64,000 nucleotides of DNA, taken from Gracilaria domingensis (lineage: Eukaryota; Rhodophyta; Florideophyceae; Gracilariales; Gracilariaceae). The number at the start of each line of letters is the position of its first letter. Within the stretch, counting starts at the first letter, position 1. The notes under the pieces were generated by a model. It was not told where the DNA came from and made no database searches. It worked only from the letters and a program-made list of their open reading frames with translations. Made by a program: the position numbers and the translations under genes. The stretch lies in assembly GCA_022539475.1 (NCBI GenBank), contig VCMS01000009.1:436137-500136 (forward strand). The letters are read 5' to 3'. Below are positions 1-64,000 of the stretch, piece after piece.

Positions 1-2460
1 TTCCGCGCTGCAGTTATCGAGCCGGCTCAGTCACCTTGGGCATCGCTGATGGTGCTCGCGCCCAAAGCTGATGGGTCTTGGTGATTTTGCATAGATTACC
101 GCAAGCTAAACGCGGTTACGGTCAAGGATGTGTATCCTATCCCACGAATGGTTGAATGCATCGATCCATTGGGCGACGCGAAAGCTTTTGCAACCCTAGA
201 CGCAAATTGGGGTTATGGTCAAGTTCCCGTGAGGGCTGAAGATCGTGACAAGACAGCCTTCGTTTGTCATGAAGGATCATACCGATTCAATCGGATGCCC
301 TTTCGGTTAATGAACGCGCCAGCCAAATTTCAAGGTGCTGTGGACATTTTGCTTGCCCGCTTCAAGTGGAAGACTTGCCTGGCTTACCTGGACGACATCA
401 TTGTCTACTCCGCTAACCTGGACGAGCACTTGACCCACGTACGGATGTGATGCGAATCCTACGCGATGCAGGCATTACACTCAAGCTAAAGAAGTGCGAG
501 TTCTTCACCGAGACCGTCAGGTATCTCGGCCACGTTATCCGTCCTTGAGGCTGTCGATAGATGAAGTCCGTGTGAAATCCCTCAAAGACGCTAAGCATCT
601 GCGGACGCAGACTGAACTCCGAACTTTTCTCGGCTTGTGTTATGTTTACCGCCGCTTCATACCGAACTTTGCGGACATTGCGGCCACGTTGAATGAGCTC
701 CTCCGCAACGGACAGCCAGTCAACCTGAAAGAATTCGACGACCGCGAAGCTGCGGCTTTCTCGTTGCTCGTGGACGTGGTGACATCGCCACCTGTTTTAT
801 CCCTACCTAGGGCTGGTTTGCCGTATGCAATATATACGGATGCGAGCGACTACCAAGTTGGCTGTGCCCTATTCCGGACCACCAAGGATAACGAGCGATT
901 GCCAATTGGGTATTGGTCAAGAAGCCTCAACGTTCACGAGAGGAATTACTCGGTATCCGAGAAGGAGTGATTGGCAGTTGTCTGGGCATTACAGACGCTG
1001 CGGCCCTATCTTATGGGAACTCGCTTCATTGTTCATACCGATCATTTGGCCTTACGCTGACTACTCTCTATAGCAGAGCCATCTGGTCGCTTGATGCGGT
1101 GGAGACTTCGCTTGTCGGAATTCGACTTTGAAATCCGCTACAAGAAAGAACCTCTGAACACTCAGGCTGATGCACTGTCCGGCTTCGAAACAGCGGCCGA
1201 ATCTGCGCCAGTCGATGACCTGGAAATACCGTGCTTCCTCGCGGAAGACGGCTCGAGCGATGCCGATGAAGATTCGGAAGGATGGGACATCTACGATGCT
1301 GTCTTAGCAGTGTCAGACACGCGCCCAGAATCGGGTTCTTTCGTACCGATCAAGCCGGAAGAACTCATCCGGGAGCAGCATACGGACCGTTTTTGTACGG
1401 AGATTCGTAGCCGTCTGAATGGCGGAGCACGACTGCCCTTCGTCGAGAACGACCAAAGATTTCTCATCCGAACTGTCGGACACAGGCCACAGACTGTGGT
1501 TCCGCACTCACTTCAGTCACGGGTACTGCACCTGTTCCACTATGCAAGGCTCTCAGCCCACCCTGGTGGCAGGAAGTTGTACTACACCTTGGGAAAGGAC
1601 TTCTATTGGCCAGCGATGGCTTTCGATGCGTATGCCACTGTTCTTGGATGTTTTGATTGCGCCAAGAACCGCGTCAAACTGCGGAAGTATTCCAAGAAAT
1701 TGGTACTCTTCCCTGCTGGGGCTCCACTGGAGTTCGTGGCTATTGACTTGCTCGGTGAGTTTATTCGCACCCGTCAGAGAAACCGGTTTCTACTGGTGAT
1801 CACTGACCGCTTTTCTAAGCTGGTACGGACTGTGCCTTTGAAGAAGATTACCGCCAGTGCGTTCGCCAAAGCTTTCGTTACACACTGGGTTTTTGTCTAT
1901 AGACCGCCGATTGATTTGTCATCGGATAATGGACCGCAGTTTGCGGCTAAGTTCTTTCAAGAAGTCTGCCGCATCTTTCGGATCCAAAACTGGTTCACAA
2001 CAACATATTATCCCCACGTATGCCTACAATACGCAGGTCCATCGTACTACTCAGATCTCGCCGTTCGAGCTTGTGCTATCAGGCGTTTCACCGTCGGTGG
2101 TCATCGAGCCACAGCCAGTACTGGAAAGATTCCCCTCGCCCCGCCTCCATAGGGACGCGTGGAAGGGATGGCTCACGAAGATTATTACTACGGTTAGGCA
2201 GAATATCGCTAAGGCACAAGCCGCCTACAAGCGGAATTTTGACGTCAGAGTGCGCAAACATGCCCCTCAGATCAGAAAAGGTAGCTATGCCTTTATACGC
2301 AAGTAATACTACAATCCCGAGAAGGAGAAGCGCCACAAGCTTTCTCCTATCGCGGATGGTCCCTACCGGGTCATTTCAGTTACCGACACTACGGTTGTCC
2401 TTGACATCAAGGGAGAGCACGAGCGTTTTTCACGGGATCGCGTAACGCCTGCACCAACGC
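1..2460 (+). pseudogene. Ty3/gypsy (chromovirus) pol, degenerate: RT, RNase H, integrase
   Basis: The window opens inside a reverse transcriptase: IDYRKLN, the first catalytic Asp in ATLDANWGYGQ, and the YLDD box near 385. The RNase H begins at about 820 (YTDASDYQVGCALF) and runs to about 1180. The integrase follows, with a zinc-binding HHCC region (CFDCAK near 1650) and core aspartates in FVAIDLLG and SSDNGPQF. The region that should hold the catalytic Glu is lost in a frame break near 2010. A GPY/F module (DGPYRVISV) lies near 2360. The frame is broken by an in-frame TGA near 82, frameshifts near 450, 970 and 2010, and a stop near 2307, so the element cannot encode a working polyprotein. 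Family assignment is firm. Gag and the 5' LTR lie outside the window. Confidence 0.9.
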
Positions 2461-3579
2461 CTGCTTCTCAGGAAACGAAACCGGAAACGCCGGACACCGC
2501 TACGCCTACTGCGGAACCAGCCGCCGAAGCGGGGGCGCGCACTTCGTTGTCCGTATTGCCGCATCCCAACCGCCGACTTGCTGATTTGTCGGACGAGCCG
2601 GAATCTCACCAGTCAGTCTCTGCTGCCGCTCACGTACGCACGCGGATACTGGCCCCTTCGGGATACATACCACCGCCCTCGACGCTCCAACTGAGGAGGG
2701 GGAGGAGGAGGCAAATCGCTGGCTGTCTTTGTCGCCGTCATCGAAGTAATCGCCGTTGCAGGCCTCAATGTAGCACGCAAGTCGTGGTGAACGCGCAAGG
2801 ACGCGCAACGCACAGCCGGACAGTCGGAAAGACGCGAACAACGCGCAGCTATCCCGGAAGCCTGAGGAGGAAGGCACCACTTCGGTAGAGCACAAAGCCG
2901 GACACCCGGAAGAGTACCAGAGTGTAGCTGCTGCAGAAGTCGCCGCTTTGCCCGCGGATGGTGCTGTACTGCCGTCATAGACGGAAGGACAGAAGCCTGC
3001 CCCAGGTGTGCAGCGTGAGACCGGCACGCCGGAAAAGAAAGTCGCAAACACAGCAATAGCCGCGTCGAATGCGGAGAATACACGCGTGCCGCAGTCGGAG
3101 CCTGACAGCGGTAGCGCACTTGTGCTGAAGAAAGCCGGAAGTCCGGAAGAGGAGTTAGTCGAAAGAGACCGTGCTTTTACGGCAGACCCGACTTCGGGAG
3201 ATCTCAGTGAAGCATCGAGTGATGAAGTGGTTTAAAACACGGAGGAGATCGCCAATATGGCGAGCCGATACGCCACAGTAAGTGGGAAGCAGGACAACGC
3301 TGCACACGCGCGCACATCGCGCCAAGTGTCTGGCTCCGCCTACGATCCGCCTCCAGTGAAGGACAACAGCACACGAGCCGGGCACGTGCCTGCTGTAAGG
3401 CTTGCGGCCGCCGAAAACGGAAATTCCGAATTCGAATCGGCAGCGCACTGCCGTGCAACGGCGCAGGCCCCATCACCAGCAGGGAGTGGCGAAACGCCGC
3501 CACGACGCGCACAACAGCACCACTCGCTGGCGCACCGCAAAGCAGACCGTTCCCCCTCACGACGAAAGATCTCGCCGGA
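2461..3579 (+). other. Chromovirus spacer between GPY/F module and chromodomain
   Basis: This compositionally biased stretch (Glu, Pro, Thr, Ala and Gly-rich in translation, with repeated Pro-Glu and Ser-Pro-Glu-like tracts) links the integrase C terminus to the chromodomain. Stops occur in all frames. I recognise no domain. It is interrupted at its 3' side by a MITE. Confidence 0.5.
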
Positions 3580-3972
3580 CCCTATAAGAACGTTTTGCGG
3601 TTTGTAGAGCACGCGCAGATATTAATTGGACGTTTTTTCAAAAATTGGAGAGCGCTTGGTAGGGAAATGGGTTAATAAAATCGTTCCATACGGCCCCATC
3701 TAGGGTGTCAAAAGGGAAGGCGATAAGAATATGGAAGGAGTGTCGAAAGATAATGCTGGTGGTACATGACACTCACAATAGCATAACGTGCAACGAGAAC
3801 AACCATAATGCACCCTCCAATGACACTCACAAAATTGAAAAAATTGAGAATTTAATATGCACAGTGTCAAAAAGGAGGTCGCGCGGAAAGCTGAGCCAGT
3901 GTAATGTGAGGGTCCGGCACATCCAAATTCCTTCATGCTACGTTCACAAAATTGAAAATTTTTCTTATAGGG
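3580..3972. mobile_element. MITE, family 2 (393 bp), TSD GGA
   Basis: The element has terminal inverted repeats CCCTATAAGAA and TTCTTATAGGG and a perfect 3-bp target duplication GGA (3577-3579 and 3973-3975). It has no coding capacity. A second copy of the same length lies at 40402-40795. The termini resemble those of the 418-bp family 1 MITEs, so both were probably mobilised by one kind of transposase. It sits inside the chromovirus spacer and is therefore younger than that retroelement. Confidence 0.93.
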
Positions 3973-4198
3973 GGAACGCCGGAAGCTCGCTATTCGAGAA
4001 GACCAAAGCAAGGTCACAGCCAGACAACTCGGGAAGGAAAGCCAGAAACCTGGAAGCCTGAATGTCAGGAACACGCAATCGTCACCAGAACCCCCTGGCG
4101 TACAGAACGCACTGCCGTCAGGACGGAAGCCGTTCGGCAGCAACGCCCACGACGGGAAAGCAATTAACGACACCTCAGAAGAGGGCACAATAACCGAA

Positions 4199-4429
4199 CC
4201 GCACACTGAGCGGCGTGTCCTCGACAGGGAGTACGTTATGGACCGTCTGATTAGTCACGGCTACCCCTCTGATGGAGAGCTATTGTATCGAGTCCGTTGG
4301 TACGGCTGTACTTCTTCGAAGGACACACATGAGCCTATCGAGCACTTGCCTCGCTCTAAGGTTCTACAGTACCACTGTCGCACACGGACACCGATACCGG
4401 CTACGCTCGACAAAGCCCAAGTGGGTTGA
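4199..4429 (+). pseudogene. Chromodomain of the chromovirus integrase
   Basis: The reading frame REYVMDRLISHG..GELLYRVRWYGC..SKDTHEPIEHLP has the order of a chromodomain: a conserved hydrophobic start, YxVRWxG, and the W/HEP..LP motif. In chromoviruses this module follows the integrase and biases insertion toward marked chromatin. It is cut off from the integrase by the spacer, the MITE and several stops. Tryptophan is replaced by His in the usual TWEP motif, which suggests decay. Confidence 0.8.
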
Positions 4430-4946
4430 CCACCCACAACTTGTGAGTTATGCCGTCTCAGACGGAATATGCAGCTTCACGCGGATGAAATTGCATCACG
4501 CAAAACGTGCCACTTTACGCGGATGCAACGATGTTGATACTAACAAGCCGCCCTAGGCGGACGCTACTGAAAAGCAGCAACATGCCGCTCTATGCGGACA
4601 GTCTCTGTCTGAACAGACAAGCCGCGAAACGCGGAAGCCACTTGCAGTGGAGAAGAAGATGAAGAAGAAAGAAGCCTAAGAAGAAGGAGAAGAAGCCAGG
4701 ACACTGGAAGGAAGACTAAGAAGTTTTATCGCTACAGCCGCTTCTGCGGAAAGTTACCCCTCTCTTGTGGGCCATTCGTAACAGCCTCGAACGAGGTATT
4801 GCCCACTGAGAAGGGGAAGAACAAGGAGAAAAGTTTGAGCCAAGCCAGAAAGGCTGGAGAAGTTTACCTCCAACTATTGAGTCGCCTCTCATCATTGGGG
4901 TCTATTACGGACTACTGTAGCCCGTCAGGAATCGCGAGCCGGGAAA
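4430..4946 (+). other. Chromovirus 3' non-coding tail, purine-rich
   Basis: No gene is visible. The segment shows repeated GCGGA-type short motifs (around 4490-4640) and a long purine-rich run (about 4650-4710, AAGAAGAAAG-type), as expected near the polypurine region of a retroelement. No LTR boundary could be placed here. Confidence 0.4.
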
Positions 4947-6683
4947 TTACGCGCCGGACGGCCCAGAACCTGGGGTGCCCGCACTACCGGGAGCCCCGCA
5001 GAAGTGCTGTGCCGCTATCGCTTGCAATTCCGACTCGTCGCTCACCGTATCGAGAACAGCCACCCCCACGCCTCGAAGAAAGTCGCGAATGACCGCCGCT
5101 CGCGGTGTGGGCGTAGTATTGCCCCTCCAGGCGGACGTTTCGACCTGAGCCGAGGGAGCAGTGGAAACAGGAGCCGCTGTTGCCGGCGGTTCGACAACAA
5201 CTACCTCGTCGTCGTCTCCCATCGATTCGGGCTCTGGTTCGTTCTCCACGCCCTCTGGGCTTCCCTCATTCATGGGGCTACCTCCCTCGGCAGGGTCATC
5301 ACCGTCGGCGTCGACGTATACAAACCCACGCCGGTGCCCTTCCGGGATATGAAGCTCCTCTCGGCGGCGACAAGCCGCCTCAGCGGGACCAATTATCTCC
5401 CAAATCCATGGGTCGAAGTATACGAAGTCGCGGGCATTGACGTTCCGCCCCGGAGAACGGTCCGACTGCCGACGAATCCCGTCGGAAACCTGACTGGCAG
5501 GCACCTCATTCCCGTCAATCTGGTCAATGACGTCCACCAACGCGGTGGCTTCGCGCGCATTGCGGAGCGAGCCGAGCAATTCGGAGAGATCCAGCGCTCG
5601 GATCGCTTGCCAGATGAGCTCCGGGATGAACCAAACCCCGTACGAATCATATGCCCCGATGAGGAGGAAAGCCGCAACGCGGACGCTCCATTCTGTTGCA
5701 GAGATGCTCCACAGGCCGCGAGGCGGATCTTTCATGAAATAAGAGCTTATGTAAATTAGGCAGGGCCGTAGCTCTACGTGACACCCTCGTGGGACTTCGA
5801 CCGCAGACCCGAATGACGGCAGCGGCAGGTATCGCCCAGTATGGGAGTGACGCCCGATGCGCTCAACCTCCGTGCACTGGTATGGCACCAGTACCCCGAA
5901 GCGGGAACGCCATTTCCTCTCGAATCGGAGGCCTTCATGAAATTGAGATCGTGCAGGACGGGGAAGAAACCGGAACTCGGCACGAAAATTGGGCCCCGCC
6001 CACAGGATCAACTCCTGCTGCGCCTGAACGGTGTCCGAATATCGGTCAATTTCGTCCAACCCGTTGGCTAGATGGTCGCCGTAGCCGACGTCGCCGAAAG
6101 TTCGGTAACGTGCCACGTGATACTGGTACTGTGCCGGCACGGGATGCTCATTCGGAGCTCGGAAGTGTCGCGCGTACCCAATGCGGGCTATCTAATTGCG
6201 AGCAAATTGTCTCGTCTCGTTTCGACCTACAAACAGGCAACTCGGTGTGACCGCAACGCGGGCGATCCAGTCCCATGAACGGGTAACGTCAGCAGGAAGC
6301 CCACCAGGGAGTTGGCCGTCGACAGCGTACGAGTCGACCAGCTCGGTATTCCGAACGGCCTCGGCGTCAAGCCAGGGAGCCTGGGCGAAAAGGACACTGT
6401 GCCGGTGCGGATCCCGGATGCGTAACGCGCCTGCGGTAATCCATCCACCCAGCGTAACTGGCATCTCGGCGTTGAACCAGTCCCATACGGGCGCGGGACC
6501 AGCTTGAGCTGGAGCGTGATCTTGCCCGGAGGAACCCTGTTGGGAGTAATCCGCCGACTGCGGAAGAGGTACAGACCGTAACGGCGGGTTGGAAAGTTGC
6601 ATGCGTGCCGTCGAAGACGGAGGGGCGTTCGGTGTATGAGATATCGGAGGAGGGCTCGAAATGGCGAGGTTCGCTATTGACAC
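4947..6683 (-). pseudogene. Antisense ORF downstream of the chromovirus pol
   Basis: A long minus-strand reading frame of about 578 codons lies between the pol gene and a possible LTR, interrupted only by one in-frame TAG at 6190-6192. The N-terminal part is Pro/Ser/Gln-rich. The middle is a globular, Trp- and Arg-rich region (VWDWFNAEMPVTLGGW; FDPWIWEIIG). The C-terminal third is acidic and Glu/Pro-rich with Thr/Pro repeats. I do not recognise the fold. Its position and orientation resemble the extra antisense ORFs known in some plant gypsy elements such as Grande and RIRE2. Alternatively it could be the gag of a second element inserted in the opposite direction. Confidence 0.55.
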
Positions 6684-6902
6684 CGGAGGTGTTGGTGGTT
6701 CCGAACACTTCTCGGCACACCCGTCTTGGGAGACTTCCTTCTATACCTCCATCACGAGGCGCATCGAGCCGACGGAGTCGGTGTCTCAGCCTGAGAAGGG
6801 GGAGATGTAGAGCAAAATGCCCTACAGAGGGATGCACCGGGCTGTTTTTCATAGTCTGTTGATTCGTTACCGGCTTCGACACCTCATGTTATGAGAGGCT
6901 AC

Positions 6903-7681
6903 TGTAGTAGTGGCCCTACCTTGGGGTATGCCTGGGAAGGGTAGCGTTTCTGCACACGTTTGCTGAGGTGGCCCGATGCCGGGTGCGCCGTAGCAAGCCT
7001 GCCACGGTTTCACACGTGTAGGGTGTTGGCCGGCAGCGCCGGATAGTTAGGTACTTCTTAATTGATATTTTCAAGTGCCGAATATAGGTGGCGGCACTTG
7101 GCGCCACTGTACGGGAAGTAAACCTCAAGGAGGCTTCTGGCTCTGACTTTCTTGCCGCTTGTGAACGGTCTTCGTCCCTAATCGGGCAATCCGCCGCAAT
7201 TCCGGGCTAGTCATCCGACTTCTACCACTGAGAAGTTCTAGACTGTCGTTACGCCATCTTTTGTGTTGTTTTATTGTTATTATTTCCGTCATACGGCTCC
7301 TATCGCTCTGCCCTGTTATACAGGTTTGACCCACATTGTCTGGGAATGCTTCTCGATCTCGCGAGTGAGTGCAACGCTGCGCGGCTCGTTGGTTGCCCGT
7401 TTTGCCAACACCGTTGGTTTGAATATCTCCACTTGCTGTGGCTCGCAGGAACTACCCGCATTCTACGCCGATTCTACCCACCCCAACCTCCGGCTGCACG
7501 CCCAGGACGGGGCTGCCCGGATTTACACCCGGTCTATGTCAGCCCTACCAGAGGGTTCTACCACCGACCCTACCTCTATAAAGATCGGGGCTCGAACACC
7601 CTGTAGGTGCGCTTTCCGCGACGCGGCTCTTGTTTTCCCACTCGTGGGATTGCACCACAGGAGCATCTTAAAACCTCGTAA
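6903..7681. repeat. Possible LTR of the gypsy element (boundary uncertain)
   Basis: The segment begins with TGTAGTAGTGG, has no long ORF, and contains a good TATA box (TATAAAG at 7577-7583), as LTRs do. The second LTR is outside the window or lost, so neither end can be verified. The right edge may continue beyond the MITE inserted at 7682. Confidence 0.35.
7577..7583 (+). promoter_or_regulatory. TATA box inside the possible LTR
   Basis: CTATAAAGAT occurs about 30 bp upstream of a possible transcription start in non-coding, LTR-like DNA. It is supported only by the motif. Confidence 0.3.
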
Positions 7682-8098
7682 CCCTACAAGAAATTTTTTC
7701 ATTTTTGTGATTGCAAATGGAGTGCATCTTTCGAGGTGCTTAGCCTCCAAATGCAGTGCGCCTGTACGCCATCCGCGTTCCAATGTGACCACTCTTGGCA
7801 GGGCATTTAATTTTTTAATAGTTTATTTCATTGTTGTGAGTGCGCGTGGAGTGCAAACTGAAATCGTGGGAGGCGAAGTGCGGACAATGTGGGCGCAGAT
7901 GGAGTGCAACATGTATCGCGTGCACTCCAAGTGCGCTGCATGTGCTTCGCGGGGGTCCTCCAATGTGACACTGCGAAATTAGGCTGCAATCGCACATTGA
8001 TCGCACTCAATGCGCCATCCGTTTGGCATCCATGTATCATCCATTGGTGGCATCCAACCTCAAATTGCGCTCCCCTTTTCCAAAAATTTCTCATAGGG
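7682..8098 (+). mobile_element. MITE, family 1 (417 bp), TSD TAA
   Basis: The ends are CCCTACAAGAAATTTTT and AAATTTCTCATAGGG, with a perfect 3-bp target duplication TAA (7679-7681 and 8099-8101). Inside, the octamer GGAGTGCA or its complement occurs at least four times, like the subterminal repeats that bind CACTA transposases. No coding capacity. Other full copies lie at 13056-13473, 14123-14539, and two nested inside 40010-41245. Confidence 0.93.
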
Positions 8099-8101
8099 TA
8101 A

Positions 8102-9068
8102 AGAGCGAACTCGGAGAAAAGGAGAGGTTTTTCATTGCACAGCGCTTCCACCGACGTTTAAGCGCCACGACTCAGCCCCACCGCCTTCTTCCGCTGTTTC
8201 GCAGCAGATGGAGATCCCCAGCCTTCCCGCGCTTCTCGTTCGCCGCCCCCGCCTGTGAAAGGCTATGTGTGTCCTCTGCATCCGCTGCCAATACTGCTGC
8301 TGTCCACTCTCGCCGAGGCCTTGCAATCCATGACCTTTGCTTTTAGCACCTTCTTCACGTTCGCCGCGCCACTGGCGCTCGCCCTAGCGCTCCCGGTCGG
8401 CCTCAGTGTCTCAGCGAGGCCGTGTTTTGCGCCATCAGCGATCACCGTGGCGACCGCCCCTTGAACGACGACATCTGTACATTGTGCGCCACAAGCGGCT
8501 TCAAGTCCACCGAATCCTTGCGCACGTCGCCGCTCTTGCCCTCGATAGCCAGTTCCATGCCCTTCTGGCGGCTGCCGTCGTGCCGCTCGCCTTTCTCCCT
8601 CTCGTGCACAGCCAGTTGCGGAGCCACGCTGCCCCACGTCTGCTTCTCAAAGTCCGCCATTAGCTCAGCAAAGTCCGACGTGTCCGGCAGGCATATTTGC
8701 TTGTTTTCAGCAGCTCCTCCTCGTCCCCTGCGCGCTGCTGCTTCAGCTCCTCACCGCCCCCTGCCACCGTTTCCCCAATTTCCAGTGACTCGCGCCACTC
8801 GTCAATGCGCAACGCACGGCGGCGCACGCCCTCTCATCCAGCGCAGCCGCGTTTGCTGCGTTGCCGCCGGTATGAGTCGCAATCAGCGCAATCGTATTCA
8901 CCAGACGCCTCTGTGTTGTGACAGACGTAGCTGCCCGCGCATACATGACTAGACGGTTAGCATTATCATGAAGTGAAGCCCAGATATCAGCTTGACAGGC
9001 TTGCTGAGTGGAGAGAACCAGTGGGCAACGCCTCTTTTGTACGAAATCGGCGCTACATTCGTGATTCA
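8102..9068. other. No recognisable gene
   Basis: Only short overlapping ORFs are seen, on both strands and with biased composition (Arg/Ala/Ser-rich). The minus strand gives a few moderately plausible fragments (for example 8442-8660 and 8743-9069) but no domain, and they lie in different frames. It is probably repeat-derived or decayed. Confidence 0.4.
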
Positions 9069-9131
9069 TTCAACAAGCTTCACTTTCTGAATTTTCAATG
9101 GAACAGATAGAAGGCAGACAGGCCGCAACCT

Positions 9132-11584
9132 CTAAGCTAAAAGGCGGCGCATAACCCCGGCTTCGGGAAGGGGAGCACCGCTTTCTTCCCCGTTTTCTAT
9201 GTTGCAGAACGCCAACTCGATAGTCACTTCCGTAAAGGCCGCCTCATCGTTCACCTCCTCATTCGTCGTGTCGATGTTGGGGTCCATATCAAAGTATGAA
9301 CCGAAACCATCGGTTTCAATGACAATTGTTGAAGGCTGTGGTGGTTGTGTTTGGATTGCGGGGCCTTCAGGACCGTCCAGGGCAGGGGTTTCAACGGCAA
9401 CAGTGGCAGTCACTCTTGAAGCAGTTCTACTGCTTCGTCGGCTCTGGGAGGACAATGCGCGGTTAAACGCGCAGAAAATCATTTTTTCTACTTTGACGGG
9501 GTGACGCCTGTTCTGTGAGGGTTTTCTTATCCTGCCCTGGAGACCAAAACTCCTTTCCAAATTAGAAGATGGAGGACTCACCAACAAAATGCGGAGAGCA
9601 AAGTCTCGTAGCCACACATTTCTCGTAAACTGCATCTAATAAAGAACAGGAATGTTCTTGAACGCCATTAATGCTTCTCTTTCGGCCGGATTATCCGCTT
9701 GAGCCCTTCATGATAGTATCGTGTAACTGAACTCTTCGAACAAACGGTGCACAGCACCATCAATACCTCCGGAGCTCGGGAGTTTTTGCGTGGGAGGGAA
9801 TACATCGGATGTTACATACGCTCTCATATGCCTCAAGACATGCATGTTGTACTCTGTGGCTTCCTCGTTTAAGCTTCGAATGTCTAAGCAATATACGACA
9901 AAGTGGATAGAGGTCAGTAAGGGTATTTTTCTTGACTCGTTCTTCATGCGATCGCGAAAACATGTGACAACCTACTCTCGTCGCTCTGAGGTAAAAAAAA
10001 GAGTTAGGGGAGCGCTAGGAGTTCTCGCTCGAGCTGCTTGGTGGCTGGGTAGACTTCTGAGATAACAGAACTGTCATCATCAAAAATACGAAGGTATTGG
10101 CGCATGAGACGAAAGATAGAGTAAATGTCCAAACACTTGTCAAACACAGAGTTGTCACGAATAGTTGCTTCAAAATAGTCTCTTCGTTGAGCGTTTCTGT
10201 TGCTTTATAAGTTCTTACGGAAGTCAGGGCAGTCCACCAATTTGTGATAAACAGGCTTACCCCTGATGAAAGAATGCAACATTCCCTCCGAACTTGCGAA
10301 ACGCGTAGCCGCCATCTTCATTGGCAAAACTGCCGTTCTAATCAGAACCACTCTGCCATAGGAATCTACTTCCCGGTCACTTCCCACGTATCCTGCATTG
10401 CGTAGATTGATATTGTATTGATCCATAAGCTGCTTAAAACGAAAATAGAATTTCGAGTGTTTTCGGAGGTCATTGACTACACCTGATACTGTAGAAAGAA
10501 TATCACTTACCCACTGCAGCTCGCCTACGTCCTGCATAAGTAAGTTCGCGACATGTGTCTGGTCTTGACCGGAAAGAACGTGGCTGTGTTTCCGTACAAT
10601 TTTCTCTTTCGCCTTGACACAGGATGTGATATTGTCGCTAACCACCCCACTGATTCGCACGATGTCCCCAAAGTCGCGAAAACCCGTTTCTACACTATCG
10701 GCGTAAAGTGCAGAGTCGCAGCTGCTGGAGCGTGTGTAGACGGATCTCAAGAAGTAAGTGACTCTCGAGCGATTTACGCCTGTAATTGTAAGCAGCACGT
10801 TAACGATATTTTCGGAGTTTGCGTCGGTCCACCCGTCAAATATAAGCGTTCCATATGTTCGTCTTAGAGCAGAAGAGATCGCTGACTTAACCATGTTAAA
10901 ATTCCTTTGATAATATCCTTCGATATTCTTCGTTTCCATTCTAGCGATTGTAGGAACATGACGCTCAAAGCGTGGGTCCAAAAGTTTGACGATTTGAAAC
11001 AATTCGTTTTCTCCCTCCCTTCTACTGAGTACGTTAAACGGTAGCATGTAATTAACAACAAACTGCGTTAGTAAATCATGCAGCCGCGACACTTTCCTAG
11101 CGAATTCTTTGTAGGCATTCTCTACTTTCGGCACAGCTTCATTGCTCTGATCTCTACTGGTGCCAGACGTAAATGGTCTGGAAGTCTGGTTAGGGCAAAT
11201 CTCAAGGCGTTCCTTCACCGGTGTTACCGGAACGCCGTAGCACTCCGATTCTGAACCAAGCTTTCGATACGCGCGCTGCAGTGCGGGCGACTTGAGTAGT
11301 CTAGATAGTGTCTCGGCGGAGATAAAGTCACATTGTAGAAGATGTCGTCCCAATTGGGTGGCGTTCTGCGTCTCAGCCTTAGTGTGCCACACGCAGCCAT
11401 TGCAGGTGGCGTAAAAGTTTTCAGCTATAGCTGTCGGATCAGTGTCTTGCTGGAGTGAGAAACATTCTGTGGGCCACCAACTTCGTTTGCGCCCTACTTT
11501 TCGCAAGGTCGAAGACTGCGATTGATGATTAACTGAAAGGTTTTGAGTTGACATTTGAAATCGATTAGACGCAGGACCAGACAC
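9132..11584 (-). pseudogene. hAT-family transposase, degenerate
   Basis: The 459-codon N-terminal part (11584-10205) has a BED-like zinc finger (CNGCVWH...GRHLLQC, roughly residues 60-90). A DUF659-like RNase H portion follows (TLIFDGWTDANSENIV, then GVVSDNITSC) with the start of the insertion domain. After frame breaks, the 9947-9708 stretch carries more of the core (FVVYCLDIRSLNEEATEYN). The 9635-9132 stretch carries the C-terminal dimerisation region (LLVSPPSSNLERSFG). The central catalytic Glu region is fragmented. hAT transposases cut and paste with 8-bp target duplications. I could not find the terminal repeats by eye. Confidence 0.85.
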
Positions 11585-12577
11585 CTGTGGCGGGAAAAAA
11601 GTGGAACAAATCTCTGGTTTGCGAGCTTGCTGTGGAAGTCAAGGTGAAGCTTTGCAGTTTGTGTGAGCGACCAGTGTGAGAGCTGGTTGAGCGCGCTGAA
11701 CCATATAGAACCTTACTGAGAAGCTTGCAAATGGCTGCGGGTGGCGCGGCATCGAGGCAGTCCGACGCTTTTCAGAAGAGGAAGACTACGATAAAGGAGC
11801 AGAAAGTGCGCCAGTGCTGCTTACCGGTCATGGGCGAGAGTCGCTGGAGTGGCAGGAGAGCAAAGGCGCGCAAATTGTTTCGTATAAACTTTGTTGGAGC
11901 TGCTTTTTTCCTTACTGTTTTCTTGCGTTTATGGGGCGCGTATGAAGGGAGCGCAAACGTTCTCACGCCGCTGGTCCTTGTAGGACTGGAAGTCCATTCT
12001 TGGATGTTTGATTGCACTACGTGGCTGTTCTACATTGTTTCCTTGTAAGAATCTCCTGCTGGTCTTCAGTATGCAATGCATACCTCGAAAATGACGTCAA
12101 CCTGCTTCACACGTTGAATACTATTCCTCGTGTCGCAACCGCCGTCACGTATGGAACGGACGACGGTAACGCGCAATAAATTTTCTCCACGGCCAATAAG
12201 TTTATTGAAGTTGTGTTTCGCTGCTACACATGTACCATCATTGGCTACTCCTCGGTAACGTCATCCAAGGCTACCTCCTGTACGTAGGCAGCGTACTATA
12301 CTACATATCCCTTCGCTCAATGTTTACCGTCTTAAATATTTTGAACCGATGACGTCGGAGCAACAGTTATAGTCCGTTCAGCCTTGCATCCAAACGTTTA
12401 CGGCCCCCTTGCTAGCGTGCGACACGCGTTCTGGGTCCCAAGATATTTTCCTGAGCTTTAAATGTTCTGGTGTATATGTCAACCCCGTAGGTAACATCAT
12501 CGAGATCAACTAGCTTTGCTCGGTGCAAAACAACAGCTTTGAGCGAAAGACTTTTCAGGAATGGCGTCCGCAGGTCT
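11585..12577. other. Intergenic, nothing recognised
   Basis: This stretch separates the hAT remnant from the truncated methyltransferase copy. A 107-codon plus-strand ORF at 11725-12048 has a possible membrane segment (FVGAAFFLTVFLRLWGAY) but no recognisable family and is probably fortuitous. No repeat structure was identified. Confidence 0.35.
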
Positions 12578-12581
12578 GTCA

Positions 12582-13935
12582 AAAATTTCTTAGCCACTAT
12601 TCGGAGGTTTTTATCGCATTCATCGCTCAAGGTCTCCACCGATCCACTATTACTGCTCTGTGACACATCCTGTGTGTTGAATCGAGTACTCTGGCTTGGC
12701 GGGGCATAACTAGACTCCCATGTCTCAAGCGCTGTATCCTTCAACGTCTGCATATTCATGTAAATTTATGGTTTCTCCATGTGCTGAAGGTTCGTATATC
12801 CAAGATGAGCCGCAAAAAAACTCCATGACCTACGACCTCACTGATAGCAGATCCCAATCGATCACAGTTGTCTTTGGAGAACGACGTAAAAGTGGGTATG
12901 TACACAGATGGTTCATGGTTCACTTTTCGTTTCTGTTTCGGTTGTTTCTTTTTTATCATTCTGATGTAGTCGGTCTCTCCCATTATGTGGCCGAAATATG
13001 ATAAGTATATAACGACCTCAAATGGGTTCACAGCTGTTGGCGGGATAAACACTGTCCGTTAGAAAAATTTTTGGAAAAAGGGGAGTGCAATTTGAGGTTG
13101 GATGCCACCAATGGATGATACATGGATGCCAAACGGATGGCGCATTGAGTGCGATCAATGTACGATTGTAGCCTAATTTCGCAGTGTCACATTGGAGGAC
13201 CACCGCTAAGCACATGGTGCGCACTTGGAGTGCACGCGATACATGTTGCACTCCATCTGCGCCCACATTGTCCGCACTTCGCTCCCGACGATCTCAGTTT
13301 GCACTCCACGCTCACTCACAATAATGAAATAAACTATTAAAAAATTAAATTGCCCTGCCAAGAGTGTCACATTGGAACGCGAATGGCGTACAGGCGTATT
13401 GCAGTTGGAGGCTAAACACCATGAAAGGTGCACTCCATTTGCACTCACAAAAATGAAAAAATTCCTCGTAGGGTGTCGTCTTCAGAACTTGCTTTTTCCT
13501 GGTCATGAAATAACCAACCAGGCATCGCACCGGTAGGTATATACCCATATCCATAGAGAGAAGGAAATAATCGCGGAGTCTCTGGTCCTCATCCCCGTCC
13601 TTCTTGTCAAGAAGCTTCGTTACAAGATATCGTTGCTCCACAGGTTTGTTATTCACAACACTCTTTCGCTGCTGTTGCAGTGTCATGTTCTGCAGGTTCT
13701 TGGAGTTAGTGGCCTGCTCAAACATTTTCCTTGCCTCCGGAATATCCTTATTGTTCTCGGCGCAGAACTCTATGAGCTCTCTAAAGCCGACGTTCCGTGG
13801 CCGATCATGCCCTCCATGGCTGTTTGCTAGCGCATCGCGAAGAACCAAGAAAAGTCTGACATATGCATGGAACGCCGGAGGCGGAGCACTCATGTCGATA
13901 GGATGTATCTCCTCTCCATCATCGGTAGAATTCAT
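12582..13935 (-). pseudogene. Truncated 5' copy of the methyltransferase-SET gene
   Basis: It encodes the first about 210 residues of the protein found complete at 52676-49573. The N terminus (MNSTDDGEEIHPIDMSAPPP) is followed by the conserved block through ETLSDECD and FLTDL, where homology stops at about 12582. A family 1 MITE at 13056-13473 splits it. Upstream of the MITE the frame is open and continuous through LRDYFLLSMDMGIYLP, exactly where the longer copy has a 1-base deletion. The catalytic methyltransferase and SET regions are absent, so this is a dead fragment. Confidence 0.9.
13056..13473 (-). mobile_element. MITE, family 1 (418 bp) inside the truncated methyltransferase copy, TSD TGT
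   Basis: Flanked by TGT (13053-13055 and 13474-13476). The homologous position in the complete gene (near 52215) reads AACACTGTCGTC without insertion, an empty site with a single TGT, so both boundaries and the 3-bp duplication are certain. It lies in reverse orientation to the copy at 7682. Confidence 0.96.
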
Positions 13936-13954
13936 CGCTTCAGCGCAAACAACG

Positions 13955-14035
13955 GAGGCGAGCCTTTAAATGGAGATTTAGGCTGGACAATCCCGCTCTC
14001 GGCAGCTCCTCCCAGCGCACTGCTAGTCTCGTCCA
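13955..14035 (-). promoter_or_regulatory. Shared leader, copy upstream of the truncated methyltransferase gene
   Basis: This is the degenerate third copy of a leader also found upstream of the complete methyltransferase-SET gene (52689-52768) and of the ParB-dioxygenase gene (18099-18182). Recognisable pieces on the plus strand are GGAGGCGAGC and CTCCCAGCGCACTGC. Confidence 0.75.
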
Positions 14036-14122
14036 TGTCCATGTCTGCTCGCTTCTGAGGTCAGCATCCGTGCTGCTTTGAGCGAGTGCGATAGCGTCGC
14101 GTGTCGGTCACGTCGCGATTCG

Positions 14123-14539
14123 CTCTATAAGAAATTTTTGGAAAAAGGGGAGTGCAAATTGAGGTTGGATGGCACCAATGGATGATACTTGGATGCCAAG
14201 CGGATGGCGCATTGAGTCTGATCAATGTGCAATTGCAGCTTAATTTCGCTGTGTCACATTGGAGGACGCCCGCGAAACACATGGAGCGCACTTGGAGTGC
14301 ACGCGATTCATGTTTCACTCCATCTGCGCCCACGTTGTCCGCACTTCGCCCCCCACGATCTCAATTTGCACTCCATGCGCACTCACAATAATGAAATAAA
14401 CTATTAAAAAATTAAAATGCCCTGCCGTGGGTGTCACATTGGAACGCGGATGGCGTATAGGCGGAGTGCAGTTGGAGGCCAAACACCCCGAAAGATGCAC
14501 CCCATTTGCACTCACAAAAATGAAAAAATTCTTGTAGGA
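14123..14539 (-). mobile_element. MITE, family 1 (417 bp), TSD TCG
   Basis: The termini CTCTATAAGAAATTTTT and CTTGTAGGA are slightly mutated. Target duplication TCG lies at 14120-14122 and 14540-14542. The corresponding place at 52862 is uninterrupted in the other copy of this region. It is in the same orientation as the 13056 copy. Confidence 0.9.
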
Positions 14540-14667
14540 TCGTAGTTAATGAAAAGCTCTCGTATGGTGCTAACAGTCGCGGATCAAGTGGGTGCGAAGT
14601 CCTAGTTTTGTGTAGTTGGATATCTCTGCACGGCGAGTCTAGCAAAATCAACACGGGAAGTGCCAGG

Positions 14668-15695
14668 TGTAGAGCAAAACTCTGCGATAAGCGCAGAGGG
14701 GAATCTCCACTGGGATGTTCGAGTCCTACTCCCTATGAGAAATAGACTTAGCGATAGAACCCTCTGTCCTTACTCCAGTCGAGGAACAAGCCCGGTGTAG
14801 GACCGGAGACTTCGGTGACTGGCTATACCTACAGAGGTGGGATGCAATAAAGGATGCAGATCCAGAGATGGAGTGTCATCCGAACCTGAACAAAGGGGGA
14901 AAAAAGGGGATCGTGTGAACGGGGAAACGCTCACGGTAGAAACCACAGGAGCAGAGCTACGGACCGTGTCAAGCGGCGGGAACAGGTCCTACAGCGGACC
15001 GACGCACTCACAGGTGTCAGAAATAAAAACAATACTGGGACGGAAGCGATACCTGAACCAGGTGAGCAAGTGTAAACAACAAGACTCAACCGAGTGACAA
15101 CAACAAGAATCAACAAAACGAACAAAACAAGAAACAACAAGAGACAACCGACACAGAGGTAAAAACAATCAAATATCCAAAGATGGCGAGACAAGTGCTT
15201 CCTAAGTGACCCTGAGGGGTACTACTAGTAGTAGTGCCGATACCAGTCCTGGATACTCTCCTGAGGGAGTCTTAGACCTACGTAGGCAGAAAGCTACTAT
15301 AGTCCGATCCTGAACAGGATTCGACTTGAGTGTCGACTCAGTTGTCCATTTACTTGGAGGCTGCAGGGTTAGATCACCCAAGCATATATACTACTACTAT
15401 GTCTACGGTGCACATCTCCCGAGGGTTCTATACGTGGACAACCCACTGTCAGGAGGTGGAGTAATTCCCAGCGGGCGTGGCACAACTATCCGCAGGCCAA
15501 CCTCCACACGTGGCCAAGTATTCCATTTACTATACACTTCCTACAGAGGATTCAGCTCTCAAGGCTCCGTTAAACCCTCCAAAAATTGCCCAAAATTAAA
15601 TGGATTTTTCACAACTTCGCCAAGTCACCGGCCATCGGTACCATCTCATTATGAGCGACATGATGCATCCGATGTCGGAAAGCCATTGCTCCACA
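14668..15695 (+). mobile_element. Solo LTR-like element (1028 bp)
   Basis: Starts TGTAGAGCAA and ends TTGCTCCACA, giving short inverted TG...CA termini, with an imperfect 5-bp duplication (CCAGG and CGAGG). It shares internal landmarks with the insertions at 20083 and 26406: TATACCTACAGAGGTG, a purine-rich AAC-repeat stretch, and CACTGTCAGG near the 3' end. There are no open genes. It splits foldback element A from its left edge; the homologous site at 52988 is empty. TG...CA ends with 5-bp duplications point to LTR integration, with the internal region lost by recombination. Confidence 0.85.
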
Positions 15696-15700
15696 CGAGG

Positions 15701-16035
15701 GGGTGTGCTTTAGGAGGTCTCCGGATGGTGCCAAAATGTGTCCAGAACGTGCCCGCGTGAGGAAGGGGGGTCGGTTGGGTTAGGGTGTGTAGCCCAACAC
15801 AACCGGAGCCCCCGCCCGCGGCTAGCTTTTGGCCAAGTTTTTGAAAAATGTGCGATTTTATGCCTGCGAGCGGAGGGGCGGGGGAGTCTGGTTGTGTTAG
15901 GGTACGCACCCTAACACAACCGACTCCCCGCCCCCCCCTTTCACTCGCGGGCACGTTCTGGCTACATTTTGACGCCCTCCCGGGACCTCCGAAGACACAC
16001 CCCCCAGCACTTCCCGCACCTACCGCGTCACCTCA
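15701..16035. repeat. Foldback element A
   Basis: This long quasi-palindrome has arms containing GGAGGTCTCCGGATGGTGCC and the complementary GGGACCTCCGAAG-like sequence, plus the CCAGAACGTGCCCGC and GGGCACGTTCTGG pair. Two 32-bp hairpins lie inside, at 15773-15804 and 15890-15921, each built on GTGTTAGGGT and its complement. A GATTTTATGCC segment lies between them. It is homologous to 52977-53305. Confidence 0.85.
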
Positions 16036-16460
16036 CCGCACCAACCCGTCTTCTCTACCCTCCATACTTTCCCTAATCTCCATGCGATGAAAATAAGAGG
16101 AGAGGGTGGCGTCGACTGTCAAGGATGGGGGGGACTCCACGCATCCTGCGCCGTGTTCGACGACGGCGGCTGAGGCACTGGATGCGCGGCTGATGGCGAT
16201 GGCATGCCGCCGCCGGCGCATCTTAAATTAAGAGCTCCATCGATAAGGGTCTTGTATAGTCTATTGGGAAGCTATTAAACAACATATATCTATCAGTAAA
16301 GTAATCTTTACGTCAGTCATTGACTGCACGGGACGCACCTCCATCCAAAGCCGAAAGTTCGTCACGCACATCGAGCCCATCCAAGGGCCGCCACTGTGCT
16401 CGCCAGCGACCGCGCGGAACAACAGCCTCACTCCAAGGCCACCACACCAAGCGCCGCTGA
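16036..16460. repeat. Duplicated non-coding block (paired with 53306-53755)
   Basis: The block matches the right-hand copy along its length, for example GTCACCTCACCGCACCA, CCGCTGTGCTCGCCAGCGAC-like and CGCTGACA near the end. No coding potential is seen. It separates the two foldbacks. Confidence 0.7.
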
Positions 16461-17440
16461 CAACATTTGTCTAATCTTATTCCGCTTCACACCCTTCCCT
16501 ACGTGCTCTCCTTCTCGTCGTATCACCTTTGTGTCACACACAAAAAATGTCACAGTTCCTAGCCTCTATCGCAGCCTCGCTTGCTTCCGGGGATTCTCTC
16601 CTGGGACACCTCCCTCGCGCGTCGCCAGTCATCCCACAGAACTCTCTCACGGGCAGCTGCCAAAAGCAGATCACAGTCTCCTCCGCCCACCTCACCTCGT
16701 GCAACATGCTGCATTCTAGTACTATTCTAGTACTCCCCGAGAGGTGAATTGATGTCCGGATGGTATCCCCCAGATAACCCATATCAGAATTACGAAACCT
16801 GAAGATTTCCATTTGATATCCTTTAGATGTCAATATGATATACGTAAATGATGCTCAGATGATGCATGAAGTATATCCAAATGATAACCGCCTGATATGC
16901 ATAGGATGTACGAAGAGATGTCCATTGGATTTCGTGATGTTCAAATGATGCACCATGGATTTCCGGACATCCATTGGACATATCTTCGTGCATCACATGA
17001 ATATCTATGGAACAGTTTTTGTACATCCGAAGCACATGTAAAGGGCATCAATTTGACGTATCCAACGAGATAGCACGGCATATCATTCCGATATCCTGGA
17101 TGCGCAGAAGATATCCAACTGATATGTTATAGTTGTCCCAAGTTTTCATCTGATGGACATCCATTGCGCCTCACTTTATCTCACTGGGACTGCTCTGCTG
17201 TTGAATGCCATGTTGCAAAATTGCAACTGCCTGATGCATATCCTGCCGGAGGCTTTGATCAAGACAGCAATGCGGACTACTGTAGCAGGCTACTCAGCAA
17301 ACAGAGTAGTACCCTCCTCGCTGAGTAACCCTCTCAGTCTACGATTGAGTAGTTTACATCCCTGCGGCAGTCTGTAGAACACGTGGAAACCACTCAACGG
17401 TACAAATTCGGTAACTGAGTCAGTGAATTATAGCACCTCG
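16461..17440. other. Insertion absent from the right-hand copy, GATATCC-rich
   Basis: The homologous right-hand block jumps directly across this point, so about 980 bp is an insertion here or a deletion there. From about 16740 to 17160 it is unusually rich in ATCC, GATAT and TGATG words in both orientations, like a decayed short-motif array. I found no gene, no clear terminal repeats and no target duplication. Confidence 0.5.
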
Positions 17441-17544
17441 GAAGGGATGTGGTGATCACAAAGAGGGTAGGTGTGGTGTGCGTGGAGATTAAGGAAAGTT
17501 TAGAGCGTGGAGACGACGGATTGGTGCCGTGAGATGACGCGGTG

Positions 17545-17890
17545 GGTGCGGAAAGTGCCGAGGGGTGTGTTTTGGGAAGTCTCCGGATGGTGCCGAAATG
17601 TGGCCAGAACGTGCCCGCAGGCCGGGCGTGGGGGGTCGGTTGCGTTAGAGTGGGTACCCCAACACAACCGAAACCCCCTCCCATGGGCATAAAATCGCAC
17701 AATTTTCAAAAAATCGGCCAAAACGTGCCCGCGGGCGCCTGGGGCCGGTTGTGTTAGAGTAGCCACCTTAACACAACCAACCCCCGCCCCCCATCCCCCC
17801 CACGCCGCCCGCGGGCACGTTCTGGCTACCTTTCTGGCACCATCCGGAGACCTCCCAAAACACATCTCCGTGGCACTTCCCGTGGTGATT
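17545..17890. repeat. Foldback element B
   Basis: A second quasi-palindrome of the same family has outer arms GGAAGTCTCCGGATGGTGCC and GGCACCATCCGGAGACC. Inner hairpins lie at 17638-17669 and 17747-17778. It is homologous to 53826-54150. Its outer flank is the inverted form of the outer flank of foldback A, so A and B together form a larger palindrome-like pair. Confidence 0.85.
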
Positions 17891-18098
17891 TTGCTACACC
17901 CGCCCGCCGGTACGTTGGCGCCACTGTCCACGTATATTGGCGGGAGGGTGCTGTACATGAATGAGTGTACTCTTGACTACTATGCTAGTAGGAGTACTTG
18001 AAGATCACGAGTAGAGAGCGCGGCCATTGCTCGCGTGACTCATCGTTGCGTGTACTCCATGACTCGAAAGCATACAATCAGCGAGCGAGCGGCCACGA

Positions 18099-18182
18099 AC
18101 TGGACACGGACGAGACTGGCAGTGCGCTGGGAGGAGCTACCGAAAGCAGGGGTGCCCAGCGTAAACGCTCGCCTCCGTTCTT
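18099..18182 (+). promoter_or_regulatory. Shared leader upstream of the ParB-dioxygenase gene
   Basis: This stretch (including ACACGGACGAGACTGGCAGT and GCCCAGCGTAA) is nearly identical, in the sense direction, to the segment upstream of the methyltransferase-SET gene (52768-52689, minus strand). It ends about 140 bp before the proposed ATG at 18323. Sharing of a leader by two otherwise unrelated genes suggests a common promoter module or descent within one mobile unit. Confidence 0.8.
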
Positions 18183-18322
18183 GTATCTTCCAGAGCGAGC
18201 GTATTGCGGATCTACACCTTTCACTGCAATAGCTGTTCAACGTGAAGCCGACTCGTGTTCGAAGGCGTACGCAAAGCGTGACTCCTCGCACACGGCGGAG
18301 CACTCGATAACTGGAAGGTGGA

Positions 18323-21300
18323 ATGCTGGTTTCTCTGCAGATGGATATTGAGAACGTAGGAAAGGTGATAGTCGGGGAAGCGGTGTTGCATGGAATTGGA
18401 AGTGATCTACGCCGCGAGTTAAACGGGAAGCAATTAGACCCAGGTCTTGTGGTGGTTCACAATATTCTCATCAGTCGAATCGGTCAGACATTCTAAAGTT
18501 ACCGTACAGAGGGCCTGGATCTTCCACAATACATCCAGGATCTCCGTACGGCCGCTTCTTGGGGTAAGAAAATGATGGAACCGGTGGCAGCAAGCATTCC
18601 AGCGTCCAAGCAACGAGCGGTGAGCGCTCTGAGTGAGGTGATGACGCCGACAAGCCGCAAGGAGCCAACTCGAAGTTCATCGACACCGAGAGGTAGCGCA
18701 TCAATAGCACCTCCGCGGGCCGGTCCATCGTCTGTTACGAAGCAGACTATGGAGACGAGATCATTCCCAGCTACGAAGCGGACAGGCCGAACAAAGTCTA
18801 CCTCCGCTACTAAGCCCACTGGGTTCAGAAGGGCATGTCCTGGGATGAATCAGACCGTCGACGCAAGGGGATCTTCTGCGTCGAAACAGACGGTTCAGCA
18901 TGGGACGGCTGTGAAAGAAGAAGAAGATGAGATCATAAAAGGTGCTCTCCCAGACGCGGATGTGCAATCCACACAAGGAGCTGGTCCATCTGTACCCCAA
19001 ACTGCACCACAAACTGCGGAACAGCAGGAAGATGACGTTGTGCTTCAGTCCGCAAGAATACTACGTTCAAGTGTTTCTGTCGAGCGGTCTGGAACACCAG
19101 GGACACCTACTCGGAGCGAGAAGTACAGACGAATTCGTCAGAAGGTCCTAAAGGTGAACCTCAATCACTACCGGATGGTTGTTGTCACTGTTGACATCAC
19201 TCTCCTGGACACTCCGTCCAATTTACTCCGTGGAGTAAGAAAACGCCACGTTGAAGCACTTGTGAAGAGTATGGAGGACCGGGGTATATTGTAGTCGATA
19301 GTTTCTCCAGTGGTGGCCTTACAAGATGATACTACGGGAGAGAAGGAAACTGACAAGGGACGCGTAACGAAGAAGTGCTTCATTGTGGGTGGTTCGCATC
19401 GTCTGAAAGCTTTAAAATATTTGGCAGCGACTGGTGCACCGAAGTGGAACAGATAAGCGAAGTTTTAGAATTTCAATCTGCTGATACGAGGAGATGGGAG
19501 TCCCATTGGAATGAAGGAATTGTTATTTGTTGCTCGTACCTCAATGAGTCGACGAGTGCCATGCGAAGGATGATGTTTGCAGACAAGATACACTCTATAG
19601 TTAGTGCGGCCTCCATTCTAATTGAAAATGTTGAGGGGGTGACGCTGGCAGACGTGGATCCCGCAGAAGTGACAGAAGTGTTGAAGGAGAGCCAACTGAT
19701 TGGGACTGTGCAAAAGCGTCAGTATCTGAGATATGCCAATGTCTCCCTGCAACTCATGTCTCGTGAGGGAATGCTGGCCTATGTCGAGGATATATGTGAG
19801 AGTGTGAGTGACATAGGTCTCACACATCTGTCTCATACTCTGCAATATGTTTTGAATGCCGAGGGGTTTTCCTTCATTCTTGACTGTCTTCAGATCTTTC
19901 TATTGAAGAACAAGTCGACGAAAACAAAGCAATGGAAAAGCTTTGAGGAGGTTCGAGGTTTCTTTTATGATAGAGCAGTGTCTATGTCCCGCGCGGCTCG
20001 AGCAGTGAGGAATGAACTGAACGAGGAAGAGTCGATGAAAGTGTTTCTTAAACGCGAATTCAGTTTTTCTGCTCCATCGAATTGTGGGGCAAACTCGGAG
20101 GAGTGAAACCCACCAGACTGTCCGAAGGTCCGCTCTCGTGAGAGATGGCAGACCAGTGACAGAGCCCTCTGTACCACCGTAACTCGGTTGTAAGGCCGAA
20201 GTGGCAACTGGATATACCTACAGAGGTGCTAGGCCACGTCGTGAGGAAAAGATGAGAAACTCCAGGGATGGGGTGGTATCGGCAACGATGAAACACGACC
20301 AACGATAGGTGTCGTCTCGAGAGGGAAAGCAACAGAAAACAACAACCAAACAACACCGACACGCGACGGGTAGGGCCTCCTCGGCACTGTGCCAGGAGCG
20401 GGGCGAGATCCTCCAACGGTAATGCACGGATTTCCATAAACACGGCAAAACTCTATACAGAGTCGGATCACTTCGTAATCTAGTCCTATAGATCCTCGGT
20501 ACGACCCTCAGGTCCTGACATCAACGAAAGATGTTCCTCAAAGATACCGAGAGGGTAGGACCACCGTAACCAGACGTGGCTATACTCGCGAGAGTGATAA
20601 CCCACGTAGGCGGTTGGCGCCAGAGCCTCACTCGTATAGAGTCCACTCAGGAGAGCGCTACTCGACAAAGAGTTCACGTAGAAGTGCTCGGGTTGACTTT
20701 ACGAAGGTGCTCGCGACGACGAGGTCGAGCTCACCTAAGTAGGTCTAAACTAACTATGTACACGTGGTGCACACCCGCAGGGGCCCGTACATGTGGCTAG
20801 CCCAGTGTCAGGCACCTCAGATGCAGTACCTATTGTCCCGTAATATGCACACACACGGTGGTGTCGTACACGCGTCCACCTAGCGGTATTGGCCAGCAAT
20901 GGCAATCCTGATTACAGGTAACTGTGGGAAAGCCATTCCAAAAGTAACGGCCAAAATTGGGTCCAACTCATAATTCTTCGAGTGCATCCTCCTATACTCA
21001 TCCCCTGAGTATATGAGTCGCATCATCCTGATAACCACGCAAATTGCGTTGCTCTACAGGAATGAAGATGACATTGAAGACCCAGACAACAATGCAGCTG
21101 TGTATCAGTTCCTTTTGGGACCATTTGTGAACTACAATACATTGCCGCGTGTTCGGAGCAGGAAAAACTCAATTAGAACTGCCACGACTTCCGTTCAGAA
21201 TCGATTACGGACGATGCTCAAGGTAATTCCGCCCCACGCACCAGTGCAGCAGTGCGTGACGAAGAGGAGGACTCCCGCTGCTGCTGCTGCAACATCTGCC

Positions 21301-23139
21301 AGTGAAGAAGGGGAGCCGCGAAGAAGTGCACGAGAACGGGCGCAGGTGAGTTCTAGGGAAATTGAGCACGGCCGAAATCGAGGTGCCATAGAAGTTCTGG
21401 ATAGCTCTGAAGATGAACAGAAGGCTCCGCCGAAGAAGAAACAGAGAAAGACTTTCACACAACAGATGAGATCCACTCTGAACAGCATGACACCGGATGA
21501 CCTGATGTCACAACTGAATGAACATGTGCCGAGAGGGAAGTGGATGAATGTTCAGTTTGTGGCATTGGAAGAGGGAGGGAATGCAGAGAACGAAGGCAGT
21601 TCTACATTTGTGGATGACGAAGAGCTTCTTACTGTCACAGTTCCACGGGTTGTCACGCTCGAGAAAGATGCTGAGCCAGACGATCAGCAAGAGCCAGATT
21701 GGGGGTCATTTGATGAAGAGTTACGTACAGCTCTTCCGGAATCTGAGAAGCACGGACTTGTTCGAGGAGACGCTGATGATGGCTCACCGAACCCATCATG
21801 GTGCGGATATGTGAGGCTGAGGCCGCAGGAATGGCAAGGGAAGAACGTCATTGAGCACAAGAACCCCTGGCTCAGAGTCATTCACTCGCCGAAGGCACAT
21901 AGGTCGGAGCTGCTAAGTGTCTCTGGTCTCAGAGATGTACACCATCTTGTGTTTTGGCACGCTGCAATCGCTGAACATCGCCTACGGGCGGAGACATTTG
22001 GTATTCAGTATCCTCGTACTCGTCCGACAGGTATGGATGATGAAGAGATGCTTTGGGTGGCTGCGAAGGAGCATGACAAATTTGGGCAAATGTTCTTCGC
22101 CCGAATGAAAGCTGAGCTAAGGCAGAATGAATTTTGCGTGCTTGGTGGCTTTGCGACGGATAATGGTGTCCCTAAATGGGATGAGTTGGAAGAAGTTCGG
22201 GAGTTCCGAGATGTGTCAGGGAAGTTGATGGACTTCTTGGAGAATGAATATGAAGCGATGCGGGATATGCGTAAAGAGACGGAACAGAAGTCATTTCTTC
22301 AAATCATCAACGATGGTGAAGGATGGAAGAACGGGAGCGATGGACCATTTGAGGGGAGAGTGATGTCGACACGTTGGGGTACGGTGAAGAAGCCGGAGGA
22401 TAATGAGGACCTCAGGTGGGTTGTAAGGTCGCGTGGTTTACTTGATGTTCGAATGGGTACAATTGCTGCGGCTTTGAGACTATGGTACAATGAAAGGGAA
22501 GCTGTGAAGATGTACACTCCGAAAACTGGTGGTCGATTTCTGGGGACCACGAGGAAGTGCAAGCGCCAGACGCTGCACATCGACTTCAGTGGTCTGGTTA
22601 CGAAGGAAAAAATGAATACTGGTAACCCCAGATACTTTGTAATGCCCTCTGGGAGAGAGAGATTTCCTCTCTGGGTGAGCGCTGGAAGCTATCAACTGGT
22701 GGGGATGAACAACCAACAGTTGCGACTGATGTCAGAGGTGTATCCAGCGAAGAAGATAATCATCCCACAGTACTCTATATTTTTGGGCCGTGGTGATGTG
22801 ACACATGCTGGAGCAAGTGGGAGGGACAAGGTGGATAGGCCTGAGTGCATGGATTTGCTGGTTAGATACCACATGTATATGGTGCCAGAGGGCTACGCAC
22901 TACCTGATGCAGTTAATCGGGTACGGGATTTCCGACCCACGTTTGTCAATGGTGACGAGGAGGAGGAGGCAGAGGATTAACTGTTGTCCGATAAGGAGGG
23001 TGGGGTGGTTGACATGGAAGAAGACCAAGTGGTCGTGGAGATTGGTGTGGAAGCGGAGGCCGTTAGAACCGAAGTGCTCGAGAGCAGTAGTGATGACGAT
23101 TTGCCAATAATGAGGCTGCGAGCGCCTCGAACTGGATGA
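18323..23139 (+). pseudogene. Gene A, left arm: ParB-like plus 2OG-Fe(II) dioxygenase-like protein, broken
   Basis: From ATG 18323 the frame encodes a short N-terminal segment and a Ser/Thr/Pro-rich linker. A ParB/sulfiredoxin-type domain follows (FIVGGSHRLKALKYLAATG near 19380), then a helical region, a basic/acidic linker (about 21240-21700) and a dioxygenase-like domain. That domain has HIDF near 22580, THAGA near 22803 and Arg in VRYHMYM, fitting an HxD...H iron site with a 2OG-binding Arg. Lesions: TAA 18494, TAG 19292 (the right arm has CAG), frame breaks near 19460, a solo LTR at 20083-21058, and TAA 22978 where the right arm reads GAA. Beyond that stop the frame stays open to 23139, giving an acidic tail. 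The dioxygenase part is continuous from 21060. Confidence 0.85.
20083..21058 (+). mobile_element. Solo LTR-like element (976 bp) in gene A
   Basis: Termini TGTGGGGCAA and TTGCTCTACA. The flanking 5 bp are CGAAT and GGAAT (one mismatch). The right-arm copy of the gene is uninterrupted here and its coding frame is continuous, giving an empty site. It contains the family landmarks TATACCTACAGAGGTG and CAGTGTCAGG. Confidence 0.9.
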
Positions 23140-23474
23140 AGTGATTAGTAAATTATGAGTGTCTTGCGATTATTAAGAATAGAATATTGTTGTAAGGCTA
23201 TACATATGAACATGGAAAGGGTGCGTCAGGCTGGTAATTGAACAAATGTCATATGTCTTTCGTCCGGTTGCGTCTAATTGGAACATGCTCGGTATCGCTG
23301 ACATCATTGGTGGCACCACTGGTATAGCATTCATTATCGCAATTGAACATGAAGCGTTCTACCACTTCTAAAACTGCACTTAGGGGTGGTTTCAAAAGAA
23401 GTATGAAGATGAGATGTCCATGCAGTACCTGCCTATGAGGGACTTGTGGCAGTATGGTGACTGTATAAGGAAAA
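23140..23474. other. Intergenic between genes A and B (left arm)
   Basis: AT-rich spacer, conserved in the right arm at about 60304-60639. No motif beyond general AT-richness was identified. It probably carries the 3' end of A and the promoter of B. Confidence 0.4.
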
Positions 23475-24310
23475 ATGGCAGAGGAACAGAGCGACTTGGC
23501 GGAAATTTCACCCAATACCTTGTCTAAGTTCATATATGCAAATGGTTACGGTATATTAAGTTCTGTTGATCGAACGTTGAGAAAAGAGGGAGAGTCAATT
23601 CCAGAAGAAGTTGTGAAGTGTATGAAGTTCATTGACGAACGCGATGGTTTCGGTCTTGTTACAGGTCGTGATTTGGCGACGTGGAGGGGAAAATGGAAGG
23701 ACTCGGATACTATAAGCTTGGTGTGTCGGCGAATCATGGAGCTTTACTCCGTTTCTCTGACGACAGAGAAATTAAGGCTACATTCAATGCCCAGACCCTT
23801 GATCACAGTGTTGACGGACTACTGCTCCTGGCAAGGGATTTGAATAGGAGACATGGTATTGCGGATGATGATGAGAAGGGTTTCGTGGATACCAGAAGTG
23901 ATAGTGGCCTTCCCAATTTCGTGTACAACAAAGTGTGGCAGTGGAGAGAAGAAGTGGATTCTGCTATTGAGGACGTGTTGCAGAAGATGGATACGTTTGG
24001 TATCTATCCCGGCGATAAAAGTTGCAAAATTGTTGACAAGCGATACACAAAAAGAAGCAGAGGATCAAATCTTGTGGATAGTGAACCGAGATTGGTTGAT
24101 ACGGATGACGTTGTGACCTTCGGAAGTGCTTTGAGCGATGGTCCTTTGCATCAGGTAGGCGTGTACGGCGTTCACGTCAAAGAAGAGTGTATCCCGCGTG
24201 GAGTAGACAACCTGTTCGAAAGCGTGGAGGATGTACATTCGACAATTATGCTGGTGGCTCTGTTGTACGGCTACGAAGAAATGCAGCACGATAAGAAACA
24301 CCAAGAATGA
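23475..24310 (+). pseudogene. Gene B, left arm: HAD-superfamily phosphatase-like, frameshifted
   Basis: The layout is that of HAD hydrolases of the trehalose-6-phosphate phosphatase/Cof type. A motif I strand (YGILSSVDRTL), a cap region (SANHGA, SGLPNFVYNK) and a late acidic motif (TFGSALSDGPLHQVGVYGVHV) are present. The first Asp of DxDGT is Ser, so the phosphoryl-accepting nucleophile is missing in both arms. A 1-base deletion near 23670, absent in the right arm, breaks this copy. Gene B is a paralogue of gene C, which retains DxDGT. If ever expressed it would be a pseudo-phosphatase, perhaps regulatory. Confidence 0.75.
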
Positions 24311-24369
24311 GAAAAGGGTATTGAGATATATACGGTCCTTTTATAACTGAGATCTCATATCCTAAATAA

Positions 24370-25362
24370 CTAAATATTACGGGCATCATAGCACTTGAAA
24401 CAAATTCCAAGAGCATTTCTGAACCATTTACAGTTGATTTTTCTGTACTGGTACAGTTCTGCCACCCTTCTGATGGTCTCATTCACGCCCTCCACCCCAT
24501 CAACAAGATATGTTACCGCTGCTGGAGAATAGTCTCCCTTTACATGAACTGCCAGGGTTACCATTTCATATAGAAGACCATCATTGGAAGCATTCCCAAA
24601 AGCAACGATTAAATGTGTTTCGAACTGGGGGTCGTTTTCAACCAAGGCCAGCGCCCCACTGCTTTTCGTGAAACGAATGTCCCCTATTTCACAGTTTTTA
24701 TCTTGATGGTACCCAACCAGGTTCGGAAAGGATATCAACAGTTTTGAAATACCGGAGTTAACTTCTGTTTTCCACTTCGACAGTCCATTGTATGTGCAGT
24801 TAGGGAGTCCACTGTCTTTTCTAGTGCTCAAAACTGCTTGTTGACGCTCCTCGTGAAGTCCGTGCGATTCATTTAAGGAGACTGCAAGTCTCTCAAGTTT
24901 GGCTGCACATCTTTCGTAGCCTTCCCTGTCAAGCTCTTGATCAATTTCAGTGCCATTGGATAATCGCACCCGTGCGCCTTGGTTTCCAGAGATACCAAAA
25001 TTGTAGCCACCCAGGTGCTCTATGACACTCCCGACATCCTCTATATCTCGCCTAGTAGCAATTCCGAAACCAACGCGTGCATTGATGTACTTCATGCATT
25101 TGACTGTTTCGGCAGGAATGATGTCTTCAGCTCTTTCCACAGTACCGTCAATATCACTAATCACGGCGTAGCCATTTTCGAATATTTCGTTAGCCAGCTG
25201 CTGAGGAGTTACTTCTTGTGATCTAATTTCTGAGTTATGCATGTTTTGAAAGCTTTCGAAAGGGTTCGTTTTCCAAATAGATGTGTGTATACGAATGAGA
25301 AGGATGTGATTGATGTTCACAAGGTGTTTCGTAGTATAAAAAGAGTCTAAGAACGACCACAT
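24370..25362 (-). CDS. Gene C, left arm: HAD-superfamily (TPP/Cof-like) phosphatase
   Basis: An open 330-codon frame. Motif I is AVISDIDGTVE with both aspartates. Motif II is GIATRRD, where the right arm keeps the usual ATGRD. The cap region includes GISGNQGARVRL. The metal-binding motif is VAFGNASNDGLLYEM, resembling GD..ND in Cof-type enzymes. The family removes phosphate from sugar phosphates such as trehalose-6-phosphate; the substrate here is unknown. The true start may be the internal Met of QNMHNSE (about 25242), because the first Met is not conserved in the right arm. It converges on gene B, with 60 bp between the stops. TGR to TRR may impair activity. Confidence 0.75.
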   Translation of the reverse strand: MWSFLDSFYTTKHLVNINHILLIRIHTSIWKTNPFESFQNMHNSEIRSQEVTPQQLANEIFENGYAVISDIDGTVERAEDIIPAETVKCMKYINARVGFGIATRRDIEDVGSVIEHLGGYNFGISGNQGARVRLSNGTEIDQELDREGYERCAAKLERLAVSLNESHGLHEERQQAVLSTRKDSGLPNCTYNGLSKWKTEVNSGISKLLISFPNLVGYHQDKNCEIGDIRFTKSSGALALVENDPQFETHLIVAFGNASNDGLLYEMVTLAVHVKGDYSPAAVTYLVDGVEGVNETIRRVAELYQYRKINCKWFRNALGICFKCYDARNI

Positions 25363-25890
25363 ACGGGTATTGTAGTACTGTTTTAAAACGTTACTAGGAC
25401 GAGAAGCTTTCGCATCGATTTGCAGTACAGAAAGGGAGATTTAGTCATAAATTATATGCACGGGTTCAAGTGGTAAAGAAAACTATGAATATCTTTAACA
25501 TGAGCTTAGAAATCAAGGAGAGTAAAACGACCTCGATTAGAGGTTGAAACCCATAAAAAGTTTACCTTACTTCATATGGGCGCCCAAAGTATATTGCAAA
25601 GGCTTACTTCTTCAGAAATATTAAAATTTTGTACTTCTTTCGTTACTAGTATCCTGAACGTTAATGATATGGTATGACCCTTTTCTATCTAGCAAAAACT
25701 TAGCCAGGTATTAGTGGTAAAGGATGTAGGTTTTAAAAGGGCATATTTGAAGCGCAGAAAGACGAACAGTATAAGTAATGTAATACGAGCAGGTCATTTA
25801 GATAAAGTATATTTTATGTTTAACTATCTTTAAAAACTTCGTCTGCACATCAATGATGTCTAGAACACCGAAAAGTCATGTGTTCCAACC
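25363..25890. other. AT-rich intergenic between genes C and D (left arm)
   Basis: No gene. The segment is AT-rich and conserved in inverted orientation at about 57945-58462. It contains the upstream region of gene C and the 3' flank of gene D. Confidence 0.4.
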
Positions 25891-27748
25891 TCAAAGCTGC
25901 GGGAATGGGGAGGGGGATAACTTTTCCTCAACAACTTTGACGTAGTTTTTATAAGAAGGAAAGGTGTCACCGCCTACGATGCTTCTTTCTTGGCGGAAAA
26001 AGTAGTAGAAGTACGCGTTCCTAAACGCAAAGTCGGAGAAAGAAATAGGGAAGCCGACGAGAGTTTTCTCATATGCAAGAAGTCGCCCAACGGTCTCTTT
26101 TAGGTTGAAAGTAGTACCTGTCTTAAGCGAAACTATCTTCAACAGCTCTTTCATTATTGTGACCACCACCGTACTGCATTTCGTAGCGACTACGTCCATA
26201 GGAATGAAACCTTTTGAGGCCCCGAAGATGTTGAATGCTGACAGCCACACGAGCTTCTCATAATAGCTTACGAGATATGTGTCTTCGTCGACAACCCCGC
26301 AAGTGAGACTCATAGATCTAAATCTGTCTGCAACGTTGGAGGCCCACTTTCCTGTTGCGACAGTGAGACCATCCGGACTTTGAGGAGTGACACGATCCTG
26401 CGGAGTGTGGTGCAAGCCCGGAAACGGGAAACACGCACAGGACGTTCGAGATCCTGCTCCCTGTCGGGATGGAAGCTCGGCTGGAGAGCCTATGTTGCCA
26501 CCGAGGACCTGGATGTAAAGCCAGTAGTAGGCTGAAGTAGAACCTACAGAGGTGAAATAGAGAAGCCAGAAAGGTAAGAAAACCCAGAAATAATGGGAAA
26601 ATGGTAGAGAAACTCGAGAGAGTGGACTGTAGACTCCGAGAGGAGGCGTAGCCCGAAAAGGAAAAGTCGAAGAAAAGATCCAGAAAAGAGGAGTCAAGGG
26701 CCGTGCGCAAGCAGGCAACAGGCCCAAAAGACGGGGAAAACCAGAAAGAAAAGGGAAACAATAACAAGAAACACACCGAATACTGGGTCGGATATCTATC
26801 CTGCAATCAGGAATAAGAAACAAACAAGAATCAACACATCAGCGTGTAATACAGATGTTCTGTGGCGTCCCTGAGGCCAGTAGGTGTGGTTATACCTCTT
26901 GAGCTCACTCTCCACATGAAGTCGTAGACCGGTAAGGGCAGCAACGCCTAGAGCCATGACAAAAGTGCTCTCGAACGAAAAAGTAGTCTCGAAGACGAAC
27001 CTCAGTTTACTCTACTGAGTGCGCGCGACGGCGAGGTCGCGCCCATCGAAGTAGGTTCAACTTCACATTAAACTAACAATATAAACTAAAGTATTGCACA
27101 CCTCATGAGGTCCATACACGTGGCTAACCCACTGTCAGGGTGTCTAGAGAGGTGGTGCAGTAGCTAAAAACTAGACACTATCCATGACCATGCAATGTTT
27201 CCAAGACCGACTTTACATGACAAGGTTCACCAGAAATATCAACAACATTACCCGAGTAGTAGGGGCTAGTCTCGACGAGAACAAGACTTCATCCTAGAGA
27301 GAGCGCTATCCTAAGCAGGCTCGGAAGTACCCGTGAGGGGTGGGTTTGCTCCACACGGAGCTGCGTTTCTTGAGGGGACGCCAAGGTAGAGGACAACTTT
27401 GGAACAATTTTCCACACCAAGATTCGAAAGCAATGCTGTGATGTCTCCGTTCTGGAAGAAAACGAGATTCTCTCTGAGCGAATAAGGGCAAGCCTGAATT
27501 ACGGTCTTCAGTGTGTTCGTTCTTCCACAAACTAGTATCGGTACATCAGAAAGATGAGAGGTAGCAGCCATGCTGCAGAAGTCTTGTGCGGAAATCATCA
27601 TGTCTTCTTCGTTCGCCAGCATGGTACCTATACGACCCCTTCCAACAACAACGGCTCGAGTACTTCGAGTCGAAGATGAGGTCTGACGGATTTCAGAGTA
27701 CGTGGTACTCGGAGGCGGAGTTGGAGGCATGTCGGACTGGGAGTTCAT
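25891..27748 (-). pseudogene. Gene D, left arm: ketopantoate reductase-like, split by a solo LTR
   Basis: From Met 27748 (MNSQSDMPPTPPPS) a Pro/Ser-rich leader precedes a dinucleotide-binding motif (AVVVGRGRIGTML). Next come CGRTNTLK and FFQNGDI, as in the N-terminal domain of the ApbA/PanE (2-dehydropantoate 2-reductase) family. After the insertion, the C-terminal helical domain has YYEKLVWLSAFN, like the EK...N motif of that family. The coding sequence is cut at 26406-27355; the right arm joins RNAAP directly to QDRV. No early stop is seen in this arm otherwise. The reaction in the family is NADPH-dependent reduction of a 2-oxo acid; the substrate here is unproven. Confidence 0.7.
26406..27355 (+). 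mobile_element. Solo LTR-like element (950 bp) in gene D, TSD CGGAG
   Basis: Termini TGTGGTGCAA and TTTGCTCCACA, flanked by a perfect 5-bp duplication CGGAG (26401-26405 and 27356-27360). The right arm has the empty site with one copy. It shares CCTACAGAGGTG and CACTGTCAGG with the other two insertions and is in the same orientation. This is the cleanest member of the family. Confidence 0.93.
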
Positions 27749-28202
27749 CGCAAGTGTTCTACTGTTTTTGTGTGACGATGAAAATGAAAGATGGGGCGGA
27801 GAATTGCTGGGGTAAAGATTGATACTTAAGTACAAATGGTGGGTAAGCGCAGAACGCCAACATGACTCACCTTGTGAAAGTGAGCGAAATGTATGATATG
27901 TGATTGTACTAAATGAATGATACAGCTTGTATGAGACTACAAGCCACAAAGTGTGGTGATGTTTTATGAAAAGCAGGTGGAATAATAGAAACTTTACAAT
28001 GAATGAAACTGATTTCGAACCTGAGTTGTAAAGTAGTAGTTACGGAGAGCTTGAATACAGGATGAAAGGAGCCATTTTGGCTTCATAAATGACGTGAACG
28101 GGTTCTACAGCTTCACTCGAATTGCCATAATCTTCTTTTTTATTGAGGTATAAAAAGGGAGAATGTCTGGGAGGGACGCGTTTGGGGTTACTGAAGTTAT
28201 CG

Positions 28203-28910
28203 ATGTTCAGTATGGATTCCCGTTTAATTATAGCGCCATCAACTTTGGCTTCAGACTTTGCTCGCCTTTCAGATGAAGCGAGTGCAATGGAAGGGGCTGG
28301 AGCGAAGTGGCTACGTATAGATGTAATGGATGGTCATTTTGTGGCGAACCTTACTGTTGGACCGCCTGTTGTGAAAGCGCTGCGGAGGCCTACAAAATTG
28401 TTCTCGTACTGTCATCTGATGGTATCCGATCCTGGGCGATGGATAAAAGACCTTGCAGAACCAGGCGCAGATGGAGTCATATTTCATATCGAAAGTGTGG
28501 CTAAGGGACTAGAAAAGTGCGAGGTAACAGCTGAGGAGGAGAACGTGATGTGGAAGGAATTATGTAACCGAATTAAAAGGATGGGGATGCAAGTTGGAGT
28601 TGCGTTGCGCCCGAATACGTCTCGGAAGGTCGTAGAAGCACTTATGAAGGAAAGAGTTGTAGAAATGTTATTGTTGATGACGGAGGAGCCAGGGTTTGGA
28701 AGAAAGGCGTTTATGGAGGGTTTTCTGCACAAGGTGCGACACGCAACGGAGATTTACCCAAGAGTAGGGATACAAATGGATGGGGGTATTGGACTGAGTA
28801 CTGTGAAAGGAGTAATGAAGGCCGGTGTAAACATTTTAGTTGCAGTTTCTGCCATCTTTGGCTCGAGTAACCCAGCTCATGTAATAGCTGGTTTGCTAAA
28901 GGTTGGTTAG
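28203..28910 (+). CDS. RPE: Gene E, left arm: ribulose-5-phosphate 3-epimerase, full length but altered
   Basis: The product has the normal length for the family (about 235 residues) and its fingerprints: IIAPSTLASDFARL, DVMDGHFVANLTVGPP, YCHLMV, the AGAD-like PGADGVIFHIE, and MDGGIG. RPE interconverts ribulose-5-phosphate and xylulose-5-phosphate in the pentose phosphate and Calvin cycles. The metal-ligand His in HxDxMDG is Arg (LRIDVMDG). MTVEPGFGGQ has become MTEEPGFGRK, and VAGSAIF has become VAVSAIF. These changes suggest loss of activity even though the frame is open. The start is chosen at MFSMDSR; an upstream in-frame ATG (28143) would add 20 residues with no family counterpart. Confidence 0.9.
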   Translation: MFSMDSRLIIAPSTLASDFARLSDEASAMEGAGAKWLRIDVMDGHFVANLTVGPPVVKALRRPTKLFSYCHLMVSDPGRWIKDLAEPGADGVIFHIESVAKGLEKCEVTAEEENVMWKELCNRIKRMGMQVGVALRPNTSRKVVEALMKERVVEMLLLMTEEPGFGRKAFMEGFLHKVRHATEIYPRVGIQMDGGIGLSTVKGVMKAGVNILVAVSAIFGSSNPAHVIAGLLKVG

Positions 28911-28982
28911 AGATAGTAGCATAAAATTATTGTTTATTGCTTTATTACCTTTATGTGTTATCACAACTGTATTCTCCGTCTC

Positions 28983-29320
28983 GATTAGAGATGTACTTCT
29001 CTTGTGTCACATCTGGGAAAGGATGTGAGAGAACATCAATATATCTCTAGTAGATGTTGAGAGGGAGGATGAACTACTCCACGTGCTATCATTATTACCG
29101 ATCCGGTGTCGAGTGGTGACATATTCCTTTTTTGTCACAACCCACACAGGATGTGACAGAAGAAGAAGATGCCCCCAGTTGAGACGGAGCGTGAGCTACT
29201 CTAAATACAATCACTACTCCCCAGCGTGCCTCCACTGGGGACATTTTCTTGTTTTGTCATAACCACAGAGTGAGGTTATGGCCGAAGAGAAAAATATCGC
29301 CGGTCGAGACGAGGTGGGTG
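28983..29320. repeat. Three tandem ~120-bp units with hairpins, between genes E and F
   Basis: The units start near 28983, 29108 and 29229. Each holds a short inverted repeat: TCACATC...GATGTGA, TCACAACC...GGATGTGA, CATAACC...GGTTATG. A similar GAGACGGAG or GAGACGAGG motif follows in the second and third units. Related units occur in the right arm (about 55925-56215). They lie in the promoter side of gene F and the 3' side of gene E. Function is unknown. Confidence 0.6.
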
Positions 29321-29571
29321 GGGCCCCCACCCACCTAGTCCGGGACTATGTGAGCGCGAAAGAGGGGACAGAGGGGTGGCGCTTAAATATTGGAAGGTGC
29401 GGAGGTGTACAGTAGATGTTTTGGCGAGAAATGCGATTAGGAAAACAGGAAAAATCGTGGTGCTGGATATAGCCCGTGCGAATGGAGAGTGCGGGTGGAC
29501 AACACAGCGTAACTCGATTGCACTGAATCGCAGCGAAACTTCCGATTCATCTATTACTTCTTCTTCTGAAG

Positions 29572-30501
29572 ATGTCGAACGGATACGTGAAGGATGAGGA
29601 GCTGTTGGCGCTGTTTGAGGTGAAGGAGGTACCGCCGACGCCCTCACCAAGGCGAGAAGAGGGGGTGATTACGGCGGCTGGTCGGATGTCGGAGAAGAAG
29701 AAAGTGCCCGATGAAGGAAAGAAGTGTGAGGCGAGGAGAGAGGATGGTGATGAGGTGGAGAAGGGTGTAGAATTAGAGATAAAGGGGGTCGCAATGGAGA
29801 GAAGGGGTGCGGTGCATTTGAGTCAGTTAGAGGTTGGAGACCAGATGGAGAGTAGGGGCGGAGAGGGTGACAGGGCGACGCGGTTTGTGGCGAATATGAA
29901 GGCGAGGGTGGGGGTGTTGGGGTTGATGATGAAGGAGCAACTGGACGATGGCATTGTAGAGATTGTGACGGAAATGGGCGGTGTGGTGCTGAGTGGGGGT
30001 GGAAGCGGTGTTTCGGTCGAGGAGATTTCAAGCCTGCCGAATTCGTTGTCGGCATTAGGAGTGGAGATGAGAAATCATGTGTATGGGACAGTGGACTGTG
30101 CGGGAAGGGAGGTTGGAGAGTTGCGGGAGGAGAATAGGGTTCTGAACGAGAGGTTGGACGTGCTGGAGAAGGAGGTGAAGGAGCTGGGCAAGAGGCAAAG
30201 ATTGGTGGAAGAGGAGACCGTGAAAGGAGGTGTGGATGGAAAGACGGAGAAGGGAAGTGTGGGAAGGGTGGCGGTGCAGAAGGAATCCCCTGTGACACCA
30301 AAGACAAAGGGTGGTGAGATTGGGGATGGTAAGAGCCGTCTGAAGAAGAGGCGTAAGGAGATGAAGAAGGTGGTGGTGGAGGTGCCGCGGGAGAAAGTCG
30401 GGGCTCCTGTTTTGACTGGGTTTAGGAGTGCGGCGGAGGTAGCGCGGACTACGAAGGGGATTCTGAGGAGACAAGAGGAGAGAAGGTTGGGAGGGATGTG
30501 A
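29572..30501 (+). CDS. Gene F, left arm: unrecognised coiled-coil/basic protein (309 aa)
   Basis: Begins MSNGYVKDEELLALFE and is open throughout. The N-terminal half is charged and acidic. The middle has a coiled coil (REENRVLNERLDVLEKEVKE, about residues 182-202). The C-terminal third is strongly basic (SRLKKRRKEMKKVV), then FRSAAEVARTTKGILRRQEE. The right-arm copy (55653-54724) is also open. Possible roles include a nucleic-acid-binding structural or gag-like protein. No family is recognised and no function should be assumed. Reverse-strand Pro/Ser/His-rich frames here are composition shadows. Confidence 0.6.
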   Translation: MSNGYVKDEELLALFEVKEVPPTPSPRREEGVITAAGRMSEKKKVPDEGKKCEARREDGDEVEKGVELEIKGVAMERRGAVHLSQLEVGDQMESRGGEGDRATRFVANMKARVGVLGLMMKEQLDDGIVEIVTEMGGVVLSGGGSGVSVEEISSLPNSLSALGVEMRNHVYGTVDCAGREVGELREENRVLNERLDVLEKEVKELGKRQRLVEEETVKGGVDGKTEKGSVGRVAVQKESPVTPKTKGGEIGDGKSRLKKRRKEMKKVVVEVPREKVGAPVLTGFRSAAEVARTTKGILRRQEERRLGGM

Positions 30502-30856
30502 AGCCGTTTATGGGCGACGCAGATATACGGGAATGGGCAGAGTTGCCCACCTGAGATCTACAAATGACGTTTGCAGAGACGGAGAGGGAGGATGCGAACG
30601 CGTGATGGGCGAGAAATGGGTGAAGAGTGGGGGTGATGTGGACTGGGAAGAAATAATTGGATGATTGAGGTGGGATGAGTTGCGATTGGCATTGCAACAT
30701 GGGAGAAAATGGAAACGCGAACTAGTACGAGCGCAGTTTTGAGAGAGGGTGGCGGAAAAGAGTGAATGGGGTGGTGCGGCGAAGTAGAACCTCTACATAA
30801 ACTAGGAGACCCAGGAAGTAAACTGTGCGAGATAGAATTCAATATTCCAAAATCTC
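30502..30856. other. 3' flank of gene F; inverted-repeat edge nearby
   Basis: No gene. The segment is G/A-rich and then continues into sequence shared with the right arm. Inverted-repeat homology ends about 30977, inside the DIRS-like reverse transcriptase. Confidence 0.4.
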
Positions 30857-32750
30857 TTAATTTTTTGAGTGCCAGCCTCTGCCACCCCCTCGCGCGCCCC
30901 AAATAGCCCAAAAATTAGCTTGGTTTCCAGAGCAAACAGACTCTATTTCACTTTGCAGACCAGAGACGTGATCCATCTGCTTTGATCCGACCCATTCACC
31001 CTTAGACGGATGTCTGGTGATTCCGAGAGGTTTCAGTAGCCCGTCCAGGCGTTTTGTGGCTCTGCTGCCGTCACGAAGTCCCGAGACACTCTCGAAGGGT
31101 GTCGGTCCGATTAAAAGGTGATCAATGTACGGCAGGATTCTGTAACCTAGGTGTTGACGTATGAAGTGCACGAGCGGTTTCAAAAGCTTCTTAAACCAAA
31201 GCGTGGAGCATCCCCAACCGAGAGGGAGCGCAATGCAGCGAAAATAGCGACCGCAGTAGTGAAACGAAAAAAGAATTTGAGCATCGAAGGGTATAAGTAG
31301 AAAGCTCTGTAGCATTCTTTAATGTCAAAGGAGAGCAGATAATCGTTTTGCTGCACGTCGAGGGCAAAGCTGGGTATTGTTTCCATTCGCACCGTGCCCC
31401 TGTTACAATGGCATGAGTTTCTGCTAAAGTTAACCACAAAGAGATCCTTGAGTTCCCCTGCGCTATCTGGCGGCCGCACTATCTGGCGGACACACGGTAA
31501 ATGCTGAAGAGATCATTTTGCCTTGTCTGGCGCAGGCAAGGGCATAGTCCTCGTTTACTTCTTCGTAAACTTTTTCACCCAGTCCTCTAGCGAGGTCTGC
31601 CTCCGCGTATTCACAATCGGCGGCAGACTGCGGGATCTCAGGCAATTTTATGCCCTCAGTAAATGGAATGACAGGCATGTCCAGGATTCCATACCTAACT
31701 ACACAGTCAACTTTCCTTGAACCGGCGAGCAAGCGAGTCCAGTTGTCAGCTCTTTTGGACGTTCTACACCACAGGGACTTGATCCCATATATCTCTTTGG
31801 CGCTGGACATCTTGGATGTCACTGGTCTGAAAGACCGGCGTCCTTGCCTGATCCTTTACCTTTCGAAGCCTTTTGAGAAAGCATTAGCTTCGCCAGCTCC
31901 TTGGCGGCTTCGATATCAAGCCTATTTGAAAGTGCTTCTCGCAGCCTCCGGTGTGTTTGAAAGTGCACCGCGTCATGGGTTTTTTTAACCAGGATCGCTT
32001 GTTAGCGCGCGAGCTCGGTACCTTTCTGAATAACATCCGTTAAGTACTGTTCTCTCATGGAGAGGACTTCAAGGCTTGCTTTCATAGCTGTCGCAGTTGA
32101 CGACAATAATCAGCAACCTTCTTCTCCAGTAGATACGGTCGTTGCGAATGTCCAGGCGGCGATCCGATCTCAAGCCACACTCCCGCGGCGTCGAGATACT
32201 CTCACTCTTTATGGAAACTTCGATCCTTGTTCTTTAGTTCCATCAGGAAGGTATTCGATTCGGGCTTGAAGTAAGCCACATGATTGACCGGTACACGTAG
32301 ATCTCGATCGAAGAGGGTGCTTTGTTCCATGTTCTTGGCGTCGGCGAGAGCGGCAGATACCAGCTTTCACTCCTGCTCTCCGGTCTCGGCGGAGCTAATT
32401 TCTTCTTTCAGCTCCTCCCAGAAAAGTTCAAAACATTTCTCCGGTGTTTCGGTAGATTGGGCCATGCCTGCGTAAAGGGCACACAAAGATGAAGATGTCA
32501 CCACTTCGGAATAGAAGGGGAGTTTTGAGAAAAAAGGACATGGATCCAAGCCAGTCGGCCATGTTGCGCTCTGGGGCTCTGCTTATATTCTGGTCAGCAG
32601 AGCCCTGCACGTACTCTTGCTTTGAGACTTCGGCTAAGCATACACCGGAAGTGGTCTCGATGGTAGCCTTGAGACGCTCGGCACACTACACGGGGGATGT
32701 ATCGGCTCGGTATTGCTTGGCCATTCCTTTTATTGAAGTGTATCGCTAAC
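30857..32750 (-). pseudogene. DIRS-like retroelement fragment (gag-like and reverse transcriptase)
   Basis: Reading the minus strand, a gag-like fragment (ELFWEELKEEISSAETGEQE near 32400) precedes the reverse transcriptase. The RT has EGIKLPEIP (about 31660), DIKECYRAFYLYP (about 31320) and LPLGWGCSTLWFKKLLKPLV, which are typical of DIRS/Ngaro-type enzymes. The catalytic YIDD box reads YIDH, so the enzyme is dead. Several frameshifts and stops occur. The last part of the RT lies within the inverted repeat and a remnant is present at 54253-54300. Confidence 0.7.
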
Positions 32751-32959
32751 AGTCAAGATAAAGATAAGTGCGGATATGAGTACAAAAGCGAAGAAAGTTG
32801 AGCCCGTTTAGAACGAAATTCCTTATAGTCATCAAGGGTTTGTAGTTCTGTTATGTTCTGGACAAAATCATGTCGATGAATTGTTGTATTTTCAGTCTTT
32901 AGAATTGATCTGCATACATGTAAACTTGAAATTGTCATAAACTCGTTCCCGTGGTTCAA

Positions 32960-34300
32960 ATCGTTGCAGGGTTCCGTCTGTTAACTGAAAAACTCTTTAT
33001 TGCCATAATTCACTGAGTCGTCGTATAATATGATCCAGTCATGCTCCAAGTCCATTTCCAAGGTGTTTGAAAAAGCATGAAATGTCGCCTTTCATTGGGG
33101 TCATTTCTAACTCAATCTTGAGGTGATTCATGATGGTGAGATTCCAGTAGTCGTTTGCATCGGTCAATCCATACAAAGGCTCAATTAATCGTAGAATCTT
33201 ATCTGATGGTAAATTCATTTCTTTTGGCGGTTTGACGAGTACTTCTCGCGCTGAATTTTGACAGCTCTGGATATATGCCTGAGTAACGTCATGGCTCCAA
33301 ATTCTCCAACCAAACAAAGCCTCCAGCGAAAGAATTAATCGCAGTATGCTATGTTTAACTGTAGTGGCATTATGGACTAAGAAGTTTTGGTCTTTGTGAG
33401 TAAACCCTTGAGCGAGGGGACGACCCTTATAGATTTCTTCAGAAGTACCTGAGTTCTTGATTGCTCACACAAACCTTGAGCCAATGATATTTGAGTTTCG
33501 TGGGAGATGCTGGCTACCAATAATTTTCCAGTTACCTCGTCTAATCAGTCCATTGATCTCCCTTTCCTGGCAATTAAAAACGCTGGAGAGTCCTTACCAG
33601 GTTCATTCGGGTTTAGTGTGTCCGTGGTTATGATGTCATGTTCTTGATACAAGTTGGATTTGAACTGAGAGAATGTGATGTTGAGGAGATGTTCCATATT
33701 ATTCGGAATGGGCGGATTTTCCCCCACATAAGGTTTAGCTTGAGTAACACCGTGCTTTATCTCGCATTCTTTCTTCTGAACGAAAATTTGTTTCCCGACG
33801 ACTTTGGGGATTTCAAATGGCCACGTCCAGTTTGGAGTTGGTTTCTCGCGATATATCAGAATTTTCTCCCGTAGTTCAAATTTGTGCTTCACTGCCTCAA
33901 AGAGGCGGGATTCCAGTGCCCGTTTGAGGCGAATCTCACTAGCGATAATTTCCATTTCGGACCGGGCAGTAAGAAGTGCTCGCATGCGGTCTTCTTGATC
34001 AGGGAATTTAGTATGTATGCCAGTAAATCGTGGTAGGACCCCAAAGACTAAAAGAGATGGAAACGGACTTTCTGGGTTGCTGGTAGCGGTCAGAGCTTTG
34101 ACAGCAGTTGGTAGTGCAAGATCATCGTCGTCTATGTTTGCATCAAATTTGATTTTCTGGAAGATTCGGCCTAACGTCTTATGGTAGCGTTCACCGGCGC
34201 CAATTGAGTTATGGCTTTTTCCGCCAGAGAGCATAAGATCGACTCCAAACTCGGTCATTTTCTCTTGCCAGCGCTGGGAAGTAAAGATGGAACCTTGATC
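32960..34300 (-). pseudogene. Ty1/copia pol fragment (integrase C-terminal part and reverse transcriptase)
   Basis: The 34258-33545 stretch encodes the integrase end (GGKSHNSIGAGERYHKTLGR) and its downstream region. The 33317-33039 stretch encodes RT with SHDVTQAYIQS, including the catalytic Asp, and EPLYGLTDANDYWN. It is in frame-broken pieces, and the YVDD part of the RT is not seen; the element is truncated at its 3' side near 33000. Confidence 0.8.
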
Positions 34301-34439
34301 ACATTGAATGGATTCGCGTTATCGCGTGTATGTGGTGCCCAACAATTCAGAAACACGTTCCACACGTCATCAACGGATTGACGGTCCAAAAACCGAGTGG
34401 CCCCAAAATGTGTTTATATATCGACTACGTGTAAGACTG

Positions 34440-35290
34440 GTTTCTTTTCTATGAAAAATAAGTCTAATGCTAATTACTGGTTAAATACAACGCCTTGAAG
34501 GAATGAGAATCGGAATCGTTGTGGTTTTGGATAGAAATGCTGACATATGTTCCATGCCTTTGTGATCTCTTTCAAAAAAGTCTTTGTTTCTAAGTTGGCC
34601 TCCTCGGGACGAGCGTCGTTGAGAAAATTGAATAGCTTGTACACAGACCGGTGGTAGAAGTGCAAGTGCATCTTACGCAGCTCGTTTTTGGTAAAACTTG
34701 TCCTGTGCTGCCCCTAAACGAGGTATATGTGACCACGTTTGTGAGTTAAGGTCATGTCTCATCCATTTTTACAGACGAGAAGGTTGTCTACATTATCCAC
34801 GTATATCCGATTTCGATCAAGAAAGTCAAGTCCGAGGAGGAATGGCAGGTCGCAGTAAATCACGTGGAAGTTGAGTTTGAGTACGCCCCCTTGTGGAGCT
34901 AAGATGCGAATGCGGACCTGTGCAATACTGCAGAACACCGAGCTTCCCAGGCGGAAGTGAATGTTTGACTTCTATTCTTGATCTTAATATCATACTTTTT
35001 CAATATGCTTGTGCTTGTCCGAGGCAAATAGAAGATGGTTGGGCGTCAATATTCAAGCGTGCACCATTAGAATCTACAGATTTCTTAAACGTAATGTCGT
35101 CTTTACTAACTTCGAAGCACCAAAACTTGCGTTTAAGTTGTTTTCGCAGTGTGTGGGCACTTTTTTTCGGGGCGTATCGCTGTTTGTGACAGAATCGAAG
35201 GGCCTGAGCTTCTCCATTGTATAGGTCGACGTTCGACATAGACGTAGAAGCTTCAATTTGATTGTAGTACGTGACGAGGTGTTCAGCTTA
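34440..35290 (-). pseudogene. Ty1/copia protease and integrase N-terminal region
   Basis: Near 34840-34740 the frame reads LLGLDFLDRNRIYVDNVDNLL, as in copia proteases before the GAG-pre-integrase domain. The 34671-34474 stretch (MHLHFYHRSVYKLFNFLNDA ... NICQHF) matches the His/Cys zinc-binding region of the integrase. The part between 35290 and 34860 is broken and only partly interpretable. Confidence 0.6.
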
Positions 35291-37112
35291 ATCATTGCCA
35301 TGTACTGAATTTTCGTCGTTCGATATCTCCGCAGACTTGCGTAGAGTTATCGTCGGTGGTATTGAAGAAAATATCGGCATCTCCGAGTTCAGATGACTCT
35401 TCTGCCTGGTCAAAGAGTTCGTAGAGAACTTGCTGAGCGCATTACTCTGGTTTTTGAATTTGCCAGATTTTTGATAGAGCTGTACTTTAAGTGCGGTAAT
35501 GGCGGCGAGATCTTTTAGATGACGACAACGACGCAGTATGTAGCCTCGTTCGCCGCAGTTGAAAAACGTGCGCTCGTTTAGTCTTGGGCATGCGTTATTC
35601 TTGTGGCGTCCAAATCGTGCGGGTGGTACACAAGACTGGCAATTCACGTAATACTGAGCCGAGGATCCAACGGTTTGTTTTCGGGCAATGGATTCTTCGG
35701 TTTCTCGTAGCATAGAGCATTCGAGTTGCGTATAGAACTCTTTGTAAGAAAGTTGTTCGTTATCCAGGCGAGCGATGCGTAGTTACGCCCAAGAGTAGCC
35801 AACAACTGCTTTTCGAAGATAGATAATGCGAATGCGAGAAGGTTCGTTTCGACAGTGACCAGGACCTTGTTCCGAAAGTTTGGCTATGTCGCTCTCCAAA
35901 GATTCTAAAGCTCTGGCATTAGGGTCGGAAGATTTAAGGTACGTGTTTAAACGAACATTACTGAGCTGGTTTTCTACCCGTTTTTGTAGTGCAGTAGAGC
36001 TATAGTGTACTTCCATCATTTCGTTCGCGGCGCTGGTTGAGTTCATCTTGGAACGAAGATGCTGAAGGACATGACGCCTAGCTTCGTCGCAAAGGACGTA
36101 GTGCATAAAGCTAAGGTGTTTATCGAGGGGAATTGCCCAGTCCTTTAGTCCGAGTTTGTACTCTCGGAGAAACTCCTGCCGAAATTCGCCCAAGGCCCCA
36201 GAGAATTTTGAGTCGGTATCTATGAACCTCATGGAAATATTGTGGGTAAGCTTGGAGGGATTTGGGTGATTATGATTTTCTTCGGATCTCGTATGCGTAG
36301 GCATATGAGGAGGTGGATGTCCAAGATGAGAGGGATTTCCAGAAGAGGGTTCGATCAGCTGGAATGAGATGGGATTCGTCTGCTGATTATGGAATAATTG
36401 AACTTCGTCATTAGAATGAGTAGGATTTTGTGACAATTGAATTGATTCCTGGGCGGACGCTCTATCCTCTTCGGATGCGTAAATTGTCTGTGCAAGACGG
36501 TATATTGTTCGTCCCGTAGAGTGATAATAAATGCGCCCTCCAAGACGAATAACAAGTCGCGATAATGAAATAAACATGTAAATGTTTGATACCATGGCAG
36601 AACTGAAAACAATATTTAGAGGGTAGTCTTAACGAGAAATGTCTAATAAGTGTCCACCGGTAAGATGATGGATTTACATTTGGTGAGATCGTATGGTATC
36701 CGAGAACATGAGTTGAGCTTCATTGGTGAAAATGAGGTATTGACCGCGAAGAGGTGAGGGGGTGGTCGGGATGGGTTTGTGATTCCAGAAGTAGGTGTAC
36801 CAGAAGGAGGAAATGGGAGACGGTTTGCAACCGGAGTGATAGAATTTGGGAGAACCGCTGGCTGCGCTGCAGCTGTAACAGCTGTGTTACAGAATTCTCG
36901 CCATGATGAAGAGGTTGTAAGGAAGCGAGATTTGCAAGGGGTCCATCCTTATTTGCTGCCGAAGAAATAGCTAGAGAGCGCCTACTGTTTCGTGAGCTAG
37001 GAGGAGCAGGAACTCTAGACGGTACAGGGTTCCAAGCAGAATTGTTGCCACGAGGACGCAACATTAAAGGGATGGTTCGGTCGTAAACTATACTGAAAGG
37101 GGTAAAACACAA
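35288..37112 (-). pseudogene. Ty1/copia gag with degenerate zinc knuckle
   Basis: Three minus-strand blocks are seen. 37112-36720 starts with MLRPRGNNSAWNPVPS-type sequence at its second Met. 36595-35783 is the gag core (FREFLREY-like, YVLCDEARRHVLQHL). 35713-35288 holds a degenerate CCHC zinc knuckle (NCGERGYILRRC; the first Cys and the His are replaced). They lie in different frames. With the downstream protease, integrase and RT remnants they make up one decayed copia element of about 4.1 kb. No LTR was found. Confidence 0.7.
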
Positions 37113-37330
37113 ACTAGAAAACGTAATTTTTTAAAAAACGTTTCTACTTGTTCCCCTTTTTTGTCTTTCTCTATTTTTCTTCTTTCTTTTTTTGTGTCTT
37201 TTTTCGGGTTTTTTTCTTTTCTATTAGTTTCCTTCTTTTTCTCAATTTACTACACAATATAGGCTTAACGATGATAAATTTAAAATCTAATTCTTATTCT
37301 GTCTGGGAATAGCGGTGCGGTTGCGTCCTC
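37113..37330. other. T/C-rich tract
   Basis: A polypyrimidine-rich stretch (about 37135-37240) follows the 5' side of the copia gag. It has no coding potential and may be part of a 5' leader or simple sequence. Confidence 0.5.
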
Positions 37331-37334
37331 TCCG

Positions 37335-38655
37335 AATATGGCATTCAAGTCGTGTTTTTCACTGAAATTAATATTGCACGTTGCGCAATTCGTGTCGCGC
37401 TTGCGAGACTGTGCACCTCTCACTTTTCTAAGTGGGGTCTCTCTGGTAGGTGAACTTCAAATTTTCTCTGAGATTGGCAACTTCTTTTGCAAATTTTGCA
37501 CTTTCGAAATCTTTGTTTTCGCTTTTTGGAAATGCGCTTTTTCTCGCGTTGTGTCGCGACGTGGGCGATGTGAATGGCCTCCGCCTCGGTTAGTGGTGCA
37601 GGGCCGCGCGAAAATGCATGGTCGAAGGCAGTAGTTGAAGATTCGCGCGGAGGGGTGCGGCACAAGCTCGCGGATGGAGGCTCCCTGCCGTTTACAAGCT
37701 TTCTCTTCCTGTGTTTCGGGAGTTCTCGGTTTTGTTCGTCAGGCGGTTCTTTGCGAAAGGCCTCGTCTGCGGACCAGGTTGATCAAGCAAGAGTAGGCGC
37801 GTCCGGTCTGAACTGGAGGCATGGAGAGAGTGTCAACGCTGAGTCAGGCAGCGCGCAGGGCGGCGAGGAAGGAACAAAACGAGTTGGCCGGGGTGTGCCC
37901 AGCGGAACAGGGGTGACGGAGAGGTGCAACTTGGTAGTGGGTGACTGCAAATGGGTCCCAGTGGAAATCTGAGATATAGGTCAGATATAAGTTTGATGTA
38001 ATTCCCGCAGAATGGTTAAGAATTTAATGCATTTCTGATACAGTTCTGGTGTAATGTTTTTTTGGGACCATATTTGCATGAGTCTCACGCAAGGTTTTGA
38101 TATAATACAGATAATGTTCTCAACCATTTTGAACTATTTTTGACACCGAAAATTTCGAAATATATTAAGTTTATATCGAACCTGTAGGAAACCAGACCGT
38201 CAGACTATCACAGCTATACCATATCGATATCACAGGGATACTGAAAACTCTCGAACATGTTCCATAACTGAATCCTCTCCGTATCAGTTCTTTGTCATGC
38301 CTATATTGTAGGTACGTCGTAGGGAGATATCCAATCTATATCAATTCTATATCTCAGATTTCCACTGGGGGGTAAGGTCGGGTGTTCGGGGAACATGCGC
38401 GGGTGAAAGAGAACGTCCAGCTTTGGGCGCCTCAAAATTGTTTTGCAAAGCCGGGCTGGGAGGAGGGGAGGGCGTCTGCATGCTTTCCCGGGCTTCTAAG
38501 TCCAAACTCTCTGGCTGAGCTGGAGTGACCGGCCGTGAAGGGTATTCAAAGGAGCTCGACACTGTGGGAAAGGGAGGCAATTCGGTTAGAACTGTATTTC
38601 TCAGAGGGTCGTAAAGCAAAAACACACTTTCTAAATTTATGCTTGTTAAAGCCAA
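37335..38655 (-). pseudogene. Proline-rich gene with C2H2-type zinc-finger segment, split by an inverted-repeat element
   Basis: From Met 38655 a Pro/Ser-rich frame runs to the insertion (HVPRTPDLT). It can continue in the same frame on the other side of the element (HLQSPTTKLHL) for about 60 residues, so the insertion sits in coding-like sequence. Further downstream, in another frame, come a basic stretch (REKKRISKKRKQRFRK) and a finger CKIC...FEVHLPERPH with C-x2-C-x12-H-x5-H spacing. A second finger-like motif (CATCNINFSEKHDLNA) follows in a shifted frame. It could be a nuclear nucleic-acid-binding protein. One gene or two cannot be decided. Confidence 0.45.
37957..38369. mobile_element. 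Terminal-inverted-repeat element (413 bp), flanked by GGGT
   Basis: Perfect inverted termini of at least 21 bp, beginning CCCAGTGGAAATCTGAG and ending CTCAGATTTCCACTGGG, flanked by GGGT on both sides (37953-37956 and 38370-38373). The interior is AT-rich and non-coding. The termini differ from the CCCTA MITEs, so this is a third family. The true duplication may be 3 or 4 bp because of the G run. Confidence 0.9.
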
Positions 38656-40009
38656 TTTCGGACTGCCAAATCGAGAGCCAGAACGCAGAGGATAAAGTTC
38701 TATCTGCGTTCTGTCTGTAGGGAATGGATAAGTCGTGTAACATGAATTTTCGAATGTGGTTATACAAAGGCAAGTGGATGAAATGCGATGATGTCGAGCA
38801 TAGACGGGTTCTCTGCTCGTACTCTCCGCCTTTTACTTAGTATAGCCGCATACGCTCATTCAACAGTTTGGCCCGAAACGAAAACATTTACTACATTGTG
38901 TACTGCGTGGGTTGTATTTCCTAGTAGAGGCGCAACCCACGCAGGCTTTGACTCTCTCACACTCTCTTGTTTCCCAGGTAAGACATTCGCGTAATCACAC
39001 CAGCGAGGAACATTTACTCTTAGATCCTCCCTCCATAACTATCGCAGGATGATCTAAGAGGGAAGGACTTCAAGGTACTGGGTTCGGCCACTCGAGACCG
39101 ACTGAGGAAGGAGATAAAGTTCTTTCAAATGCAGAAACCCGTGAAGGCCTGGGCACGAATGCTTTGCAGAGCACGCTAAGAATTCTCAAGTGTTTATGTT
39201 CCGAGTGGAAAGTGTGTCCGAGCTAATTGGAAATAGCGTAGATGCATTTGAGAGCCATTGACTGACGCCGAACTTCGCTTTTTGTTCGGGTATGACGAGC
39301 ACGATACAGCGGTACAGCTGAATGCGGAGATTAAACTGGAAGCTTCAGAACATGTCTTAGACTCTGAGAGTCTGGAACATACGGAAAACTAGAGGGTCTG
39401 TTCCACTGAGCCGAGTTAGTCGGCGTAAGAAGAACCTGGAGAGTGTGATGTGGTGATGTGCTACCACGAAGCGCATTACATAAACTGCGTTGGGCACATC
39501 ACTTCTCTATCCTTACGTAATTGTCAGCATGTTAGACTCTCAGAGGAGGTCGCAGTCTCACGTAGCACTGCTTGCGTGAGTGACAGCGTTGTAGGAGATC
39601 TCATCGTCTGTGCTCACTGCCAGTACATACGCTGAGTAGGCGTCCATGTAATGCAATACGACCGGCAGGTGTCTGATCGTACCTCCGCTGTCCCTCACCA
39701 CCACAATACGCCCAAGAGGCGTTAACAACGGAATGGGAATGTCCAAGAAATCGCCACGAAGAGCCGCAGTAGGGGAAAGGGTCCCCGCAAGTCGAAATGC
39801 AAGTACAGAAAGAAGTAGAGGAGGTCAGCGTTATGGGGTAGAGAAATTGATGATTTGGAATGGGTCAGAGACAACGAAAGGGCTTGGAGAGGGTGGGCTC
39901 GCGGCGATGTCCACCTCGCAGAATGGTCTAGAATCTATGTTTGCAACAGACATATCCAGTCTTGAAACCAGAGAGTGGCAAAATGGGAACTTCTCAGTTA
40001 GAGCGCTCT
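38656..40009. other. No recognisable gene
   Basis: Only short ORFs are present. A minus-strand 62-codon frame (39746-39558) reads like a retroelement fragment (LGRIVVVRDSGGTIRHLPVV) but no family can be assigned. No clear repeats. Confidence 0.35.
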
Positions 40010-40291
40010 CCCTACAAGGAATTTTTGGAAAAGGAGGAGTGCCATTCAAGGCTGGTTGGCACTCATGGATGATACTTGGATCCCAGATGGACTTCATTTG
40101 GCGCGCGCGCGATGTCTTTCTGCAGCTGATTTCGAGCTGTCCAAATGGAGTACATGCCGCATGCTGGAGGAGGGCACTATGAGTGCACGCGATACACTTT
40201 GCACTTCATCTGCTCCAACATTGCTCGAATGTTGCACCCCGTGTTGTCAGGTTGCACTCCAAGCGCATTCCGAATAGTGAAATGAAACTAT

Positions 40292-41106
40292 CCTTCTGAA
40301 AAAGTTCTGGAAAACGGGGAGCGCGATTTGAAGTCGGAAAGCACCAATGGATGACGAATGGATGCCAAATAGACAGCTCATTGAGTGCTGGCAACATGCA
40401 ACCCTATAAGGAATTTTCGCGGTTTGGGGAGCACGCGCCAGTGTTAATGGGATGCTTTTTCAAAAATTGGAGCGCTCTTGGTAGAGGAATGGATCAATAA
40501 AATCGCGCCATACGGCCCCATCTAGGCTGTCAAAAGGGAAGGCCATAAGAATATTGAAGGATTGTTGGAGGATAGTGTTGGTGGTACATGACACTCATAA
40601 TAGCATAACGTGCAACGATAACAACCATAATGCACCCTCCAAAGACATTCCCAAAAGTGAAAAAATTGAAAATTTAATATGCACCGTGTCAAAAAGGAGG
40701 TCGCGCTGAAGTCTAAACGAGTATAATGTGAGGGTCCGGCATATCCAAATTCATTCATGTAACGTTCACAAAATTGAAAAAAAATCCTTATAAGGCAAAT
40801 GCAATCCAACTTCTTGGTGTCACATTGGAGGACGCCCGCTACGCAGATAGAGCGCACTTGGAGTGCAGGTGATACATGTTGCACTCCATCTGCACCCACA
40901 TTGTCCGCATCTCGCCCACGACGATATCAGTTTTCACTGCATGGGCACTCACAATAATGAAATAAACTATTAAAAAAATTAAAATGCCCTGCCATGGGTT
41001 TCACATTGGAAGGCGAACGGCGTACAATCGGAGTGATGCTGGAGGGTAAGATTCTGAATATTCGTACTCCATTTGCACTCACGACATCGAAAAATTTCTT
41101 GTATGC
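40292..41106. mobile_element. Nested MITEs, level 2: family 1 inside family 1, TSD TAT
   Basis: Inserted at the centre of the outer element with duplication TAT (40289-40291 and 41107-41109). Removing its own passenger (40402-40798) leaves 418 bp. Termini are somewhat mutated. Confidence 0.88.
40402..40795. mobile_element. Nested MITEs, level 3: family 2 (394 bp), TSD CAA
   Basis: Starts CCCTATAAGGA and ends TCCTTATAAGG. The flanking CAA is at 40399-40401 and 40796-40798. Closely related to 3580-3972 throughout. It is the youngest of the three nested elements. Confidence 0.93.
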
Positions 41107-41245
41107 TATTGAAAAAGTTGATTTGCCGTTGCAGGATGTCTGATTGAAACGCAAATGGCGTACACACAAAGTGCACTTGGATGTTTAGCAGAACGAAATT
41201 TGCACTCCAAATGCGCTCACAAAAATGAAAAAATTTCTTCCAGGG

Positions 41246-42340
41246 AGTGGAGACACAGTTTGCCAAGAACAAAACACTTCCATTGCCACCCGAAGCCGGT
41301 TTCCATCCGTGTAATTGTCGGAGGGGGAAGCAATTATTAGAAAAAAGGGATTGGGGTAGTGCGAGGCCAACCCAGGGTTGTCAATGTCATCGGTTGGCCC
41401 GGGTCGGCGAGGAAAGAGCAGGGCGACGAAGCAGTACATCAAAAATACTGCAGAAAAAGCAACTCGGCGAGACACACCGGAGAGTGTCTGGTGTATATGA
41501 GGGTAGACGGAGTGGCGAGAGTGGCGCGAGCGGATGTGAGAAAAATGCTGGAGACTCACATTGCGAAGACAAAGGATCAGCTCCGGTCAGTGGGCAGTAT
41601 GCAGCGCACAATGCATGAGTTCGATGGGCATTTGCATATGAGACGCATTCGTAATCCAAAATACATCGAAGAAAAGATGCCCTGGCTGGGTTGTGGAGAG
41701 GATGCGGTGTATGTGGTCCGTGTAAGAGTGGGAACAACGAAGTGGACCATTGTGCAATGATTGCCGGTGATGGCAAAGAGTTGTGGACGTAGAGAAGGCC
41801 AAAGTTCTGTAATTGTCAAATGCGGCGTTAGTACTATATGCTAGGGAGAGAGCCGATAGATTGTACGTGGCCGAAGTGCATGAGCTGTACTTGGAAAAAG
41901 TAGGACCAATTGCTCAGCCGCGGACTATCGACTGTTCTGGTGTAATAGACAAGAATCCGGAACTAAGCAGGTTTCTTGATGAAGCTTGTTGCATTCGCTT
42001 TGTTAGACCATCAGCAACGTGGTAAAGACTTGTCACCGTCTGTCTCTTGCAGATGCTAGTTTTTGACGAGGGTCGCCCAGAAAGTGGCAAGGGTCGTCCA
42101 GTAAATATTTTGAAAAAATATCGAGATCAATTATTTCAAAATTTGGAGATAATTGCTTGGGTCGTCCAGAATCGCTGTGCAGTAAATACTGTTGGGTTTT
42201 CCACTCGTGCTAGTTCTTTAGTCGAGGGCTACCTGAACGGTATTTCGCGAAGTCTAGGTTCAGTTTCCATTAAGGTGCACATTACACGATACCTTTTGCG
42301 GAATGATTCCCTGCAACGCATGGAATACTGGCGCTAGTAC
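41246..42340 (+). other. Unrecognised ORF remnants, plus strand
   Basis: Three moderate ORFs follow one another in different frames: 41359-41760 (IRNPKYIEEKMPWLGCGEDA), 41813-42025 (YVAEVHELYLEKVG) and 42047-42337 (KYRDQLFQNLEIIAWVVQNR). Composition is protein-like, so a decayed or intron-containing gene is possible. No family is recognised. Confidence 0.35.
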
Positions 42341-42568
42341 AGATGATGCCCATTATGAAATCATACCGTTTTATTCGCATCTATTCTTCTATCGACCGCT
42401 TTTGCTAACCCCTACTTCGCTATATTACATGTACCATTTCTCCATGATGGAGCGGGTGTAGGCGCAATCTGCGCCAGCTGCCGCAGACTGCACCTCCACC
42501 AAAATGCGGTATCGGTAGAACACATACGCACACCGAGAGGATGCGGCGCGAAGCGCCTCATCCTCTCC

Positions 42569-42620
42569 GTTCCTCAAGTAGGGAACCCTGCCCAGATGCA
42601 TGGTTCCCTACTTGAGGAAC
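42569..42620. repeat. Perfect 19-bp hairpin with 14-bp loop
   Basis: GTTCCTCAAGTAGGGAACC (42569-42587) and its exact complement (42602-42620) could form a strong stem. It lies in non-coding sequence after a CGAAGCGCC-rich stretch. It could be a terminator-like RNA hairpin, a small-RNA precursor or a transposon end. Confidence 0.8.
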
Positions 42621-42696
42621 TTGCACCTGAAACTTGTGAGCTACGTCCGCATCAAAAGTCATTTACCTGTATACTCAAGCAGAAAGTATCCATAAG

Positions 42697-43112
42697 CTAG
42701 TCAATGCTCCGTTGGACACATTTGAAATGCGATGGAACGTACCATTGATAAAGCAAAACAGAAACGTTGCGCTACAAAAGTCGATGGACCTAGTAAATCG
42801 CAAAAGGAAGAAGAAGAAGGAAAGGGATCGGTTAGATTACCAGCAATCCATTCATCCTAAAAAGCGATCGAAGCGAGAACTCACAAGCAACGACACCAAA
42901 AATGCCCATGCAGCAAAAATACCCCAAGATGCGATAAACGAGAATGCAGTCTATGTCCCAACCAAGTACCAGAATCGCCTTTCCCGAACAGTCAGGCAGG
43001 TAAACGACCAATTTCATTCCCTCTCTCAAGATCAAGTTAGTCAATTCTCCGTTGGATACATTTGAAATGCGATGGAACCTACCATTGATAAAGCAAAACA
43101 GAAACGTTGCGC
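42697..43112. repeat. Direct repeat of ~76 bp, copies 340 bp apart
   Basis: 42697-42772 and 43037-43112 differ at only a few positions. The shared core includes ACATTTGAAATGCGATGGAA and CAAAACAGAAACGTTGCGC. The intervening 264 bp encode a Lys/Arg-rich frame (KRKKKKERDRLDYQQS) that starts within the first copy and ends in the second. This could be a tandem duplication or a pair of short direct terminal repeats. Confidence 0.8.
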
Positions 43113-43862
43113 CTAGTAACTCGCAAAAGTAACCCAAAGCTTATTTCCTGCCGTTAACATGTCGCAGAGCGCGAAGAGACGTAGTGAGGATTGATTAGTT
43201 TGGAACAAAAATACGTAGAAGGATATGGAAGAACGTACGAAAAGACTGCACGGAATACATCCGTGAGATACCGATGATGTCCGCTTTATGGAGGCGTTCA
43301 TTAGGCGGACATGAAGCGTATCTCATTCTCTTCCCCGCCCTCTACTTCGTAGCGAGTGTGAGGGCGGAGAAAGCTACGATGGAGCGGAGTAGAACGCGAG
43401 GATGTGGATGGCACGGATCACGACGGTAACGGTAGGTCGGACGTCGGAGGCGCGGCGGCGGCGGCGTAGGGAAGAGATTTATTTTTCTGTGCGAGATTGG
43501 ACAGGTGTACAGCGTGCAACGTTGGGAAACCACAGGTTTATAACCAGTGGTAGATAATACGAGAAGTACACCCTTGTGTTGAGGTCGACGTGTACCTAGG
43601 TTCCTTTTTGAACGAAAGCACGTGATTTAAACTCAAAATATATTCTCCGCTCTCAGCTTGACGTCGAACTTGACTGTCGCACGACCTCCTGCTCCCTTCG
43701 GACGACCTTCTTTTGCCGTCTTTGTCGTCGTTTCTCCTTCAATTTTTTCCCATGGTCTAGTACTGTACACATAAGAAGCGTGGGTGTCCGTTCATTACTC
43801 GTCGGGGAGTCTTATCTCTTCAACAGCATGTCAAACATTGCCCGTTTCGTCTGACAGCCGCG
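43113..43862. other. Upstream flank of the Plavaka-like transposase
   Basis: No gene. GC-rich CGG-type repeats occur near 43430-43470. I searched for CACTA-like ends here and saw none that pairs convincingly with sequence beyond 49300. Confidence 0.4.
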
Positions 43863-46800
43863 GTGGAAGACGACAATAGGCGGTGCATTCGAAGAAGCAA
43901 GCGTCTCAAGCTTTCCGCGCCCGCGCCCGCATCTTCCGAAACGGTCACTGCCCCTTGTCGCCTTCCCGAGCCTCCGGTGTCCGAGGACATCGTTGATCCC
44001 ACTCCGTGCGCCCCTCCCATTCCTGACCTTTCGCATTGTGTTACTCCTACCCCGGGTGCCGCGTCATTACATCGAGAACACGGAAGCATTTCCCGCCTAG
44101 TACCTTCTGAGGAGGCTCTGGGTGATTTGCATATAGATTTTCTCACGCTTTGTCTGGCTTCAGTAGCTTCCAACCCTGATCATCGTGAAGCAGACGAGCT
44201 AATTGGGCTACTTTGGGACCCGCGATTCTCGAAAAAGCGATTCAACGAGACCATATCAAGTTCCAAGCGCTGTACAGAACTGAAGAACGCCATTTTCGAA
44301 TGATACGCCTCAAAAGCGGTTTCAATCGAACAACTGTCTCGCCAGAAGGATGTAAGTTCAGCGCCACCCTCTACACGAGAGAACCGGTTCAGACACTTGC
44401 GAAACAGCTCCAGTTGGCTAACAACGAAAAAACATTCTTCCACCCTATATCTCAGACCCACTCCACGTAAATATCTCACCCCATGTCCTGCTCTCTCGCA
44501 AGAGACGCCAACTCAAAACTTAAGGAAATGGTCATGGGCTCTTTGGATAGTACAATAGTATGGTACTCCCAAGAAATAAGTTACAGTGAATCTTTCGTAG
44601 GTCTTCTGCAAGTATACACCGATGAGTCTTCAACAACTCTAAAGCAAATATCGGTTACCGCCTATCCTCTTCACCTCATATTTGTCAACTTCTCCGACAA
44701 GCTACGCAGTAAGTGCATCCGTGATGACCTCACAGTAGTGGCATACTTCCCTACTACACTGATCGAGGTTTCCGCATCTGAAGCAGACGCAATGCCATTC
44801 GTTTCTAGCAAGTCTCTACGCAATTCCAGGATGCAAATCCTTCAAGAATCTCTTCGTCAAGTCCTGGAGCCCATTCTAATCTCACGGAGAAATGTTTTCA
44901 GTTCATCGGCGAAGACAAACTAAGTCGAGTGTGCCATTCTCTGCTTGCAAGTTATTGTGCGGATATTCATGAGATTAAGGAAATTCTGTCCATTCTTCAT
45001 GGGACCAAAACGGAAAGCCCGTGTCATAGATGCAAAGCCCTTCGCTCATCTTTATGCAGTCCTGTTCCCACCTCATTCAACGGACGTTCTCAAAAGCACA
45101 CGAAAAGCATCCGAAAGACATACACAGCTATCTTACAACATGCACAAAGAGACGAGGCGGAAAGACGTCCACGTCGTGCGAGGGAGAGGAGATCTCAGGC
45201 GGAAACTCTGATGCGTTCAAATTCCATATCTCTCATTCCTTCGTTCCTCGAAACTTTCGTAAGCCTTGGAATGATCCCGGGATTGTCTCTACACAGTCTG
45301 TTCTCATTCAAACCGTTAAACAACTTGCATCTCGGCATCGCGAAGCTGATAAAAACGGCCGCAATCGAGAGACTGCAGTCAGACACCCTGTGCACCACAA
45401 TAGGAACATCTGCATCGCGTTCATTTCGAACGATACGCACCCAACTCCTCAACCATGCAAACGCAATTTTAGCTGCCATAGAACGCGATTTTCCTGCCAA
45501 AGGTTTACATATCGATTTCTCCAGACAGGAGAAAGGCAAATCTTTGAATGGTAACTTCACGAAAGACGGTCTCCGTGGAATGCTGGAGGCCAAAAACTAC
45601 AAAGCACTTGACATGGCCTTCCCCTTCATAGGAGCATTCTTTAACATATGCTGTAGAGAACAGGACGTTTCCCGAATCACAGCCGTCTTCTCTCAGTACT
45701 CGAACTTGCTTTCGACCTTATTCAGATACAATCGTGACCCGTATTGGACTGAAAGCTCTCCTGTATCTTCGTTCCGCAAAAAAGACTGTGGCTGATTTTC
45801 ATCCCTCCAGACTGGGAACTCCCAAGTTTCATCTTCTCGATCATCTCGTGGACGATATTCGCCGTCTGGGAAGTATCAAGTACTACGACGCAGGCATATA
45901 GGAACATGCACACCTGCTATTTAAGAGACGCTACAAAAAGACGTCCAGAAGAACAGCAACGGCTGCGGAGGAGACTATTCGCTCCATTGAGCACGGACAT
46001 GTTAGAAAGCAATGGAATGGCAGTACTCCTTACCAGCGTAATCCAGGTTCACCAGGAACTTCCACACAGCTCCCTCGATTTGTAATGAGAGGGCGTTATT
46101 TCACTTTACGAGCTGTTCAACATTGTGTTTCAAATATGCCCAGTTCAAAAATATGGACTACTGTTAGAGAGATGTTCTCAAGTACGGACACAAGGTCGAT
46201 TCTTGACCAAATTGGTGAACAGGCCCTTCCTCCTTTCCTCAGTCTCGTGAAAGAAGCACTGGATGAGCACTCTATTACATACTTCCCAGAAAAGACAAGG
46301 ATAACTCTGGTGAATTCGGCCCTCGTGAAAGGCGGTTTCGTTCCGACTCTTGAACACTTCGATTCGTCTTCTAAGGCACTTAAGCTGGGACGACCCAAAT
46401 ACCCCATCATCCAACCAGTCTTCGCTTTTCCAGCATTTGCTCCCAGTAGAAAGCCAAAGTTTTCTACTGTCTTGGTAAGCGGAGAAGATTTAGAGACTTG
46501 GGTTGCCCAGGTGGTCGCTCTGATTCGAATATCTCTCCTTGATACTGCACTAACTGCACCAGAGGTGGCATTCGTCCGGTATTTCGAGGTTTTACCCCCC
46601 GCAACAAACATCGGCCACATATTGAAATGCATATCTTTACGGTGGGCTACAAACGATGAAAAGAACCACACTTTTCCGTTCCCTCGTCATTCCAAAGCGG
46701 AGACTATCGTAGAGTTAGCTCCTTGGTACGGGATGGTTCCTGCTTCTGCACTACAGGGAACTGTCCATGTTGTTCGATCAAACTACTCTGCTCCACCTTT

Positions 46801-46903
46801 TCGTCGTGCACTTCAATGGTTTCAACACCGATTCTACATCAATCGATTCTATCATGACTCAGATGAAGGACTAACTGAGCACGTTGATTTTGTACAGCCT
46901 TAA
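43863..46903 (+). pseudogene. Plavaka-like (CACTA/EnSpm superfamily) transposase, several frame breaks
   Basis: The blocks in order fit a Plavaka transposase. First is an N-terminal region (43863-44470). The characteristic strand LQVYTDESSTTLKQISVTAY with LRSKCIRDDLTVVAYFP (44483-44923) follows. The Cys-rich CHRCKALRSSLC region and LHSLFSFKPLNNLHLGIAKL come at 44929-45795. Next is PKFHLLDHLVDDIRRLGSIK...HAHLLFKRRYKKTSRRT near 45800-46000, and a long C-terminal domain (46085-46903). The frame changes near 44280, 44920 and 45790. In-frame stops lie at about 44468 and 45898 (TAG). Some junctions could be introns, but the stops suggest decay. CACTA-type enzymes give 3-bp duplications, matching the MITEs nearby. 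Confidence 0.8.
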
Positions 46904-49296
46904 ACATTAAGGGCTCCGTTCTCTACATGTTCACCTTGTGGTGCCTTTTCTTGTGATCCTGTGCTATGTCCGAAATCGTTCATGTCAATTTCCTTGAACT
47001 CCATATCTCCTTCATCGCATTCACCAACGAAACAATCGCTAATAAACCCCAATCTTCGGCTCACACTGTCAATAAAAAATTGTTCTTTCACAGTAAGGTA
47101 AAGTCTTCCGTTCGACGGCATTCGATATCCAAATGTAGCCTCTCTCATTTCATTACCAAGAACCTTAGTCCAATCTTCCGTTGTCGTTCCATAATTATGA
47201 AACTCGCTGGAATTGGTCCTCAAGACATGTTGCCTGAAATCCCCCAGAACATTCTTTAAACACAGAAGTAGCAGTTGGGCAAAGTTCTTTGTAAACAGTT
47301 TCTGTCTCTGGCCACCCCTTGACAAGTCCGTACTTAGAAGGCTCACAACCGTCAACACCCAAGCGTCCAAACGTGCGAGCAACAGTATTGTGCCATCTAA
47401 AAAGCTGCTCGTATCCTTGTCTTCCACATCATACCCAATAAACTTCTTCAGTACTTGTACCCCGACACGGTTTCGGAAGAACAAGTCTTGATCTTCCGTC
47501 GGCATATCCTCCACATTGTCCGCATTGGAGTACTTTAGACGAACAAATAGGGGTTTTCTCAACCATGAAGTATTCGGTGCACCATTTTCGTCGAGAGGTA
47601 GTATGTTCTCCTGCGCTTCCTTCAACTGCATTGTGAGTTCGTCACTATTTTCTTCTACCAGCTTTGTTCTTCTCCAAATCAGATCGTACCCCAGGAGCAG
47701 AAATAGTTTATCCTTCGTATTTCTCTTCCGAGCGCCCACGACGTCACTCATGGTCTGCCGCATTCTCTGCCTAAGGCACATATCTACACAAAGTTCCAGT
47801 ATGCACCTGTCGGTAAGAGATGGTTTTCTAATACCTTCCCAGCTCAACTCCTTCAACTCGCTTTCAACCATTTTCTTCAGCAAATCATCTGGCACCCCCT
47901 CTACCGACGGTGTGAACAGGCCAAAACTGCCCAAGAGCTCCACGGGGTTTTTAGGAACCATGTATGAACCACCTTCCTCCGGCTCAATAAGCCCTTCCCC
48001 ACTCTCAGTTGCGTCTTCCACCTTCTCGGTACGGTTACCCCAATTTCGGGTGAGCGACTCACCTTCGAGCCATAGCGCACTTGCTTCTCTCCTTGCCCAC
48101 GTCAGCATGTTGTGGTACACTGCTCGAGCAACCCCTCGAAACTCGTCGCACACCTCAATTTTATGCTTCTTTCGACCTGTCTGCCCAGGTTCACAAGCAC
48201 GTGTACTCCTATCTCCCTCCTGTTTCAGTGCCCCCCTTAGCCCTTCAATGACGAGATCCTTCTCCTCAAGCCTCCTTTTCAAAGCCGTACTCTGCTCTTG
48301 GGCGACCTTCACTAGAATTCCCCGAACCATCAAGTCCTCTTGTAGCGTCTTAACCTTTTCTTTAAAGCAATTCAGTTCATTTAAAAGATCACGTCTGTTC
48401 ATAGCGGTTGAATTCACACCAGTGTGGATATCTTCCGGTGTTTCTCTAGCCTTTTCGGTGACAGGCCCCGGTAATGCCGCAGGACTCGGTGTTATTTCGT
48501 TTATCGGAACTATTCTCATGTGCCATAACCTTAGACACGACAGGCTGCAGGCGTTCTGTGTCCACCCTTGGTACGGCTGTGAGCTCCAACTCCCGTCTCT
48601 GTCCTCCTTCATGATATCGTATATCAGATGAATTGGGCCTCGTACGAGCTGAAACGGCCCCCGTTCTGGAAAGAGGGGAAGGTCGAGAAGTAACTCGCCT
48701 ATCAGTCGTCTCTGGATTTTTTATTGTCTTTCTCCCTTGCCCGAACCCACTGCGAGGCATAATACGATTCATAGCGGACCCAGTTCTAGAAGACAGGGAG
48801 GGACGTGACGATCTTAATATATTAGGGTTCTCACGACTTCTCGTCATTTTCCCTTGTGGTCCAGATCCACTGGGCGGCGTAACCCGCGCCCCAGTACCTC
48901 CGGTCTTGGATATCGGCGGGGGACGTGAAGGTTTTGGTGTCATACGAACCTCTTCAGTTCCAGTTGTCATGCCCTCCTGTCCTGACCCGCTGGGCCGAGT
49001 TACCTCATCTTCTTGGGAAGCAGAGAGAGATGAATGATTTGCATTATCGGTAGTTGACGGCACGACATCGTTCGCTGATCCACGAATTCTTGACGCAATC
49101 CCGGAAGACACTCGGCTGCGAGAGGGGGAGAGAGTACTGTAGAAGGACGCCCACTGACTCTCTCCTTCGTCGAGGATGACTTCCGTTTAGAAAGTGCGGT
49201 GCTTGTAGCCTGATTCGTATCATCCGATGCTCTTCTCTTCTTCTCTTCACTCTTTTTCCGCTGCGTACTATTTCGCTTTCTCGGCGTTATACCCAT
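46900..49296 (-). pseudogene. Unrecognised coiled-coil gene, convergent with the transposase
   Basis: From Met 49296 (MGITPRKRNSTQRKKSEEK, basic and NLS-like) the frame changes near 49110 into a Ser/Pro/Arg-rich linker with repeated RPSGSGQ/PPSGSGPQG/PRSGFGQG units. It changes back before 48500 into a 500-residue region: a coiled coil (LNELNCFKEKVKTLQEDL), then a helical globular domain ending ENGALNV. The two compensating shifts could be one or two short introns. The stop overlaps that of the transposase by 4 bp. The position suggests a second, accessory gene of the same transposon. No family recognised. Confidence 0.6.
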
Positions 49297-49572
49297 GTTG
49301 TGGAGATAAACGGGGTAAGGAAACGAAATTGTTGGGGGGGGGGGGGGTTGGGGGGTGCATGGTTCAGATATTCGGGGAGACTCCGCAGTTCCTGCTCTTA
49401 AGGAATTTGAGGTGCCCAATGCGTCGCAAATATCGCCGTTACAAATAGATGAAGAGCTCCAGTGTACAGGTACAACGCGTACTGCAGGCAACTGCAACAT
49501 TCACAAGCATATTTACTTTCTATTCGGTACTGCACTCATCTATTGCTTCAATGTCAAAGCCCAGTCCCAGAC
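49297..49572. other. Short intergenic with homopolymer G runs
   Basis: A run of 14 G (49334-49347) followed by TT and 6 G lies in the leader of the coiled-coil gene (poly-C on its sense strand). Otherwise featureless. Confidence 0.6.
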
Positions 49573-52500
49573 TTACTGCTCTCCGTAGTTGAAATACAAC
49601 GCTTCGCCCCTCTCAATATCTCTTACTGCTATACAACGAAGTAGAGCATAGTTAGAAAGGTCGGACTTAAACTGTATCACGGACTTCGCTTCCACCATCT
49701 GCACATTGGCATTTCGAGTCCTGTTCGACCGGGGCTGCGATAAATCGGGATCCTCGGCATGATATCCGGTGTCGTTAATGTAGCCCCCGATACAAAAAGG
49801 CGCCGGGACAATGTAGACTTCGCTCTCCTTTCTATCATGAGCGTGTTCTGATCTATTTCTCAGGTGCAGAAACTCCGAACCAGTCACAGTGACCATCATA
49901 GAAAACAACATGTACCGCACAGGAGTTGCTTCGAGACAGACACTTCCATACGTTAAGTGTCTTTCCTTCCGGTTCGTCAGATCCGTGTATACCAAATTTC
50001 CATAAAAATGACAGATAGTTTCCCCAGCCAATATTTTATGTTCCGTGAACACCCCCATACCAGCACGGGGATGTCGAATCTTAGAAGATGCTACATGTAA
50101 GCGATAGCGATTGGCTTCAAAAGTCAACAGCATATGCATATCCATTAGATTCAGAGCTCCTCGGTACTTCTCGTCCCAAAGATCTACAGTATGCTGTCCA
50201 CACTTGTCGACAAAGTCCCAGTCCTTCCAGTATCTTCCTAGGAGCTGAGAAATATGTGCAGGCATCACTTGGTACTGGGGGTATCCAAATGGAGCCTCCC
50301 ATTCAAGCCGACCTCGGTCCCGATGTGGAACCCGTTCATAAGTCGGTGAAGCAGCATCCACCACCCCCTGTTCAACCACGATGTCATTCTTCCCCCCGCG
50401 AAGAACTTCGGCTATAAGAGTCGTTATATGGTGCTTCGCATGGCTGAAACATGGCCTATTCTTCTCGCACTCCAAGAACTTCCTATGCCTTGTCAGCGAT
50501 AAGCACGCCATACCCCTAGAAAAAGTTCCCGCGAACATGTCCATCACAAGATCACCCGGTCTTGTGAACCGACATATCAACTGCTTCATCAACTCCCTGG
50601 ACTTCTGCTCCGGTCTTATGTACTGCCCACTTGGTACTGAACTACCTGGCTCATGTACCTTCCATATCAACCACTCCCCCGCTCTCGGTTTTGGCGCCCG
50701 ATCAATTACATTCCTGTTAGCCGGGAAAGTAGAAGGAATGAAAATTTTCTCCTCAAATGGAGTAAGACGGGCTTCCTCCGATGGTCGCAATCCACGCTTC
50801 ACCCCATGAACGGCGTACTCCGTTACGGGCTGTATCCCAAACTTCCATGGATTCCCGCCAACCCTACTTCGATCCCGGATGAACACCAGGGGATTCCCAT
50901 CCACTTTAAACGAAAGCATGAGTTCTGGCTTACCTTCGCTTCCAGTGTCATCTTTCGTACTCGCCGTTTCCGACAGCATCCTGTGCCAAACATGAAACTG
51001 TGCCATGGCACAGAATATAATGAAGTGCACACTCGACCGAAGCGCGGAACTTATTAAGTCAGCCGTACTGATCATGTCATCCTCACTGAAGACATCGTGA
51101 GCACTATTCCGTTTGCTCCTCTTCCTTCGAGTGTTAAAGGGAGGGTCTTTTAAGACAAGCTGTGCCCCACCCCATAAAATCTCACTCTGATTCACGAATG
51201 TTTCATGTGTGTGCCTCAGGTCCTTCATGTCACAGTTGTACGCTACAAAGTGTGACTTTCTCATCCCCTTCCACACCTTGTCCATATTCATTCGAAGGAG
51301 ACTGGATATCCCCTTCATGGGCGGCTCAATACCTCTCTTTTGGATGTTGTACCCGGCAACCCGAGATTCATGCTCCGCACGATTCACCGGCTTCTCGAAG
51401 TCGTCGCTATCGGAACTCACGAGGTCCATATACTCTCGACGAGGTGGGGGTGGGGCAGACTTGGTCGAAGAAGGTTCGGCATTACCGGAAGTTTTAGGAG
51501 TTTTCGTCAGTTCCATATCAGGTTTCGCGTGAATGCCCACATTAAACCCTGCCGCATGACGCATATCCTGTATCGGTTTCCATAGCAAGTGCGAAAAGTT
51601 CCGAAATCTTGCAGGCAACTCACCGGAGTCAAAACCAGATACGGTATCCATCCGTATCTCCGAAAACTCTATCCAGTTCTTCATCTGATCAATCCGTAAG
51701 CTATGGAGGCTTTCGTGCGTGCATATGGTTTCGAGGTCTGTCAAAAATTCCTTAGCCAGTATTCGGAGGTTTGTATCGCATTCATCACTCAAGGTCTCCA
51801 CCGATCCACTAGTACTGCTCTGTGGCACATCCTGTGTGTTGAATCGAGTACTCTGGCTTGGCGGGGCATAACCAGACTCACGTGTCTCTAGCGCTGTATA
51901 CTTCAAGGTCTGCTTATTCATGTAAATGTATGGTTTCACCATGTGCTGAACGTTCTTGTATCCAAGATGAGCCGCAAAACAATTCCATGCCCATACGACC
52001 TCACTGATAGCGAATCCCAGTCGATCACAGCTGTCTTTGGAGAACGACGTAAAAGTGGGTATGTACACAGATGATGCATGGTTCACTTTTCGTTTCTTCT
52101 TCGATTGTTTCTTCTTCATCATTCGGATGTTGTCGTTCTCTCCCATTATGTGGCCGAGGTATGATAAATATATAACGAACTCAAATGGGTTCGCAGCTGT
52201 TGGTGGGATGAACACTGTCGTCTTCAGAACCTGCTTTCTCCTGGTCATGAAATAACCAACCAGGCATCGCACCGGTAGGTATATACCCATATCCATAGAG
52301 AGAAGGAATAATCGCGGAGTGTCTGGTCCTCATCCTCGTCCTTCTTGTCAAGAAGCTTCGTCACAAGATATCGTTGCTCCACAGGTTTGTTAGTCACAAC
52401 ACTTTTTCGCAGCTGTGGCAGTGTCATGTTCTGCAGGTTCTTGGAGTTAGTGGTTTCCTCAAACATCTTCCTTGCCTCCGGAATATCCTTATAGTTGTCG

Positions 52501-52676
52501 GCGCAGAACTCTATTAGCCCTCTATACCCCACGTCCCTTGGCCGATCAGGGCCTCCATCGCTGTTTGCCAAAGCATCGCGAAGAACCAAGAAAAGTCTGA
52601 CATATGCATGGAACGGCGGAGGCGGAGCACTCATGTCGATAGGATGTATCTCCTCTCCATCATCGGTGGAATCCAT
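49573..52676 (-). CDS. Adenine-type DNA methyltransferase fused to a SET domain (one frameshift)
   Basis: From Met 52676 the product is about 1,030 residues if a single missing base near 52307 is allowed for. The truncated copy at 13.6 kb keeps that base and is in frame. After an N-terminal helical region comes LVLKDPPFNTRR (motif IV DPPF), then DMFAGTFSRGMACL (motif I, FxG type), the order of beta-class N6-adenine/N4-cytosine methyltransferases. SAM would be the methyl donor. The C-terminal part is a SET domain: RAGMGVF, GGYINDTGYHAEDPD in the NHS position, and GEALYFNYGEQ. The usual NHSC is NDTG, so lysine-methyltransferase activity is uncertain. It lies next to a CACTA-type transposase gene and a foldback pair. 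Confidence 0.85.
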
Positions 52677-52688
52677 CGCTTCAGCGCA

Positions 52689-52768
52689 AACAACGGAGGC
52701 GAGCCTTTAAATGGCGACTTACGCTGGGCACCCTCGCTTTCGGCAGCTCCTCCAAGCGCACTGCCAGT
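52689..52768 (-). promoter_or_regulatory. Shared leader upstream of the methyltransferase-SET gene
   Basis: Sense-strand landmarks ACACGGACGAGACTGGCAGT and GCCCAGCGTAA are shared with the ParB-dioxygenase gene leader (18099-18182). It ends about 15 bp before the proposed ATG, and contains an ATTTAAAG-like TATA relative near 52712. Confidence 0.8.
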
Positions 52769-52976
52769 CTCGTCCGTGTCTGTGTCCGCTCCCTTCTGAG
52801 GTCGGTGTCCGTGCCGCTTTGAGCGGGTGCGATAGCGTCGCGTGTCGGCCACGTCGCGATTCGGAGCTATTGCAAAGGTCGCGTATTGTGCTAATAGTCG
52901 CAGACCAAGTGGGTGTGAAGCGCTAGTTTTCTCTAGTTTGATATATGTGCATGGCGTGTGCAGCGAAATCACTGCC

Positions 52977-53305
52977 GGAAGTGCCGGGAGGAGTGTTTTG
53001 GGAGGTCTCCGGAGGGTGCCAGAATGTGGCCAGAACGTGCACGCGGGCAAGGGGGGGGGGCTGAAAGTGGGGGTCGGTCGTGTTAGAGTAGGTACCCTAA
53101 CACGACCAGACCCCCCCGCCCGCGGGCATAAAATCGCACATTTTTCAAAAAATCGCCCAAAAGGTGTCCGCGGGCGGGGGGGTCCGGTCGTATTAGGATA
53201 CCTACCCTAACATGACCGACCCCCGCCCGCCCGCGGGCACGTTTCGAGCACATTCTAGCGCTTTCCCGAGACTTCCCAAAACACAACCCCCGGCACTTCC
53301 TATAC
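52977..53305. repeat. Foldback element A'
   Basis: Homologous to 15701-16035 but without the solo LTR. Hairpins at 53076-53107 and 53186-53217, with G-runs (10 G near 53050). Outer arms GGAGGTCTCCGGAGGGTGCC and TCCCGAGACTTCCC are partly complementary. Confidence 0.87.
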
Positions 53306-53755
53306 CCACTGCGTCACCTCAGTGCACCATCCCGTCTTCTCCACCCTCCATAAACTCCCTAATTTCCACGCGCACCACACCGACCCTAGAGAAGAGGATG
53401 GTGTCGAGAGTCAATGATGTGGGGTACTCTATGCATTCTGCGCTATGTTCCACGACGGAGGCTGATATACTGGATGCACCGTAGATGGCCCGGCGGCCGC
53501 CCCTGGCGCAGCAATACTTAAGAGCGCTATCGATAGCAGTCTTTTGTAGTCTAGTGGTAAACTATGAAACAACTTATAACTTTCAGTAAACTAATCTTTA
53601 CGCCAGTCATCCACTGTACATGACGCAATTCCATCCCGGATCCTTAAGTTCGTTACGCGCATGCAGCCCATCGGAGGGCCGCCGCTGTGCTCGCCAGCGA
53701 CCGCGCGCAACAGCAGTCCCACTCCGAACCCACGACACCGACCGCTGCTGACACC
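53306..53755. repeat. Duplicated non-coding block (paired with 16036-16460)
   Basis: Matches the left copy over most of its length, with an unmatched point at the end where the left copy has the 980-bp insertion. No gene. Confidence 0.65.
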
Positions 53756-53825
53756 AGGGAGTTAGGGAGCGTTTGAAGGATGGAGAAGACGCGTTGGTGC
53801 ATTGAGGTGACGCGGTGGGTGCCGG

Positions 53826-54150
53826 AAGTGCCTGGAGGAGTGTTTTGGGAGGTCTCCGGAGGGTGCCAGAATGTGCCCAAAACGTGCTCGCAGGCAGCGG
53901 GGGGGGGGGGGTTGGTCGGTCGTGTTAGGGTAGGTACCCTAACACGACCGGACCCCCCCCCGCGGGCACGTTTTGGGCGATTTTTTGAAAATGTGCGATT
54001 TTATGCCCGCGGGCGGGGGGTTCCGGTCGTGTTAGGGTACCTACCCTAACACGGCCGACCCTCCCCACCCCTCCGCCCGCGGGCACGTTCTGGCCACATT
54101 CTGGCGCCTTCCCGGGACCACACAAAACACGCCCCCCGGCAGTGATTTCG
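53826..54150. repeat. Foldback element B'
   Basis: Homologous to 17545-17890. Hairpins at 53918-53949 (GGTCGTGTTAGGGTA and its complement around a 2-base centre; perfect) and 54025-54056 (one mismatch). A run of 12 G precedes the first. Confidence 0.87.
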
Positions 54151-54723
54151 CTACACCCGGCCGCCGGGAAGTTGACGCCGCTGTCCACGTGTATTGGCGG
54201 CAGTAGGCTGTACATGAATGTGAATGAGTGTACTCTAGACTACTCTGGAAAGCATCGTCTGTGTTCTGCAAAGTGGAATATAGTGTGTTCGCTTTGGAAA
54301 CTAAGCTAGTTTTGGGGGTATTTGGGGCGCGCAAGGGGGTAGCAGAGGCTGGCACTCAAAAAATTAAGAAATTTTGGAATATTAAATTCCATTTCGCGCA
54401 GTTTAGTTCTTGGGTCCCCTAGTTTTTGTAGAGGTTCTACTTCGCCGCACCACCCCATTCACTCTTTTCCGCGACCCTCTCTCAAAACTGCACTCGTGCT
54501 AGTTTGCGTTTCCATTTTCTCCCATGTTGCAATGCCAATCGCAACTCATCCCACCTCAATCATCCCATCACTTCTTCCCAGTCCACACCACCCCCGCTAT
54601 TTACCCATTTCTCGCCCATCACGCGTTCGCATCCTCTCTCTCCGTCTCCGCAAACGTCATTTTGTAGAAGTCAGGTGTACAACCCTCCCCCTTCTCGTGT
54701 ACCCGCCTCGCCCCAAAACGGCT

Positions 54724-55653
54724 TCAAATCCCTCCCATCCTTCTCTCCTCCTGTCCCCTCAGAATCCCCTTCGCAGTCCGCGCTACCTCCGCCGCACTCC
54801 TAAACCCAGTCACCACCGGAGCTCCCACTCCCTCCCGCGGCACCTCCTCCACCACCTTCTTCATCTCCTTACGCCTCTTCTTCAGACGGCTCTTCCCATC
54901 CCCAACCCCACCACCCTTTGTCTTCGGTGTCACAGGAGACCCCTTCTGCACCGCCACCCTTCCCACACTTCCCTTCTCCGTCTTTCCCTCCACACCTCCT
55001 TTCACCGTCTCCTCTTCCACCAATCTTTGCCTCTTGCCCAGCTCCTTCACCCCTTTCTCCAGCACGTCCAACCTCTCGTTCAGAACCCTATTCTCCTCCC
55101 GCAACTCTCCAACCTCCCTTCCCGCACACTCCACTATCCCATACACATGATTTCTCATCTCCACTCCCAATACCGACAACGAATTCCGCAGGCTCGAAAT
55201 CGCCTCAACCGAAACACCACTACCACCCCCACTCAGCACCACACCGCCCATTTCCGTTACAATCTCCACAATTCCATCGTCCAGTTGCTCCTTCATCACC
55301 AACCCCAACATCCCCACCCTCGCCTTCATCTCCCCCACAAACCGCATCTCCCTGTCACCCTCTCCGCCCCCACTCTCTATCTGGTCTCCAACCTCTAACT
55401 GACTCAGATGCACCGCACCCCTTCTCTCCATTGAGACCCCCTCCACCTCCAATTCTACCCCCTTCTCCACCTCATCACCATCCCCTCTCCTCGCCTCACA
55501 CTTCTTTCCTTCATCAGCCACTTCCTTCTTCTGCGACATCCGACCAGCCGCCGTAATCACGTCCTCTTCCCGCTTTGGTGACGGCGTCGGCGGTACCTCC
55601 TTCCCCTCCAACAGCGCCAACAGCTCCTCATCCTTCACGTATCCGTTCGACAT
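54724..55653 (-). CDS. Gene F, right arm: unrecognised coiled-coil/basic protein (309 aa)
   Basis: Start taken at MSNGYVKDEELLALLE, matching the left arm; an upstream Met (55749) is not conserved. Open throughout, coiled coil and basic C terminus conserved, and same length as the left copy. Gene F is the only one of the six open in both arms, which suggests either recent function or a composition that seldom yields stops. Confidence 0.6.
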   Translation of the reverse strand: MSNGYVKDEELLALLEGKEVPPTPSPKREEDVITAAGRMSQKKEVADEGKKCEARRGDGDEVEKGVELEVEGVSMERRGAVHLSQLEVGDQIESGGGEGDREMRFVGEMKARVGMLGLVMKEQLDDGIVEIVTEMGGVVLSGGGSGVSVEAISSLRNSLSVLGVEMRNHVYGIVECAGREVGELREENRVLNERLDVLEKGVKELGKRQRLVEEETVKGGVEGKTEKGSVGRVAVQKGSPVTPKTKGGGVGDGKSRLKKRRKEMKKVVEEVPREGVGAPVVTGFRSAAEVARTAKGILRGQEERRMGGI

Positions 55654-55924
55654 CTTCAGAAGAAGAAGTAGTAGTTGGATCGAAGTTTCCGCTGCGATAC
55701 AGTGCAATCGAGCTAAACTGTGCTGTCCACCCCCACTGTCCAACCACACGGGCTATATCCAGCACCATGATTGTCCCTGTTTCCCTCATCCCATTTCCCG
55801 CCAAAACATCTACTGTACACCTTCGCACCTTCCACTATTTGAGCGCCACCTCTCTGTCTCCTCTTTCGCGCTCACATAATCCCCACCCACCTCGCCTCGA
55901 CCGGCGATATTTTTCTCTTCCACC

Positions 55925-56293
55925 ATAACCCCACTCGATGGTTAAAGCAAAACAGGAAAATATTGCCAGTGGAGGCAAGCTAGGCACTAGTGATTGTACT
56001 TAGAGTTGCTCACCCTCTGTCTCGACTGGGGGCATGTTCTTCTTCCGTCACATCCTTTGTGGGTTGTGACAAAAAAAGAATATGTCACCACTCGACACCG
56101 GATGGGTAACAATGGTAGCACGTAGAGTAGTTCATCCTCCCTCTCAGCGTCCACTGGGGATATATTGATGTTCTCTCACATCCTTTCCCGGTTGTGATAC
56201 AAGAGAAATACATCTCCAATGGAGACGGAGAATATAGTCGTGATAACACGTAAAGGTAACAATGTGATAAACAATAATTTTATGCTACTATCT
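55925..56293. other. Gene F-E intergenic, right arm, with hairpin units
   Basis: Counterpart of 28911-29571 with two clear TCACATC...GGTTGTGA inverted repeats (about 56047-56070 and 56175-56200). No gene. The third unit is degenerate. Confidence 0.45.
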
Positions 56294-56618
56294 CTAACCA
56301 ACCTTTCGAAAACCAGTTATGACATGAGCTGGGTTACTCGAGCCAAAGATGGCAGATCCTGCAACTGAAATGTTTGCACCGGCCTTCACTACTGCTTTCA
56401 CAGTACTCAGTCCAATACCTCCATCCACCTGTATCCCTATTCTTGGGTACAACTTCCTTGCATGTCGCACCTTATCAAGAACACCCTCCATAAACGCCTG
56501 TCCTCCAAACCCTGGCTCCACCGTCATCAACAATAACATGTCTACAACTCCTTCCTTCATAAGTGCTTCTACGACCTTTATAGACGTATTCGGGCGCAAT
56601 CCAACTCCATCCTTTTAA
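56294..56618 (-). pseudogene. RPE: Gene E, right arm: RPE, N terminus deleted
   Basis: Only the C-terminal about 105 residues remain, from RPNTSIKVVEAL onward. All family motifs in that part are canonical: MTVEPGFGGQAFMEG, VDGGIGL, VAGSAIFG. The N-terminal half and promoter were lost in a deletion of about 440 bp whose junction (CCATAATTAAAAGG) shows AAT microhomology to the left-arm sequence. The surviving catalytic part is better conserved than in the full-length left copy. Confidence 0.9.
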
Positions 56619-57011
56619 TTATGGCAATCCAAGTGAAGCTATAGAACCCGTTCACGTCATTTATGAAGCCAAAATGGCTCCTTTCATCCTGTATTCAAGC
56701 TCCCCGTAACTCGTACTTTACAACTACTTTACAACTCAGGTTCGAAATCAGTTTCATTCATTGCACACTTTCTACTCTTCCACCTACCTTTCATAAAACA
56801 TCATCACACTTTGTGGCTTGTCGTCTCATACAAGCCCTATCATTCATTCAGTACAATCACATATCATACATTTCGCTCACTTTCACAAAGTGAACCATGT
56901 TCCCGTTCTGCGCTTCCCAACCGTTTGTACTTAAGTATCACTCTTTACCCCAGCAGTTCTCCGCCCCATCTTTCATTTCTATCGTCACACAAAAACATTC
57001 GAACACTTGCA
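56619..57011. other. Intergenic between genes E and D, right arm
   Basis: Non-coding, AT-rich, with a weak N-terminal extension frame of gene D (from MWLVVSYK at 56811), present in both arms. The extension may be real if translation starts upstream. Confidence 0.4.
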
Positions 57012-57944
57012 ATGAACTCCCAGTCCGACATGCCTCCCAGTCCGCCTCCGAGTCCCAGATACTCTGACGTCCCTCAGGTCTCATCTCCCGCCCGAAGGAC
57101 TCGGGCCGTTATTGTTGGAAGGGGGCGTATAGGTACCATGCTGGCGAACGAAGAAGATACGGTCATTTCCGCACACGAATTCTGCAGCATGGCTGCTACC
57201 TCTCATCTTTCTGATGTACCGATACTACTTTGTGGAAGAACGAACACCCTGGAGACCGTAATTTAGGCTTGCCCTTATTCGCTCAGAGAGAATCTCGTTT
57301 TCTTCCAGAATGGAGACATCATACCATTGGTTTCGAAGCTCGGTGTGGACAAATGTTCAAAAGTTGTCCTATACGTTGGTGTCCCCTCAAGAAACGCAGC
57401 TCCGCAGGATCGTGTCACTCCTCAAAGTCCGGATGGTCTCACTGTCGCAACAGGAAAGTGGGCCTCCAACGTTGCAGACAGGTTTAGGTCTATGGGTCTC
57501 ACTTGCGGGGTTGTCGACGAAGAAACATTTCTCGTAAGCTATTATGAGAAGCTGGTGTGGCTATCAGCGTTCAACATCGTCGGGGCCTCAAGAGGTTTCA
57601 TTCCTATGGACGTAGTCGCTACGGAGTGCAGTACGGTTGTGCTCACAATAATGAAAGAGCTGTTGAAGATAGTTTCGCTTAAGACAGGTACTACTTTCAA
57701 CCTGGAAGAGACCGTTGGGCGACTTCTTGCATATGGGAAAACTCTCGTTGGCTTCCCTACTTCTTTCTCCGACTTTCAGCTTAGGAACGCGTACTTCTAC
57801 GACTTTTCCCGCCAAGAAAGAAACATTGTAGGCGGTGACCCCGCTCCTTTTCATACAAACTACGTCAACGTTGTTAAGGAAAAGTTATCCCCCTCCCCAT
57901 TCCCCAGCTTTGAGGTTAGAACACATGACTTTTCGGTGTTGTAA
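57012..57944 (+). pseudogene. Gene D, right arm: ketopantoate reductase-like, nonsense-mutated
   Basis: Starts MNSQSDMPPSPPP, dinucleotide-binding AVIVGRGRIGTML. A TAG at 57264-57266 stands where the left arm has CAG, a C-to-T change. After the stop the frame stays open through YYEKLVWLSAFN and FPTSFSDFQLRNAY to the end. So this arm has an intact C-terminal half but a premature stop, and the left arm has the reverse: intact start, LTR insertion. Confidence 0.75.
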
Positions 57945-58462
57945 ACCTTTTAGAGATAGTTAAACATAAAAGTTACTTTATCGAAATGACCTGTTCCTAT
58001 TACATTACTTATATTGTTCGTCCTTCTGTGGTTCAAATATGCCCCTTTAAATCCTACATCCGTTATCACTAATACTTCGCTAAGATTTTGCTAGATAGAA
58101 AATGGTCATTCCATATCATTAAAGTGCACGATACTAGTAACGAAACAAGTACAAAAATTGTGATATTTCTGAAGAACTAAGCGTTTGCATTACTTGGGGC
58201 ACCCGTATAAAGTAAGGTAAAGCTTTTATGGGTTTCAACCTCTAATGGAGATTGTTTTACTCTTCTTGATTTCCAAGCTCATGTTAAAGATATTTACAGT
58301 TTTCTTTACCCACTTGAACCCGTACATATAATTTATGACTAAATCATCCTTTCTTTACTTCAAATCGATGCAAAAACTTCTCCTCCTAGTAACGTTTTAA
58401 AACAGTACTACAATACCCGTATATGGTCGTTCTTAGACTCTTTTTATACTACGAAATACCTT
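57945..58462. other. AT-rich intergenic between genes D and C, right arm
   Basis: Counterpart of 25363-25890. No gene and no distinct motif. Confidence 0.4.
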
Positions 58463-59412
58463 GTGAACATCTATCACATCCTTCTCATTCGTATACCCAC
58501 ACCCATTTGCAAAACGAACCCTTTCGAAAGCTTTCAAAACATGTATAACTCGGAAGTTAGAGCCCAAGAAGTAACTCCTCAGCAGCTGGCTAACGAAATA
58601 TTCGAAAATGGCTACGCCGTGATTAGTGATGTTGACGGTACTCTGAAAAGAGCTGGGGAGAATATTCCTGCCGAAACAGTCAAATGCATGAAGTACATCA
58701 ACGCACGCGTTGGTTTCGGAATTGCTACTGGGCGAGATATAGAGGATGCCGAGAGTTTCATGGAGCACCTGGGTGGCTACACTTTTGGCATCTCTGGAAA
58801 CCAAGGCGCACGGGTGAGATTATCCAATGGTACGGAAATTGATCAGGACCTTGACAGGGAAGGTTACGAAAGATGTGCAGCCGAACTTGAGAGACTTGCA
58901 CTCTCCTTAAATGAATCGCACGGACTTCACGAAGAGCGTCAACAAGCAGTGGTGAGCACTAGAAAAGACAGTGGACTCCCTAACTTCACGTACAATGGAC
59001 TGTCGAAGTGGAAAACAGAAGTTAACTCCGGTATTTCAAAAGTGTTGACATCCTTTCCAACCTGGTTGCGTACCCTCAAGATGAAAACTGTGACATAGGG
59101 GACATTCGTTTCACGAAAAATAGTGGGGCGCTAGCCTTGGTTGAAAACGACCCCCAGTTCGACACACATTTAATCGTTGCTTTCGGGAATGCTTCCAATG
59201 ATGGCCCTCTATATGAAATGGCAACCCTGGCAGTTCATGTGAAGGGAGAAGACCATCCAGCAGCGGTAACATATCTTGTTGATGGCGTGGAGGACGTGCA
59301 TGAGACCATCAGAAGGGTGGCAGAACTGTACGGGTACACAAAATGCAAGTGTCAAAGATTTAGAAATGCTCTTGGAATTTGTTTCAATTGCTACGATGCC
59401 TTTAATACTTAG
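58463..59412 (+). pseudogene. Gene C, right arm: HAD phosphatase-like, frameshifted
   Basis: Motif I AVISDVDGTLK and motif II GIATGRD are canonical, better than in the left arm. A 1-base deletion near 59061 (TTTCCAACC versus TTTCCGAACC) ends the first frame at 59098. The remainder, with AFGNASNDGPLYEM, continues in another frame to 59412. Confidence 0.8.
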
Positions 59413-59469
59413 CTATGATATGAGATCTCAGTAATAAAAGTGTCGTGTATATCTCAATACCCTTTTATG

Positions 59470-60303
59470 AATCATGGTGGTTTTTATCGTGCTGCTTTTC
59501 CTCGTAGCCGTACAACAGAGCCACCAACATAATTGTCGAATGTACATCCTCCACGCTTTCGAACAGGTTGTGTACTCCACCCGGGATACAATCTTCTTTG
59601 ACGTGAACGCCGTACACGCTACCTCATGCAAAGGCCCGTCGCTCAAAGCACTTCCGAACGTCACGACGTCATCCGTATCAATAAATCTCGGTTCATTATC
59701 CACAAGATTTTCTCCTCCGCTTCCTTTTGTGTATCGCTTGTCCACAATTTCGCAACTTTTATCGCCGGGATAGATAACAAACGCATCCATCTTCTGCAAC
59801 AGGTCCCCAATAGCAGAATCCACTTCTTCTTTCCACTGCCACAGTTTGTTGTACACGAAATTGGGAAGGCCACTATCACTTCTGGTCTCCACGAACCCCT
59901 TGTCATCATCATTCACAATACCATGCCTCCTATTCAAATCCCTTGCCAGGAACAGTAGTCCGTCAACAGTGTGGTCAAGGGTGTGATCATTGAATGCACC
60001 CTTAATTTCCCTCTCGTCAGAGAAACGCAGGAAAGCTCCATGATTCGCCGAGACACCAAACTTATAGTCTCCGAGTCCTTCCATTTTCCCCTCCACGTCG
60101 CCCACATCACCCCCTGTGACAAGTCCGAAACCAACACGTTCGTCAATGAACTTCATACACTTCACAACTTCTTCTGGAATTGACTCTCCTTCTCTTCTCA
60201 ACGTTCCATCAACGGAACTTAATATACCGTAACCATTGGCATATATGAACTTAGACAAGGTATTTGGTGAAATTTCCGCCAAGTCTCTCTGTTCCTCTGC
60301 CAT
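59470..60303 (-). pseudogene. Gene B, right arm: HAD phosphatase-like, frameshifted at the C terminus
   Basis: Start at MAEEQRDLAEIS (60303), the same Met as in the left arm. Motif I is SSVDGTL with Ser for the nucleophile Asp. The central part is intact where the left arm is frameshifted (TGGDVGDVEGKMEGLGDY). A 1-base loss near 59620 shifts the last about 50 codons. Confidence 0.75.
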
Positions 60304-60639
60304 TTTTCCTGATACAGTCACCATACTGCCACAAGTACCGCATAGACAGGAACTGTATAGACTTCTCAGTTTCACACTTCTCTTAAAAGCAACCTTAAGT
60401 GCAGTTTCAGAAATGTTAGGACGCTACATGTTCAATTGCGAATTGACTGGTGCCACCAATGATGTTAACGATACCGAGCATTTCGCATGTTGCAATTAGA
60501 CGCAACTGGACCAAAGACGTTTGACATTTGTTCAATTACCAGCCTGCCGCACCTTTTCTATGTTCATATGTATAGCCTTGTAATAGTATACTACTCTTAA
60601 TACTCGCAAGACACACATAATTTACTAAACATCTCATTC
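60304..60639. other. Intergenic between genes A and B, right arm
   Basis: Counterpart of 23140-23474, AT-rich, no gene. Confidence 0.4.
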
Positions 60640-63600
60640 TCATCCACTTCGAGGCGCTCGCAGCCTCATTATTGGCAAATCGTCATCACTACTACTCTCG
60701 AGCACTTCGGTTCTACCGGCGTCCGCTTCCACACCAATCTCCACGACCACTTGGTCTTCGTCCATGTCAACCGCCCCACCCTCCTTATCGGACAACAGTT
60801 CATCCTCCGCCTCCTCCTCCTCGTCACCATTGACAAACGTGGGTCAGAAATCCCGCACCCGATGAACAGCATCAGGTAGTGCGTAGCCCTCTGGTACCAT
60901 GTACATGTGGTATCTAACCAGCAAATCCATAGACTCGGGCCTATCCACCTTGTCCTTCCCACTTGCTCCAGCATGTGTCACATCACCACGGCCCACGAAT
61001 AGAGAGTACGGTGGGATGATTATCTTCTTCGCTGGATACACCTCCGACATCACTCGCAACTGTTGGTTGTTCCTCCCCACCAGTTGATGGCTTCCAGCGC
61101 TCACCCAGAGAGGAAAGCCCTCTTTCCCAGAGGCCATTACAAAGTATCCGGGGTTGCCAGTATTCATTGTTTCCTTCGTAACCAGACCACTGAAGTCGGT
61201 GTGCAGCGTCTGGCGCTTGCACTTTCTCGTCGTCCCCAGAAATCGACCACCAGTTTTCGGAGTGTACATCTTCACAGCTTCCCTTTCATTGTCCCATAGT
61301 CCCAAATCCGCAGCAATTGTATCCATTCGAACATCAAGTAAAGCACGCGACCTTACAACCCACCTGAGCTCCTCATTATCCTCCGGCTTCTCCACCGTAC
61401 CCCAACGTGTCGACATCACTCTCCCCTCAAATGGTCCATCGCTACCGTCCTTCCATCCTTCATCATCGTTGATTATTTGAACAAACGACTTCTGTTCCTC
61501 TCCTTTCCGTATATCCGGCATCGCTCCATACTCATTCTCGAAGAAGTCCACCAACTTCCCCGACACATCTCCGAACTCCCGAACTTCTTCCAACTCCTCC
61601 CATTTAGGGACACCATTATCCGTCGCAAAGCCATCAAGCACGCAATATCCATTCTGCCTTAGCTCAGCTTGCATTCTGGCGAAGAACATTTGCCCAAATT
61701 CGTCATGCTCCTTCGCAGCAACCCACAGCACCTCTTCATCATCCATACCTGTCGGTCGAGTACGAGGATACTGCATACCAAATGTCTCCGCCCGTAGGCG
61801 ATGTTCAGCCCTTGCAGCGTGCCAAAAGACAAGATGGTGTACATCTCTGAGATTCGAGACACTTAGCAGCTCCGACCTATGTCCCTTCGGCAAGTGAATG
61901 ACTCTGAGCCAGGGGTCCTTGTGCTCAATTACGTTCTTCCCTTGCCATTCCTGCGGTCTCAGCCTAACATACCCGCACCATGATGGGTTCGGTGGGCCAT
62001 CATATGGGTCACCTCGAACAAGTCCGTGCTCCTCAGATTCCGGAAGAGCTGTAGGTAACTCGTCATCAAATGACCCCCACCTGTCTCTTGCTGATCGTCT
62101 GGCGCAGCATCTTTCTCGACGGTGACAACCCGTGGAACTGTCACAGAAAGAAGCTCATCGTCATCCACAAATGCAGAACTGCCTGCGTTCTCTGCATTCG
62201 CTACCTCTCCCAATGCCACGAACTGAACCTTCATCGACCTTCCTCTCAGCACATGTTCATTTAGTTGAGACATCAGGTCATCCGGTGTCATGCTGTTCAG
62301 AGTAGATCTCATCTGTTGTGTGAAAGTCTTTCTCCGTTTCTTCCTCGGCGGAGCCCGCTGTTCTTCTTCAGAGCTATCCAGAACTTCTATGGCACCTGGA
62401 TTTCGGCCGTGTTCAATTTCCCTATAACTCACCTGCGCCCGTTCTCGTGCACTTCTTCGCGGCTTCCCTTCTTCACTGGCAGATGTTGCAGCAGCAGCAG
62501 CGGGAGTCCTCCTCTTTGTCACGGACTGCTTCACTGGTGCGGGGGGCGGAATTACCTTGAGCATCGTCCGCAATCGATTCTGAACGGAAGTCGTGGCAGT
62601 TCTAATTGAGTTCGTCCTGCTCCGAACACGCGGCAAAGTGTTGAAGTTCACAACTTGTCCCAAAAGGAACTGATACACAGCTGCGTTGTTGTCTGGGTCT
62701 TCAACGTCATCTTCATTCGATGGAGCAGAAAGACTGACTTCGCGTTTCAGGAACACTTCCATGGACTCTTCCTCGTTCAGTTCATTCCTCACTGCTCTAG
62801 CCGCGCGGAACAGAGACACTGCTCTATCATAAAAGAAACCTCGAACCTCCTCAAAGCTTTTCCATTGCTTTGTCTTCGTCGACTTGCCCTTCAATAGAAA
62901 CATCTGAAGACAATCAAGAATGAAGGAAAACTCCTCGGCATCCAAAACATATAGCGGAGTATGGGACAGATGTGTGAGACCTATGTCACTCACAGTCTCA
63001 CATATATCCTCGAAATGGGCCAGCATTCCCTCACGAGACATGAGTTGCAGGGCGACATTGGCATATCTCAGGTACTGACGCTCTTGCACAGTCCCAATCA
63101 GTTGGCTCTCCTTCAACACTTCTGTCACTTCTGCAGGATCCACGTCTGCCGGCGTCACCCCCTCAACATCTTCAATTAGAATGGCGACCACACTAACTAT
63201 AGAGTGTATCTTGTCTGCAAACATCATCCTTCGCATGGTACTCGTCGACTCATTGAGGTACGAAGCAACACATACAATTCCTTCATCCCAATGGGCCTCC
63301 ATCTCTTCGTATCAGCAGATTGCAACGCCAAAACTTGGCTAATCGCTTCCACTTCGGTGCACCAGTCGCTGCCAAATATTGTATAGCTTTCAGACGATGC
63401 AAACCATCTACAATGAAGCACTTCTTCGTTAGGCGTCCCTTGTCAGTATCCCTCTCTCCCGTAGTAGCATCTTGTAAGGCCACCACTGGAGAACCCATCG
63501 ACTGCAATATCCCCCGCTCCTCCATACTCTTCACAAGGGCTTCAACGTGGCGTTTACTTACTCCACGGAGTAAATTGGGCGGAGTGTCCACGAGAGTGAT

Positions 63601-64000
63601 GTCAACAGTAACAACAACCATCCGGTACTGATTGAGGTTCACCTTTGGTACCTTCTGACGAATTCGTCTGTACGTCTTGCTCCGAGTAGGTGTCCCTTGT
63701 GTTCCAGACCGCTCGCCAGAAACACTTGAACGTGCCATTCTTGCGGATAGAAGCACAACGTCATCGTCCTGCTGCTCCGCAGTTTCTGGTGCAGTTTGGG
63801 GTACAGATGGACCAGCTCCTTGCGCGGATTGCGCATCCTCGTCTGGAAGGGGACCTTTCATGATCTCACCTTCCTCCTCTTGCACAGCCGTCCCCTGCTG
63901 AACCGTCTGTTTCGACGCAGAAGATCCCCTTGTGTCGACGGTCTGATTCATCGCAGGAGAAGCCGTTTTCGACGCAGTGGGCTTCGTAGTGGAGGTAGAC
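60640..64000 (-). pseudogene. Gene A, right arm: ParB-like plus 2OG-Fe(II) dioxygenase-like protein, open at window end
   Basis: The better-preserved copy lacks the LTR. ParB-like domain about 63640-63350 (FIVDGLHRLKAIQYLAATG; the G.HR..A box). A frame change near 63290 is present in both arms and could be a short intron. A continuous frame then runs through the helical middle and basic/acidic linker to 61959. The dioxygenase domain (61893-60844) has GYCVLDGF, HTDF, THAGA and VRYHMYM. TGA at 60844-60846 (CGA in the left arm) stops it before the acidic tail, which remains open to 60640. Domain pairing suggests a DNA- or chromatin-directed oxygenase, but the substrate is unproven. Confidence 0.85.

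Follow-up and report, generated by a model that had tools for sequence, protein, structure and literature searches.

The genes for a methyltransferase-SET protein (MTase-SET) and a ParB-like/2OG-Fe(II)-like protein (ParB-2OG) in Gracilaria domingensis are accessory genes of a Plavaka-type DNA transposon of ~22.6 kb, which has recently amplified in this red alga to very many copies. The window, the whole 64,000-nucleotide stretch that was analyzed, lies at the end of a contig in an assembly of 77.9 Mb and includes three copies, designated A, B, and C (Table 1). A preliminary description of this DNA had proposed that the pair forms a module, possibly transposon-borne. The Plavaka transposase and the common ends bear out the suggestion of a transposon. 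The same linked transposase and element ends rule out a free-standing host module, and the pair represents only two of ~10 genes of a giant element. In addition to MTase-SET (1055 aa) and ParB-2OG (1308 aa), the element encodes a Plavaka transposase, an 834-aa open reading frame (ORF834), two HAD hydrolases, a 415-aa ORF, a ribulose-phosphate epimerase, and a coiled-coil protein.

Table 1. Features of element copies A, B, and C in the window
Feature	Position	Strand	Remarks
Copy A MTase-SET remnant	12572..14051	-	N-terminal ~325 codons only; broken by ~300-bp repeat
Copy A control region, decayed, with foldbacks	14052..18101	.	Palindrome near 15876-15922
Copy A leader before ParB-2OG	18102..18169	+	
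Copy A ParB-like/2OG-like gene, pseudogene	18230..23140	+	Limits estimated from C296 alignment
Copy A ParB-2OG ORFs	18497-19294, 19354-20106, 20974-22980	+	
Copy A HAD-IIB hydrolase 1	23672..24310	+	Copy C counterpart: Pfam Hydrolase_3 1.4e-4, aligned to A
Copy A HAD-IIB hydrolase 2	24370..25440	-	Hydrolase_3 4.8e-9
Copy A counterpart of C34 415-aa ORF, interrupted	25891..28040	-	No family match
Copy A ribulose-phosphate 3-epimerase, whole	28131..28910	+	PF00834 2.2e-51
Copy A coiled-coil-like ORF	29527..30501	+	Weak Pfam matches only
Copy A right terminus	30963..30968	+	GAGACG; CAGACG in other copies
Copy B left half, CGTCTG terminus to control region	42037..54255	+	Terminus common to other contigs
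Copy B Plavaka transposase, several ORFs	43761..46903	+	PF18759 on C591 copy
Copy B ORF834, in pieces	46900..49500	-	No family match
Copy B MTase-SET, two ORFs	49573..52706	-	N6_N4_Mtase 3.4e-9, SET 4e-6
Copy B 97-bp leader with TATTTAAA, 5' of MTase-SET	52692..52788	-	
Copy B divergent control region	52977..54255	.	Copies of 74-bp palindrome
Copy B palindromes	near 53075-53128, 53168-53239, 53917-53959, 54004-54053		
Copy C right half, inverted, right terminus 54256 to contig end	54256..64000	-	
Copy C coil	54724-55752	-	
Copy C epimerase remnant	56345-56617	-	
Copy C HAD2	58343-59098	+	
Copy C HAD1	59428-60423	-	
Copy C ParB-2OG	60844-63999	-	

The leftward MTase-SET gene, the rightward ParB-2OG gene, and the foldbacks between them are present in copy A as the preliminary description had it, but both genes are dead at positions 12582 to 23139. 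The MTase-SET remnant (codons 1 to ~325 of 1055) lacks both catalytic domains, and the ParB-2OG pseudogene has 6 stops in comparison with an intact copy. Intact copies are present elsewhere in the genome, and the MTase-SET catalytic domains of the window sit in copy B rather than in the left copy. Copy B is interrupted by copy C within the control region. Uninterrupted sequence across the junction at position 54255 is present in C296, C329, and C591.

Comparison of copies placed the element termini at CGTCTG...CAGACG. The identical right terminus recurs at 15 places and the identical left one at 16, and the flanks differ; the exceptions are the left end of C57 (CAGAGG) and the right end of copy A. 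Seven of the 10 two-ended copies were 22.4-23.4 kb long, and the remaining three were 13.4, 13.9, and 19.0 kb. Among the matches listed, a transposase was found in convergent orientation within 8 kb for at least 39 of 138 element SET matches, at a spacing of 3832-3858 bp in 37 of the 39. The element has also inserted into other copies of itself. A segmental duplication of a host gene cluster would be consistent with the inverted orientation of the window copies and with the lack of a reproducible target-site duplication (17 copies were examined, of which 7 were one-ended; there was a 2-bp match in 3 of the 10 two-ended copies and a 3-bp match in none). However, the transposase, the common termini at many sites with varied flanks, and the self-insertions indicate a transposon rather than a host duplication, a scarcely credible explanation that the shared ends already largely refute.

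Most pairs of element genes had dN/dS below 1; one HAD1 pair differed by replacement-site changes only (dN 0.011, dS 0). Some copies lack the MTase gene or the ParB gene or contain stops. There was no CpG depletion in the element that would point to past cytosine methylation, and an Rfam search gave no useful result. A viral origin was rejected because the 2OG alignment and MTase-SET found no relatives in the viral collection. A defense system was also rejected: the best 25 of 28 PADLOC families were type II, type III, and orphan methyltransferases, plus one PglX row.

The transposase of the C591 copy, which has a frame of 1100 aa, matched Pfam PF18759 with an E value of 1e-18 (68.1 bits versus a cut-off of 26.3), and 122 transposase matches were scored genome-wide. 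The CMCT clade is defined by C(2)C and H(3-4)H motifs, according to the available excerpts of PMC12730594. The C591 protein has CHRC at residue 466 and HLLDH at residue 744, each the sole match of its pattern. The same excerpts give termini of TGT..ACA for PlavakaA and CATCA..TGATG for PlavakaB, with a Plavaka target-site duplication of 2-3 bp (PMC12730594). The termini of the algal element are of neither type, which suggests a Plavaka-like lineage distinct from both.

In the MTase-SET protein, N6_N4_Mtase occupies residues 516-753 and SET residues 883-1042. The uninterrupted 1055-aa frame is present in C597 and L056, and the L056 protein matched PF01555 N6_N4_Mtase (3.9e-15) and PF00856 SET (1.4e-7, entire profile covered). 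Its methyltransferase domain has DPPF followed by DMFAGTFSTG, and this order of DPP[YFW] before an FxGxG-type motif is the beta-class arrangement. The four solved chains that it matched, two of DpnA and one each of CcrM and MboIIA, all belong to adenine methyltransferases. Thus, the proposal of a beta-class methyltransferase fused to SET holds: judged from its sequence, the enzyme is a beta-class-like N6_N4 methyltransferase with a SET fusion, and adenine methylation is predicted. SET domains usually carry an NHS motif in the catalytic core; inspection by eye found IND at this position and a retained final YFDYGE motif. The dN/dS of MTase-SET (0.30-0.46) was the lowest range among the element genes, and two copies on separate contigs had zero substitutions across the gene. 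A protein-collection search with MTase-SET found none at 1e-3 among 5372 candidates. Short SET frames hinted at an internal deletion within the methyltransferase; this was rejected, as in C591 a one-base difference in a G run splits MTase from SET instead. The difference may be genuine or may stem from the assembly.

The ParB-like part of the second protein gave weak PHROG matches (8.1e-4, 0.011, and 0.022) and no Pfam or NCBIfam match, and none of 662 candidates scored in the protein collection reached an E value of 10 or better. The support for a putative 2OG-Fe(II)-like dioxygenase is a single sequence motif, HxD...H...R. Its residues are invariant across 9 copies in the G. domingensis genome and retained in relatives at 25-34% identity. 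In the alignment, HxD was found in 5 of 5 sequences, the distal H in 4 of 5 (P0002 diverges before it), and the last R in 3 of 5, with G instead in P0001. The 2OG part matched neither TET/JBP nor any other Pfam family in searches up to E 10. Solved-structure searches with the 2OG and ParB parts gave no useful match, and the AlphaFold model of the 2OG domain, for which a double-stranded beta-helix would be expected, had a pLDDT of 28. The dN/dS of ParB-2OG was 0.63-0.77, so constraint is either weak or diluted by dead copies. Long open frames of both proteins (~1308 aa for ParB-2OG, 1055 aa for MTase-SET) are present in several copies.

ORF834 (72 scored matches) matched no family in Pfam, NCBIfam, or PADLOC, and its PHROG matches were weak (best E value 0.0074). 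The C34 copy of HAD-IIB hydrolase 2 (114 scored matches) matched HAD-SF-IIB at 7.7e-11. Some copies retain a whole epimerase gene, and many others have a truncated one. A by-eye likeness of the 415-aa ORF to ketopantoate reductase was unsupported by Pfam, NCBIfam, or PHROGs.

MTase-SET and ParB-2OG diverge from one control region, in which a near-perfect palindrome of 74 bp occurs up to five times. A promoter-like leader of ~97 bp precedes both genes, inverted before the ParB gene, in agreement with the shared leader noted earlier. Between positions 13900 and 18600, copy A has 14 inverted pairs of at least 30 nt, including the leaders (13977-14041 and 18101-18165). The whole window contains 7 near-perfect palindromes with arms of at least 15, versus 1, 0, 0, 0, and 0 in five simulated sequences. 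Four of the 7 are in control regions, and one of these (15890-15921) lies within 12582-23139, where the foldbacks are decayed. The 20-bp core of the half-palindrome had 939 exact matches in the genome versus 0 for a reversed-pattern control.

The divergent layout recurs at other genomic places, and the two genes form one physically linked unit. Among the matches listed, which include at least 50 MTase places, an MTase lay within 8 kb of at least 14 of 66 scored 2OG matches, and all 14 were divergent, with a gap of 3.1-4.4 kb. Adding SET matches raised the number with a divergent partner to at least 18 of 66. Twelve more 2OG matches were hand-picked from those lacking a listed partner. Of the 11 that were readable upstream, 6 had a divergent MTase, 3 had the transposase half, and 2 had nothing recognizable; in one of the 6, C325, the MTase was at 34% identity only, with no DNA match. 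Where it could be assessed among the matches listed, the two genes were thus not normally unlinked, and some copies are without the partner.

Several known systems, described here from excerpts of the cited sources, resemble parts of this element. TET/JBP genes are carried by fungal DNA transposons, including PlavakaB (Kojima 2025, PMC12730594), which like the algal element combines a Plavaka-type transposase with a putative 2OG base-modifying enzyme. However, the algal dioxygenase, which is joined to a ParB-like domain, has no Tet_JBP match, the PlavakaB termini differ, and the excerpts describe no MTase-SET there. SET proteins are encoded by HarbingerS and by MuDR families of Phytophthora (PMC12730594), but those belong to other transposase superfamilies, and the SET domain of the algal element is part of a fusion with a DNA methyltransferase; the algal transposase is Plavaka, not Harbinger, which excludes membership in HarbingerS. 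Chondrus crispus has giant EnSpm/CACTA transposons of 16-20 kb with 4-5 ORFs (Kojima et al. 2013, in PMC6431247), which are also multi-ORF red-algal elements of the same wide clade and may be the nearest relatives. Giant Plavaka repeats of Amoebidium carry tyrosine recombinases matching distant lineages including red algae and are heavily 5mC methylated, and neither MTase-SET nor ParB-2OG is mentioned in the excerpts (PMC11244446). In functional terms, VANC proteins are similar in that a transposon protein acts with repeated short motifs in the element's noncoding DNA: they bind such motifs in VANDAL transposons and have anti-silencing activity (PMC5735166). They are not known to be related, and the VANC motif is a 9-bp tandem repeat, in contrast to a 74-bp palindrome with putative binding. 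Bdelloid N4CMT likewise derives from a bacterial N6_N4_MTase that was captured and is joined to a chromatin domain, but it is a host gene with a chromodomain rather than a transposon gene with SET (PMC8885841).

One explanation, to which we give an even chance, is that the accessory pair provides the giant Plavaka-type transposon with self-encoded chromatin regulation that counters silencing; here we infer the targeting, the catalysis, and the silencing. The ParB-like domain would bind the 74-bp palindromes of the control region that both genes share, and this binding would return the ParB-2OG protein to its own element, where the 2OG domain might oxidize a base or a histone mark. The MTase-SET protein would mark adenine and might mark histones as well. 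The joint outcome would be an element that is kept expressed or whose expression level is set. The transposase, termini, regular spacing, dN/dS, palindrome core, leader, PHROG matches, and precedents argue for anti-silencing. The weak ParB match, IND in SET, the dN/dS of ParB-2OG and of the HAD1 pair, the copies with missing or interrupted genes, and the lack of CpG depletion argue against it. It is doubtful that the pair forms a self-targeting epigenetic switch, in which palindrome-guided ParB would bring the oxidase to its own divergent promoter and the MTase-SET double writer and the eraser would together set on or off states. The DNA-adenine/histone double writer would be made from an almost identical promoter.

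It is also possible, although unlikely, that both genes are passive cargo with no regulatory role, comparable to the epimerase and HAD genes. The presence of such metabolic-type genes, the frequent truncation of the epimerase, the dN/dS of ParB-2OG, and the size and ORF number of the red-algal EnSpm families (PMC6431247) are consistent with cargo. However, both genes have kept long open frames in several copies, they share one promoter-like leader with a repeat-rich control region between them, and no other gene of the element has so low a dN/dS range as MTase-SET. Transposons are known that limit their own activity. Repression of the element, with MTase-SET writing a silencing mark that ParB-2OG modulates to limit copy number or competing elements, is quite improbable. 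The bdelloid enzyme reportedly acts against transposons, and a partnership with SETDB1 has been suggested (PMC8885841). However, the abundance of the element and the substitution-free MTase-SET copies suggest that it is not effectively limited, and the excerpts of a 2025 paper associate eukaryotic 6mA with permissive chromatin (PMC12695648). The ParB-like match and the array of long palindromes might also suggest a partition-like or replication system in a partly episomal element, but no ParA or replication gene was found among the Pfam-scanned ORFs, and the copies lie within chromosomal contigs and have defined ends, making this very improbable.

Single chromatin-modifying genes on transposons and giant transposons in Chondrus are known. 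No description of a transposon with MTase-SET and ParB-2OG was found among the matches listed in a mostly open-access literature outside Repbase Reports, nor did any title listed there join red algae, adenine methylation, and transposons. A fusion of a DNA writer with a possible histone writer and a fusion of an oxidase with a DNA-binding-like domain would be carried by one element, along with an array of candidate binding sites. The element offers a concrete test of how mobile DNA in red algae evades silencing or sets its level.

Three partial copies of one element were found within the window, which is the last 64 kb (436137-500136) of the 500,136-base contig C9 in an assembly of 77.9 Mb and 680 contigs. 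The gene order of the element is a composite of the copies in the window and on contigs C296, C329, C34, and C591. The left half carries a Plavaka transposase (+), ORF834 (-), and the methyltransferase-SET fusion gene MTase-SET (-), followed by the control region. The right half carries the ParB-like/2OG-Fe(II)-like fusion gene ParB-2OG (+), HAD1 (+), HAD2 (-), a 415-aa open reading frame (ORF) (-), a ribulose-phosphate epimerase (+), and a coiled-coil-like ORF (+). Copy C sits inside the control region of copy B; the uninterrupted site was read in C296, C329, and C591. The same control-region site flanks a left end at C218:145651, with an overlap of AT. Either one site was struck twice or a single nested insertion was duplicated.

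Features of the window and their coordinates
Feature	Position	Remark
Copy A	12572-30968	diverged, broken
Copy B	42037-54255	left half of element
Copy C	54256 to contig end	right half of element, inverted
Copy C insertion site	54255-54256	
Epimerase gene, whole	28131-28910	
Epimerase gene, truncated	56345-56617	about last 93 profile positions
Two extra palindromes	42535-42620	near copy B left terminus
~300-bp interspersed repeat	7805-8089, 13065-13364, 14132-14431, 40698-40997	
Retroelement integrase	1061-2152	rve and zinc-binding domains
DUF659 transposase-like ORF	10205-11638	
tRNA-Phe call (ARAGORN)	10260-10347	probably false

The element represents a genuine family of large Plavaka-type transposons that has been active recently. 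The preliminary description had considered the gene pair possibly transposon-borne, and this suggestion is borne out by a transposase that matches the PF18759 profile (E 1e-18) and by termini shared among places with different flanks. The same right terminus was read at 15 places and the same left terminus at 16 (one place differing by a base in each case), and the element is bounded by short inverted repeats, CGTCTG...CAGACG. Both ends were found for 10 of 17 copies examined, seven of which span 22.4 to 23.4 kb and three 13.4, 13.9, and 19.0 kb. At the putative target-site duplication, the flanks of these 10 copies showed a 2-bp match (3), a match of a single base (3), or none (4). Copy number is high: scored matches genome-wide numbered at least 122 for the transposase, 114 for HAD2, 72 for ORF834, 66 for 2OG, 50 for MTase-SET places, and 138 for the element SET, the last after removal of 12 of 150 matches (the 8 strongest, which are host-like, 3 on C382, and 1 on C3). 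The MTase-SET genes of C597 and C591 differ by zero substitutions over 1,054 codons, so the spread is recent. The two extra palindromes close to copy B's left end are possibly transposase sites.

A divergent pair of genes around a hairpin-filled region had been described for the left copy, and this arrangement recurs elsewhere in the genome. Among the MTase places listed, one lay within 8 kb of at least 14 of the 66 2OG matches, always divergently, and no other arrangement was seen. With SET matches added, a partner was near at least 18 of 66. Twelve further 2OG matches were hand-picked among those without a listed partner; of the 11 that were readable, 6 had a divergent MTase, 3 the transposase half of the element, and 2 nothing (C62 and C51). 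The true linkage rate is uncertain because several 2OG matches sit at contig ends. One of the six partners, at C325:26920-27720, is an MTase-SET relative of 34% identity with no DNA match to other copies, and maybe represents a second, diverged family.

The shared leader also held up: about 97 bp containing TATTTAAA precede both genes in opposite orientations and are nearly identical (95% in C296). The sequence between the leaders holds a near-perfect 74-bp palindrome in several copies: C591 has five, C296 has four, and C329 has five, some of which are partial. Its 20-bp half-site core has 939 exact matches genome-wide, counted irrespective of element boundaries, and the reversed order has 0. 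The foldbacks noted between the genes of copy A are decayed, yet still detectable. One copy of the ~300-bp repeat lies inside the MTase remnant of copy A and another directly beside it.

The preliminary assignment of methyltransferase and SET domains to one gene is confirmed by profile matches in a 1,055-aa protein (PF01555, 3.9e-15; PF00856, 1.4e-7). Four solved chains matched it, all adenine methyltransferases (two DpnA, CcrM, and MboIIA), and the motifs DPPF and FAGTFSTG occur in an intact copy. The usual SET motif is NHS; IND stands at its position here. In C591, one G fewer than in C597 in the G-run after TTATTCG leaves frames of 813 and 304 aa, with MTase and SET apart. This may be slippage, programmed frameshift, or assembly error. 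The split may be common because many SET matches have 253- or 304-aa frames. Three SET matches in 1,169- to 1,170-aa frames (C382:11387, 35738, and 111587) appear to represent a distinct SET gene that is itself multicopy.

ParB-2OG is 1,308 aa long. The basis for its ParB part is a set of weak matches to PHROG profiles (8.1e-4) together with the motif DGLHR, which we take to be ParB-like. The 2OG motifs LHTDF, GRGDxxHA, and R[YF]H are all kept in P0003, a metagenome protein of 25% identity; among the other distant relatives, P0002 keeps the first alone and P0001 has lost the arginine. Another relative is a G. domingensis hypothetical protein (91% identity; 97% over aligned columns). Residues 11 to 90 of P0003, upstream of its 2OG part, align weakly and in the same order (E 0.27) with the helical stretch that follows the ParB-like domain. 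This hints at an older origin of the fusion and at its presence outside this genome.

Pairwise dN/dS was 0.30 to 0.46 for MTase-SET, 0.53 to 0.57 for the transposase, 0.70 to 0.74 for ORF834, 0.63 to 0.77 for ParB-2OG, 0.57 for HAD1 (a second pair had dS 0 and dN 0.011), 0.42 to 0.73 for HAD2, 0.74 for the 415-aa ORF, and 0.48 to 0.56 for the coil. These figures understate constraint because dead copies were included. The epimerase value of 1.08 has no meaning because a whole gene was set against a truncated one. One set of copies carries the epimerase gene whole, and another, large set carries it truncated; the strongest epimerase match, C320:26901, may be the host gene.

The tRNA-Phe was the only ARAGORN call in the window. 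It is probably false because it lies inside the DUF659 ORF and Rfam found no tRNA in the window. The host is a red alga, as phycobilisome-linker matches show. These occurred on several large contigs, and contig C680 has three of them in a single 878-aa frame; the DNA read there is 28.5% GC and plastid-like.

The accessory-gene set of the element is unusual and epigenetic-looking, and a writer/eraser reading of the pair is attractive but unproven. The ParB-like domain would recognize the control-region palindrome, the 2OG domain would act on a mark, and the MTase, judging from its family, would produce 6mA; action of SET on a histone would be the weakest step. The literature offers the pieces of this mechanism separately: transposons with TET/JBP and SET genes (PMC12730594), motif-guided anti-silencing (PMC5735166), fusion of an N6_N4_MTase with a chromatin domain (PMC8885841), Plavaka giant repeats (PMC11244446), and giant EnSpm elements of red algae (PMC6431247).
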